In this document: positions 1 to 39,666 of the stretch, in pieces
How positions within the stretch are numbered: position 1 is the first letter of the stretch
How the letters are laid out: the number at the start of each line of letters is the position of its first letter
Origin: a virus
Length of the DNA: 39,666 nt
Reading direction: 5' to 3' (one strand)
Virus record (IMG/VR): IMGVR_UViG_3300042465_000805
Location: 1 to 39,666 of that record
Notes under the pieces: model-generated
What the model was told of the DNA's origin: nothing
Databases searched by the model: none
Seen by the model: the letters and a program-made list of their open reading frames with translations, nothing else
Translations under genes and position numbers: made by a program

Positions 1-1
1 T

Positions 2-2020
2 TGGGCACCGCCACCAGAAAAGCGGGTTGCACCGCCAGAGGCTCAACTCATTGACGCAATGCGTGCAGCAGGGCTTGAGCCACCAGAAGAAATCTTGATG
101 GACGGCAAGATTCACAGGTTCCGGTCAGGCACTAAAGGCGCACCTGGCCACGGTGACAAGCCAGGCTGGTATCTGGTGTTCGGGGACGGTATCCCAGCCG
201 GTCGGTTCGGATGTTGGCGTGCAGGCATAGAAGTCACATGGCGTGCAGACGTAGGACGCAAGCTGACTGAATTTGAGGAAATGGCCCACGCCAGGCGCAT
301 CAACGAGTCAAAAGTCCTGCGCGAAGCAGCTCAAGAGCGCCAGCATCAAGTCGCCAGTGAGACAGTGGAGAAAATCTGGCTCAGTGGTGTGGCGGCTCAC
401 CCTGATCATCCATACCTCAAACGCAAGGGCATCCAAACCCACGGTGTGCGCACCACAGGCGATGGCCGATTGATGGTGCCACTCTACGATGCAGACGGAA
501 CACTCAGCACCCTGCAATACATCGATGAGGATGGCGGCAAACTCTACCACCCAGGCGGTCAGACTGGCGGCAAGTTCTGGATGGTAGGCTCACTGGATGA
601 GCCTGGCACCCTGTTCGTGGCCGAGGGATTCGCAACGGCAGCAACCATCCACGAAACCACCGACAGGCCGGTCGTGGTGGCCTACAGCGCCAGCAATTTG
701 GTTCCGGTCACTGGCACACTCAGGCAAATGTATGGAGCAGCTCAAGACATCGTGATCGTCGCAGACCATGACCAAAGCGGTGTTGGCCAACGCTACGCAG
801 AGCAGGCCAGTGCCAAGTACGGTGCACGCATGGTTATGCCTCCGATACTCGGTGATGCCAACGATTATGCACAGGCTGGCCACGACCTTGCAGGTCTGCT
901 GATCCAACAGACCGGCACAGCGGTGATCGACAAACTCAAAGTCGTATTTGGTGACCAACTCGGCAGCGACTACGAAGCACCAGACGAGCTGGTCGAAGGC
1001 CTGATGACCATTGGCAGCTCGGTGGTGGTCTACGGTGACAGCAACTCAGGAAAAACATTCTGGGCGCTTTCGGTGGCCACAGCCATCGCCACAGGCACCG
1101 AGTGCTACGGCAGGAAGACCGACCCAGGCTTGGTGATCTATCTGGCCAGCGAAGCCCCAGCAAGCATTCGATCACGCATGCAGGCCATCAAGAAGTACCA
1201 CGGCTGCGAGCTTGAGAACTTGGCAATGGTGCCAGTCCCGATGAACTTCTACAACGGCGACCAAGATGCTCAAGATGTGATTGAACTGGTCAGAGCCATT
1301 GAGCAAATCAAAGGCAAGCCGGTGCGCCTGATCATCGGTGACACACTGGCCAGAATGAGCGCAGGAGCCAACGAAAACAGCGGCGAGGACATGGGGCCAG
1401 TCATGGCCAGATTCGATCAGGTGGCCACTGCCACAGGCGCAGCCCTGATGATCATCCACCACAATGGCAAAGACGCAGCCAAAGGCGCACGTGGATGGTC
1501 AGGCATCCGAGCACACATCGACACCGAAATCGAAGTAATCGAAAAAGAAGGCATCCGCATGGTCAACGTGACCAAACAGCGAGAACTGCCAAGCAAAGGC
1601 GAGGCGATCTACTTCAAACTGGAAGTGGTCGAGATGGGAATCTCAAAGTTCGGTGGCCCTGCAACAACCTGCGTGGCCATCCCAGACGATGAATCAAATG
1701 CCACAAAACCACACAAAAAACCCACAAAGCATGACGAGAATGTCAGGACAGTCGAGCGTGCTTGGTGGTCATCAGGTGCAGAAGAACGTGATGGTTTACC
1801 CTACCTGAGCAGGTCAGCACTGCGTGATCTGCTTGTCAAAGATGGCATGGCCGAGCGCACCGCAAAGAACAAAACAGAAGCATCCAGACCAGAAGGAATC
1901 ATCGCGCAATTGCTCAACGCAGGCACGCTGGAGACCTTCGAGCATGGCTGGATTTTCATCAACGAGGTTCAAGTCAGCGCCATGATGATGCAAAAAAGTG
2001 AGGCAAAGAATCGCCCCTAA
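2..2020 (+). CDS. Toprim primase-helicase, variant A (5' truncated)
   Basis: Replication primase-helicase expected to prime and unwind phage DNA in the cytoplasm. The start lies left of the window; by comparison with the copy at 32867 about 11 residues are missing. Counting from the internal Met at 59, the Toprim domain shows FVAEG (Glu189), VADHD (Asp236, Asp238) and GDANDY. A RecA/RepA-like hexameric helicase domain follows, with Walker A GDSNSGKT at 326-333, Walker B LIIGD ending at Asp428 and IIHH at 464-467. The C-terminus has a block beginning AWWSSGAEER. Residues from about 282 to 567 are unlike the second copy, so the ATPase domain has been exchanged. The stop codon lies inside the first of a series of GCCCCT repeats, so the origin-like region abuts the gene. 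Confidence 0.9.
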   Translation, partial: WAPPPEKRVAPPEAQLIDAMRAAGLEPPEEILMDGKIHRFRSGTKGAPGHGDKPGWYLVFGDGIPAGRFGCWRAGIEVTWRADVGRKLTEFEEMAHARRINESKVLREAAQERQHQVASETVEKIWLSGVAAHPDHPYLKRKGIQTHGVRTTGDGRLMVPLYDADGTLSTLQYIDEDGGKLYHPGGQTGGKFWMVGSLDEPGTLFVAEGFATAATIHETTDRPVVVAYSASNLVPVTGTLRQMYGAAQDIVIVADHDQSGVGQRYAEQASAKYGARMVMPPILGDANDYAQAGHDLAGLLIQQTGTAVIDKLKVVFGDQLGSDYEAPDELVEGLMTIGSSVVVYGDSNSGKTFWALSVATAIATGTECYGRKTDPGLVIYLASEAPASIRSRMQAIKKYHGCELENLAMVPVPMNFYNGDQDAQDVIELVRAIEQIKGKPVRLIIGDTLARMSAGANENSGEDMGPVMARFDQVATATGAALMIIHHNGKDAAKGARGWSGIRAHIDTEIEVIEKEGIRMVNVTKQRELPSKGEAIYFKLEVVEMGISKFGGPATTCVAIPDDESNATKPHKKPTKHDENVRTVERAWWSSGAEERDGLPYLSRSALRDLLVKDGMAERTAKNKTEASRPEGIIAQLLNAGTLETFEHGWIFINEVQVSAMMMQKSEAKNRP

Positions 2021-2123
2021 ACGCCCCTGACTGCCCCTAGGGGTTTTTAGGGATTAGGGGCAAAAGCCAGTTAAATCGCCCCGCCCCGCCCCTAAAGCGT
2101 ATACGCTAGGGGCAGGTAGGGGC
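2013..2123. repeat. GCCCCT iteron-like array, candidate origin A
   Basis: The hexamer GCCCCT occurs at 2013, 2023 and 2033, exactly 10 bp apart, and again at 2088. Its complement AGGGGC occurs at 2056, 2108 and 2118, the last two also 10 bp apart. A perfect 12-bp palindrome AGCGTATACGCT (2096-2107) sits between opposed hexamers. A DnaA box follows at 2151. Helical-turn spacing beside a primase-helicase gene is typical of initiator binding sites. Origin function is inferred. Confidence 0.6.
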
Positions 2124-2150
2124 AACTGGATGCGGGAAATCAGGGAAAAG

Positions 2151-2159
2151 TTATCCACA
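2151..2159 (+). other. DnaA box
   Basis: A perfect TTATCCACA, the strong bacterial DnaA-box sequence, lies between the GCCCCT array and the 60-residue ORF. The same box in nearly the same context (AAAAGTTATCCACAG) occurs in the second copy at 35078, although the repeats upstream of it are different. It suggests use of host DnaA at the phage origin. Confidence 0.65.
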
Positions 2160-2180
2160 GAAAAGTGAGCAGATACTAAC

Positions 2181-2363
2181 ATGACCAACCAACGAGAAAC
2201 GCCAGAATTCGCAAGCTGGGAACATGACACACTGGCCAAGTTTGCCAGAGACTGCTACACCAGGCTCCAAGATGAGCAGGCCGCAAACGAGCAACTCAGG
2301 AACGATCTCAAAGATGCCATGAAGCTGGCGCGAATTGAAAACATGAAGGACAATGCAGCATGA
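2181..2363 (+). CDS. Small conserved protein upstream of terminase
   Basis: A 60-residue, charged, probably helical protein with a likely coiled segment (LQDEQAANEQLRNDLKDAMK). No domain was recognised. It is conserved in the second copy (35101) with the same length and the same ATGA overlap with the terminase small subunit gene, so it is a real, co-translated gene. Position suggests a role linked to packaging or replication, but nothing in the sequence shows which. The ribosome-binding site is weak (GTGAG upstream). Confidence 0.8.
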   Translation: MTNQRETPEFASWEHDTLAKFARDCYTRLQDEQAANEQLRNDLKDAMKLARIENMKDNAA

Positions 2364-2812
2364 CCACAAAATCACACAAAGCAAAAGCGCCAACCAAGCG
2401 AACCAAGCCTGGCAGTGAAGACCGAGCAGTTATCTCTGACATGGTGCTGGAAGGAATGCGCAGCGGTCTGAGCGCCTTCAAAGCATGTCAAGCAGCTGGT
2501 GTTCCTCAAAGCACTTTCTCACGGTGGGTTGACGATGATGCTACGCTTGCGGAAAATTACGCACGCGCGAGGGAAGACCTGATCGAACGCATGGCCACAG
2601 AGATCATGGAGATCAGCGATCAAGATGTTGGCGTGGCCGTTGATGGCAAAAAAGACTGGGCGGCAGTGCAAAAGCACAGGCTGCAAGTTGACACCCGCAA
2701 ATGGCTGTTGTCCAAGCTGGCTCCAAAGAAGTTTGGCGACAAGATCGAGGTTTCTGGTGATCCTGCCAATCCCCTGGTGCAAAGAATTGAGCGCGTGGTG
2801 GTGAAATCTTGA
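2360..2812 (+). CDS. terS: Terminase small subunit
   Basis: A 150-residue protein that should recognise the packaging site and recruit the large subunit. The N-terminus is basic (KSHKAKAPTKRTKPG). It is followed by a helix-turn-helix with AFKACQAAGVPQSTFSRWV near residues 39-57, then a helical oligomerisation region. The C-terminal KWLLSKLAPKKFGDKIEV motif is characteristic of Sf6-like small terminases. Its start overlaps the preceding ORF (ATGA) and its stop overlaps the TTG start of the large subunit. It differs from the second copy at four residues only. Confidence 0.9.
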   Translation: MTTKSHKAKAPTKRTKPGSEDRAVISDMVLEGMRSGLSAFKACQAAGVPQSTFSRWVDDDATLAENYARAREDLIERMATEIMEISDQDVGVAVDGKKDWAAVQKHRLQVDTRKWLLSKLAPKKFGDKIEVSGDPANPLVQRIERVVVKS

Positions 2813-4032
2813 CAACGCTGCAACTCCAAACCCCAGAGTGGGCGCTGCCATTACTGGAGCCAAGCCGATACAAAGGCGCATGGGGTGGCCGAGGATCGGG
2901 CAAGTCCCACATGTTTGCCGAGCTCATGATCGAGGCCCACATCATGGATCAGAAGCGCAGAAGCGTCTGCGTCCGTGAAATCCAGAAGTCCCTCAACCAG
3001 TCGGTCAAGCGCCTGCTGGAGACCAAGATTCAGGACATGAACGCTGGCGCTTACTTCGAGGTGCAGGATGTGGTCATCAAGTCCAAGAAGGCCGATGGCG
3101 CGATCATCTTCCAGGGCATGCAGAACCACACCGCGGATTCGATCAAGTCGCTGGAAGGATACGACTGCGCCTGGGTGGAGGAAGCCCAAAGCCTGAGCCA
3201 GACCAGCCTCGACCTGCTGCGGCCAACCATCCGCAAACCAGAGTCCGAGCTATGGTTCACGTGGAACCCGCGTCAGCAGAACGACCCTGTCGACTTCCTG
3301 TTGCGCGGCCCGACACCGCCAAAAGACGCGACCGTCCTCAAAGTCAACTTCACCGACAATCCTTGGTTTCCATCTGTCCTGCGCGACGAGATGGAGTACG
3401 ACAAGAGGCGAGACCCCGACAAGTATCAGCATGTCTGGATGGGAAGTTACCTCACCAACAGCAATACCCGAGTTTTCAAGAACTGGCGCGTCGAGGACTT
3501 CGAGGCACCACCAGACGCAATCCACCGACTTGGTGCTGACTGGGGCTTCGCGGTCGACCCGACCACGCTGGTGCGCTGCCACATTATTGGCCGCACGCTG
3601 TACATCGACCATGAGGCCTACATGGTCGGCTGCGAAATCGTGAACACTCCCGAGCTGTTCATGCAGGTGCCAGAGGCCGAGAAGTGGCCAATCGTGGCCG
3701 ACTCAGCCAGGCCAGAGACGATCAGCCACATGAAGCGCAATGGCTTCCCCAAGATCATGACCGCGGTCAAAGGCCCGAAGTCGGTTGAGGAGGGCATCGA
3801 GTTCCTGAAGAACTACGACATCGTGGTGCACCCGCGATGCATTCACACCATTGACGAGCTGACGCTGTACAGTTACAAGCAAGACCCACTGACTGGCAAA
3901 ATCTTGCCGGTGCTGGAAGACAAGAAAAACCACGTGATCGATGCCTTGCGTTACGCTTGCGAAGGCGTGAGACGCTCGGCTGTTGCAAAGCCTGCAATCT
4001 TCACTCCATTGCCAAACGTGAAGAAATGGTGA
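2809..4032 (+). CDS. terL: Terminase large subunit
   Basis: ATP-driven DNA packaging motor and headful nuclease, 407 residues. The ATPase domain has Walker A GGRGSGKS at 26-33 and Walker B AWVEEA at 121-126. The RNase H-like nuclease domain has acidic residues in ADWGFAVD (Asp244), VADSARPE (Asp298) and HVIDALRYA (Asp378). It belongs to the Terminase_3 / PBSX XtmB-like group. The start is TTG, overlapping the terS stop as TTGA; the second copy has ATG at exactly the same place (35729), which supports this choice. Confidence 0.95.
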   Translation: MTTLQLQTPEWALPLLEPSRYKGAWGGRGSGKSHMFAELMIEAHIMDQKRRSVCVREIQKSLNQSVKRLLETKIQDMNAGAYFEVQDVVIKSKKADGAIIFQGMQNHTADSIKSLEGYDCAWVEEAQSLSQTSLDLLRPTIRKPESELWFTWNPRQQNDPVDFLLRGPTPPKDATVLKVNFTDNPWFPSVLRDEMEYDKRRDPDKYQHVWMGSYLTNSNTRVFKNWRVEDFEAPPDAIHRLGADWGFAVDPTTLVRCHIIGRTLYIDHEAYMVGCEIVNTPELFMQVPEAEKWPIVADSARPETISHMKRNGFPKIMTAVKGPKSVEEGIEFLKNYDIVVHPRCIHTIDELTLYSYKQDPLTGKILPVLEDKKNHVIDALRYACEGVRRSAVAKPAIFTPLPNVKKW

Positions 4033-4059
4033 GAAAATCACACAAAATGAGGATTTAAC

Positions 4060-6120
4060 ATGGCCCGACTCACAAATGATCAACGCCTTTCGAACCTGCA
4101 CGACGAAGCCCTCGCGCAATTCGATGATGTGCAAAGCGCACTGCGCGACGAGCGCCTGCAATGCCTCCAAGATCGGCGCTTCTACTCTTTGGCAGGCAGC
4201 CAATGGGAAGGCCCACTCTGGGATCAGTACGAGAACAAGCCCAAGTTTGAGGTCAACAAGATCATGCTGGCCGTGATCAGAGTGGTCAACGAATACCGAA
4301 ACAACCGCATCACCGTGGACTTTGTGTCCAAAGATGGCGTGGAGAATGACAAGCTGGCCGAGGTATGCGATGGCCTGTACCGATCAGACGAGCAGGCATC
4401 CGTGGCCGATGAAGCCTACGACAACGCCTTCGAGGAAGCGGTCGGCGGCGGCATCGGTGCCTGGCGCTTGCGCACAGTCTACGAAAACGAGGAAGACCCA
4501 GAGGACGACCGCCAGCGCATCCGCATTGAGCCAATCTTTGACGCTGACAGCTCGGTATTTTTTGACTTGCAGGCCAAGCGCCAAGACAAGGCCGATGCCA
4601 GATTCTGCTTCGTCGTCACATCGATGACGCAGCAGGCCTACAAAGACACATGGGGTGATGACCCAGCAAGCTGGCCAAAGATCATCCATCAGTACGAATT
4701 CGACTGGTGCACACCCGATGTTGTCTATGTGGCCGAGTACTTCAAGGTCGAGGAAAAGACCGAGACCATCCGCATCTTCCAGACCATTACAGGCGAGGAA
4801 GAACGCTACACCCAAGAAGACTTTGCCAAAGATGAAATGCTGGAAGAAACTCTGGCAGCCGTTGGCACAGTCGAGGTGCGCCAGCGCAAGATCAAGACCA
4901 AGCGCGTGCACAAGTACATCATGTCGGGCGGCAAGGTGCTGGAAGATGCAGGCTACATCGCAGGCAAGTGCATTCCCATCGTGGTCGTTTACGGCAAACG
5001 CTGGTTCGTCGACAACGTCGAGCGATGCATGGGCCATGTTCGCTTGGCCAAGGATGCCCAGCGCCTCAAGAACATGCAGCTCTCCAAGCTGGGTGAGATC
5101 AGCGCCCTGTCGTCGGTTGAGAAGCCAATCCTCACGCCTGAGCAGGTCGCTGGCCATCAGGTCATGTGGGCAGAGGACAACCTCAAAGACTATCCATATC
5201 TGCTGATCAACCCGATCACAGACCAGAATGGCAACCAGTCAGTCAGTGGCCCAGTTGCTTATACCCGATCGGCAGCTATTCCACCGGCAATGGCTGCGCT
5301 TTTGCAGATCACCGAAACCGACATGCAAGACATCTTGGGCAACCCAGCCGGTGCCGACAAGATGGTGAGCAATATCTCAGGCAAGGCCGTGGAGATGATT
5401 CAGGCCAGAGTCGATGGCCAGGCATTCATTTACATGAGCAACTTTGCCAAAGGCATGAAGCGATGCGGTGAAATCTGGCTGTCGATGGCACGCGATATCT
5501 ACACCGAAGACAAGCGCAAAATGAAGATCATCGCGGCCACTGGTGAGGCTGGCATGGTTGAACTGATGAAGCCAACCATCGATCAGGAAACTGGCGCAGT
5601 CGTCATGGAAAACGACCTGACCAGTGCCACATTTGATGTGATCGCAGATGTTGGCCCATCGAGCAGCACCAAGCGCCAGGCAACTGTCCGCGCCCTGACC
5701 GGCATGCTCCAGATCACCCAAGACCAAGAGACCGCGCAGGTGCTGACCGCAATGGCCATGATGAACATGGAAGGCGAGGGCATCGGAGATGCAAATGCTT
5801 ACTTCCGCAAGAAGCTCCTGCGCATGGGCGTGGTCAAGCCAACCGACATGGAAGCCGAAGAACTCATGGCCGAAATGCAGGGCGCACCACAAGACCCGAA
5901 TGCCATGTACCTGCAAGCCGCAGCCGAGAATGAAACTGCCAAGGCAGCCAAAGCTCGAGCCGATACCGTCGAAACCGTGGCCAGCGCAGAACTCAAACGC
6001 GCTCAAACGCTGGAGACGCTGGGCAAGGTCGACGAGACCGCGCAGAACATGGCGCTCACAAATGCAGAGGCAGTGCAGCAGATTTTGCAAGGCCAGATTG
6101 TTCAGCCTGTTGTCAGATAA
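4060..6120 (+). CDS. P22-type portal protein
   Basis: Portal subunit, 686 residues, close to the size of P22 gp1. It forms the dodecameric channel at one vertex through which DNA is packaged and ejected. Family-typical stretches include FEVNKIMLAVIRVVNEYRNN near residues 66-85, the acidic RLRTVYENEEDPEDDR and GHVRLAKDAQRLKNMQLSKL. The C-terminus is long, helical and Ala/Glu-rich, like the P22 portal barrel. The start is preceded by TGAGGA. The same length is found in the second copy (36980). It lies in the canonical order terS-terL-portal-scaffold-coat. Confidence 0.92.
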   Translation: MARLTNDQRLSNLHDEALAQFDDVQSALRDERLQCLQDRRFYSLAGSQWEGPLWDQYENKPKFEVNKIMLAVIRVVNEYRNNRITVDFVSKDGVENDKLAEVCDGLYRSDEQASVADEAYDNAFEEAVGGGIGAWRLRTVYENEEDPEDDRQRIRIEPIFDADSSVFFDLQAKRQDKADARFCFVVTSMTQQAYKDTWGDDPASWPKIIHQYEFDWCTPDVVYVAEYFKVEEKTETIRIFQTITGEEERYTQEDFAKDEMLEETLAAVGTVEVRQRKIKTKRVHKYIMSGGKVLEDAGYIAGKCIPIVVVYGKRWFVDNVERCMGHVRLAKDAQRLKNMQLSKLGEISALSSVEKPILTPEQVAGHQVMWAEDNLKDYPYLLINPITDQNGNQSVSGPVAYTRSAAIPPAMAALLQITETDMQDILGNPAGADKMVSNISGKAVEMIQARVDGQAFIYMSNFAKGMKRCGEIWLSMARDIYTEDKRKMKIIAATGEAGMVELMKPTIDQETGAVVMENDLTSATFDVIADVGPSSSTKRQATVRALTGMLQITQDQETAQVLTAMAMMNMEGEGIGDANAYFRKKLLRMGVVKPTDMEAEELMAEMQGAPQDPNAMYLQAAAENETAKAAKARADTVETVASAELKRAQTLETLGKVDETAQNMALTNAEAVQQILQGQIVQPVVR

Positions 6121-6144
6121 CTGAAAAAGGGCGAGAATGTGATA

Positions 6145-6175
6145 AACGGCATCCACCCAGCCGTTCTAATGGGTG
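6145..6175 (+). promoter_or_regulatory. Conserved leader with two competing hairpins before scaffold
   Basis: In the gap between portal and scaffold, AACGGC (6145-6150) can pair with GCCGTT (6160-6165), while CACCCA in its loop (6154-6159) can instead pair with TGGGTG (6170-6175). The two stems cannot form together. The stretch is identical in the second copy (39065-39095) although flanking coding DNA has diverged. A nine-codon ORF starts at ATG 6169 and its stop overlaps the scaffold ATG at 6195 (ATGA). This could tune scaffold translation; function is inferred. Confidence 0.4.
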
Positions 6176-6194
6176 AGTTTGATGGGGTCAGAAG

Positions 6195-7091
6195 ATGAAC
6201 ATAAAGGCAGTATCAGGAGAAGAAAACCAAGACGGTGACACCATCGTCATTGAGGATGAAGGCCAAAGCACTGAGCAAACCACCGACGAGCAACAATCCG
6301 TTGGCGACCAGGGCGAAGACCAGAGCACCGAAGATGACGAAGGCGAACCGGACGAAGTTGTCGTCTCCATTGGTGAGGAAGCGCCACCTCCCGAAGAACA
6401 GACTCATGCGCCTGAATGGGTACGAGAGCTGCGTAAGACGAACAGAGAATTGCAACGGCAAAACCGTGAACTGCAAGGCAAGCTACAAAGCACCGCACAG
6501 ACTGAGACCAAGCCGGTCGTGCTGGGCAAGAAGCCAAGCCTAGAAGATCACGATTATGACGCTGACAAATTCGAGGTAGCACTGGCTGATTGGTTTGAGC
6601 GCAAGCGACAAGCTGATGAGTCAAATGCCAAGCAAGAAGCTGAAGTTATGAATCAGCAAAAAGCATGGCAAGCCAAACTGGATGGCTACGGCAAGGCGAA
6701 AGCCGAGCTGAGAGTCAAAGATTTTGAAGACGCTGAGGCCGTGGCCCAAGAGTTGTTCAACATCACCCAGCAAGGCGTGGTGCTCCAAGGTGCAGATAAT
6801 CCTGCGCTCGTCATCTACGCACTCGGAAAGAACCCAAAGAAGGCCAAAGAGCTGTCCGACATTAAAGACCCTGTAAAGTTTGCCTTTGCGGTAGCAAAAC
6901 TGGAGAAAGAATTGAAAGTTACAAACCGTAAGGCAGCCCCGCCACCCGAGAGAATCGTGTCAGGAACTGGCCGAGTATCTGGGGCGGTGGACTCAACCCT
7001 CGAACGGCTGCGAGAAGAAGCGGCTCGTACTGGCAACATGACGAAAGTCGTGCAGTACAAGGCGCAGAAGAGAGCAGCTTCATCTAAATGA
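6195..7091 (+). CDS. Scaffolding protein
   Basis: A 298-residue protein between portal and coat genes, the P22 gp8 position and about its length (P22 scaffold is 303 residues). The first 70 residues are strongly acidic (IVIEDEGQ, EDDEGEPDEV, SIGEE). A coiled coil follows (ELRKTNRELQRQNRELQGKL), then helical charged sequence, ending in a basic tail (KVVQYKAQKRAASSK), like the basic coat-binding helix of known scaffolds. It should template procapsid assembly and then leave. Identification rests on order and composition more than on a sequence motif. Confidence 0.8.
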   Translation: MNIKAVSGEENQDGDTIVIEDEGQSTEQTTDEQQSVGDQGEDQSTEDDEGEPDEVVVSIGEEAPPPEEQTHAPEWVRELRKTNRELQRQNRELQGKLQSTAQTETKPVVLGKKPSLEDHDYDADKFEVALADWFERKRQADESNAKQEAEVMNQQKAWQAKLDGYGKAKAELRVKDFEDAEAVAQELFNITQQGVVLQGADNPALVIYALGKNPKKAKELSDIKDPVKFAFAVAKLEKELKVTNRKAAPPPERIVSGTGRVSGAVDSTLERLREEAARTGNMTKVVQYKAQKRAASSK

Positions 7092-7108
7092 TTTTTTAAG
7101 GAAATACC

Positions 7109-8401
7109 ATGTCCAATAGTTTCTCAAAAGAAGAGCGCGTTGCGTTTGAAGACCTCCTCGAAGGCTTCCAAGACGCGCTGGTTTTGTCTCGTCATGTCAA
7201 CATCTACAACACAGATCAGACAATGATGGAACGCGCCAACAACACCATCTGGCGTCCCCAGCCTTACATCGCTCAGTCGATCAACAGCACGCCTGGCACC
7301 AGCATCGCTGGCCAATACCAAGGCATGACTCAGTTGGCCGTACCTGCGACATTGGGCTACAGCCAGACAGTGCCATGGGAAATGACTGCCCTCGAGTTGC
7401 GCGATGCATTGCAAGAAGGCCGTTTGGGTGAGAGCGCCAAGCAGAAGCTGGCATCTGACATCAACGTGGCCATCATGAGTTCTGCTGCAAACCTCGGCTC
7501 TTTGGTTGTGCCAATCGCTGCTGCTGCTGGTGATTATGATGATGTCTCTTTGTGCGACACCATCATGAACGAGCAAGGCGTGCCTGACTACGATCGTTTC
7601 ATGGCTTTGTCTAGCCGTGACTACAACGGTCTGGCCGGTAACTTGTCTCAAGCCAGCCGTTCGTTCGGCAATGCCAAGTCTGACAAGGCATACGAGCGCA
7701 ACTACGTTGGCATGGTCGCAGGCTTCGACACCTACAAGATGGACTACGCAAACCGCTTGACAGCTGCTGCTGGCACTAGCAAGACCATCGACACAAACGG
7801 CTCTAACACACAAGCGAACTACGCTCCTCAAGCCACTTCCACAGCTGTGGGCGGCCAGATCAACGTGGACAACCGCTTCCAGACCGTGACCGTGAACAGC
7901 ACCACCGGCATTGCTGCTGGCGATGCATTCAAGATCGCTGAAGTCTACGCTGTGCACCACATCACCAAGCAAAGCACTGGTCAGTTGAAGACTTTCCGTG
8001 TTGTGTCTGTTGACTCTGGCACTACCATGACCATCACGCCTCCAATCATCGGTGCTCAAACCATCGGTGGCACAGGCCCAACAGACGCTCAGTTGCAGTA
8101 CAAGAACGTGGAAGTTGCCATCGCAGCCGATGCAGCCGCCATCACATTCTTGAACGTCAACGCAGCTTCTGTGAACGTGTTCTGGCAGCGTGATTCCTTG
8201 GAAATCTTGCCTGGCCGTTACGCAGTGCCTTCTGACGCTGGTGTCGCAGTGATGCGTGCAAGCACAGACCAAGGCATTGAGTTGGTCTTGCAAAAGTGGT
8301 ACGACATCAACAGCATGACGATCAAGTATCGTATGGACACGCTGTTCGGTGTGGTCAACAAGAACCCCGAGATGTCTGGCATCTTGTTGTTCAACCAGTA
8401 A
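7109..8401 (+). CDS. Major capsid protein, P22 coat-like
   Basis: HK97-fold coat protein, 430 residues, exactly the length of P22 gp5. Recognisable family stretches are NTIWRPQPYIAQ near residues 46-57, VPATLGYSQTVPWEMTALEL, and a Thr/Gly-rich insertion-domain-like region around 230-330. The ribosome-binding site is AAGGAA. Codon choice differs from the genes before it (many gct, tct, cgt and ttg codons), as expected for the most abundant virion protein. A strong terminator follows directly. Confidence 0.93.
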   Translation: MSNSFSKEERVAFEDLLEGFQDALVLSRHVNIYNTDQTMMERANNTIWRPQPYIAQSINSTPGTSIAGQYQGMTQLAVPATLGYSQTVPWEMTALELRDALQEGRLGESAKQKLASDINVAIMSSAANLGSLVVPIAAAAGDYDDVSLCDTIMNEQGVPDYDRFMALSSRDYNGLAGNLSQASRSFGNAKSDKAYERNYVGMVAGFDTYKMDYANRLTAAAGTSKTIDTNGSNTQANYAPQATSTAVGGQINVDNRFQTVTVNSTTGIAAGDAFKIAEVYAVHHITKQSTGQLKTFRVVSVDSGTTMTITPPIIGAQTIGGTGPTDAQLQYKNVEVAIAADAAAITFLNVNAASVNVFWQRDSLEILPGRYAVPSDAGVAVMRASTDQGIELVLQKWYDINSMTIKYRMDTLFGVVNKNPEMSGILLFNQ

Positions 8402-8416
8402 TCTGGCCAAAAAAAT

Positions 8417-8438
8417 GGGGGGCTTCGGCCCCCCTTTT
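8417..8438 (+). terminator. Intrinsic terminator after coat gene
   Basis: GGGGGGC (8417-8423) and GCCCCCC (8428-8434) form a 7-bp stem closed by a TTCG tetraloop and followed by TTTT. It begins 15 bases after the coat stop codon, so it probably separates high coat expression from the downstream head-completion genes, which would then depend on read-through. Confidence 0.85.
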
Positions 8439-8454
8439 CCAATAGGAGATCACC

Positions 8455-8625
8455 ATGCCATTGACAAAAGGTTATTCGAGCAAATCCATCGGCAAGAACA
8501 TCAAGATGGAAAAGAAGTCCGGCAAGCCAATGAAGCAGGCTGTGGCCATCGCATTGAATGTGGCGACCAAAGCAGCCAAGGCAGCAGGCAAGCCCAGCAA
8601 AGCGCCCAAGAAGGCCATGAAATGA
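8455..8625 (+). CDS. Small basic virion-operon protein
   Basis: A 56-residue, Lys/Ala-rich protein beginning MPLTKGYSSKSIGKNIKMEK and containing GKPMKQAVAIALNVA. Proteins of this style recur beside capsid genes of many phages (recognised from memory), but I know no function. AGGAG lies six bases before the ATG, a strong ribosome-binding site. It ends in an ATGA overlap with the next gene. The lysine-rich tail suggests nucleic acid binding. Confidence 0.75.
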   Translation: MPLTKGYSSKSIGKNIKMEKKSGKPMKQAVAIALNVATKAAKAAGKPSKAPKKAMK

Positions 8626-8798
8626 AGGCCGGTTTGTACGCCAACATTCACGCCAAGCGTGAACGCATTGCAGACCAGAAGGCCGCAGGCAAAACGCCTG
8701 AGCGCATGCGCAAGCCTGGCACAAAGGGTGCACCTACTTCCGCAGCTTTCAAAGCCGCAGCTAAAACAGCAAAGCCCATGAAAAGAAAGGCCAAATGA
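8622..8798 (+). CDS. Small basic phage protein (LYANIHAKR family)
   Basis: A 58-residue, very basic protein containing LYANIHAKRERIADQKA, RMRKPGTKGAPTSAAF and KAAAKTAKP. This pattern is common in phage genomes but has no known function. The start overlaps the previous stop (ATGA) and its stop overlaps the start of the following gene, so three small genes are translationally coupled after the coat gene. Confidence 0.8.
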   Translation: MKAGLYANIHAKRERIADQKAAGKTPERMRKPGTKGAPTSAAFKAAAKTAKPMKRKAK

Positions 8799-9091
8799 TG
8801 CAAGACATCATTCTCATGCCAAGATACTCAAAGAAGAAAAAGCCAGTCAAGGTGCGCAAGCCATCCAAGCCCATTGATGGCATCAACCACCGTCTGCTAC
8901 GCGAGCAGGCCGAAGCATCAACTCAGGCAGCAGAAGCACAGGAAATCGTGCCAGAAGACGATGCAGGTCCAACCCGCGAAGAACTTGAGGCAAAAGCCAC
9001 AGAACTTGGAATTCGTTTTGATGGTCGCACAAAAGACAAAAAACTGGGACAATTGATCCAAGACAGATTGTCTGAGAACACAGGAGAATGA
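8795..9091 (+). CDS. SAP/HeH-like small protein
   Basis: A 98-residue protein with a basic N-terminus (PRYSKKKKPVKVRKPSK) and a C-terminal helix-extended-helix-like segment, LEAKATELGIRFDGRTKDKK followed by LGQLIQDRL, at about residues 62-92. Such SAP/HeH motifs often bind DNA and are frequent in head-completion regions. The start could be 8795, 8798 or 8817; 8795 is chosen because it overlaps the previous stop (ATGA) and has GAAAGG upstream. Confidence 0.75.
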   Translation: MMQDIILMPRYSKKKKPVKVRKPSKPIDGINHRLLREQAEASTQAAEAQEIVPEDDAGPTREELEAKATELGIRFDGRTKDKKLGQLIQDRLSENTGE

Positions 9092-9092
9092 C

Positions 9093-9575
9093 ATGGGATG
9101 GACAAAGCGCCAATTCGTCACACAGGCCTTCGAGGAAATTGGCCTTGCCTCCTACGTCTTTGATCTGACACCAGAGCAATTGCAGTCTGCCTTGCGCAGG
9201 CTGGACACCATGATCGCAGCATGGAATGCCCTTGGCATTCGACTCGGTTACCCATTGCCATCAAGCCCACAAGACAGCGATCTGGACGAGCAAACCAATG
9301 TGCCAGACAGCTCGAACGAAGCCATCTATACCAATCTGGCCATCAAGCTGGCACCCAGCTATGGCAAGCAGGTCATGCCTGACACCAAGATGACAGCCAA
9401 AGAGTCGTACAACACGCTCCTGTCACGCGCAGCCATGCCAATGGAGCAACAACTCCCAAGCACCATGCCAGCAGGCGCAGGCAACAAGCCTTGGCGCGTA
9501 TACGACAATCCTTTCATCCGTCCACCTGTCGATCCACTTTTGGCCGGTCAAGATGGTCAAATCGAATTCAACTGA
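9093..9575 (+). CDS. P22 gp4-like head completion / tail accessory factor
   Basis: A 160-residue protein (P22 gp4 has 166). In P22 gp4 binds below the portal after packaging and forms the adaptor for the tail. The family-typical start is GWTKRQFVTQAFEEIGLA, followed by RRLDTMIAAWNALGIRLGYP and NLAIKLAPSYGK. A good ribosome-binding site (AGGAGA) precedes the ATG. It stands between the coat gene and the gp10-like gene. Confidence 0.85.
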   Translation: MGWTKRQFVTQAFEEIGLASYVFDLTPEQLQSALRRLDTMIAAWNALGIRLGYPLPSSPQDSDLDEQTNVPDSSNEAIYTNLAIKLAPSYGKQVMPDTKMTAKESYNTLLSRAAMPMEQQLPSTMPAGAGNKPWRVYDNPFIRPPVDPLLAGQDGQIEFN

Positions 9576-9587
9576 GGAACCACAATC

Positions 9588-10043
9588 ATGCCAACCATCA
9601 ATCAACTATCAGGCATCAGCCAAGTCTCTGGCGGTGATCTGCTTCCGGTTTATGTCTCCAACAATGGTGACGCTCGCAAGGTATCGATCACGCAGCTGTT
9701 GCAATACTTCCAGCAGACTTTTGCGGCACCGACTGTGGCAACAAACTTGTACGTTCCAAGTACTGGCTTTAATGTGACGGTCCCAACTCCAGTCAGCGAA
9801 CAGCAATGGATGATCTTGCAACCTGCTGGCACTTTGGCCGCAGGCACAATCACATTGCCATTGAATACTGGCGTGCCTGATGGCACTCAAGTTCTGGTAA
9901 CAACGACCCAGATCATCACATCCTTTACGCTGGCGCTTAATGGAGCAGCAGCAGCATTCGGTGCACCAACGACATTGGCAGCCAATGCGTTCTTCACCAT
10001 GCGCTTCTACCAAGCCACCAACAGCTGGTATCGCATTGCTTAA
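9588..10043 (+). CDS. Hypothetical virion-associated protein
   Basis: A 151-residue protein starting MPTINQLSGISQVSGGDLLP. The N-terminal pattern, with ARKVSITQLLQYF after it, is common in phage structural operons. The rest is Thr/Ala/Leu-rich and likely beta-structured (LPLNTGVPDGTQVLVTTT, FTMRFYQATNSWYRIA), reminiscent of head-decoration or fibre base domains. No enzymatic motif is seen. GAGGA precedes the ATG. A minor virion component is the best guess from context. Confidence 0.75.
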   Translation: MPTINQLSGISQVSGGDLLPVYVSNNGDARKVSITQLLQYFQQTFAAPTVATNLYVPSTGFNVTVPTPVSEQQWMILQPAGTLAAGTITLPLNTGVPDGTQVLVTTTQIITSFTLALNGAAAAFGAPTTLAANAFFTMRFYQATNSWYRIA

Positions 10044-10061
10044 TTTTTAGGAGTCACTATC

Positions 10062-11252
10062 ATGTTCATTCAACCAGCACCACCCACAAGCGAGATTGAT
10101 CTGCCAATTCCAGCAGGCCAATTGATCAGCATTGGCAGCACTGGCAACGAGCCAACCACTGTCCAGTTGCAAACTGCCTACCCAGGCCAGTCGTGGATTT
10201 ACACCACCATTGGAAGCCTGTTCAATGCAGCCAAAACCTTTGGCCCTTACACCCAAGATCGTGTGATGCGCATTTCAAGCCGCAACGCACAGGTTGAGTA
10301 CAGCATTGGCGCACAGCCTCAACTTCGCAGTTTTCCTGCTTTAGTGATTGGCAATCTAGAGGCAATTAGTTTGGTTGAGCCTGCTGCCACGTTCATTACC
10401 CTCACTTATGATGACGACTCTGGCAATGTCCGCCTAAATAGCGCTGGCGCTCATGGACTGACAGCTGCCGTGGCAGTTGGTGAAGATGTTTATGTGACAT
10501 GGACTGGCGGCACTGGCACAAATGGCTTCTACGAAGTCACTGACCTTGACACCGACACCACTGGCACAGCTGTTACCGTTGATTTGCCTTACATTGATTC
10601 CACAGTGACGATCAGCATCGCTGCACCTGGCGTGGTTACTTGGACAAACCACGGTCTTTCTGCAAATGACACGATTCGATTTACGACCACTGGTGCATTG
10701 CCAACAGGCTTGTCCGCTGGAACGACCTACTACGTCAAAACTGTTTTGTCTGACAACACTTTTACTGTGTCTGCATCATCAGGCGGTACAGCCATTACGA
10801 CCAGTGGCACACAGTCTGGAACACAGACTGCCTTGGTCTGGTATGGCACCGCAGTCGTCGCTGTGGCCAACACAGCGGTCACACTGGCATCTGTCACAGT
10901 GCCAGGATGGTCAATGGGTGTTGGAGGCGGCATGGAGATCGATGCGCTGTACACATTGACCAACAGCGCAACAGCCAAGAATATTGGAATGACATATGGC
11001 GGTGGTGTTTTGATGGCAGTTAGTGCAGCAAACAATGAGAGTGCCTGTGCTCAGAAGCTCATGTGCAACCGTGGAAGCTCTCAGATCATAAGTAATGCAG
11101 TCAACCAAGTTGGCCACGGCTTGTCAACAGGCGCAAATGTGGTTCTGACCGTAGATGCAACGCAAGACCAGACGTTTGCTTTCACCGCACAGCCTGCGGC
11201 AGCAAACAATGTAGTTATCTTGGAAGCATTCAAACTTCACATTAACTTCTAA
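10062..11252 (+). CDS. Beta-rich virion protein with phage surface-type domain
   Basis: A 396-residue protein with no charged core, rich in Thr, Gly, Ser and Val. The central segment, about residues 185-260, contains VVTWTNHGLSANDTIRF and TTYYVKTVLSDNTFTVSAS, a repeat-like beta module seen in many phage surface proteins (recognised by pattern). The C-terminus is Ala-rich beta sequence. A good ribosome-binding site (TAGGAG) precedes the ATG. It probably forms a head-decoration or tail-associated structure, but the exact role is unknown. Confidence 0.75.
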   Translation: MFIQPAPPTSEIDLPIPAGQLISIGSTGNEPTTVQLQTAYPGQSWIYTTIGSLFNAAKTFGPYTQDRVMRISSRNAQVEYSIGAQPQLRSFPALVIGNLEAISLVEPAATFITLTYDDDSGNVRLNSAGAHGLTAAVAVGEDVYVTWTGGTGTNGFYEVTDLDTDTTGTAVTVDLPYIDSTVTISIAAPGVVTWTNHGLSANDTIRFTTTGALPTGLSAGTTYYVKTVLSDNTFTVSASSGGTAITTSGTQSGTQTALVWYGTAVVAVANTAVTLASVTVPGWSMGVGGGMEIDALYTLTNSATAKNIGMTYGGGVLMAVSAANNESACAQKLMCNRGSSQIISNAVNQVGHGLSTGANVVLTVDATQDQTFAFTAQPAAANNVVILEAFKLHINF

Positions 11253-11253
11253 C

Positions 11254-11538
11254 ATGGCCACCAAAGACACTCGCCTTGCTCGCATTGGAGTCGAGGGCTA
11301 CAACAAGCCCAAGCGCACTCCATCGCATCCGACCAAAAGCCATGTTGTTGTGGCCAAGGTAGGCGACCAAGTGAAAACAATTCGCTTTGGTCAGCAAGGC
11401 GTGTCTGGGTCTCCAAAGAAGGAAGGCGAGTCAAAGGCATCCGAGGCTCGTCGAGAATCATTCAAGGCCCGACACGCTGACAACATTGCCAAGGGCAAGA
11501 TGAGCGCAGCGTACTGGGCCAACAAGGTCAAGTGGTAA
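11254..11538 (+). CDS. Small conserved basic phage protein
   Basis: A 94-residue protein with 19 or more Lys/Arg residues. It contains KSHVVVAKVGDQVKTIRFGQ, GVSGSPKKEGESKA and a C-terminal RHADNIAKGKMSAAYWANKV. I recognise this pattern as widely spread in environmental phages, near head genes, without known function. The start lies one base after the previous stop, so it is probably coupled. Confidence 0.8.
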   Translation: MATKDTRLARIGVEGYNKPKRTPSHPTKSHVVVAKVGDQVKTIRFGQQGVSGSPKKEGESKASEARRESFKARHADNIAKGKMSAAYWANKVKW

Positions 11539-11541
11539 GCC

Positions 11542-12954
11542 ATGCAAATTCCAATCCTAAACGGCATCTACGCTGACAACACGCCAGAGCTGCGCACAAG
11601 CTATCCAGTCAACATGATGCCTGTGCCAAAGAAGTCAGGCATCAGCAATGGATTCCTGCGTCCAGGCGATGGCATTGTGGCCAACGGAACAGGACCAGGC
11701 ACTGACCGTGGCGGCATAAACTGGAATGGTGTCTGCTACCGAGTTATGGGCACCAAGCTGGTATCCGTGGCCAGCAATGGCACAGTGACAACTCTGGGAG
11801 ATGTAGGTGGTCCAACATCTGATCTGGTTACGATGGACTACAGTTTCGACTTGCTGGGAATTGCATCAGGTGGACGACTTTACTTCTGGGACCCAATAGC
11901 ATCCACACTCACACAGAACACCGATCCAGACCTTGGTGTAGTGCTCGACTTCTGCTGGGTTGATGGTTACTTCATGACCACAGATGGTGCCAATTTGGTA
12001 GTCACTGAGTTGTCTAATCCATTGTCTGTCAATCCATTGAAATATGGAAGCTCAGAAGTTGATCCAGACCCTGTGGTTGCACTTATCAAGTTGCGCAACG
12101 AGGTCTACGCGCTCAACAGCAATACCATTGAGGTCTTCGACAACATAGGTGGCGAGTTGTTTCCTTTCGCACGCATCGATGGTGCGCAAGTCCAAAAAGG
12201 CGTACTTGGAACACATGCATGTTGCATCTTTCTTGATCGCATTGCTTTCTTGGGTGGTGGTCGAAATGAAGCACCATCCATTTACATTGGCGCAGCAGCG
12301 ACCACCCAGAAACTCAGTACGCAGGAAATTGACAATCTTTTGTTGCAATACACCGAAGCGCAACTTGTTCGCGTCCAACTTGAAGCACGCAACGACAAAA
12401 ATCATCTGCACCTTTATGTGCACCTTCCAGATCGCACCATCGTCTACGATGCATCAGCATCAGAGGCATTGGGTGAGCCTGTCTGGTTTACGCTGGCCAC
12501 AACCGTGGTTGGCTTTGCACAGTATCGTGCACGCAACATGGTCTGGATTTACGACAAATGGCTTGTGGGCGATCCACAGTCCAACTCCATTGGCTACTTT
12601 GTGCAAAACACTGGTGAGCATTGGGGTCAGCAAGTGCGCTGGGAATTTGGCACGCTGATCGTCTACAACGAAAGCAATGGCGCGATCTTCAACGAACTTG
12701 AGCTGGTCAGTTTAACTGGCAGTGTGGCCTTAGGCACAAACCCACAGATCAGCACCAGCTATAGCGTGGATGGCAAGTCATGGAGCCAAGACCGCTACAT
12801 TACTGTTGGCACAACTGGAAACACCGCAAAGCGCCTAGCATGGTTTCAGCAAGGCCACATGCGCAATTGGCGCATTCAACGTTTTCGTGGAGACAGCGAT
12901 GCTCACGTTTCATTTGTTCGACTTGAAGCTCAGATAGAGCCACTGGCATTCTGA
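11542..12954 (+). CDS. P22 gp10-like packaged-DNA stabilisation protein
   Basis: A 470-residue protein (P22 gp10 has 472). In P22 it attaches under gp4 and plugs the head to keep DNA in. Family-like features are the start IPILNGIYADNTPELRTSYP with NMMPVP, a beta-propeller-like series of short strands (YSFDLLGIASGGRLYFWDP, FCWVDGYFMTTDGANLVVTE), LRNEVYALNSNTIEVFDNIG, and a C-terminus rich in Trp/Arg (LAWFQQGHMRNWRIQRFRG). It overlaps the next gene by one base (TGATG). Confidence 0.85.
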   Translation: MQIPILNGIYADNTPELRTSYPVNMMPVPKKSGISNGFLRPGDGIVANGTGPGTDRGGINWNGVCYRVMGTKLVSVASNGTVTTLGDVGGPTSDLVTMDYSFDLLGIASGGRLYFWDPIASTLTQNTDPDLGVVLDFCWVDGYFMTTDGANLVVTELSNPLSVNPLKYGSSEVDPDPVVALIKLRNEVYALNSNTIEVFDNIGGELFPFARIDGAQVQKGVLGTHACCIFLDRIAFLGGGRNEAPSIYIGAAATTQKLSTQEIDNLLLQYTEAQLVRVQLEARNDKNHLHLYVHLPDRTIVYDASASEALGEPVWFTLATTVVGFAQYRARNMVWIYDKWLVGDPQSNSIGYFVQNTGEHWGQQVRWEFGTLIVYNESNGAIFNELELVSLTGSVALGTNPQISTSYSVDGKSWSQDRYITVGTTGNTAKRLAWFQQGHMRNWRIQRFRGDSDAHVSFVRLEAQIEPLAF

Positions 12955-13376
12955 TGGCAACCGCACCACAATCACGCAGGCTCAATCTGACGCGAGATCA
13001 GCTCGCAACATTTCTTACTGATCAGCAACAAATTAGGCAATTTGAGTTGCTTTTTTCTACTGTTGATGAGCTTCAAGTTATCACAGGAACTGATTTTGAG
13101 TACCAAGCAGATACGGCAGCGGCCACAGCAAACGAGGCACTTGCGCAACTGAGTGCGCTTGCACAAGACACCGCAGTCGATGATGCTGTCCTGAATGCAA
13201 AAATTCAGCAGGCCTTGGATGCCATTCCTCGATTGGCGCAATCACTTGACTTGCTTGCATTGGCTCCTGTGCGTAACAATATCGAACTGGCGCATGATGT
13301 GAATGGCATCCTGCCTTATGCAAACCAAACCGCCTCAGTGCGATCTAATCAGGTGCTCACATGGCTTTCGATGTAA
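12954..13376 (+). CDS. Hypothetical protein after gp10-like gene
   Basis: A 140-residue, mostly helical protein with an Ala/Gln-rich centre (TAAATANEALAQLSALAQD). Its start shares a base with the gp10-like stop, and its 3' end overlaps the next start by 16 bases. No domain was recognised. Tight coupling suggests a minor head or tail component. Confidence 0.7.
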   Translation: MATAPQSRRLNLTRDQLATFLTDQQQIRQFELLFSTVDELQVITGTDFEYQADTAAATANEALAQLSALAQDTAVDDAVLNAKIQQALDAIPRLAQSLDLLALAPVRNNIELAHDVNGILPYANQTASVRSNQVLTWLSM

Positions 13377-13696
13377 TCACACCAGCAAAACTTGGCCAAG
13401 CGGCCATCACGACAAGCGTGACCACGCTGTACACCGTACCGGCCAGTACTCGCACGCTACTCAAAGAATTAAGCATGGCCAACACCACAGCATCGGCCAT
13501 CAATGTGCGCGTGTTCTTGGTGCCATCCGCAGGATCGGCAGGTACAAGCAACGCTTTCTTATACGATGTGCCAGTACCAGGCAACAACACTCTGCAATAC
13601 AACGGCATCGAAGTGCTGAACGCAGGAGACACCATCCAAATCCAAGCCGCATCCGCAGGCATAACCATCATCGCCAGCGGTGGCGAAGCCACATAA
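13361..13696 (+). CDS. Small beta protein, first of a tandem paralogous pair
   Basis: A 111-residue protein of predicted beta type: LYTVPASTRTLLKELSMANT, INVRVFLVPS and a final ITIIASGGEAT. The next gene encodes another 111-residue protein with the same layout (YT near residue 22, ANTT versus TNTTA, IASGG versus RASGR at the end), so they are probably duplicated genes. Function is unknown; a small virion surface protein fits composition and place. Confidence 0.7.
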   Translation: MAFDVITPAKLGQAAITTSVTTLYTVPASTRTLLKELSMANTTASAINVRVFLVPSAGSAGTSNAFLYDVPVPGNNTLQYNGIEVLNAGDTIQIQAASAGITIIASGGEAT

Positions 13697-13706
13697 GGAG
13701 AATGAA

Positions 13707-14042
13707 ATGACCGTATCAATCAAGGTTCTGATCCCACCAAAGCAGGCTGAAAATGCCCAGACAACGCAATACACAGCGACAAACTGCAAGGCGATCATTG
13801 ACAAATTCACAGCCACCAATACAACGGCAGGCAATGTGACGATCAGTGTTAACTTGGTGACAAGTGGAGGCACAGCTGGCACAGCCAACTTGATTGTTGA
13901 CACTCGCAGCATTGCACCAGATGAGACCTACACATTCCCAGAGTTGGTTGGCCAAGCACTGGAGTCTGGCAGTTTCATCAGCACCATTGCCAGCGCAGCC
14001 ACATCATTGACCATCCGCGCATCTGGTCGCGAAATCACTTAA
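13707..14042 (+). CDS. Small beta protein, second of the paralogous pair
   Basis: A 111-residue protein. The ATG at 13707 is chosen over upstream in-frame codons because AAGGAG lies eight bases before it and the resulting length matches its neighbour. Comparable segments are ATNTTAGNVTISVNLVTSGG and TSLTIRASGREIT. Sequence identity with the upstream paralogue is low but collinear. No known domain. Confidence 0.75.
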   Translation: MTVSIKVLIPPKQAENAQTTQYTATNCKAIIDKFTATNTTAGNVTISVNLVTSGGTAGTANLIVDTRSIAPDETYTFPELVGQALESGSFISTIASAATSLTIRASGREIT

Positions 14043-14056
14043 TCAAGGAGAACAGC

Positions 14057-14458
14057 ATGGACAAATTTATGATGATGCCCAAAGGCTTCATGGGCCTGCC
14101 AATGGGTGAGGAATTCATCACCACAGCCGAGAACAAGAAGAACACCCAGATTGCCATTGATGACTGGATGCTTGGCCCTGAGAATCCAAGCAATGAGCCA
14201 ACGGCCAACAAGACCTACTGGATCGCAGTAGGCAAGGCCATGCAAGTGGACGAAAAAGAGTCTCGTCGTCGTCGGTGCTCAAACTGCGAGTACTACGACA
14301 ACAGCACCATGACACAGGCCAAGATGGAGCGCATCCCCCGAAATGAGTGGGACACCGATGCTGGTTTCCGTGGTTACTGCACCAAATTTGAGTTCATCTG
14401 TCACGACCTTCGCGTCTGCCAAGCATGGGAAGAACGTGAATTTGAAATGGAAGATTGA
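14057..14458 (+). CDS. Cysteine-containing conserved phage protein
   Basis: A 133-residue protein with a Met-rich start (MDKFMMMPKGFMGLPMGEEF) and a C-terminal half with five cysteines: CSNC, then YCTKFEFIC and RVC before QAWEE. The CxxC plus three spaced Cys suggest binding of a metal ion or an iron-sulfur centre, though no named family is assigned. RRRR precedes the first Cys. A good ribosome-binding site (AAGGAG) precedes the ATG. Such a protein is unusual within a virion operon. Confidence 0.75.
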   Translation: MDKFMMMPKGFMGLPMGEEFITTAENKKNTQIAIDDWMLGPENPSNEPTANKTYWIAVGKAMQVDEKESRRRRCSNCEYYDNSTMTQAKMERIPRNEWDTDAGFRGYCTKFEFICHDLRVCQAWEEREFEMED

Positions 14459-14542
14459 CCAAATGCCAAAATGTGGGAAAATAGTCAGCACTGAGCCGTT
14501 CGAGCCGCCAGTAGCTCACAAGCCCCTGCACAGGAGTTTTCG

Positions 14543-15001
14543 ATGAGTCATGTTGCGGTTCAGGAAGTCAAAGCTGGCGTGCCAGCAGAGCACCTGCCAA
14601 TCTATCGCCTAGAGGCCGAGCTACTTAAGCTGCCTCAGGTAGACATGCCTGTCGATCACGACTTCTGCAATGGCCTGTACGCTCGGACAATGCACATCCC
14701 TGCTGGCACCGTTTTAACTGGCGCAATCCACAAAGAAGAATCTTTTTTCTTGGTTCGCAAAGGCGAATTGATTGTCAGCACAGACAACGGCCCACGCACT
14801 CTTGGACCAGGCGACATGAGCGTTTCAAAGATCGGCACCAAGCGTGCTGGCATTGCTTTGACCGAAGTCGAAGTCACCACATTTCACGCAAACCCAAGCA
14901 ACGAACAAGACCCACAAGCGCTGTGGGATATGTTCACTATTCCAGCGCCAGCAACAGCTCTTGAAACTGCACAGACAGCGCAATTGGAGGAATCAAAATG
15001 A
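14543..15001 (+). CDS. Cupin-fold protein
   Basis: A 152-residue protein with a single cupin-like barrel: IPAGTVLTGAIHKEESFFLV (residues about 52-71) followed by KGELIVSTDNGPRTLGPGDM (about 73-92). The first stretch resembles cupin motif 1 with a His and Glu for metal binding, the second the Gly-rich turn and motif 2, though the second His is not obvious. The 84-bp gap before it contains no gene; a CAGGAG site precedes the ATG. It ends in an ATGA overlap with the ejection protein gene. Whether it is virion-associated or enzymatic is unknown. Confidence 0.75.
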   Translation: MSHVAVQEVKAGVPAEHLPIYRLEAELLKLPQVDMPVDHDFCNGLYARTMHIPAGTVLTGAIHKEESFFLVRKGELIVSTDNGPRTLGPGDMSVSKIGTKRAGIALTEVEVTTFHANPSNEQDPQALWDMFTIPAPATALETAQTAQLEESK

Positions 15002-15645
15002 CATTTGGATTATCAGGAGCAGCACTGGCAGGCATTGCCGTTGGTGGTGCCACACTTATTTCTGGCATGGCCCAAGCAGATGCTGCTGGAGATGCAGCTG
15101 CAATTCAAGCAGGTTCTGCGCAAGCAGGCATTGAAGAACAGCGCAGGCAGTTTGATGCAGTTCAAAAGTTGCTTGCACCTTATGTTTCTGCTGGAGCACC
15201 AGCACTCGAAGCACAGCAAGCATTCCTTGGATTGAAAGGGCCAGAGGCAGAACGTGCGGCCATCGAGCGTATCCAAGGTGGAGAAACATTCAAAGCATTG
15301 ACGCAGCAAGGCGAGGAGGCATTGCTCCAGCGTGCATCGGCAACTGGTGGTCTGAGAGGTGGAAACATCCAAGGTGCACTGGCTCAATTCAGACCCGCAT
15401 TGCTTTCAAGTCTCATTGATCAGCAATATGGTCGACTTGGTGGCATGACAGCACTTGGTCAGCAATCCGCTGCTGGTGTTGGAGCTGCTGGTCAACAAAC
15501 AGGCGTGAATGTGGCCAACTTACTTGGCCAGCAAGGTGCAGCACAAGCTGGCGCTGAGATCGCTCAAGGCAAAGCATTCGGAGCAATCCCAGCAGCAATC
15601 TCTGGCGGCCTCGGTTTATTTAGTGGTCTAGGAGGGAAATTCTGA
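14998..15645 (+). CDS. DNA ejection protein, gp7-like
   Basis: A 215-residue protein (P22 gp7 has 229) starting with a hydrophobic Gly/Ala stretch, LSGAALAGIAVGGATLISGM, then Ala/Gln-rich helices (EEQRRQFDAVQKLLAPYVSAG) and a C-terminal GAIPAAISGGLGLFSGLGG. These are typical of ejected internal proteins that enter the host envelope. A strong GGAGG lies before the ATG. It is the first of three adjacent overlapping ejection genes, the P22 gp7-gp20-gp16 arrangement. Confidence 0.75.
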   Translation: MTFGLSGAALAGIAVGGATLISGMAQADAAGDAAAIQAGSAQAGIEEQRRQFDAVQKLLAPYVSAGAPALEAQQAFLGLKGPEAERAAIERIQGGETFKALTQQGEEALLQRASATGGLRGGNIQGALAQFRPALLSSLIDQQYGRLGGMTALGQQSAAGVGAAGQQTGVNVANLLGQQGAAQAGAEIAQGKAFGAIPAAISGGLGLFSGLGGKF

Positions 15646-16970
15646 TGCCAGCACCAATTGATTATGGCGTTCAAATCGCTGACCCAACACAAGCATTCTT
15701 AGGCGCATTCCAAACTGGCGCGAGCATTCAAGAGACTCGACTCAAACAGGAGCAGCAACAGCAGCAAATGGCCAACCAGAAGTTGATTCAAGAGGGATTT
15801 GCAAAACTGCGCCAGCCAGGTGCAACTGCTGCCGACTATGCGAATCTGTCCATGATGCTTCCTGAGACGCAAGCAAAGTCTGTGCGCGAGAGTTTTAGCA
15901 TGTTGTCAGGTGAACGTCAGAATGCAGCACTGCAACAATCTGGCCAAGTATTTTCTGCATTCAAAGCAGGAAAGCCAGAGATCGCCATCAGCCTGCTCGA
16001 TCAACAGATCGAAGGCAAGCGCAACTCTGGTGACGAAGCCGGTGCTAAGTTCTTGGAGACATGGCGCGATGTGGCCAAGGAAAATCCAAAGGCAACTGAA
16101 GACTACTTTGGATTCACCATCTCGCAAATGCCTGGTGGAGACAAAGTGATCACCAGTGCCATCGCTTTGGAAGGTGAGCGCAGGGCGAAAGAGAAGCAGC
16201 CATACGAATTGCTGAAACTCAGTTCAGAGGCCATCATCAAGGAACAAGAAGCTAAATTTGCACCTGATAAATTCCTGACTGACCTCAACCTGACAAAAGA
16301 ACAGATTGAGCAAGCCAAAGCAGCTCGTCGTGCATCTGATGCTGCGGCTAAAAAATCTGGTGCAGACGCTGCGCGTGCAGAGGCTGAGGCCAAACAACTG
16401 AGCGCTGGCATCATTCCTGTTGATAAGCGACCAGAACTGGAGACCAAATTCCGCAAGGAATACAACGACCAGACAAAACCATATCAGGAAGTCAAGTCTG
16501 CCTACGGCCGCGTGCTCTCGTCAGAGGACAGCGCAGTTGGCGATCTTTCGCTGATCTTTGGCTACATGAAGATGCTGGACCCAGGCTCTGTGGTGCGTGA
16601 GGGTGAATTTGCCACAGCTCAGAATGCAGCTGGCGTGCCAGAGCGCATCACCAACATCTACAACAAGGTGGCAACTGGTCAGCGCCTAAGCCCATCACAG
16701 CGCGAATCATTTAAAGGTCAAGCCAAAGGCCTGTACAACAGCGCATTGGAAGGCGAGAAAACAGTCCGCACAGGACTGGAGCGCATCTCCAAGGGTTACG
16801 GCCTTAACACAGAAAACATCTTCTACTCGGCCACAGAGCAAGCGCCAGTTGGCGCACCTCCTGCACCAGCAGCAAATACCGTCAAAGTCGGCAGCCAAAC
16901 TTATACTCGTCCTGCAAACTTCAGTGATGCTCAGTGGGCAGCATATAAGCAATCTGTGGGGGCAAAATGA
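15645..16970 (+). CDS. DNA ejection protein, gp20-like
   Basis: A 441-residue protein (P22 gp20 has 471). The N-terminus is DYGVQIADPTQAFLGAFQTG followed by a Gln-rich coiled coil with a run of QQQQQ. The C-terminal part has SLIFGYMKMLDPGSVVREGE and a helical segment around NIYNKVATGQRLSPSQR that recurs in many phage internal proteins. It should be released into the host envelope during infection. Strong AGGAGG site; one-base overlap with the upstream stop; ATGA overlap with the downstream gene. Confidence 0.75.
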   Translation: MPAPIDYGVQIADPTQAFLGAFQTGASIQETRLKQEQQQQQMANQKLIQEGFAKLRQPGATAADYANLSMMLPETQAKSVRESFSMLSGERQNAALQQSGQVFSAFKAGKPEIAISLLDQQIEGKRNSGDEAGAKFLETWRDVAKENPKATEDYFGFTISQMPGGDKVITSAIALEGERRAKEKQPYELLKLSSEAIIKEQEAKFAPDKFLTDLNLTKEQIEQAKAARRASDAAAKKSGADAARAEAEAKQLSAGIIPVDKRPELETKFRKEYNDQTKPYQEVKSAYGRVLSSEDSAVGDLSLIFGYMKMLDPGSVVREGEFATAQNAAGVPERITNIYNKVATGQRLSPSQRESFKGQAKGLYNSALEGEKTVRTGLERISKGYGLNTENIFYSATEQAPVGAPPAPAANTVKVGSQTYTRPANFSDAQWAAYKQSVGAK

Positions 16971-19351
16971 GTCCAGAAGAATGGTTGGCATCACAGACTA
17001 AGCAGGCTTCACCAGCAGCTCCTGCACCTACGGCTACAGCACCAGCTGCGGCTCCAATGTCTCCTGAGCAATGGGCGGCATCACAACCAAAGCCAATGGG
17101 TTTCTTGGAAAGCATTGCCGAATCGGTCACTGGCCGCGCTCGCGCAACGCCTGAGACCCAAGCACTGCCAGAGTGGACAAGCATGCCTGAACTCAATCAA
17201 ATGAGCGTGGCATCGTTTAAAACAGCTCTTGGCACACTCCTGAGCAACCCCAAGGAAACGGTGCAGATTCTGCAATCCAACTTCCCTGGCGTTCAAGTTC
17301 GCCAAGATGCTAAGGGCAACTACTTGCTGCGCTCTTCGGTTGATCAAAAAGAGTATGCAATCCCACCAGGCTTCACGATGGGTGATATTCCCCGAGCAGT
17401 TGGTGGTATTGCAACCTTCACGCCAGCAGGTCGAGCCGCAACTATTCCTGGTGCAATCGTGGCCGGTGGTGCAACCCAAGCGGCCATCGAAGCAACTCAA
17501 GCTGGCACTGGTGGAAGGTTTGACACTGGCGAGGTTGTCACAGCTGCAGCAACAGGCCCAGCAGGGCAGATTTTGCAACGTGTTGCACCTCCGGTCGTCC
17601 AAGCGGTCAAAAAGGGCGTACAGCGCGTCACAGGCAAAGCTCCAGCACCTGCACCAGTGGCAGGCGCACCAGGCGCTCCTATGGGCACCGCAATGGCACC
17701 AGAAGCGCCTCCAGCAGCGCCAATGGCCGCAGCAATTCCAGAGGCAGCACCAACCGTCCCAGAAGTACCAGTCGCTCCAGCTGCACCAGCCGTGGCTCCA
17801 TTGGTCACAGAAGTGACAGAGGAAGAAGTTGGTAATCTGGTCAAGAAGGCATCCGGCACAGGATTTGGCTCGGCTGGCGCACGCGATCGGCTGGCCGATC
17901 TTGCACAGGTCAATGTGGCAGCCAAAGAAGCAGCCGACCGACTTGGCATCCAATTGCCTGCCGATGTGTTCAGCGACAACCCACAAGTTCGCGCAGCCGC
18001 AGGCCTGACCAGATCAGCCGCAGGCACTGAAGCCGAGGCCGCATGGCGCAACACCGTCACGCAAGCCGTGGACAAGGCAGACGATGTGATCAAGCAATTC
18101 GATGCCACATTCGTCGAAGGTGCAGTCGCACCAGGCGTGGTATCGCAAAAGATCAAGGACTCGCTGACCAAGACGCGCTCAGACCTCAATGCGCAAGCAA
18201 GCAAGGTCTACAACGCAGTCGACGAAGTGGTGCCAAAGACATCGGTGGTTGACCTGCCAAAGCTCAAAGAAACTCTTGACACCGTCAAGGCCGAGGTGGG
18301 CGATAAAGGCATGTCAGCAGCCGAGCGTAATCTGGCCAAGATGATCGAGGAAGGCAACATCACGTATGGCCGACTTAAGCGCGAAAAAACCTTGATTGGA
18401 AACGCCATCAACAAGATGGAGTCTCCATACGGCAGCATGGCCGAGGCAGACCTCAAGCGCCTGTATGCGGCACTCGCTGACGACCAACTGACAAACGTTG
18501 GCAATATCGGTGGCGAGGAACTGCGCCAGCAACTGCGTGCGGCCAATCTGCTGTATGCAAAAGAGCGTGCCTTGGGCAAGCGCATCGTGAATGCGTTTGG
18601 CCAAGACATCGAGGGCAGCGTGGCCAACAAGATGCGCACTGCTATCACTGGCGCGGCCAAGGGTGATGCAGGCGAATTCAATCGCCTGCTCAAGACCGTT
18701 CCAGAAGACTTGCGCAAAGAGACGCTGGCCACCGCGCTGGCATCCGTCACGCGCTCGGCCAGAGGTGCTGAGAAGGGTGGATTCGGATTCTCTGAGTTCG
18801 CCGACATCTACCCCAAGCTACGTGCCAATCCACCAGTCTACAAAACCATCGTGGACACACTTGGAAAAGACTCGGCAGATGTGCTGCGCGACCTGTTCGA
18901 GGTCTCAAAGCGCGTTACTGAGGCTAGAGCAAATGTGCTTACAACCGGAAAGGCAAACCAAGCATTGTTGCAAGGCATGCAGGCCGAAAGTCTGATTGGT
19001 AAGGTTATGGAGAGTACGCTGTCAAAAGGCGCATTGACTGGTGCAGCCGCAATGGGTGGCCCTATTGCAGCCGCAGCCACATCGATAATCACTGGAGCCA
19101 TGACTCAAGGCAACAAGGATTCACTCAAAGCAGCAGGAAAACTGTTTGCTGATGAGAACTTCCAGAAACTTGCCATTGAAGCAGCGACCAAGGGAACGCC
19201 AAGCGCATCTAGCATTCGTCGCACAGCCATGTCACAATCCTTTCAGAAATTCGCAGACGCAGCAAAACTGCCAAAAGCATTGGACGCAAGGATTCAATGG
19301 TTGCAGACAGCAACTCAAGCCGAGCGACAATTCGACCAGGAGAATCAATAA
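16967..19351 (+). CDS. Large internal/ejection protein, gp16 position
   Basis: A 794-residue protein (P22 gp16 has 609). The N-terminus carries two copies of a short motif, MSPEEWLASQ and MSPEQWAASQ, about 30 residues apart. A Pro/Ala-rich linker occupies about residues 225-280 (PAPAPVAGAPGAPMG). The remainder is helical and Ala-rich, with a hydrophobic Gly/Ala segment near 690-715 (GALTGAAAMGGPIAAAATSI). No lytic transglycosylase motif was found. Order after gp7- and gp20-like genes supports an ejected virion protein. Confidence 0.7.
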   Translation: MSPEEWLASQTKQASPAAPAPTATAPAAAPMSPEQWAASQPKPMGFLESIAESVTGRARATPETQALPEWTSMPELNQMSVASFKTALGTLLSNPKETVQILQSNFPGVQVRQDAKGNYLLRSSVDQKEYAIPPGFTMGDIPRAVGGIATFTPAGRAATIPGAIVAGGATQAAIEATQAGTGGRFDTGEVVTAAATGPAGQILQRVAPPVVQAVKKGVQRVTGKAPAPAPVAGAPGAPMGTAMAPEAPPAAPMAAAIPEAAPTVPEVPVAPAAPAVAPLVTEVTEEEVGNLVKKASGTGFGSAGARDRLADLAQVNVAAKEAADRLGIQLPADVFSDNPQVRAAAGLTRSAAGTEAEAAWRNTVTQAVDKADDVIKQFDATFVEGAVAPGVVSQKIKDSLTKTRSDLNAQASKVYNAVDEVVPKTSVVDLPKLKETLDTVKAEVGDKGMSAAERNLAKMIEEGNITYGRLKREKTLIGNAINKMESPYGSMAEADLKRLYAALADDQLTNVGNIGGEELRQQLRAANLLYAKERALGKRIVNAFGQDIEGSVANKMRTAITGAAKGDAGEFNRLLKTVPEDLRKETLATALASVTRSARGAEKGGFGFSEFADIYPKLRANPPVYKTIVDTLGKDSADVLRDLFEVSKRVTEARANVLTTGKANQALLQGMQAESLIGKVMESTLSKGALTGAAAMGGPIAAAATSIITGAMTQGNKDSLKAAGKLFADENFQKLAIEAATKGTPSASSIRRTAMSQSFQKFADAAKLPKALDARIQWLQTATQAERQFDQENQ

Positions 19352-19837
19352 ATGTCCACGATTGAAGTTCAACCACCATACCCAGCATTTGCTGGCGCTG
19401 ACGGTCAGCCGTTGGAGAACGGATACATCTGGATTGGAACTGCAAACCTGTCTCCACAGACAAATCCAATCTCGGTTTATTGGGACGCTGCACAGACCAT
19501 TGCAGCACCACAGCCAATTCGCACGATCAATGGCTACCCATCACGCAACGGAACGCCTGCGCGTTTCTATGTTTCTAGCGACTACAGCATTCAGGTGCTA
19601 GATTCCAAAGGCAGCGTGGTCTATACATCGCTGAACGATAATTTATCTGGTAATGGATTTGTGGCATCTAATGCTACTGGTAATGGTGTGCAGACGATAT
19701 TTGCTGTCTCATCTGTGCCAAGTGCAATTTTCATCAATGGTGTTTACCAGAATCAAAACACATACACAGTTTCTGGTGGTAATGTGACATTTAGTCAAGC
19801 GCCACCATTCACTTCGGTGATCGAATTCTTGATTTAA
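19352..19837 (+). CDS. Free-standing tailspike head-binding domain protein
   Basis: A 161-residue protein. Residues about 8-95 match the P22 tailspike N-terminal head-binding domain: GADGQPLENGYIWIGTANLS, NPISVYWDAAQTIAAPQPIR, TINGYPSRNGTPARFYVSSD and YSIQVLDSKGSVVY. In P22 this domain is fused to a long beta-helix; here the protein stops after another 60 residues of beta sequence. It is therefore probably an adaptor onto which separate fibre proteins dock. The ATG follows the previous stop directly, with AGGAGA upstream. Confidence 0.85.
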   Translation: MSTIEVQPPYPAFAGADGQPLENGYIWIGTANLSPQTNPISVYWDAAQTIAAPQPIRTINGYPSRNGTPARFYVSSDYSIQVLDSKGSVVYTSLNDNLSGNGFVASNATGNGVQTIFAVSSVPSAIFINGVYQNQNTYTVSGGNVTFSQAPPFTSVIEFLI

Positions 19838-19847
19838 GGAGAACAGA

Positions 19848-20348
19848 ATGTTAAAGACCGTCACAAATTCCATTAACGCCAGCCAGATTCAAACACCCAT
19901 TACTTTGCCTGGCAATGTAACACTATCAACTGGCAACCTAGTCATCGGCACATCTGGCAAAGGTATCGACTTTTCTGCCACACCAGGCACAGGCACAAGC
20001 GAGTTGTTGGCTGACTACGAGGAAGGTACTTGGACACCAAACCAAGGCGCTGCAATTGGCGTTATTGGTGCATACAGTTCAAGCGGCACATACACCAAGG
20101 TTGGCCGACTGGTTACAGCAACCGCCATTCAACAAGGTGCGACCAGCATTTCAACCGGCTCAAGTGGAATCCTTTTTTCAAACGCACCATTTACTGTAGG
20201 TGCTTTTGCCAGGTTTACGGGCACTTCGGCCATGCAGTTCAGTGCCGTAGCCGCTGCGGTTGCTGTTGGTGGGACTGGAAACGTGTACACGGCTGGCGCA
20301 TTGGCTGGCGGTGACACCATCATCACCACAATCTCTTACGAGGTGTAA
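19848..20348 (+). CDS. Short tail fibre / receptor-binding module
   Basis: A 166-residue protein starting with the helix-like VTNSINASQIQTPITLPGNV and containing ADYEEGTWTPNQG and SSSGTYTKVGRLVTATAIQQ, a pattern common at the ends of phage tail fibres. The remainder is Gly/Thr/Ala-rich beta sequence. It has a good GGAGAA site. It lies between the adaptor and the beta-helix protein, so it is likely part of the adsorption apparatus. Confidence 0.8.
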   Translation: MLKTVTNSINASQIQTPITLPGNVTLSTGNLVIGTSGKGIDFSATPGTGTSELLADYEEGTWTPNQGAAIGVIGAYSSSGTYTKVGRLVTATAIQQGATSISTGSSGILFSNAPFTVGAFARFTGTSAMQFSAVAAAVAVGGTGNVYTAGALAGGDTIITTISYEV

Positions 20349-20352
20349 ATAT

Positions 20353-21699
20353 ATGGCGCTGACAAAAGCAACTTACTCGATGATTGAGGGGGCGATTGCC
20401 AACGTCCTTGATTTTGGAGCAGACCCAACTGGTACCACAGACAGCAGCGCAGCGTTTCAAGCTGCGGGTGCAACAGGTAAAACTATTTTTGTTCCGAAAG
20501 GCATTTACCAAGCATCTTTTGGGCTACGCAACAGCCAGATCATTTTTGGTGAGGGTGCTAGGAACACATCAAGGATCATCCCTCCTGCTGGTGCAGCATA
20601 TGTAATTGCGGTAGCTGCAAATTCGTTAGGCACATCCTCAAAGCAGTATTGCCAAATCCGCGACCTTTCGATTGAGAACACCAATAGTGTTGCCAATTGC
20701 GTCGGAGTGTTTTTCTCAGCAACCGATGTCACCCAAATCAACGATCAGCATTTCCTTGAAAACCTATACATTGATGGGTTTTTCAAAGGAATCTATGTAA
20801 CGGGTCGGTTAATTTTGAGCACCATGATTGGCGTGGAAATAGTTAACTGCACAAAGGCATTTCACGTTATTTCCGATCCTGCAAACTACGCCTTCAACCT
20901 AAACACTTTCATCATGTGCCGCTATGTAAACAGCATAGAGGAAGGCGTGAACATCACTGGCTACAACATTGCCAACAAATTTATTAGCTGCAATGTAGAA
21001 GGAAACAACACTGCAAATGCTGTTGGTGTTGCAGGCATGTTTGTGCAAGATGCAGAAGGTTTGTTCTTGGACAATCCTTACTTTGAGCTTAACGGTGGTG
21101 GCACGGCTGTTGATGCAATAAATCCATTGGGTAATAGTATTGGCTTGCACTTGGCAGGTGATCGTTGTTTTAACTTGCGAGTTACAAACGGATGGATGGT
21201 TCAGTCTGGGACAATCATTGCCGTTAACGTATCTGCTGGTATTCAGGGCGGTGAAATATCAGGCGTTCGCTTTGCACCAACCACTAATGGATTTGATATT
21301 TATGTTGGAGACAAGTTAAACGGCATCAACGCACAGCCACTCATCATTGACTCAAACAATTATTTCTCAGGTCAGATGTCCGTTAAGACGGGCGGCGATG
21401 GACTTACAACGGCAGCAGTTCGTCAAACAGCCGCATGTCAATTTGTCCCAGGAGCCACAACATTGGATTTGAGAGCAGCAAACAAATTTGCTGTATTCAA
21501 TGCCAGCGGGTTTAACTTGACGACCATTACCAATCGTATTCCAGGCATGACGTTGATGGTCAGCAACATTGGCGCTGGAACGGTAACCATTGATGCTGCT
21601 TTAATGAGCAGCGGAGTTGCATCCAGTCTTGCCGCAGGTGTCTCAAAACAATACTTGGTTTTGGGATTTGGAAGTATCGGCAAGTTTGTTGAAATCTAA
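20353..21699 (+). CDS. Pectate-lyase-like beta-helix tailspike
   Basis: A 448-residue protein. NVLDFGADPTGTTDSSAAFQ at about residues 17-36 is the classic start of the pectate lyase 3-type right-handed beta-helix, followed by KTIFVPKGIYQ and regular parallel-strand sequence (IRDLSIENTNSVANCVGVFF, NLYIDGFFKGIYV). It probably binds or cleaves surface polysaccharide. The catalytic residues cannot be located by eye. ATG 20353 is chosen because GAGGTG precedes it and the longer in-frame version overlaps the fibre gene. The gene is more AT-rich than its neighbours. Confidence 0.82.
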   Translation: MALTKATYSMIEGAIANVLDFGADPTGTTDSSAAFQAAGATGKTIFVPKGIYQASFGLRNSQIIFGEGARNTSRIIPPAGAAYVIAVAANSLGTSSKQYCQIRDLSIENTNSVANCVGVFFSATDVTQINDQHFLENLYIDGFFKGIYVTGRLILSTMIGVEIVNCTKAFHVISDPANYAFNLNTFIMCRYVNSIEEGVNITGYNIANKFISCNVEGNNTANAVGVAGMFVQDAEGLFLDNPYFELNGGGTAVDAINPLGNSIGLHLAGDRCFNLRVTNGWMVQSGTIIAVNVSAGIQGGEISGVRFAPTTNGFDIYVGDKLNGINAQPLIIDSNNYFSGQMSVKTGGDGLTTAAVRQTAACQFVPGATTLDLRAANKFAVFNASGFNLTTITNRIPGMTLMVSNIGAGTVTIDAALMSSGVASSLAAGVSKQYLVLGFGSIGKFVEI

Positions 21700-21710
21700 G
21701 GAGAAATTAA

Positions 21711-21974
21711 ATGGCAATCAGTAAAACAATCAAGTTAAAAGACAATTTTGGCATTGAGGTAACTTTTGAAAATGCTTACATCAAAATTGTTTACATCAAC
21801 GGCAGCAAAGACGTGCTTCACGCGCATGTCTGCACATACGATAAAAAAGACGGTGTTCAATTAAACTCTGTAGCGGTTGAATGCCCCTTGTCTTTAGAAG
21901 GCAAAAATTTTATCGCTCAAGCGTATGATTACGTAAAAACACAGCCAGAATTTGCTGGCGCTGTTGACTGTTAA
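21711..21974 (+). CDS. Hypothetical protein after tailspike
   Basis: An 87-residue protein of likely beta structure (KTIKLKDNFGIEVTFENAYI, IVYINGSKDVLHAHVCTYD). AAGGAGA precedes the ATG. No family was recognised. Composition is AT-rich like the tailspike, so it may travel with it; a chaperone or tail-tip role is possible but unsupported. Confidence 0.65.
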   Translation: MAISKTIKLKDNFGIEVTFENAYIKIVYINGSKDVLHAHVCTYDKKDGVQLNSVAVECPLSLEGKNFIAQAYDYVKTQPEFAGAVDC

Positions 21975-21980
21975 ACCGTA

Positions 21981-22034
21981 CCAGTTCGGACAACTGGAAA
22001 CCTTAATGCCTGACTGGATGGTCAGGCTGGAAAC
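21981..22034 (+). promoter_or_regulatory. Two tandem hairpins, each followed by CTGGAAAC
   Basis: In the 71-bp gap, CCAGTT (21981-21986) pairs with AACTGG (21992-21997), and GCCTGAC (22008-22014) pairs with GTCAGGC (22021-22027) over a 6-nt loop. CTGGAAAC follows at 21994-22001 and again at 22027-22034. There is no T-run, so these are not standard terminators. They may protect or process mRNA, or act in translation of the next gene. The structures are visible; the role is inferred. Confidence 0.4.
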
Positions 22035-22045
22035 AAGGAAATATC

Positions 22046-22291
22046 ATGTTAGAAAAAATTGTAACTGTCGATCTGATTGAAGTTGTCGAAAACGGATGCG
22101 TTCAAGTTCGCACCAAGACTGCTATTAAAGAAGATGGAGTTGAAATCAGTAGCAAGTTCCATCGTCACATTGTTGTGCCAGGTGCCGACTACAGCGGTGA
22201 GAATTCACGAGTGCAGGCAATTTGTGCTTCCACTCACACTGCTGAGGTGATCAGCGCATACAACGCAGCAATCGCTGCACAAGGAGTCTGA
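22046..22291 (+). CDS. Small hypothetical phage protein
   Basis: An 81-residue protein beginning MLEKIVTVDLIEVVENGCVQ, with TKTAIKEDGVEISSKFHRH in the centre and a helical Ala-rich end (AEVISAYNAAIAAQ). Similar short proteins recur downstream of phage tail fibres, without known role. AAGGAA precedes the ATG. Confidence 0.75.
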   Translation: MLEKIVTVDLIEVVENGCVQVRTKTAIKEDGVEISSKFHRHIVVPGADYSGENSRVQAICASTHTAEVISAYNAAIAAQGV

Positions 22292-22292
22292 C

Positions 22293-22646
22293 ATGGCCGG
22301 TAATTCACAAATCGCATTTGCCCCACTTGGCAAGACCATTGTGGTGGCAGCAGCTGCATCTGCACCAACAGGCGTGCAAGCTCCTGTCTACGAGAAGTTC
22401 AACCCACAGAACGCAGGCCAGTATCGCTTCATCAACAATGGAACGACCACCGTGTTCTTGGGCACTGGCCCGACAGCTGCATTAGCTCAAGCTGCTTCGG
22501 TGGCTCCAGTTGCTGGCACGCCTTCGGATGCCATCGTACTTGTGCCTGGTGCAGTTGAAGTTCTGCGCTTCAATATTGATACCTACTTCAGCGGCCTGTC
22601 CAGCTCGGCAGCCACCGTCTACATCACACCAGGCCAAGGCCTCTAA
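22293..22646 (+). CDS. Small Ala/Thr-rich phage protein
   Basis: A 117-residue beta-type protein with VVAAAASAPTGVQAPVYEKF, QYRFINNGTTTVFLGTGPTA and VPGAVEVLRFNIDTYFSG. Composition resembles minor virion proteins or fibre-associated domains. AAGGAG precedes the ATG, which lies just after the upstream stop. No known family. Confidence 0.72.
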   Translation: MAGNSQIAFAPLGKTIVVAAAASAPTGVQAPVYEKFNPQNAGQYRFINNGTTTVFLGTGPTAALAQAASVAPVAGTPSDAIVLVPGAVEVLRFNIDTYFSGLSSSAATVYITPGQGL

Positions 22647-22663
22647 TGTTGGGAGCTGATGCA

Positions 22664-22879
22664 ATGGCAGTAGAAGGAAACGAGATTGACCTTGTCAAAT
22701 ATGGCGTGCTCTGGCAAAAAGTTCAGGATATGGACAAAAAAATGGACAAGGTCGAGCGCCAGCTCGAAGAACTGGTGGCGCTGGCCAACAAAGGTCGTGG
22801 AGGCCTCTGGTTTGGCATGACTGTGGTCTCTGGCGCTTCTGCCGTTGTCGGTTATTTTCTGAACTATTGGAAACATTGA
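22664..22879 (+). CDS. XhlA/holin-accessory-like membrane protein
   Basis: A 71-residue protein with a charged coiled coil (VQDMDKKMDKVERQLEELVA) followed by one C-terminal transmembrane segment (LWFGMTVVSGASAVVGYFL) and a short NYWKH tail. This is the plan of XhlA-like holin accessory proteins. ATG 22664 is preceded by GGGAG at eight bases; an upstream ATG at 22646 (77 residues, TAATG overlap) is possible. It opens a run of overlapping membrane-protein genes before the endolysin. Confidence 0.7.
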   Translation: MAVEGNEIDLVKYGVLWQKVQDMDKKMDKVERQLEELVALANKGRGGLWFGMTVVSGASAVVGYFLNYWKH

Positions 22880-23016
22880 GATGTTTACTTGCGATTGTTT
22901 TAACACTATCGCAAGTTTCATCAACTGAATATAGATGCGTCCGATGGGCATGGACCGGTGATGTTTTTAATCGCAAAGTAGTATGCCTTGAGTGGAAAAA
23001 GGTAGAGCGAAAATGA
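22876..23016 (+). CDS. Small secreted protein with signal peptide, TTG start
   Basis: A 46-residue ORF. A hydrophobic signal-like N-terminus (MRCLLAIVLTLSQVSS) is followed by EYRCVRWAWTGDVFNRKVVC and LEWKK. I recognise the CVRWAWTGDV...VCLEW pattern from other phage lysis regions. The start is TTG, overlapping the previous stop as TTGA, and the stop overlaps the next ATG (ATGA). Two cysteines in the mature part could form a disulfide in the periplasm. No lipobox was seen, so it is not a standard Rz1 spanin. Confidence 0.65.
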   Translation: MRCLLAIVLTLSQVSSTEYRCVRWAWTGDVFNRKVVCLEWKKVERK

Positions 23017-23507
23017 TCGACCCAATTACAGCCCTAGCAGGACTACAAAGTGCAATCAGCGTAGTCAAGAAGGCCAGCAAGGTTGCAAATGATCTGGCTG
23101 GTTTAGCACCATCTATTGCCAAGATGTTTGATGCCAAGAGCGTGGCCACCAAAGCAATGGTGGAGGCCAAACGTTCTGGCAACAAATCAAATTTAGGCAC
23201 TGCGCTACAGATCGAGATGGCGCTCGATGAGGCCAAACGCTTCGAAGCTGAATTGATGATGCTATTTCAGGCCACTGGCCGCGCTGACGTTTGGCAGAAG
23301 ATCAAAGAGCGCCAGCAGCAAATGGACATTGAAGATGCTCATTTAGCTAGACAAGCCAAGGCAGATGAAAAGAAGCGCAAAGAGGCCGAGGCCGAGCAGC
23401 TGGAGTGGGCAGTTGCAATTGTTGTGATTGTGATGCTTATTGGCGCTATTGGATGGGGCCTCAATGAGGTTGCTGAGTTGTGCGCTAAGACGCGCTGTGG
23501 GCGATGA
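23013..23507 (+). CDS. Helical membrane-anchored phage protein
   Basis: A 164-residue protein. The N-terminus is helical (DPITALAGLQSAISVVKKAS), the middle strongly charged (IKERQQQMDIEDAHLARQAK, DEKKRKEAEAEQ), and a single transmembrane helix (WAVAIVVIVMLIGAIGWGL) lies near residues 132-150 with a short Cys-containing tail. ATG 23013 is chosen over an upstream GTG (22992) because it overlaps the preceding stop. A role in the envelope during lysis is inferred from neighbours. Confidence 0.75.
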   Translation: MIDPITALAGLQSAISVVKKASKVANDLAGLAPSIAKMFDAKSVATKAMVEAKRSGNKSNLGTALQIEMALDEAKRFEAELMMLFQATGRADVWQKIKERQQQMDIEDAHLARQAKADEKKRKEAEAEQLEWAVAIVVIVMLIGAIGWGLNEVAELCAKTRCGR

Positions 23508-23653
23508 ATGAGTACCAAAAGCAATTCGACCTCTTTCTCAAAGTATTCGTGCGCATGTGCATTGCATGGTACGTCTTGGGCCTGCTCAAGTTCTTGCCGG
23601 ACGAGCTGGCCGATAAGGTCGTGAATAAACTACTAGGGATGATTGGACTATGA
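23504..23653 (+). CDS. 49-residue membrane protein
   Basis: A short ORF beginning MNEYQKQFDLFLKVFVRMCI with a hydrophobic stretch (FVRMCIAWYVLGLLKFL) and an amphipathic end (ELADKVVNKLLGMIGL). Both ends overlap neighbours by ATGA (23504 with the upstream stop, 23650 with the downstream start), which is strong support for translation. It resembles a small holin or antiholin in size and layout; the function is unproven. Confidence 0.7.
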   Translation: MNEYQKQFDLFLKVFVRMCIAWYVLGLLKFLPDELADKVVNKLLGMIGL

Positions 23654-24261
23654 GCGAAGAAAAGCCAGCAGACATATTGAGCAAGGTGCTGTCCTATGTG
23701 GATAGCCCATTCAAACTGTTTGCGCTGATACTCATGGCGGTGTTTGCGTTTGCAGGATACTTTGTCTGGCAGAACCAAGAACTGCTGATGGGCGCATACA
23801 AAGAGTCCAAGAAGATGCCAAGCATTGTCGAGGACAGGGTGGAGGATGCTGCTGCCCACTTGTTTAAAACCACCAACGCTACAGTTGTGGCCGTGTTCAA
23901 AGTCAACCCCATGTTTGGCACCAGAGTGCTGTACCGCGCTTACACCAAAGAAGGACGAGACAAAACCAACGATGGGCTTGATGTTGGCCTGTTTACTCAA
24001 AACGCAGCCAACAATGCTGATGTTGTCAGATTGATGGCCAGCGAGATTCCTTGCGGTGAATATCGCGCAGCGCAATCCGAGATGGGCCTGTGGTACATCG
24101 CCAAGGGTGTTACCTACACCTGCCGGATCAGCATCCCACCTGATCCAAGCCGCTTTGTTGGCCAAATTACTGTAGGCTGGGATAATGAGCCAGCTGACAT
24201 TCAAGTGGCAAGAACCATGATGGAAATCGCATCAACCATGCTTTCAAGGAGCAAACAATGA
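23650..24261 (+). CDS. Single-pass membrane protein with periplasmic domain
   Basis: A 203-residue protein. One transmembrane helix (LFALILMAVFAFAGYFVW, about 23-40) is followed by a 160-residue soluble domain with alternating strands and helices (NATVVAVFKVNPMFGTRVLY, GLWYIAKGVTYTCRISIPPD). The soluble part has a GAF/PAS-like rhythm by eye, but I cannot assign a family. It lies in the lysis-region membrane cluster, with ATGA overlaps at both ends. Confidence 0.75.
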   Translation: MSEEKPADILSKVLSYVDSPFKLFALILMAVFAFAGYFVWQNQELLMGAYKESKKMPSIVEDRVEDAAAHLFKTTNATVVAVFKVNPMFGTRVLYRAYTKEGRDKTNDGLDVGLFTQNAANNADVVRLMASEIPCGEYRAAQSEMGLWYIAKGVTYTCRISIPPDPSRFVGQITVGWDNEPADIQVARTMMEIASTMLSRSKQ

Positions 24262-24716
24262 TCGCACTCGACGCAATTCTGAATGTGGGCGGCAAGCTCA
24301 TCGACAAGCTGATTCCTGACCCAGAGGCCAAAGCCAAAGCGCAGCTGGAGCTGACCAAGCTGGCGCAGGATGGTGAGTTGGCAAAGATGGCCAATGACAT
24401 AAAACTGGTGGAACTTGAGAACGCTAACACAGACAGCGCGCGCGACATGAATGCAAAGGTGCAAGAATCCACCAATGCATCATGGTTGGCCAAGAACACG
24501 GCCTACGCGCTTGATATTGGCATTGTCACGGCCACCATCTTCTTGGCTTGGTTTGCGTTTATGAAGGGCGTGCCAGAGGCCAACAAAGAGCTGGTGTACA
24601 TGGCACTCGGCTCGCTCATCACAATGTGCGGCACCGTACTGAACTTTCATCGTGGCAGCTCTCAAGGCTCCAAAGACAAAGGCGGTGAAATTCAAAAACT
24701 CAAGGACATGAAATGA
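24258..24716 (+). CDS. 3TM-type holin (GTA holin family)
   Basis: A 152-residue protein. The N-terminal IGKLIDKLIPDPEAKAKA-like segment (here GGKLIDKLIPDPEAKAKAQL, residues 11-30) and two C-terminal transmembrane helices (about 84-102 and 111-129) match the 3TM holin family found in gene transfer agents and phages. It should permeabilise the inner membrane so that the endolysin reaches peptidoglycan. AAGGAG lies before the ATG; the gene overlaps the endolysin start (ATGA). Confidence 0.85.
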   Translation: MIALDAILNVGGKLIDKLIPDPEAKAKAQLELTKLAQDGELAKMANDIKLVELENANTDSARDMNAKVQESTNASWLAKNTAYALDIGIVTATIFLAWFAFMKGVPEANKELVYMALGSLITMCGTVLNFHRGSSQGSKDKGGEIQKLKDMK

Positions 24717-25150
24717 ATCTCACACCACATTTCACACTCGAAGAACTGACAGCCTCAGAGACCGCAGAACGCAACGGCTGGGACAACAGCCCCAATGACA
24801 CCGAGCTGGCCAATCTGACGCGCCTGGCAGACTTTCTGGAACAGGTGAAGATAGTGCTTGGCGGCAAGCCAATCATGATCAGCTCAGGCCTGCGCACTAA
24901 GTTGGTCAATGATGCGGTGGGAAGCAAAGACACTAGCCAGCACCGGACTGGCTGCGCTGCCGACTTCAAGGTGCCAGGCATGACACCAGATGAGGTGGTG
25001 CGCAAGATCATAGACAGTAGCATTGGCTACGATCAGGTCATCCGCGAGTTTGATCGCTGGACACACATCAGCATCTCAAACAGCGAGGACACCAGCCCAC
25101 GCAAGCAGGCGCTGATCATTGATAAGGCTGGCACCAGACCCTACGCATAA
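24713..25150 (+). CDS. Endolysin, peptidase M15 family
   Basis: A 145-residue M15A-type (D-alanyl-D-alanine carboxypeptidase-like) zinc peptidase. Zinc ligands fit SQHRTGCAADF (His77, Asp84) and RWTHIS (His118), with the conserved SGLR at 58-61. N-terminal HFTLEELTASETAERNGWDN is the usual start of phage M15 endolysins. There is no signal peptide, consistent with holin-dependent export. It is the last gene of the rightward late operon; its end overlaps a convergent small gene by ten bases. Confidence 0.92.
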   Translation: MNLTPHFTLEELTASETAERNGWDNSPNDTELANLTRLADFLEQVKIVLGGKPIMISSGLRTKLVNDAVGSKDTSQHRTGCAADFKVPGMTPDEVVRKIIDSSIGYDQVIREFDRWTHISISNSEDTSPRKQALIIDKAGTRPYA

Positions 25151-25323
25151 GTGGCCACCACGATCGCCACAAAAGCCATCCAAAGCAAACCAAGCATGGC
25201 GATCATCAACCAATAAAAAAAGCGCCTAAAAAGGCGCTTTGACAACAAAGGTTGAGATGCACGAGCAATGCGCACAGGGCAATCTTTGCCCTGATTGCAT
25301 TCATACTTTTGACAGCAGCTCAT
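25141..25323 (-). CDS. Small Cys-rich membrane protein (CNQGKDCPVR type)
   Basis: A 60-residue protein on the minus strand starting MSCCQKYECNQGKDCPVRIA, with a transmembrane helix (YWLMIAMLGLLWMAFVAIVV) at the C-terminus. The CNQG.xCPxR motif recurs in small phage membrane proteins (pattern recognition). Its ATG overlaps the stop of the 54-residue gene upstream (ATGA). Oddly, a strong terminator hairpin lies within its coding sequence, just before the membrane helix (codons for KRLFRRFF). Confidence 0.65.
   Translation of the reverse strand: MSCCQKYECNQGKDCPVRIARASQPLLSKRLFRRFFYWLMIAMLGLLWMAFVAIVVATYA
25219..25240 (-). terminator. Intrinsic terminator inside a minus-strand gene
   Basis: Perfect 9-bp arms AAAGCGCCT (25219-25227) and AGGCGCTTT (25232-25240) with a 4-nt loop. 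Read leftward it is followed by a run of seven or more U, so it terminates minus-strand transcripts. Read rightward only three U follow, so it may be a weaker terminator of the late operon ending at 25150. Confidence 0.8.
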
Positions 25324-25484
25324 GACGACCACCATGCAACCAAGAGGCAGGCCAAGCCAGCACCAATGGCGAAAGCCAACACATAGCCAGCCACGCGCTC
25401 CCAAAGAGGCTCCTCGCGGCCATAGCCCTGCACCCATGTGCAGTCTGCAAAATTACGTGGTGTTTGAAAGTTTGAGTTTTTCAC
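25320..25484 (-). CDS. 54-residue membrane protein, GTG start
   Basis: A short minus-strand gene. The protein starts MKNSNFQTPRNFADCTWVQG and ends with one transmembrane helix (YVLAFAIGAGLACLLVAWW). The GTG start is preceded by AAGGAG at seven bases, a near-perfect ribosome-binding site, and its stop overlaps the ATG of the 60-residue gene. Function unknown; both may act at the host membrane, for example in exclusion of other phages or in lysis timing. Confidence 0.7.
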   Translation of the reverse strand: MKNSNFQTPRNFADCTWVQGYGREEPLWERVAGYVLAFAIGAGLACLLVAWWSS

Positions 25485-25518
25485 GATCAGCTCCTTGCTG
25501 GTTGGTTAATGCGCCCAC

Positions 25519-25549
25519 AGTATAGCACGAAGTCCCACAATCAATGCAA
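25519..25549 (-). promoter_or_regulatory. Extended -10 promoter for the two small membrane genes
   Basis: On the minus strand TGCTATACT forms an extended -10 element (TATACT complementary to 25519-25524, TGC complementary to 25525-25527). A -35 element is poor: CATTGA at 16 bp or TTGCAT at 19 bp. It is 35 bases upstream of the GTG start. An inverted repeat CTAGGG-ATAAA-CCCTAG (25550-25566) lies immediately upstream and covers the stop codon of the next minus-strand gene; it could be an operator. Confidence 0.5.
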
Positions 25550-25562
25550 CTAGGGATAAACC

Positions 25563-26051
25563 CTAGATCGATGTGATCTCCACATCATGCGGTCTGCGCT
25601 TGCCATCAAGTAGATCGTGCAGGCGCTTTTCAGTCAATCGGTGGCATCGATACATGGTGCGAGCAGGCAACATGTTCAGAAGCTCGGCATAGTCGCTCAG
25701 AATTGAGCGTACAGCCTGAATTCCTGCCCCATCCATACGAATGGTGCCACCTGCCCTGTTTCGCTTGCCAGCGACCGCCAAAGCGGTGATGGCATCCATC
25801 AGCAATCCACTGGAGTCCTCGCAGACTTTCATCTCGACCACCAGCGTCTCCATGAGGTTGACAGCATCGCTGACGACCCGCCAGTCGTCCGTGGTGGGCG
25901 CTGGCGCGGTCTCCATCGCATGCAAACCTTGGTACATCATGGTGAGCTGGTGCGTGCGAAACTTCTCAGGCAACGGCTCGGTCGGACTGGCCATCATCTC
26001 GTCAAGGATGGTGTAGTGTTTTGGCCTTGGCTGTGGCTTGCGTTTTCGCAT
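25563..26051 (-). CDS. Hypothetical protein at end of leftward operon
   Basis: A 162-residue protein. The ATG at 26051 is chosen because AAAGG lies before it and the preceding small gene stops there (TGATG); the longer in-frame ORF overlaps two supported genes. The N-terminus is basic (MRKRKPQPRPKHYTILDEMM), the rest helical, ending ARTMYRCHRLTEKRLHDLLD and GKRRPHDVEI. The basic C-terminal segment could contact DNA. No family was recognised. Confidence 0.72.
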   Translation of the reverse strand: MRKRKPQPRPKHYTILDEMMASPTEPLPEKFRTHQLTMMYQGLHAMETAPAPTTDDWRVVSDAVNLMETLVVEMKVCEDSSGLLMDAITALAVAGKRNRAGGTIRMDGAGIQAVRSILSDYAELLNMLPARTMYRCHRLTEKRLHDLLDGKRRPHDVEITSI

Positions 26052-26182
26052 CAATAGCCTTTCCAAATGCGAACATCCACCAGCCACAGCGAGACAAAGA
26101 ACTCGCCACCAGAAAAGCCAATGCCAAACACTGGCCACTTGTGCATCAGCGTGTCGATGCTGATGTGAATTTGCTTTTTCAT
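26051..26182 (-). CDS. 43-residue hypothetical protein
   Basis: A short gene with a strong ribosome-binding site (CAGGAGA, eight bases before ATG). The protein begins MKKQIHISIDTLMHKWPVFG and ends SLWLVDVRIWKGY. Its start overlaps the previous stop (ATGA) and its stop shares a base with the next ATG. The aromatic, beta-prone sequence gives no functional clue. Confidence 0.6.
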   Translation of the reverse strand: MKKQIHISIDTLMHKWPVFGIGFSGGEFFVSLWLVDVRIWKGY

Positions 26183-26346
26183 GCTTTGGTCTCCTGTGCT
26201 TGCTGTCGCTCCAATTCCATCTTGACGCAATGCAGAATCTGCGCGGCCAGCGTGCGCGTGTTGCGCTCGGCCATCTTGCGCAGCTCAATCTCAATGTCGG
26301 CAGGCAGCCTGATCGTCATGTATCGGTCTTTAATCTTTGAGGTCAT
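26179..26346 (-). CDS. Ribbon-helix-helix DNA-binding protein
   Basis: A 55-residue Arc/CopG-like protein: the strand YMTIRLPADI (about residues 9-18), then helix IELRKMAERNTRTLAAQILH and a second helix CVKMELERQQ. Members bind DNA as dimers through the beta-ribbon and commonly repress early promoters. Start overlaps the VRR-NUC stop, end overlaps the 43-residue gene. A likely target is one of the inverted repeats near 25550 or 32584-32686, but this is inference. Confidence 0.78.
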   Translation of the reverse strand: MTSKIKDRYMTIRLPADIEIELRKMAERNTRTLAAQILHCVKMELERQQAQETKA

Positions 26347-26708
26347 AGTTTGTCCTTCTGTTCATTGAAAAAGGCCTGAAGTTTGCCCTTGGCATCATCA
26401 GCACCTTTTCCCACTATACAACAGAATCTCACACTTTCAAGATAGGCAATCCAGTCTTTCTGCTCGGTACTCAGGCTGCCACCCTTCGTGCGCTTCATCT
26501 CCACCCAAAGCCCCCATGCAGGAATGAACAGATCAGGCACACCAGAAGAAACACCTTCGGCCTTCAAGCGACCAGCGGTGGCCGGACTGCGAGCACCACC
26601 ATTGGGAATGGCAAAGATGCGCACGCCTGGCCAAGTCTGGCGAAACCAGCGCACCAGCTCGCGCTGCTCCTCATGCTCGGTTGGTATGCGGTCGGTCAAA
26701 ATGGGCAT
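26343..26708 (-). CDS. VRR-NUC domain nuclease
   Basis: A 121-residue stand-alone VRR-NUC protein of the PD-(D/E)XK superfamily. Catalytic pattern: EHEEQRELVRW (11-21), IPNGGARS (34-41), GVPDLFI (Asp59), VEMKR (Glu70, Lys72) and Gln83. Such proteins are structure-specific or Holliday-junction nucleases in phage recombination. ATG 26708 is preceded by GGGAG; a GTG at 26720 is an alternative. It overlaps genes on both sides. Confidence 0.88.
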   Translation of the reverse strand: MPILTDRIPTEHEEQRELVRWFRQTWPGVRIFAIPNGGARSPATAGRLKAEGVSSGVPDLFIPAWGLWVEMKRTKGGSLSTEQKDWIAYLESVRFCCIVGKGADDAKGKLQAFFNEQKDKL

Positions 26709-26890
26709 TCTGGCTCCCACTTAGGGCAGGCATCCACCTCGGCAGCAAACTCGGCTGGCGGTGTCATGAAGAACTCGGTGCACAGGCCATCTGTTCCGTA
26801 CATCTCGCAGGTGTGGCAGCACTTCGGTGGACCGGCCTTGATCCACTCACGGTAGTCAACCAAGAATTGTGGCTCTGGTGGTCGGCTCAT
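26696..26890 (-). CDS. Cys-rich small protein, probable zinc binder
   Basis: A 64-residue protein starting MSRPPEPQFLVDYREWIKAG with CCHTC, then GLC, then a C-terminal ACPKWEPECPF. Four or more cysteines suggest zinc binding. AGAGGT lies before the ATG, and the start overlaps the preceding gene (ATGA). Its 3' end overlaps the VRR-NUC start by 13 bases. Function unknown; the place in the recombination operon suggests nucleic acid or protein binding. Confidence 0.72.
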   Translation of the reverse strand: MSRPPEPQFLVDYREWIKAGPPKCCHTCEMYGTDGLCTEFFMTPPAEFAAEVDACPKWEPECPF

Positions 26891-27039
26891 TTCAGACCTC
26901 TTTGCATCAGCTTCACCCAGCACCGAGCGCAATGCCACTTGGTGCGCACCTTGACACCACCAAGCGGATCAGCCTCACGGCTGCACACATCACAAACCTT
27001 GAGTTTGTGCATTCGATTCATTTGTTCTTCAACTGTCAT
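26887..27039 (-). CDS. 50-residue zinc-ribbon-like protein
   Basis: A short protein with VCDVC and HCARC, two CxxC knuckles about 22 residues apart, which is a zinc-ribbon layout. It begins MTVEEQMNRMHKLKVCDVCS. AAGGAG lies seven bases before the ATG; both ends overlap neighbours by ATGA. It likely binds DNA or RNA polymerase, but no family is assigned. Confidence 0.72.
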   Translation of the reverse strand: MTVEEQMNRMHKLKVCDVCSREADPLGGVKVRTKWHCARCWVKLMQRGLK

Positions 27040-28625
27040 TCCCAGCTCCTTTTCATTACCCTAAAAAACTTTCCATCCTTGCGATACTCGATCCACTCGG
27101 GTGGAGTGGCATTGTTCATGTTCTGCACCATGTCCTCCATCGTCTTCACATTCAGACCACCAGGCACAATGCTGGCGCTGTTGGCAATACTCAGCAGCTG
27201 GCTCATTGCACGCTGACCGGCATAGCCTTCATGCATGATTGGCAAATACTCGGTGATTGGCGTATCGCTCAGACTACCGTAATAGGTCACGGCCAGCATC
27301 TCGATGCCAGAGGCCTTGCTGATGTGCTTGCGCCATGTCCAACTCGTCACTTCCAGCTCTTGGCCATCCAGACCCATGATGTCGTCATTTCGCAACACCA
27401 TCGATTTTTTTACTGGCTCAGGAAACTGCTCACCGCATGAAGGGCAAAGCATCACCGAAATGTGCACCAACTCACCACAGTGATCGCACACCTTGACTGG
27501 TGCCTCGCCATTGCCATCGCCACCCTTCTTTGGCGGCTGCACATTGGTGATCGGACCATGCGACTCGACCACACCGGCAAAATCGAGCACCAAGCAGTGA
27601 TCGGTGTGGCTCTTGACCCTCATACCACGGCCTGCCATTTGCACATAAAGGCTGGCGCTCATGGTCGGGCGCAGCATCACCACCAGATCGATGTCTGGAT
27701 AGTCAAAGCCTGTGGTCAGCACATTTGCATTGGTCAAAGCACGCACACGGCCAGACTTGAAGTCGGCCAGCATTCGCTCGCGCTCTTTTTTTGGTGTCTC
27801 ACCAGTCACGCATTCAGCGGTCACACCCTGCTGGCGCAGGACTTCGGCAACGTGCTCGGCATGCTTCACGCCAGCACAGAAAAACAGCCACGCCTTGCGC
27901 TCACCAGCCAAGGACATGACCTCATGCACTACTGCTTGATTCTTGTCGTTGGTGTCCACAGCGGCCTGCAATTCGGACTCAATGAACTCGCCACCGCGCT
28001 TCTTCACGCCACTCACATCCAGCTTGGCCTTGGTGACCTTTGAGCGCAGCGTGGCCAGATAACCCTTAAACACCAACTCCTCAATGCTGACAGGCGTGAG
28101 CAGATCATCAAATAGCGCAGGCTTGTCAGTGATCAGGCCATGCCCCAAGCGGTAAGGCGTGGCGGTCAGGCCAATCACACGTAGGTGTGGATTGATGGCC
28201 TTCAACTCGCCAAGCAGTTTGCGATAGCCACCCTCGTCCTTATGGTTGACCAAGTGACACTCATCAATGATCACCAGATCGATGTGGCCAAGCGCACCGG
28301 CCTTGGTGCGCACAGACTGGATGCCAGCAAAGGTGATCGGCTCTCCCAAGTCCTTGCGGCCAATGCTGGCGCTGTAGATGCCAAGCGGTGCACCAGGCCA
28401 ATGCTGGCGCATCTTCTCGGCATTCTGCTCGATCAACTCCTTGACATGGGTCAGCATGAGCACCCGAGTCTCTGGCCAGTTCTGCAAGGCATCCTTGCAC
28501 AGCGCAGCCACAATGTGAGACTTGCCTGAGCCGGTCGGCAGCACCAGGCATGGATTGCCGTGGCTGCCAGCCTCAAACCATCGGTACAGCTCGTCGATGG
28601 TGCGCTGTTGGTAGTCACGCAGCAT
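27036..28625 (-). CDS. SF2 helicase (DEAD/ResIII type) with zinc finger
   Basis: A 529-residue helicase. Motif I PTGSGKS at 30-36, motif II DECH at 121-124, motif III TAT at 154-156 and motif VI QMAGRGMR at 329-336. A zinc finger (CDHC at 380-383, CPSC at 394-397) follows the helicase core. It probably remodels recombination or replication intermediates, as UvsW-type helicases do. ATG 28625, overlapping the methyltransferase stop by 11 bases, is preferred over upstream codons because MLRDYQ is the family-typical start. Confidence 0.9.
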   Translation of the reverse strand: MLRDYQQRTIDELYRWFEAGSHGNPCLVLPTGSGKSHIVAALCKDALQNWPETRVLMLTHVKELIEQNAEKMRQHWPGAPLGIYSASIGRKDLGEPITFAGIQSVRTKAGALGHIDLVIIDECHLVNHKDEGGYRKLLGELKAINPHLRVIGLTATPYRLGHGLITDKPALFDDLLTPVSIEELVFKGYLATLRSKVTKAKLDVSGVKKRGGEFIESELQAAVDTNDKNQAVVHEVMSLAGERKAWLFFCAGVKHAEHVAEVLRQQGVTAECVTGETPKKERERMLADFKSGRVRALTNANVLTTGFDYPDIDLVVMLRPTMSASLYVQMAGRGMRVKSHTDHCLVLDFAGVVESHGPITNVQPPKKGGDGNGEAPVKVCDHCGELVHISVMLCPSCGEQFPEPVKKSMVLRNDDIMGLDGQELEVTSWTWRKHISKASGIEMLAVTYYGSLSDTPITEYLPIMHEGYAGQRAMSQLLSIANSASIVPGGLNVKTMEDMVQNMNNATPPEWIEYRKDGKFFRVMKRSWE

Positions 28626-29910
28626 TGATCTGATCCTGTATACGTTGGCCAATCCACCTTACAACTGGCACAGCCCAGCTGTTGCCTAATGCCTTATACC
28701 TTGGCCCATCTGGTGACTCAGCCGCTTTACGCCAAGGAATATTGGTGTAACCATCAGGAAAACCTTGTAGACGCTCGCACTCTGTAGGTGTCAGTCTGCG
28801 CACCGCCATTGATGTTGCAATTCCCTGCGTAGCATGTGTGTCTACGGTATAACTAGTACCATCATTGTTCCATCCTTTGCCGTTTTGCGATTTTTCACGA
28901 GTTGTGATGTCCTGCAAAGCAATTGGTTGCGCCACCGCATGACGATCAATTGTGTTTTGCGTAAAGCAAACTTCAACATTGATGCCATCACCTTGTGGGC
29001 CTGCGTTGTCGTTTCTGCCGATCATGTTGCCTTGAATGGCATATGTTGGTTGCATAAAACTTTGCACAAACATTCCGCCTTTTTGACTATCTATGTGCTG
29101 ATTGTTTTGACCTAACTTGTCGCCAAAGTCTGCGGTAAGCGTTGGAGCGACTTCTGGCGGCCATACAACCATTGCATCAGCTTCTACTCTTTCGTTCCCT
29201 GTGCGACTGAAAGGAGGGCCGTTTGTAACGCAGGGGGCAATTCTTTGCCCCTCTTTTCGGCTCTGCGGAGTATCCCTGCGCACGCCTTCGAACTCAAAAA
29301 GAATCTCTGTGGGATTGATGTCGTCTCTAGCACTTGCGACAACGAACACACGCCTCCTACGTTGGGCCACTCCGAAATATTGGGCATCAAGGACTCGCCA
29401 CGCGACTGTTCTTTGGGGACCAAACACACAACCAGCGTTTGACCATCTTTCCCCTGGTGCTGTGATCGGATCGCTTTCACCGGCAAGTGCTCCAAGAAAG
29501 CAGCCGAATGCATTGTCTTTGGTGTTGAGGACTCCTGGCACGTTTTCCCAGAAGATGATTGCTGGAGCATCTCGTCGAATAGATCGAACATGGTCAATTG
29601 CATTTGCTATCCCTACAAATGTGAGTGAAAGATTACCTCTGGCATCGTCCAGAGAGTTACGAAGACCAGCCACAGAAAAGGCTTGGCATGGAGTGCCGCC
29701 ACAGAACAAGTCTGGAGCTTCAACTTCACCAGACAGAATCTTCTCTGGCAATAGTGTCATGTCTCCATGATTGGGAACATCAGGGTAGTGATGCTTGAGA
29801 ACAGCACAGGGGAATGGCTCAATCTCAGACAGCCATGCAGCTTTCCACCCAAGTGGATTCCAAGCAACAGAGGCCGCTTCAATACCAGAACAAACAGAAC
29901 CGAATTTCAT
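28615..29910 (-). CDS. dcm: C5-cytosine DNA methyltransferase
   Basis: A 431-residue DNA (cytosine-5) methyltransferase using S-adenosylmethionine. Motif I FGSVCSGIEAAS (3-14), motif IV GGTPCQAFSVAG with catalytic Cys75, motif VI ENVPG (122-126), motif VIII QRRRRVF, motif IX RRLTPTECERLQGFPDGYT, motif X GNSWAVPV. The recognition region between VIII and IX is long, about 175 residues, and its DNA looks more AT-rich than the rest of the operon. No partner endonuclease is adjacent, so it is likely an orphan phage methylase protecting against host restriction. Confidence 0.93.
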   Translation of the reverse strand: MKFGSVCSGIEAASVAWNPLGWKAAWLSEIEPFPCAVLKHHYPDVPNHGDMTLLPEKILSGEVEAPDLFCGGTPCQAFSVAGLRNSLDDARGNLSLTFVGIANAIDHVRSIRRDAPAIIFWENVPGVLNTKDNAFGCFLGALAGESDPITAPGERWSNAGCVFGPQRTVAWRVLDAQYFGVAQRRRRVFVVASARDDINPTEILFEFEGVRRDTPQSRKEGQRIAPCVTNGPPFSRTGNERVEADAMVVWPPEVAPTLTADFGDKLGQNNQHIDSQKGGMFVQSFMQPTYAIQGNMIGRNDNAGPQGDGINVEVCFTQNTIDRHAVAQPIALQDITTREKSQNGKGWNNDGTSYTVDTHATQGIATSMAVRRLTPTECERLQGFPDGYTNIPWRKAAESPDGPRYKALGNSWAVPVVRWIGQRIQDQINAA

Positions 29911-30932
29911 CCCACAATCCTTCCACCAAAGTCCTTGCGCATTTCAGCAATCAAAGGATCACCACTGGTGCAGGCATCGGAATTGGCCAACAACTCCTTG
30001 CTACCCCACACGCCTTCCTGCTCAGGGTCTCCATTGGCTAGATTCACACCATTGATCTCATACACAGCGGTGAACTCGTCAGGACCATCCTTGCGCTGCC
30101 AAGGCACCAGATCGGGATGCAAGACATGCGACTCGCAGCCAGTGCGCTGGGAATCCAAAGGAATCTCAGCATCCCACTTAGCGCAGTGCCAAGTCGAGTC
30201 AGGCATTGCTGTGGCCAAAGCGCAGGTGCGGCAATTCACATGCTTGGTGGTCTTGGACTGGTGGCAGAACTCATGCGCATCGCAGAACTTGCACTGATAC
30301 CAGCTCGCATCTGAGCTGATCGGCTCAGGCATGCGATCACTCAAAGCAATGCGCTGGCCACGAGCAATGGCCTTGCCTGCCACATCCTTGTCGAACTTCA
30401 CGCGCTCGGTGTGGATGCGGTCGTCATCCTTGCAGACCGTCAAGTACAGCGCACGATCGATGCCAGTGCCAGCCATGTAGACCTGCATCTGCACAAAGTG
30501 CTCAGGCTTGGACTTCTCCACGCCATTCTTCTCCAGATCGTCAAATGCTTTTTTGGATGCCGTTTTGAACTCGGCAATGTGCTTGGACTTGGGCGCATCT
30601 GGCACACCCTTGTCAATGATCGCATCGATGCTGCCAGACACATGGCTGCCAAAATCTACACGGTGCTGGCTCGACACCTTGCGCACATCGATGCCAATGG
30701 CACGCAAGTCGCTGATGATGTTGGCCTCCTCTTGGTGGCCACGCCTAAACAGGCGCAGGATGCGACCAGGGAAGGTTGGCTGCACAGCCCATCGGAAAGA
30801 CAGCCACAGCCAACGATCACACACATGGCCAAGCGTACTGGCTCCAAGGTGTGGGCGAGGCACCTCGGCAATGGCCTCATGGTGCTTGTCAATCAACGAC
30901 TGGATGCTATTATCTGGCTCAGGGATTTTCAT
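29907..30932 (-). CDS. Cas4-like PD-(D/E)XK exonuclease
   Basis: A 341-residue protein with a RecB/Cas4-type nuclease core: SGSIDAIID (Asp103), HIAEFKTASKK (Glu121, Lys123) and a QMQVYMAG helix (Gln148). Cys38 and a CKFCDAHEFC cluster (214-223) could hold a 4Fe-4S cluster as in Cas4 and AddB. Further cysteines follow (CRTC, WHC). It likely produces single-stranded ends for the Sak4/DUF669 annealing system. AAGGAGA lies before the ATG; its stop overlaps the methyltransferase start. Confidence 0.87.
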   Translation of the reverse strand: MKIPEPDNSIQSLIDKHHEAIAEVPRPHLGASTLGHVCDRWLWLSFRWAVQPTFPGRILRLFRRGHQEEANIISDLRAIGIDVRKVSSQHRVDFGSHVSGSIDAIIDKGVPDAPKSKHIAEFKTASKKAFDDLEKNGVEKSKPEHFVQMQVYMAGTGIDRALYLTVCKDDDRIHTERVKFDKDVAGKAIARGQRIALSDRMPEPISSDASWYQCKFCDAHEFCHQSKTTKHVNCRTCALATAMPDSTWHCAKWDAEIPLDSQRTGCESHVLHPDLVPWQRKDGPDEFTAVYEINGVNLANGDPEQEGVWGSKELLANSDACTSGDPLIAEMRKDFGGRIVG

Positions 30933-30956
30933 GTTTGTCTCTCCTTTGATGAGTTT

Positions 30957-30992
30957 GCCCAGACCAGTTCACGCTAGTCTGGGCATTTTTTT
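30957..30992 (+). terminator. Plus-strand terminator within the leftward operon
   Basis: GCCCAGAC (30957-30964) and GTCTGGGC (30977-30984) form an 8-bp stem with a 12-nt loop, followed by ATTTTTTT. The T-run is on the plus strand, so it would stop rightward, antisense transcription, not the leftward mRNA. It lies in the 62-bp gap between the DUF669 and nuclease genes. Confidence 0.65.
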
Positions 30993-30994
30993 GC

Positions 30995-31495
30995 TTACTT
31001 CTTAGCCCAAGGTGGCGCGGCCTTGGCAGTCGCTGCCTGAGCAGCCTCAGCCTGCTTCACAAATGGCGGCACATTGGCAGCTGGCGCTGCACTGCCAGAC
31101 ACAGACTTAAAGCCCTTGACCTCATTGCTCGCACCGTACTGAGCGTCCTCTTTGACCTCCAGCTTGATGGCGATCTGGCCACCAATCAACTGATCGGTGT
31201 CGGTCACTTTGGCCAAGCCAATCGCACGCATGATGTCTCCGAGCTGCTGGCGACCAATCTCCTCGGCCTTGGGATTGGCATTCTTTATGTTCAGATTGCC
31301 AAACACCACACGACCTTGATGGCTTGGACCAGTGATGTCATAACGCAGCTTGATGTACTGGCCATTTCCTGCCTTGGTTGCCTTCAGCTCAGACTGAGAG
31401 ATGGTGGCGGTGTACCAGCCAGCAGGCAGAGGCTCAAAGTTGCCATTGCCTTGGGGCAGTTCGTTGACATTGAATTCTTCGTTTAAAAAAGCCAT
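30995..31495 (-). CDS. DUF669 family protein, probable ssDNA-binding
   Basis: A 166-residue protein. The family pattern is clear: FEPLPAGWYTATISQSELKA, KAGNGQYIKLRYDITGPSHQ, GRVVFGNLNIKNANPKAEEI and ASNEVKGFKSV. DUF669 proteins lie in phage recombination cassettes and are thought to bind ssDNA. The C-terminus is Ala/Pro-rich, ending PPWAKK, not the acidic tip of SSB. The AAGGAG site is formed by the final codons of the upstream gene. Confidence 0.87.
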   Translation of the reverse strand: MAFLNEEFNVNELPQGNGNFEPLPAGWYTATISQSELKATKAGNGQYIKLRYDITGPSHQGRVVFGNLNIKNANPKAEEIGRQQLGDIMRAIGLAKVTDTDQLIGGQIAIKLEVKEDAQYGASNEVKGFKSVSGSAAPAANVPPFVKQAEAAQAATAKAAPPWAKK

Positions 31496-31498
31496 GAT

Positions 31499-31894
31499 TT
31501 ACTCCTTGGGGATAATTTTGAAAGATGGGCGGCCAGGCTTGACCGTGATTGCACCGGCAAGCGGTTTGGTGATGGACTCATCTGCTGCCTTCCAGATGGC
31601 CATGTTGATCTCAGGCTTCCAGCGAAACAACTTGGCCAAGTGATCGGTCAGACCGAACTCAGCGGCAAGCTCTTGCACTTTGTCTCCGTCGACCTTGCGG
31701 TCAATTCGGCCAACGATCTTGATCTCGAATCGACCAGGTTCGATGGTTTCTGTGCCTTCAAGGTTTTCGGCAATGGTTGCCAACTTCTTGATGTGGTCCT
31801 CAATATCGCGTCGATCTGCTGTCGCATCTTCTTCCTGTTGTTTCGCACGTAGCCACATTTGGGCCAGCTCATTCATGTCGGTAGTCTCAATCAT
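31499..31894 (-). CDS. Conserved recombination-cassette protein
   Basis: A 131-residue protein. The first half is a charged helix (LRAKQQEEDATADRRDIEDH), the second half contains RFEIKIVGRIDRKVDGDKVQ, LFRWKPEINMAIWKAADESI and TVKPGRPSFKI. I recognise this from between Sak4 and DUF669 genes in other phages, but not its activity. The layout recalls Gam-like nuclease inhibitors only loosely. The start overlaps the Sak4 stop by ATGA. Confidence 0.75.
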   Translation of the reverse strand: MIETTDMNELAQMWLRAKQQEEDATADRRDIEDHIKKLATIAENLEGTETIEPGRFEIKIVGRIDRKVDGDKVQELAAEFGLTDHLAKLFRWKPEINMAIWKAADESITKPLAGAITVKPGRPSFKIIPKE

Positions 31895-32568
31895 GCTTTG
31901 CCTCCGATCTTGGCAATGATTGCACCCAGATCAGGCGCTTCCCAAGCCTCCAACTTGCCAGAGCGATCCTTGGCCAGCCACAGGCCATCAGAGTCGCACA
32001 TCAAAGCACGCTGGGTCACGCCTTCGGCATCACGCTCAACACGCAGCGCCAGCACTTCATCAAAGAAGTAAGGTAGGCCTTGTGTCAGGCTCTTGCCAGG
32101 CATGCCTGGGTTGTAGAGCATCTTGCCCATCTCATCGGTGGACTTCTCCAGCTTGGCCGACATGTAAACATGCTTGCCTGGCAGATCGCGGAAGGCGCGA
32201 ATCAGCTCCTGCATGGTGCTGTTCATCTCGCCATAAGCTGCGCGGCCATCTTTGGACTTCTTCATCTCATGGGACAACACCACCTCAGCAACTTCGCTGA
32301 TCGAGTCAAGCGCCACCGACTGAAAGCCTGCGGCCTCCTTGCTGTCTCTGGCCCATGTAAAAGCCTCGCGCAAGTCGTCCATCGAGGCGATCTCGATGTA
32401 AGGCAAGTCAGCGTCCTGAATGGACAGCAGGCCACCCTCGGCACTGAGAACGATCACATTGGGCAGGGTCTTGACAAGCGTGGTCTTACCAGCACCGGCT
32501 TGGCCGTACACCAACAACTTCACTCCATTGGCAGACAAGCTGCCGGTCGATTTCAAATTGATAGCCAT
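31891..32568 (-). CDS. Sak4-type RecA-like ATPase, ssDNA annealing
   Basis: A 225-residue P-loop protein. Walker A GQAGAGKTT at 22-30, Walker B SVALDSIS (Asp88). The short RecA-core length, the motif VIVLSAEGGLLSIQ and the position next to DUF669 and a nuclease match Sak4/AAA_24 phage recombinases, which pair single strands with help from SSB. AGGAGAG lies before the ATG. It is the first gene of the leftward operon, transcribed from the divergent promoter region. Confidence 0.87.
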   Translation of the reverse strand: MAINLKSTGSLSANGVKLLVYGQAGAGKTTLVKTLPNVIVLSAEGGLLSIQDADLPYIEIASMDDLREAFTWARDSKEAAGFQSVALDSISEVAEVVLSHEMKKSKDGRAAYGEMNSTMQELIRAFRDLPGKHVYMSAKLEKSTDEMGKMLYNPGMPGKSLTQGLPYFFDEVLALRVERDAEGVTQRALMCDSDGLWLAKDRSGKLEAWEAPDLGAIIAKIGGKA

Positions 32569-32619
32569 TTGGCTCTCCTATTTTTTGCACCTCCGTCTGG
32601 GAATCAGTTCGAGGTGTGC

Positions 32620-32649
32620 TTGCATCATAAACCAAAAATAAGGTATAGT
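32620..32649 (+). promoter_or_regulatory. Rightward promoter
   Basis: TTGCAT (32620-32625) and TATAGT (32644-32649) are separated by 18 bp. The -10 is a good sigma-70 match; the -35 is moderate and lies in an inner operator half-site. It would drive the HTH regulator and the replication and packaging genes. Confidence 0.6.
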
Positions 32650-32653
32650 GCAA
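32624..32653 (-). promoter_or_regulatory. Leftward promoter
   Basis: On the minus strand TTGCAC (complement of 32648-32653) and TATGAT (complement of 32624-32629) are 18 bp apart. It almost completely overlaps the rightward promoter: each -10 touches the other's -35. It would drive the Sak4-to-hypothetical operon ending at 25563. Confidence 0.6.
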
Positions 32654-32688
32654 GCACTTCCGCAAATATTTTTTCTAAGGTGCAAATT

Positions 32689-32874
32689 ATGATGACTGTT
32701 GAGCAAATCAAAAAACGGCTTGAAGATGCCAATCTCAAGCGAGTGGCCGAGAATGCTGGCGTGCATCCAGCCACGGTTTACAGGTTCATGCAAGAGGAAT
32801 CCAAGCCCCTGTATGAGACGGTCAAAGCCCTGAGCGACTACCTCAGCAGGCAGGAGGCCACAATCAATGGCTGA
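32689..32874 (+). CDS. Small Cro/CI-like HTH regulator
   Basis: A 61-residue protein with a helix-turn-helix: IKKRLEDANLKRVAENAGVH then PATVYRFMQEES and a final helix ETVKALSDYLSRQEA. It is the first gene rightward of the divergent promoters and probably autoregulates them. AAGGTG lies before the ATG and is itself part of the outer inverted repeat, so binding could also block translation start. A second ATG at 32692 is possible. It overlaps the primase-helicase start by eight bases. Confidence 0.82.
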   Translation: MMTVEQIKKRLEDANLKRVAENAGVHPATVYRFMQEESKPLYETVKALSDYLSRQEATING

Positions 32875-34882
32875 CCTCTCAAAAGTACTTGGCGGTCCTT
32901 GGGCACCACCACCCGAGAAACTTGTCGCACCACCAGAGGCGCAGCTCATCGATGCAATGCGTGCGGCAGGCCTCCAGCCACCAGAGGAAATCCTCATGGA
33001 TGGAAAGATTCACAGATTCAAATCAGGCACCAAAGGCGCACCTGGCCACGGTGACAAGCCAGGCTGGTATCTGGTGTTCGGAGACGGCATCCCAGCCGGT
33101 CGATTCGGATGCTGGCGAGCAGGCATGGAAGTGACATGGCGTGCAGACGTAGGACGAAAACTCACGCAGACCGAGGAAATGTCACACGCCAAGCGACTGG
33201 CCGAGGCCAAAGCCCTGCGAGACGCAGCCCTTGAGCGCCAGCACCAAGTGGCCAGCGACACGGTCGAGAAAATCTGGACAACGGCCAACCCAGCAAATGC
33301 CGAGCATCCATACTTGGCCAAGAAGGGCATTCAAACACATGGCGCACGAATCACAGGAGACGGTCGGCTGGTGCTGCCACTCTATGACGAAGACGGAACA
33401 CTGGCCACATTGCAGTACATCGACCATGAAGGCGGAAAGCTCTACCACCCAGGCGGTCAGACAGGCGGCAAGTTTTGGATGGTAGGCTCACTAGATGAGC
33501 CTGGCACGCTGTTCGTGGCCGAGGGCTTCGCAACGGCAGCCACAATCCATGAAACCACCGACAGGCCGGTCGTGGTGGCTTACAGCGCCAGCAATCTGGT
33601 GCCAGTCACTGGCACACTCAGGGAAATGTATGGAGCAACTCAAGACATCGTGATCGTCGCAGACCATGACCAAAGCGGTGTCGGACAACGTTACGCAGAA
33701 CAAGCAAGTGCCAAATACGGTGCACGCATGGTGATGCCTCCGATACTCGGTGATGCCAACGATTATGCACAGGCTGGCCACGATCTGGCAGGCCTGCTCA
33801 TGCCACCGGCAGACGACTGGCTCATCCCAGCCGACGACTTCTGCGCACAGCCCAGCCCCATCAGCTGGCTGGTAAAGCGCTGGATTCAATCCCAAGCCCT
33901 AGTGATGGTCCACGGCCCAAGCGGTGGCGGCAAAACATTCGTGGTGCTCGACTGGTGCCTGCGCATGGCCAGCGGAACAGAAGACTGGGCAGGCCACAAG
34001 GTGCGCCAAGGCAACGTGGTCTATCTGGCCGGTGAAGGCCATCACGGTCTGCGCGGCAGGGTGGCAGCTTGGAAGCACCACCACAAAGCAGGAAAGCTGG
34101 CCATGTGGCTCTCAAAAGATGGCTGCGACCTCAACACCCCGACCGGCTACCTCAAAGTGGTCGAGCAAGTCAGGATGCTGAAAGACAGGCCCAGCGTGAT
34201 CGTGGTCGACACCCTGCACCGATTCCTATCAGGCGATGAAAACAGCGCACAAGATGCCAAGACCATGCTGGACGCATGCAACGCACTCATGCAGGAATTC
34301 AACTGCTCGGTGATCTTGGTTCACCACACAGGCGTGTCAGACGAAGCCCAGCACAGGGCGCGAGGCTCAAGCGCATGGCGAGGTGCTCTGGACATCGAGA
34401 TCAGCATCGTTCCAGGCAAAGAAGGCGTGCCCATGCAGATCGTGCAGCGCAAGTCCAAAGACGCAGAACTGGCCGAGACCATTCACGTTGAGCTGCAACA
34501 AGTGGCTATCCCTGGCTGGCGCGATGAAGACGACCAGCAAGTGACCAGCGCTGTGATCATCCAAGCCCAAGCGCCAACTGTGACCAAAAAAGACAGCAAG
34601 ATCGACAGCCATCGCAAGACTTTCGAGAACGCTTGGTGGTCATCAGGAGCCGAAGAACGCAATGGTTTGCCTTACCTAAGCCGGTCGGCCATGATGGAAT
34701 ACTTGGTGCAGAAAATGAACGTGAGCGAGTCATCAGCCAAGGTTTACATCAAGCCAAGCGCGACAGGGAAACCCATCGCTGACATGTTGGTGGCCGAAAT
34801 AATCGAGTCCTTTGAGCATGGCTGGATCGTGATTGATGACACTCAAGCAAGCGTCATGATGATCAGAAAGTCAGAGCGATGA
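32867..34882 (+). CDS. Toprim primase-helicase, variant B (complete)
   Basis: A 671-residue replication protein. The N-terminal ~310 residues match variant A closely, with Toprim residues Glu219, Asp266 and Asp268. The helicase half is different: Walker A GPSGGGKT at 350-357, Walker B VIVVD ending at Asp448, LVHH at 484-487 and a RARGSSAWRGALDIE motif typical of RepA-like hexameric helicases. Similarity returns at AWWSSGAEERNGLPYLSRSA. ATG 32867 overlaps the HTH gene. The stop is five bases before two DnaA boxes. Confidence 0.92.
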   Translation: MADLSKVLGGPWAPPPEKLVAPPEAQLIDAMRAAGLQPPEEILMDGKIHRFKSGTKGAPGHGDKPGWYLVFGDGIPAGRFGCWRAGMEVTWRADVGRKLTQTEEMSHAKRLAEAKALRDAALERQHQVASDTVEKIWTTANPANAEHPYLAKKGIQTHGARITGDGRLVLPLYDEDGTLATLQYIDHEGGKLYHPGGQTGGKFWMVGSLDEPGTLFVAEGFATAATIHETTDRPVVVAYSASNLVPVTGTLREMYGATQDIVIVADHDQSGVGQRYAEQASAKYGARMVMPPILGDANDYAQAGHDLAGLLMPPADDWLIPADDFCAQPSPISWLVKRWIQSQALVMVHGPSGGGKTFVVLDWCLRMASGTEDWAGHKVRQGNVVYLAGEGHHGLRGRVAAWKHHHKAGKLAMWLSKDGCDLNTPTGYLKVVEQVRMLKDRPSVIVVDTLHRFLSGDENSAQDAKTMLDACNALMQEFNCSVILVHHTGVSDEAQHRARGSSAWRGALDIEISIVPGKEGVPMQIVQRKSKDAELAETIHVELQQVAIPGWRDEDDQQVTSAVIIQAQAPTVTKKDSKIDSHRKTFENAWWSSGAEERNGLPYLSRSAMMEYLVQKMNVSESSAKVYIKPSATGKPIADMLVAEIIESFEHGWIVIDDTQASVMMIRKSER

Positions 34883-34886
34883 TGAC

Positions 34887-35086
34887 TTATCCACAGACTT
34901 ATCCACAGGCTGATAATGGTAACAACGGAACGGAACGGAAAAAAACGGAACGCAGTTCCCTTGGTAAAACAGCGCAAAACGGGAACGGAACGGAACACAC
35001 ACCTTTAGGTGTGTTCCCAGTTCCCTTGCGATGCGGATCAATTCCATGCCGTATTAGTAAAAACCCTTAGTCAAAAGTTATCCACA
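34887..35086. other. Candidate replication origin B: DnaA boxes and CGGAA iterons
   Basis: The 218-bp gap has three perfect TTATCCACA boxes (34887-34895, 34899-34907, 35078-35086). Between them CGGAA repeats occur at 34926, 34931, 34936, 34946, 34986 and 34991, with inverted GTTCC partners near 34955 and 35012-35022. ACACACC-TTTA-GGTGTGT (about 34996-35013) forms a hairpin. The layout is typical of a theta-type origin with initiator repeats; function is inferred. A 63-residue ORF spanning it looks like repeat translation. Confidence 0.65.
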
Positions 35087-35100
35087 GGTAGATCAAGAAA

Positions 35101-35283
35101 ATGACCAAACAAAGAGAAACCCCAAACTTCGCAACATGGCAACATGACACGCTGGCTAAGTTTGCAACCGAGGTCTACATCCGACTCCAAGATGAGCAGG
35201 CCGCGAACGAGCAACTCAGGATGGATTTAAAAGATGCCATGAAACTAGCGCGAATCGAAAACATGAAGGACAATGCAGCATGA
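35101..35283 (+). CDS. Small conserved protein upstream of terminase (copy 2)
   Basis: The 60-residue homologue of the ORF at 2181, differing by about ten residues (for example TEVYIRLQDE for RDCYTRLQDE). The C-terminal LKDAMKLARIENMKDNAA is unchanged. ATGA overlap with terS is kept. Conservation of reading frame across a diverged DNA sequence supports translation. Confidence 0.8.
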   Translation: MTKQRETPNFATWQHDTLAKFATEVYIRLQDEQAANEQLRMDLKDAMKLARIENMKDNAA

Positions 35284-35732
35284 CCACAAAATCACACAAA
35301 GCAAAAGCGCCAGCCAAGCGAACTAAGCCTGGCAGTGAAGACCGAGCCGTGATCGCTGACATGGTGCTGGAAGGAATGCGCAGCGGTCTGAGCGCATTCA
35401 AAGCATGTCAAGCAGCTGGTGTTCCTCAAAGCACATTCTCACGGTGGGTGGATGATGATGCTATCCTTGCGGAAAATTACGCGCGCGCGAGGGAAGACTT
35501 GATCGAACGCATGGCCACAGAGATCATGGAGATCAGCGATCAAGACGTTGGCGTGGCCGTAGATGGCAAGAAAGACTGGGCGGCAGTACAAAAGCACAGA
35601 CTGCAAGTTGACACACGCAAATGGCTTTTGTCCAAGCTGGCCCCAAAGAAGTTTGGCGACAAGATCGAGGTTTCTGGCGATCCTGCCAATCCCCTGGTGC
35701 AAAGAATTGAGCGCGTGGTCGTCAAGGCATGA
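35280..35732 (+). CDS. terS: Terminase small subunit (copy 2)
   Basis: 150 residues, with four visible substitutions against the copy at 2360 (positions 12, 26, a Thr-to-Ile near 62, and the last residue). The HTH and the C-terminal KKFGDKIEV are unchanged, so both copies should recognise the same or a very similar packaging site. It overlaps terL as ATGA. Confidence 0.9.
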   Translation: MTTKSHKAKAPAKRTKPGSEDRAVIADMVLEGMRSGLSAFKACQAAGVPQSTFSRWVDDDAILAENYARAREDLIERMATEIMEISDQDVGVAVDGKKDWAAVQKHRLQVDTRKWLLSKLAPKKFGDKIEVSGDPANPLVQRIERVVVKA

Positions 35733-36952
35733 CAGTTTTACAGCTTCCAACCCCTGAGTGGGCAGTGCCACTGCTGGAGCCAAGCCGATACAAAGGCGCT
35801 TGGGGTGGCCGAGGCTCCGGCAAGTCTCACATGTTTGCCGAGCTGATGATCGAGGCCCACATCATGGACCAGAAGCGCAGAAGCGTCTGCGTGCGTGAAA
35901 TCCAGAAGTCGCTCAACCAGTCGGTCAAGCGCCTGCTCGAAACCAAGATCGAGCAAATGAACGCTGGCGCATACTTCGAGGTGCAAGAGGCCGTGATCAA
36001 GTCGCGCAAAGGCGATGGCATGATCATCTTCCAAGGCATGCAAAACCACACAGCCGACTCGATAAAGTCGCTTGAAGGTTACGACTGCGCTTGGGTGGAG
36101 GAGGCTCAAAGCCTGAGCCAGACCAGCCTTGACCTGCTGCGGCCAACCATCCGCAAGCCAGACTCCGAGCTGTGGTTTACGTGGAATCCGCGCCAGCAGA
36201 ATGACCCTGTCGACTTCTTGCTGCGCGGTCCGACACCACCAAAGGACGCGCAAGTCCTGAAGGTCAACTTCACCGATAACCCTTGGTTTCCACAAGTCCT
36301 GCGCGATGAGATGGAGTACGACAAGAGGCGCGACCCCGACAAATACCAGCATGTCTGGATGGGAAGCTACCTCACAAACAGTAACACCCGAGTGTTCAAG
36401 AACTGGCGCGTCGAGGACTTCGAGGCACCACCAGACGCAATCCACCGGCTCGGTGCAGACTGGGGCTTTGCGGTCGACCCGACCACACTGGTGCGCTGCC
36501 ACATCATTGGCCGCACGCTGTACATCGATTACGAGGCCTACATGGTCGGATGCGAGATCGTCAACACGCCTGAGCTGTTCATGCAGGTGCCCGAGGCCGA
36601 GAAGTGGCCAATCGTGGCCGACTCAGCCAGACCAGAGACGATCAGCCACATGAAAAAGAATGGCTTTCCAAAGATCATGACAGCGGTCAAAGGTCCGAAG
36701 TCGGTCGAGGAAGGCATCGAGTTCCTGAAGAACTACGACATCGTCGTGCACCCTCGGTGCATCCACACAATTGACGAGCTGACGCTGTACAGTTACAAGC
36801 AAGACCCACTGACCGGCAAAATCTTGCCGGTGCTCGAAGACAAGAAAAACCACGTGATAGATGCCCTGCGTTACGCTTGCGAAGGTGTGAGACGATCGGC
36901 CATCACGAAGCCTGCAACATTCACTCCATTGCCAAATGTAAAGAAATGGTGA
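35729..36952 (+). CDS. terL: Terminase large subunit (copy 2)
   Basis: 407 residues. Walker A GGRGSGKS, AWVEEA and nuclease aspartates are all kept. Differences from copy 1 (about 18) cluster in residues 74-100 and at both ends. The ATG start here confirms the TTG start chosen at 2809. Its 3' end precedes the portal by 27 bases with a TGAGGA ribosome-binding site. Confidence 0.95.
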   Translation: MTVLQLPTPEWAVPLLEPSRYKGAWGGRGSGKSHMFAELMIEAHIMDQKRRSVCVREIQKSLNQSVKRLLETKIEQMNAGAYFEVQEAVIKSRKGDGMIIFQGMQNHTADSIKSLEGYDCAWVEEAQSLSQTSLDLLRPTIRKPDSELWFTWNPRQQNDPVDFLLRGPTPPKDAQVLKVNFTDNPWFPQVLRDEMEYDKRRDPDKYQHVWMGSYLTNSNTRVFKNWRVEDFEAPPDAIHRLGADWGFAVDPTTLVRCHIIGRTLYIDYEAYMVGCEIVNTPELFMQVPEAEKWPIVADSARPETISHMKKNGFPKIMTAVKGPKSVEEGIEFLKNYDIVVHPRCIHTIDELTLYSYKQDPLTGKILPVLEDKKNHVIDALRYACEGVRRSAITKPATFTPLPNVKKW

Positions 36953-36979
36953 GAAAATCACACAAAATGAGGATATAAC

Positions 36980-39040
36980 ATGGCCCGACTCTCAAACGAT
37001 CAACGCCTTGCGAACCTGCACGACGAAGCCCTCGCGCAATTCGATGATGTGCAAAGCGCACTGCGCGACGAGCGCTTGCAATGCCTGCAAGACAGACGCT
37101 TCTACTCCCTAGCAGGCAGCCAGTGGGAAGGCCCACTCTGGGACCAGTACGAGAACAAACCCAAGTTCGAGGTCAACAAGATCATGCTGGCCGTGATTCG
37201 AGTGGTCAACGAATATCGAAACAACCGCATCACGGTCGACTTCGTCTCCAAAGATGGCGCTAAGAACGACAAGCTGGCCGAAGTCTGCGATGGCCTCTAC
37301 CGCGCAGACGAGCAGGCATCGGTGGCCGATGAAGCCTACGACAACGCCTTCGAGGAAGCGGTCGGTGGCGGCATTGGTGCATGGCGCTTGCGCACCGTCT
37401 ACGAAAACGAGGAAGACCCAGAGGACGACCGCCAGCGCATCCGCATCGAGCCAATCTTTGATGCTGACAGTTCGGTGTTCTTTGACCTTGGTGCCAAGCG
37501 CCAAGACAAGTCCGATGCCAAGTTCTGCTTTGTCGTCACATCGATGACGCGCCAGGCATACAAAGACACATGGGGTGATGACCCGACCGACTGGCCAAAG
37601 ATCATCCACCAGTACGAATTCGACTGGTGCACTCCCGATGTGGTTTATGTGGCCGAGTACTACAAGGTCGAGGAAAAAACCGAGACCATCCGCATTTTCC
37701 AAACCATCACAGGCGAGGAAGAACGCTACACCCAAGCCGACTTTGCCAAAGACGAAATGCTTGAGGAAACTCTGGCAGCCATCGGCACAGTCGAAGTGCG
37801 CCAGCGCAGGATCAAGACCAAGCGCGTGCACAAGTACATCATGTCAGGCGGCAAGGTGCTCGAGGACGCAGGCTATATCGCAGGCAAGTGCATCCCGATC
37901 GTGGTCGTCTACGGCAAGCGCTGGTTTGTCGACAACGTCGAGCGATGCATGGGCCATGTGCGCTTGGCCAAAGATGCCCAGCGCCTCAAAAACATGCAGC
38001 TGTCCAAGCTGGGCGAGATCAGTGCCTTGTCCTCAGTCGAGAAGCCAATCCTCACGCCTGAGCAGGTCGCTGGCCACCAAGTCATGTGGGCCGAGGATAA
38101 CCTCAAGGACTATCCGTACCTGCTGATCAACCCGATCACAGACCAGAACGGCAACCAGGCAGTGTCTGGCCCTGTGGCCTACACCAGATCGGCAGCCATC
38201 CCACCGGCAATGGCCGCGCTCTTGCAGATCACCGAAACCGACATGCAGGACATTCTTGGCAACCCAGCTGGCGCTGACAAGATGGTCAGCAACATCTCAG
38301 GCAAGGCCGTTGAAATGATTCAGGCCCGAGTCGATGGCCAAGCCTTCATCTACATGAGCAACTTTGCCAAGGGCATGAAGCGATGCGGTGAAATCTGGTT
38401 GTCGATGGCACGCGATGTTTACATTGAAGACAAGCGCAAGATGAAGACCGTTGCGCCAACTGGCGAGGCTGGCATGGTCGAGCTGATGCAGCCAAACATC
38501 GATCAGGAAACTGGCGAAGTGGTCATGGCCAACGACCTGAGCAGTGCCACATTCGATGTGGTCGCAGACGTTGGACCATCCAGCAGCACCAAGCGCCAGG
38601 CAACCGTTCGCGCCCTGACCGGCATGCTCCAGATCACTCAAGACCCAGAGACAGCCCAGGTCATCACGGCAATGGCCATGATGAACATGGAAGGCGAAGG
38701 CATCAGCGATGCCAATGCCTACTTCCGCAAGAAGCTCCTGCGCATGGGCGTGGTCAAGCCAACCGACATGGAAGCCGAAGAACTCATGGCCGAAATGCAA
38801 GGCGCACCACAAGACCCGAATGCCATGTACCTGCAAGCCGCAGCTGAGAATGAAACTGCCAAGGCAGCCAAAGCCCGAGCCGATACCGTCGAAACCGTGG
38901 CCAGCGCAGAACTCAAACGCGCTCAAACGCTGGAGACTCTTGGCAAGGTCGAAGAGACCGCACAGAACATGGCGCTCACAAATACAGAGGCAGTGCAACA
39001 AATTTTGCAAGGCCAGATCGTTCAACCAGTTGTAAGATGA
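36980..39040 (+). CDS. P22-type portal protein (copy 2)
   Basis: 686 residues, the same length as copy 1, with scattered conservative substitutions and no indel seen. The C-terminal Ala/Glu-rich barrel and the KIMLAVIRVVNEYRNN segment are unchanged. Intact reading frame through 2 kb of diverged DNA shows that both versions are functional genes, not decaying duplicates. Confidence 0.92.
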   Translation: MARLSNDQRLANLHDEALAQFDDVQSALRDERLQCLQDRRFYSLAGSQWEGPLWDQYENKPKFEVNKIMLAVIRVVNEYRNNRITVDFVSKDGAKNDKLAEVCDGLYRADEQASVADEAYDNAFEEAVGGGIGAWRLRTVYENEEDPEDDRQRIRIEPIFDADSSVFFDLGAKRQDKSDAKFCFVVTSMTRQAYKDTWGDDPTDWPKIIHQYEFDWCTPDVVYVAEYYKVEEKTETIRIFQTITGEEERYTQADFAKDEMLEETLAAIGTVEVRQRRIKTKRVHKYIMSGGKVLEDAGYIAGKCIPIVVVYGKRWFVDNVERCMGHVRLAKDAQRLKNMQLSKLGEISALSSVEKPILTPEQVAGHQVMWAEDNLKDYPYLLINPITDQNGNQAVSGPVAYTRSAAIPPAMAALLQITETDMQDILGNPAGADKMVSNISGKAVEMIQARVDGQAFIYMSNFAKGMKRCGEIWLSMARDVYIEDKRKMKTVAPTGEAGMVELMQPNIDQETGEVVMANDLSSATFDVVADVGPSSSTKRQATVRALTGMLQITQDPETAQVITAMAMMNMEGEGISDANAYFRKKLLRMGVVKPTDMEAEELMAEMQGAPQDPNAMYLQAAAENETAKAAKARADTVETVASAELKRAQTLETLGKVEETAQNMALTNTEAVQQILQGQIVQPVVR

Positions 39041-39064
39041 ACGAAAAAGCGCGAGAATGTGATA

Positions 39065-39095
39065 AACGGCATCCACCCAGCCGTTCTAATGGGTG
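39065..39095 (+). promoter_or_regulatory. Scaffold leader hairpins (copy 2)
   Basis: The same competing AACGGC/GCCGTT and CACCCA/TGGGTG stems as at 6145-6175, with no base change in this stretch. The nine-codon ORF overlapping the scaffold start (ATG 39089) is also unchanged. Confidence 0.4.
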
Positions 39096-39114
39096 AGTTT
39101 GATGGGGTCAGAAG

Positions 39115-39666
39115 ATGAACACAAAGGCAGTATCAGGAGAAGAAAACCAAGACGATGACACTATCGTCATTGAGGACGAAGGCCAAAGCACTGAGCAAAC
39201 CACCGATGAGCACAAATCCATCGATGACCAGGGCGAAGACCAGAGCACCGAAGATGGCGAAGGCGACAGCGACGAGGTGATCGTATCCATTGGTGAGGAA
39301 GCGCCACCTCCCGAAGAACAGACTCATGCGCCTGAATGGGTACGCGAGCTGCGTAAGACGAACAGAGAATTGCAACGGCAAAACCGTGAACTACAAGGCA
39401 AGCTGCAAAGCACCGCACAGACTGAGACCAAGCCGGTCGTGCTAGGCAAGAAGCCAACCCTTGAAGAACATGACTATGACGCTGACAAATTCGAGGCAGC
39501 ACTGGCCAATTGGTTTGATCGCAAGCGACAAGCCGATGAAGCCCAAGCCAAGCAAGAAGCTGAAGTTATGAATCAGCAAAAAGCATGGCAAGCCAAACTG
39601 GATGGCTACGGCAAGGCGAAAGCCGAGCTGAGAGTCAAAGATTTTGAAGACGCTGAGGCCGTGGCC
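39115..39666 (+). CDS. Scaffolding protein (copy 2, 3' truncated by window end)
   Basis: The first 184 codons are present. The acidic N-terminus is more diverged than the rest (EHKSIDDQGEDQSTEDGEGD against EQQSVGDQGEDQSTEDDEGE), while the coiled coil ELRKTNRELQRQNRELQGKL is identical. The last 40 codons are identical in DNA to copy 1 up to the window edge. Confidence 0.85.
   Translation, partial: MNTKAVSGEENQDDDTIVIEDEGQSTEQTTDEHKSIDDQGEDQSTEDGEGDSDEVIVSIGEEAPPPEEQTHAPEWVRELRKTNRELQRQNRELQGKLQSTAQTETKPVVLGKKPTLEEHDYDADKFEAALANWFDRKRQADEAQAKQEAEVMNQQKAWQAKLDGYGKAKAELRVKDFEDAEAVA

Follow-up and report, generated by a model that had tools for sequence, protein, structure and literature searches.

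Rep of SaPIs and Cch2 of SCCmec are AAA+ helicases. The C-terminal domains of both bind short iterons located directly downstream of the helicase's own gene (Ubeda 2007, as cited in PMC7581432, together with the data of the latter), and for Cch2 it has been shown biochemically that the isolated C domain binds its repeats (PMC7581432). In the pri-rep-ori modules of Gram-negative PICIs, primase and initiator are sometimes fused, and the ori, with two sets of iterons, lies immediately 3′ (PMC6092414). In RepA of the PLE satellites of Vibrio cholerae, which has a RepA_N domain, the DNA-binding domain and the origin covary and are swapped as a module, and replication is cognate-only (Barth et al. 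2021, PMC8263062). The same study puts forward, as the selective force, an origin-directed nuclease carrying a RepA-like domain (PMC8263062). Geminivirus iterons are 5–6 nt long, conserved in position and diversified in sequence between close relatives (PMC12548392).

Here we analyzed a window of 39,666 nt, the whole of a single virus contig (IMG/VR record IMGVR_UViG_3300042465_000805), which encodes two primase-helicases, each followed by a repeat array. The layout resembles that of SaPI Rep and Cch2 in that the iteron array comes directly after the stop codon; the arrays are putative origins, and reading of the iterons by the C domain is supported by covariation and the winged-helix model. 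In SaPI Rep and Cch2 systems the primase is separate, whereas here a Toprim primase is fused to the helicase. Moreover, unlike these AAA+ helicases, the core is of the RecA-fold RepA type (AAA_25, PDB 1g8y). In this respect the locus is like RSF1010 RepA: both cores belong to AAA_25, and the second protein matches 1g8y at 2.2e-6. However, RSF1010 has a separate iteron-binding protein, RepC, while the putative DNA-binding domain is fused to the helicase here. As in PLE RepA, the putative DNA-binding domain covaries with the array as a module and the rest of the protein is conserved. PLE RepA initiates replication of a satellite and carries its DNA-binding domain N-terminally, with three iterons of ~30 bp, whereas the proposed reader here is a C-terminal winged helix belonging to the primase-helicase of the phage itself, and the iterons are 5–6-bp words, about ten of which occur. 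PICIs are likewise satellite elements, and their iteron sets flank an AT-rich stretch, in contrast to the variable palindrome flanked by the present iterons. Geminivirus iterons are similar in size and diversification, but Rep of these ssDNA viruses is an unrelated rolling-circle protein. No literature was found on the present phage group. What is new here is a RepA-type core with a fused Toprim half, a putative reader domain without a Pfam family, how many words and changes of word occur, and a residue-level switch in natural alleles that are nearly identical.

Two primase-helicases and two arrays within one contig

Comparison of the window with itself by blastn revealed that its ends are duplicated 32.9 kb apart, the first 6.7 kb resembling the last 6.8 kb with 84–91% identity outside an exchanged part. 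Positions 1–906 match 32899–33805 (84% nucleotide identity), after which similarity stops. A 56-nt match (1760–1815 to 34631–34686, 86%) coincides with the AWWSSGAEER joint, and lasting similarity restarts at 2178–6746, matching 35098–39666 (91%). The duplicated ends indicate that the contig consists of two related phages of about 33 kb (~32.9 kb), head to tail. Its gene content includes TerS, TerL and a P22-like portal.

Primase-helicase A (2–2020, plus strand; 5′ end cut by the window) comprises a Toprim half (Toprim_3, 7.8e-12), a RepA-type core and a C-terminal domain. Core A, of the AAA_25/RSF1010 RepA type (AAA_25, 2.2e-31), spans 899–1759 and has the Walker A motif GDSNSGKT; the C-terminal domain, predicted to be a winged helix, spans 1760–2017. 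Primase-helicase B (671 aa; 32867–34882, plus strand) has core B at 33797–34630, with Walker A GPSGGGKT, and its C-terminal domain, also a predicted winged helix, at 34631–34879. N-terminal Toprim_3 is found in both proteins (45.9 and 45.5 bits). The initial annotation described near-identity up to the end of the Toprim half and divergence thereafter. This is borne out, as the Toprim halves are 88% identical and the breakpoints agree within a few nucleotides. It also considered the helicase cores unrelated-looking, which does not stand. Both cores, each with a Walker A motif, match AAA_25 (PF13481) at 109 and 130 bits against a Pfam cut-off of 27, and the proteins are 34% identical over 356 columns after the Toprim half, C domain included; the cores are therefore diverged relatives. 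The rejoining noted at AWWSSGAEER corresponds to the 56-nt match, but the C-terminal domains beyond it have diverged again (54% amino acid identity).

Different repeats downstream of each helicase had been reported as well, and both arrays are confirmed. Array A (2010–2135) contains seven AGGGGC/GCCCCT words (at 2013, 2023, 2033, 2056, 2088, 2108 and 2118), the first overlapping the end of the helicase gene; of the 11 occurrences of AGGGGC in the window, 7 fall between 2013 and 2123. Array B (34919–35032) contains nine GGAAC words in both orientations, with a period of 5 in places and GGAACG/CGGAAC clustered at 34926–34996. Each array includes a palindrome, GCCCCTAAAGCGTATACGCTAGGGGC at 2088–2113 in array A and GGAACACACACCTTTAGGTGTGTTCC at 34992–35017 in array B. 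The consensus DnaA box TTATCCACA occurs four times in the whole window, each time at one of the two arrays: on the plus strand at 2151–2159, at 34887 and 34899 (34887–34907), and at 35078–35086. The boxes at 34887 and 34899 are indeed the two extra ones claimed for copy B. The box at 2151/35078 is common to both copies, as stated, although blastn places the resumption of similarity better at 2178/35098, just past it.

In most arrays a palindrome lies between the iterons, with arms that vary between relatives yet stay complementary (for example, ACACCCC-TTTA-GGGGTGT and CCCCATC-TTTA-GATGGGG). Perfect stems of at least 8 were found in 162 of 227 arrays versus 9 of 227 shuffles. We rejected a terminator as the role of the palindrome, there being no T run after it in the window. 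GC skew was discarded as origin evidence; it is too weak and is confounded with gene direction.

The head-to-tail joining may itself have been made by assembly, which raises the question of whether the exchange is only apparent and stems from the assembly of two strains into one record. The window does join two strains, and at least two other records do likewise. The 60.7-kb record behind L009 (loci L490–L492) holds two differing copies, ~89–91% identical over their best parts, and the 40.7-kb record behind L111 (L493, L494) has 2.4 kb repeated at 93% as well as an exact 127-nt repeat, a feature typical of assembly. Such strain joining resembles assembly through circularly permuted populations. 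However, half A is found singly in several other contigs (97–99%) and half B singly in L006 (100%), so the exchange does not depend on how the contig was joined, and comparable breakpoints return in many contigs. We therefore regard an assembly origin of the exchange as extremely improbable and treat the exchange as genuine.

Adjoining the cassette before the primase-helicase, the minus strand (29907–32568) encodes a Sak4-like annealing protein, an SSB-like protein and a Cas4-type exonuclease. Recombination genes beside the locus could promote cassette exchange, a guess from gene content. A search of bacterial genomes with the Toprim query, for a prophage or host clue, found no relative.

The protein region that tracks the repeat word

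Several hundred homologous loci were collected in eight scans of viral contigs and by tblastn on phage records; the main set consisted of 164 long, distinct homologs with enough downstream DNA, taken from the first five scans. Core identity turned out to be bimodal, exceeding 60% within a type and lying mostly at 25–40% between types, with no values at 45–60%. The Toprim half, on the other hand, forms one continuum across both main core types, and the core type switches 12 times on the Toprim tree. AGGGGC accompanies core A in 62 of 64 relatives and in 13 of 13 loci fetched later. L173 has a near variant of this word together with an A-like recognition helix. Core B, by contrast, occurs with GGTAAC (33), GGAAC (30), AGGGGG (20), GGGTCA (6), AGGGGC (1, L314) and other words (4). 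A third core, with six members, is accompanied by GGGACA. In L205 and L328 no clear array was seen. L282 has a GGTAAC-type C domain, but the DNA after position 6183 looks foreign and contains no array, representing either a contig error or a disrupted locus.

We asked which part of the protein follows the word. Within core B, identity in windows of 12 columns predicted a shared word with an AUC of mostly 0.48–0.65 over the Toprim half and core, but the AUC peaked at 0.96 at the recognition helix, in the stretch GMAERTAKNKTEASRPEG / NVSESSAKVYIKPSATGK. The Toprim tree requires at least 38 changes of word and the core-B tree 23, whereas the C-domain tree needs 7. Likewise, among pairs at least 92% identical in Toprim half and core, 151 with unlike words had a mean C-domain identity of 0.59, compared with 0.93 for 321 with the same word. 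Core-B pairs that are ~95–100% identical over most of the core diverge strongly between the beginning of the C domain (about −240 nt relative to the stop codon) and the end of the array (about +200 nt), and then match again. Together with the window, these limits point to two nested cassettes. The larger, seen in the window, is core, C domain and array; the smaller, seen within core B, is C domain and array only. With the array standing for the origin, both covariation with the putative DNA-binding domain and modular swapping are thus observed.

Could the helicase core nevertheless recognize its repeats, with the C domain a mere passenger? The nearly constant pairing of core A with AGGGGC would fit, as would the block-like difference of core, C domain and array in the window. 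Yet core B, despite its identity of over 60% within the type, occurs with five words, and some core-B pairs are 98% identical through Toprim half and core while their words differ. Moreover, L314 has the A word although its core is of type B, and its C domain is A-like (67% identical to A, 49% to B). The core as the determinant is accordingly rejected as very unlikely. The initial annotation had proposed that helicase type and iteron type segregate together as a specificity cassette whose helicase recognizes its own iterons, and had named one helicase type with several repeat types as evidence against this. That combination is found for core B. The idea of a cassette survives in modified form, since a part of the protein does track the word, but this part is the C domain of ~83 residues rather than the core. 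As judged from the aligned loci, the specificity cassette comprises the array and the predicted winged-helix domain, and its key is the recognition helix.

Among loci fetched later, C domain and array formed 63 distinct combinations that had not been seen before. The word was predicted correctly in 45 of 45 loci whose recognition segment shares at least 60% identity with one already known, a set only partly independent of the first because many of these loci are close relatives. The other 18 loci have newer segments and many new words, including GGTTCA, GGTACA, GGTACC, CGTAAC, CGCAAC and GTGACA. GGTAAC was found again in L349, a distant relative with AKQY.

Cultivated phages share this organization. 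Alteromonas phages PB15 and XX1924, Idiomarinaceae phage 1N2-2 and Salicola phage CGphi29 encode a similar primase-helicase with an array of its own word immediately 3′, namely GGTTCA (13 copies in PB15, 12 in XX1924), GGTACA (11 in 1N2-2) and GGGACA (6 in CGphi29). In all four, a small gene, regulator-like in most, precedes the helicase. Their annotations mark no origin in the array stretch. Among the four cultivated isolates checked, none has TTATCCACA within 300 nt of the array; two are present in MW202867.

The repeats might instead be a pac site or an operator, read by TerS, by the Cro-like protein encoded before the helicase or by a host protein. Headful phages keep pac near terS, and in the window array A is indeed just upstream of terS (copy A at 2360–2812, copy B at 35280–35732, both on the plus strand). 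However, the two TerS copies are 97% identical although the arrays differ completely, and the Cro-like proteins are 98–100% identical among phages with AGGGGC, AGGGGG, GGAAC and GGTAAC arrays. In PB15, furthermore, the stretch around the array contains no annotated terminase gene. The near constancy of both proteins alongside differing words led us to reject TerS and the Cro-like protein as readers, and we give a pac or operator role very little credence. The word thus varies independently of the core, TerS and the Cro-like protein.

Predicted fold of the C domain and a fine switch of the word

AlphaFold2 modeling of 66 natural C domains gave a pLDDT of 91.8 and helices at 30–39, 44–51 and 59–66, followed by a two-strand wing. 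Based on the covariation and the general HTH pattern, we infer that helix 44–51 of the model is the recognition helix. Together with the next loop (GMAERTAKNKTEASRPEG) it is encoded at 1844–1897 of the plus strand in A. Foldseek comparison of the model with PDB produced no match below an E-value of 0.05; the best-scoring entries were for the most part CRP-, IclR- and CggR-like winged-helix regulators, together with MotA. A Pfam search returned no family for the domain, and a PDB sequence search with it gave nothing meaningful. RepA_N (PF06970) was not supported, with weak matches in 3 of the 66 members (best E-value 0.04).

The finest resolution is offered by C-domain cluster 7, in which 30 GGAAC and 29 GGTAAC arrays can be aligned in register. 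The copies of the word change in concert, while the spacing, an A-tract and the GGGCAAAACAGC-like and GATGCGG-like stretches are kept. With GGAAC, position 37 is occupied by V (29) or T (1); with GGTAAC, it is always Q (29 of 29). Position 44 also completely separates the two sets. Independent pairs on supported branches of the Toprim tree agree in 7 of 7 cases (p=0.016). In two pairs (L248/L226 and L227/L251) the whole C domains differ solely by V37Q, A43S and T44P; A3T is added in L213/L215 and L231/L215, and A70M in L245/L256. Position 37 maps to model helix 44–51 and positions 43–44 to the loop after it. The corresponding codons of B, V37 to T44, are at 34742–34765 (plus strand).

The C domain and the array are adjacent, and many exchanges span the block from about −240 to +200 nt, so recombination could simply carry neighbors along together with no functional match between them. 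The near-identical pairs speak against this. They have 8–9 nucleotide differences within a 36-nt recognition island, and 1–2 differences over the next 108 nt to the stop codon in four of the five pairs, beyond which the array switches its word. The contrast between island and following stretch is significant for L248/L226, L227/L251 and L213/L215 (Fisher p 1e-4 to 5e-4) and weaker for L245/L256 (p 0.015), which has 11 differences past the island. Had one block been exchanged, the roughly 100 nt of almost unchanged coding sequence that separate island and array would have been replaced as well. Neither the concerted change of the word copies within a preserved array architecture nor the location of the association peak, at the recognition helix and not at the domain end closest to the array, suits mere linkage. 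We consequently judge block linkage unlikely, with a small chance left to it, and favor recognition of the word by the C domain. To judge from the alignments, the array may have been exchanged whole instead of mutated copy by copy, since the spacer palindrome also changes in near-identical pairs.

Proposed mechanism and related loci

We propose that the helicase recognizes its own origin through the C domain and the array, combining a layout like that of SaPI Rep and Cch2 with the modularity of PLE RepA and a RepA-type helicase. Considering the sequence comparisons, the predicted fold and the analogies, we assign this reading a probability of roughly 0.84. The cassette would consist of the ~83-residue C-terminal winged-helix domain and a ~120–170-bp array of 5–6-bp iterons starting at or near the stop codon. 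The recognition helix would read the iteron word, the C domain of A being the candidate reader of AGGGGC and that of B of GGAAC. With several subunits bound to the array, the RepA-type hexameric helicase would be positioned at the phage origin, beside boxes for host DnaA, and priming would fall to the Toprim half. The domain lies next to the array, and conserved DNA borders the two (the core or the AWWSSGAEER joint upstream; the DnaA box and downstream genes after), so recombination could move them as one functional unit. Finer changes of the word would involve a few recognition residues and matching array changes.

The arrays are probably origins, in which case these loci, from aquatic phages of a common group, form a natural record of how a virus alters the address of its replication start. 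A record of protein–DNA specificity rewriting this frequent and clean, with about ten words in one architecture, is rare. In near-identical natural alleles three residues accompany a one-letter repeat change, which makes a residue-to-base code of a putative replication initiator testable with natural variants. Phage origins of this group should also be predictable from sequence alone, and another kind of helicase with modular origin identity would stand beside SaPI Rep and PLE RepA.

More tentatively, and with somewhat less than even confidence, we suggest that the locus acts as a system of origin identity that evolves fast in these abundant freshwater phages. Selection for diversity would keep many words in play, exerted perhaps by competitor phages sharing the helicase, by satellites or by origin-directed nucleases such as Odn. 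On this view, a residue-to-base code of a new winged-helix family could be read from the alleles, and the domain that reads the word would in some genomes have become a separate gene behind the array or part of a fusion with another domain.

In two core-B loci, L287 (6864–7300) and L292, the helicase ORF ends just past the AWW joint and is followed by a CTACCC-like array and then by a separate small winged-helix ORF, which matches the domain profile with an E-value of 6e-27; L296 and L313 carry the same kind. An ORF behind the array fuses a weak winged-helix copy to a ~95-aa domain (KANYW) in L287 (7255), L027 (8167), L313 (1274) and L315 (7213). The layout of this fusion recalls that of an origin-directed protein such as Odn. 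The KANYW domain, for which neither Pfam nor PHROGs gave a match, otherwise occurs by itself as a small protein, as seen in many relatives.
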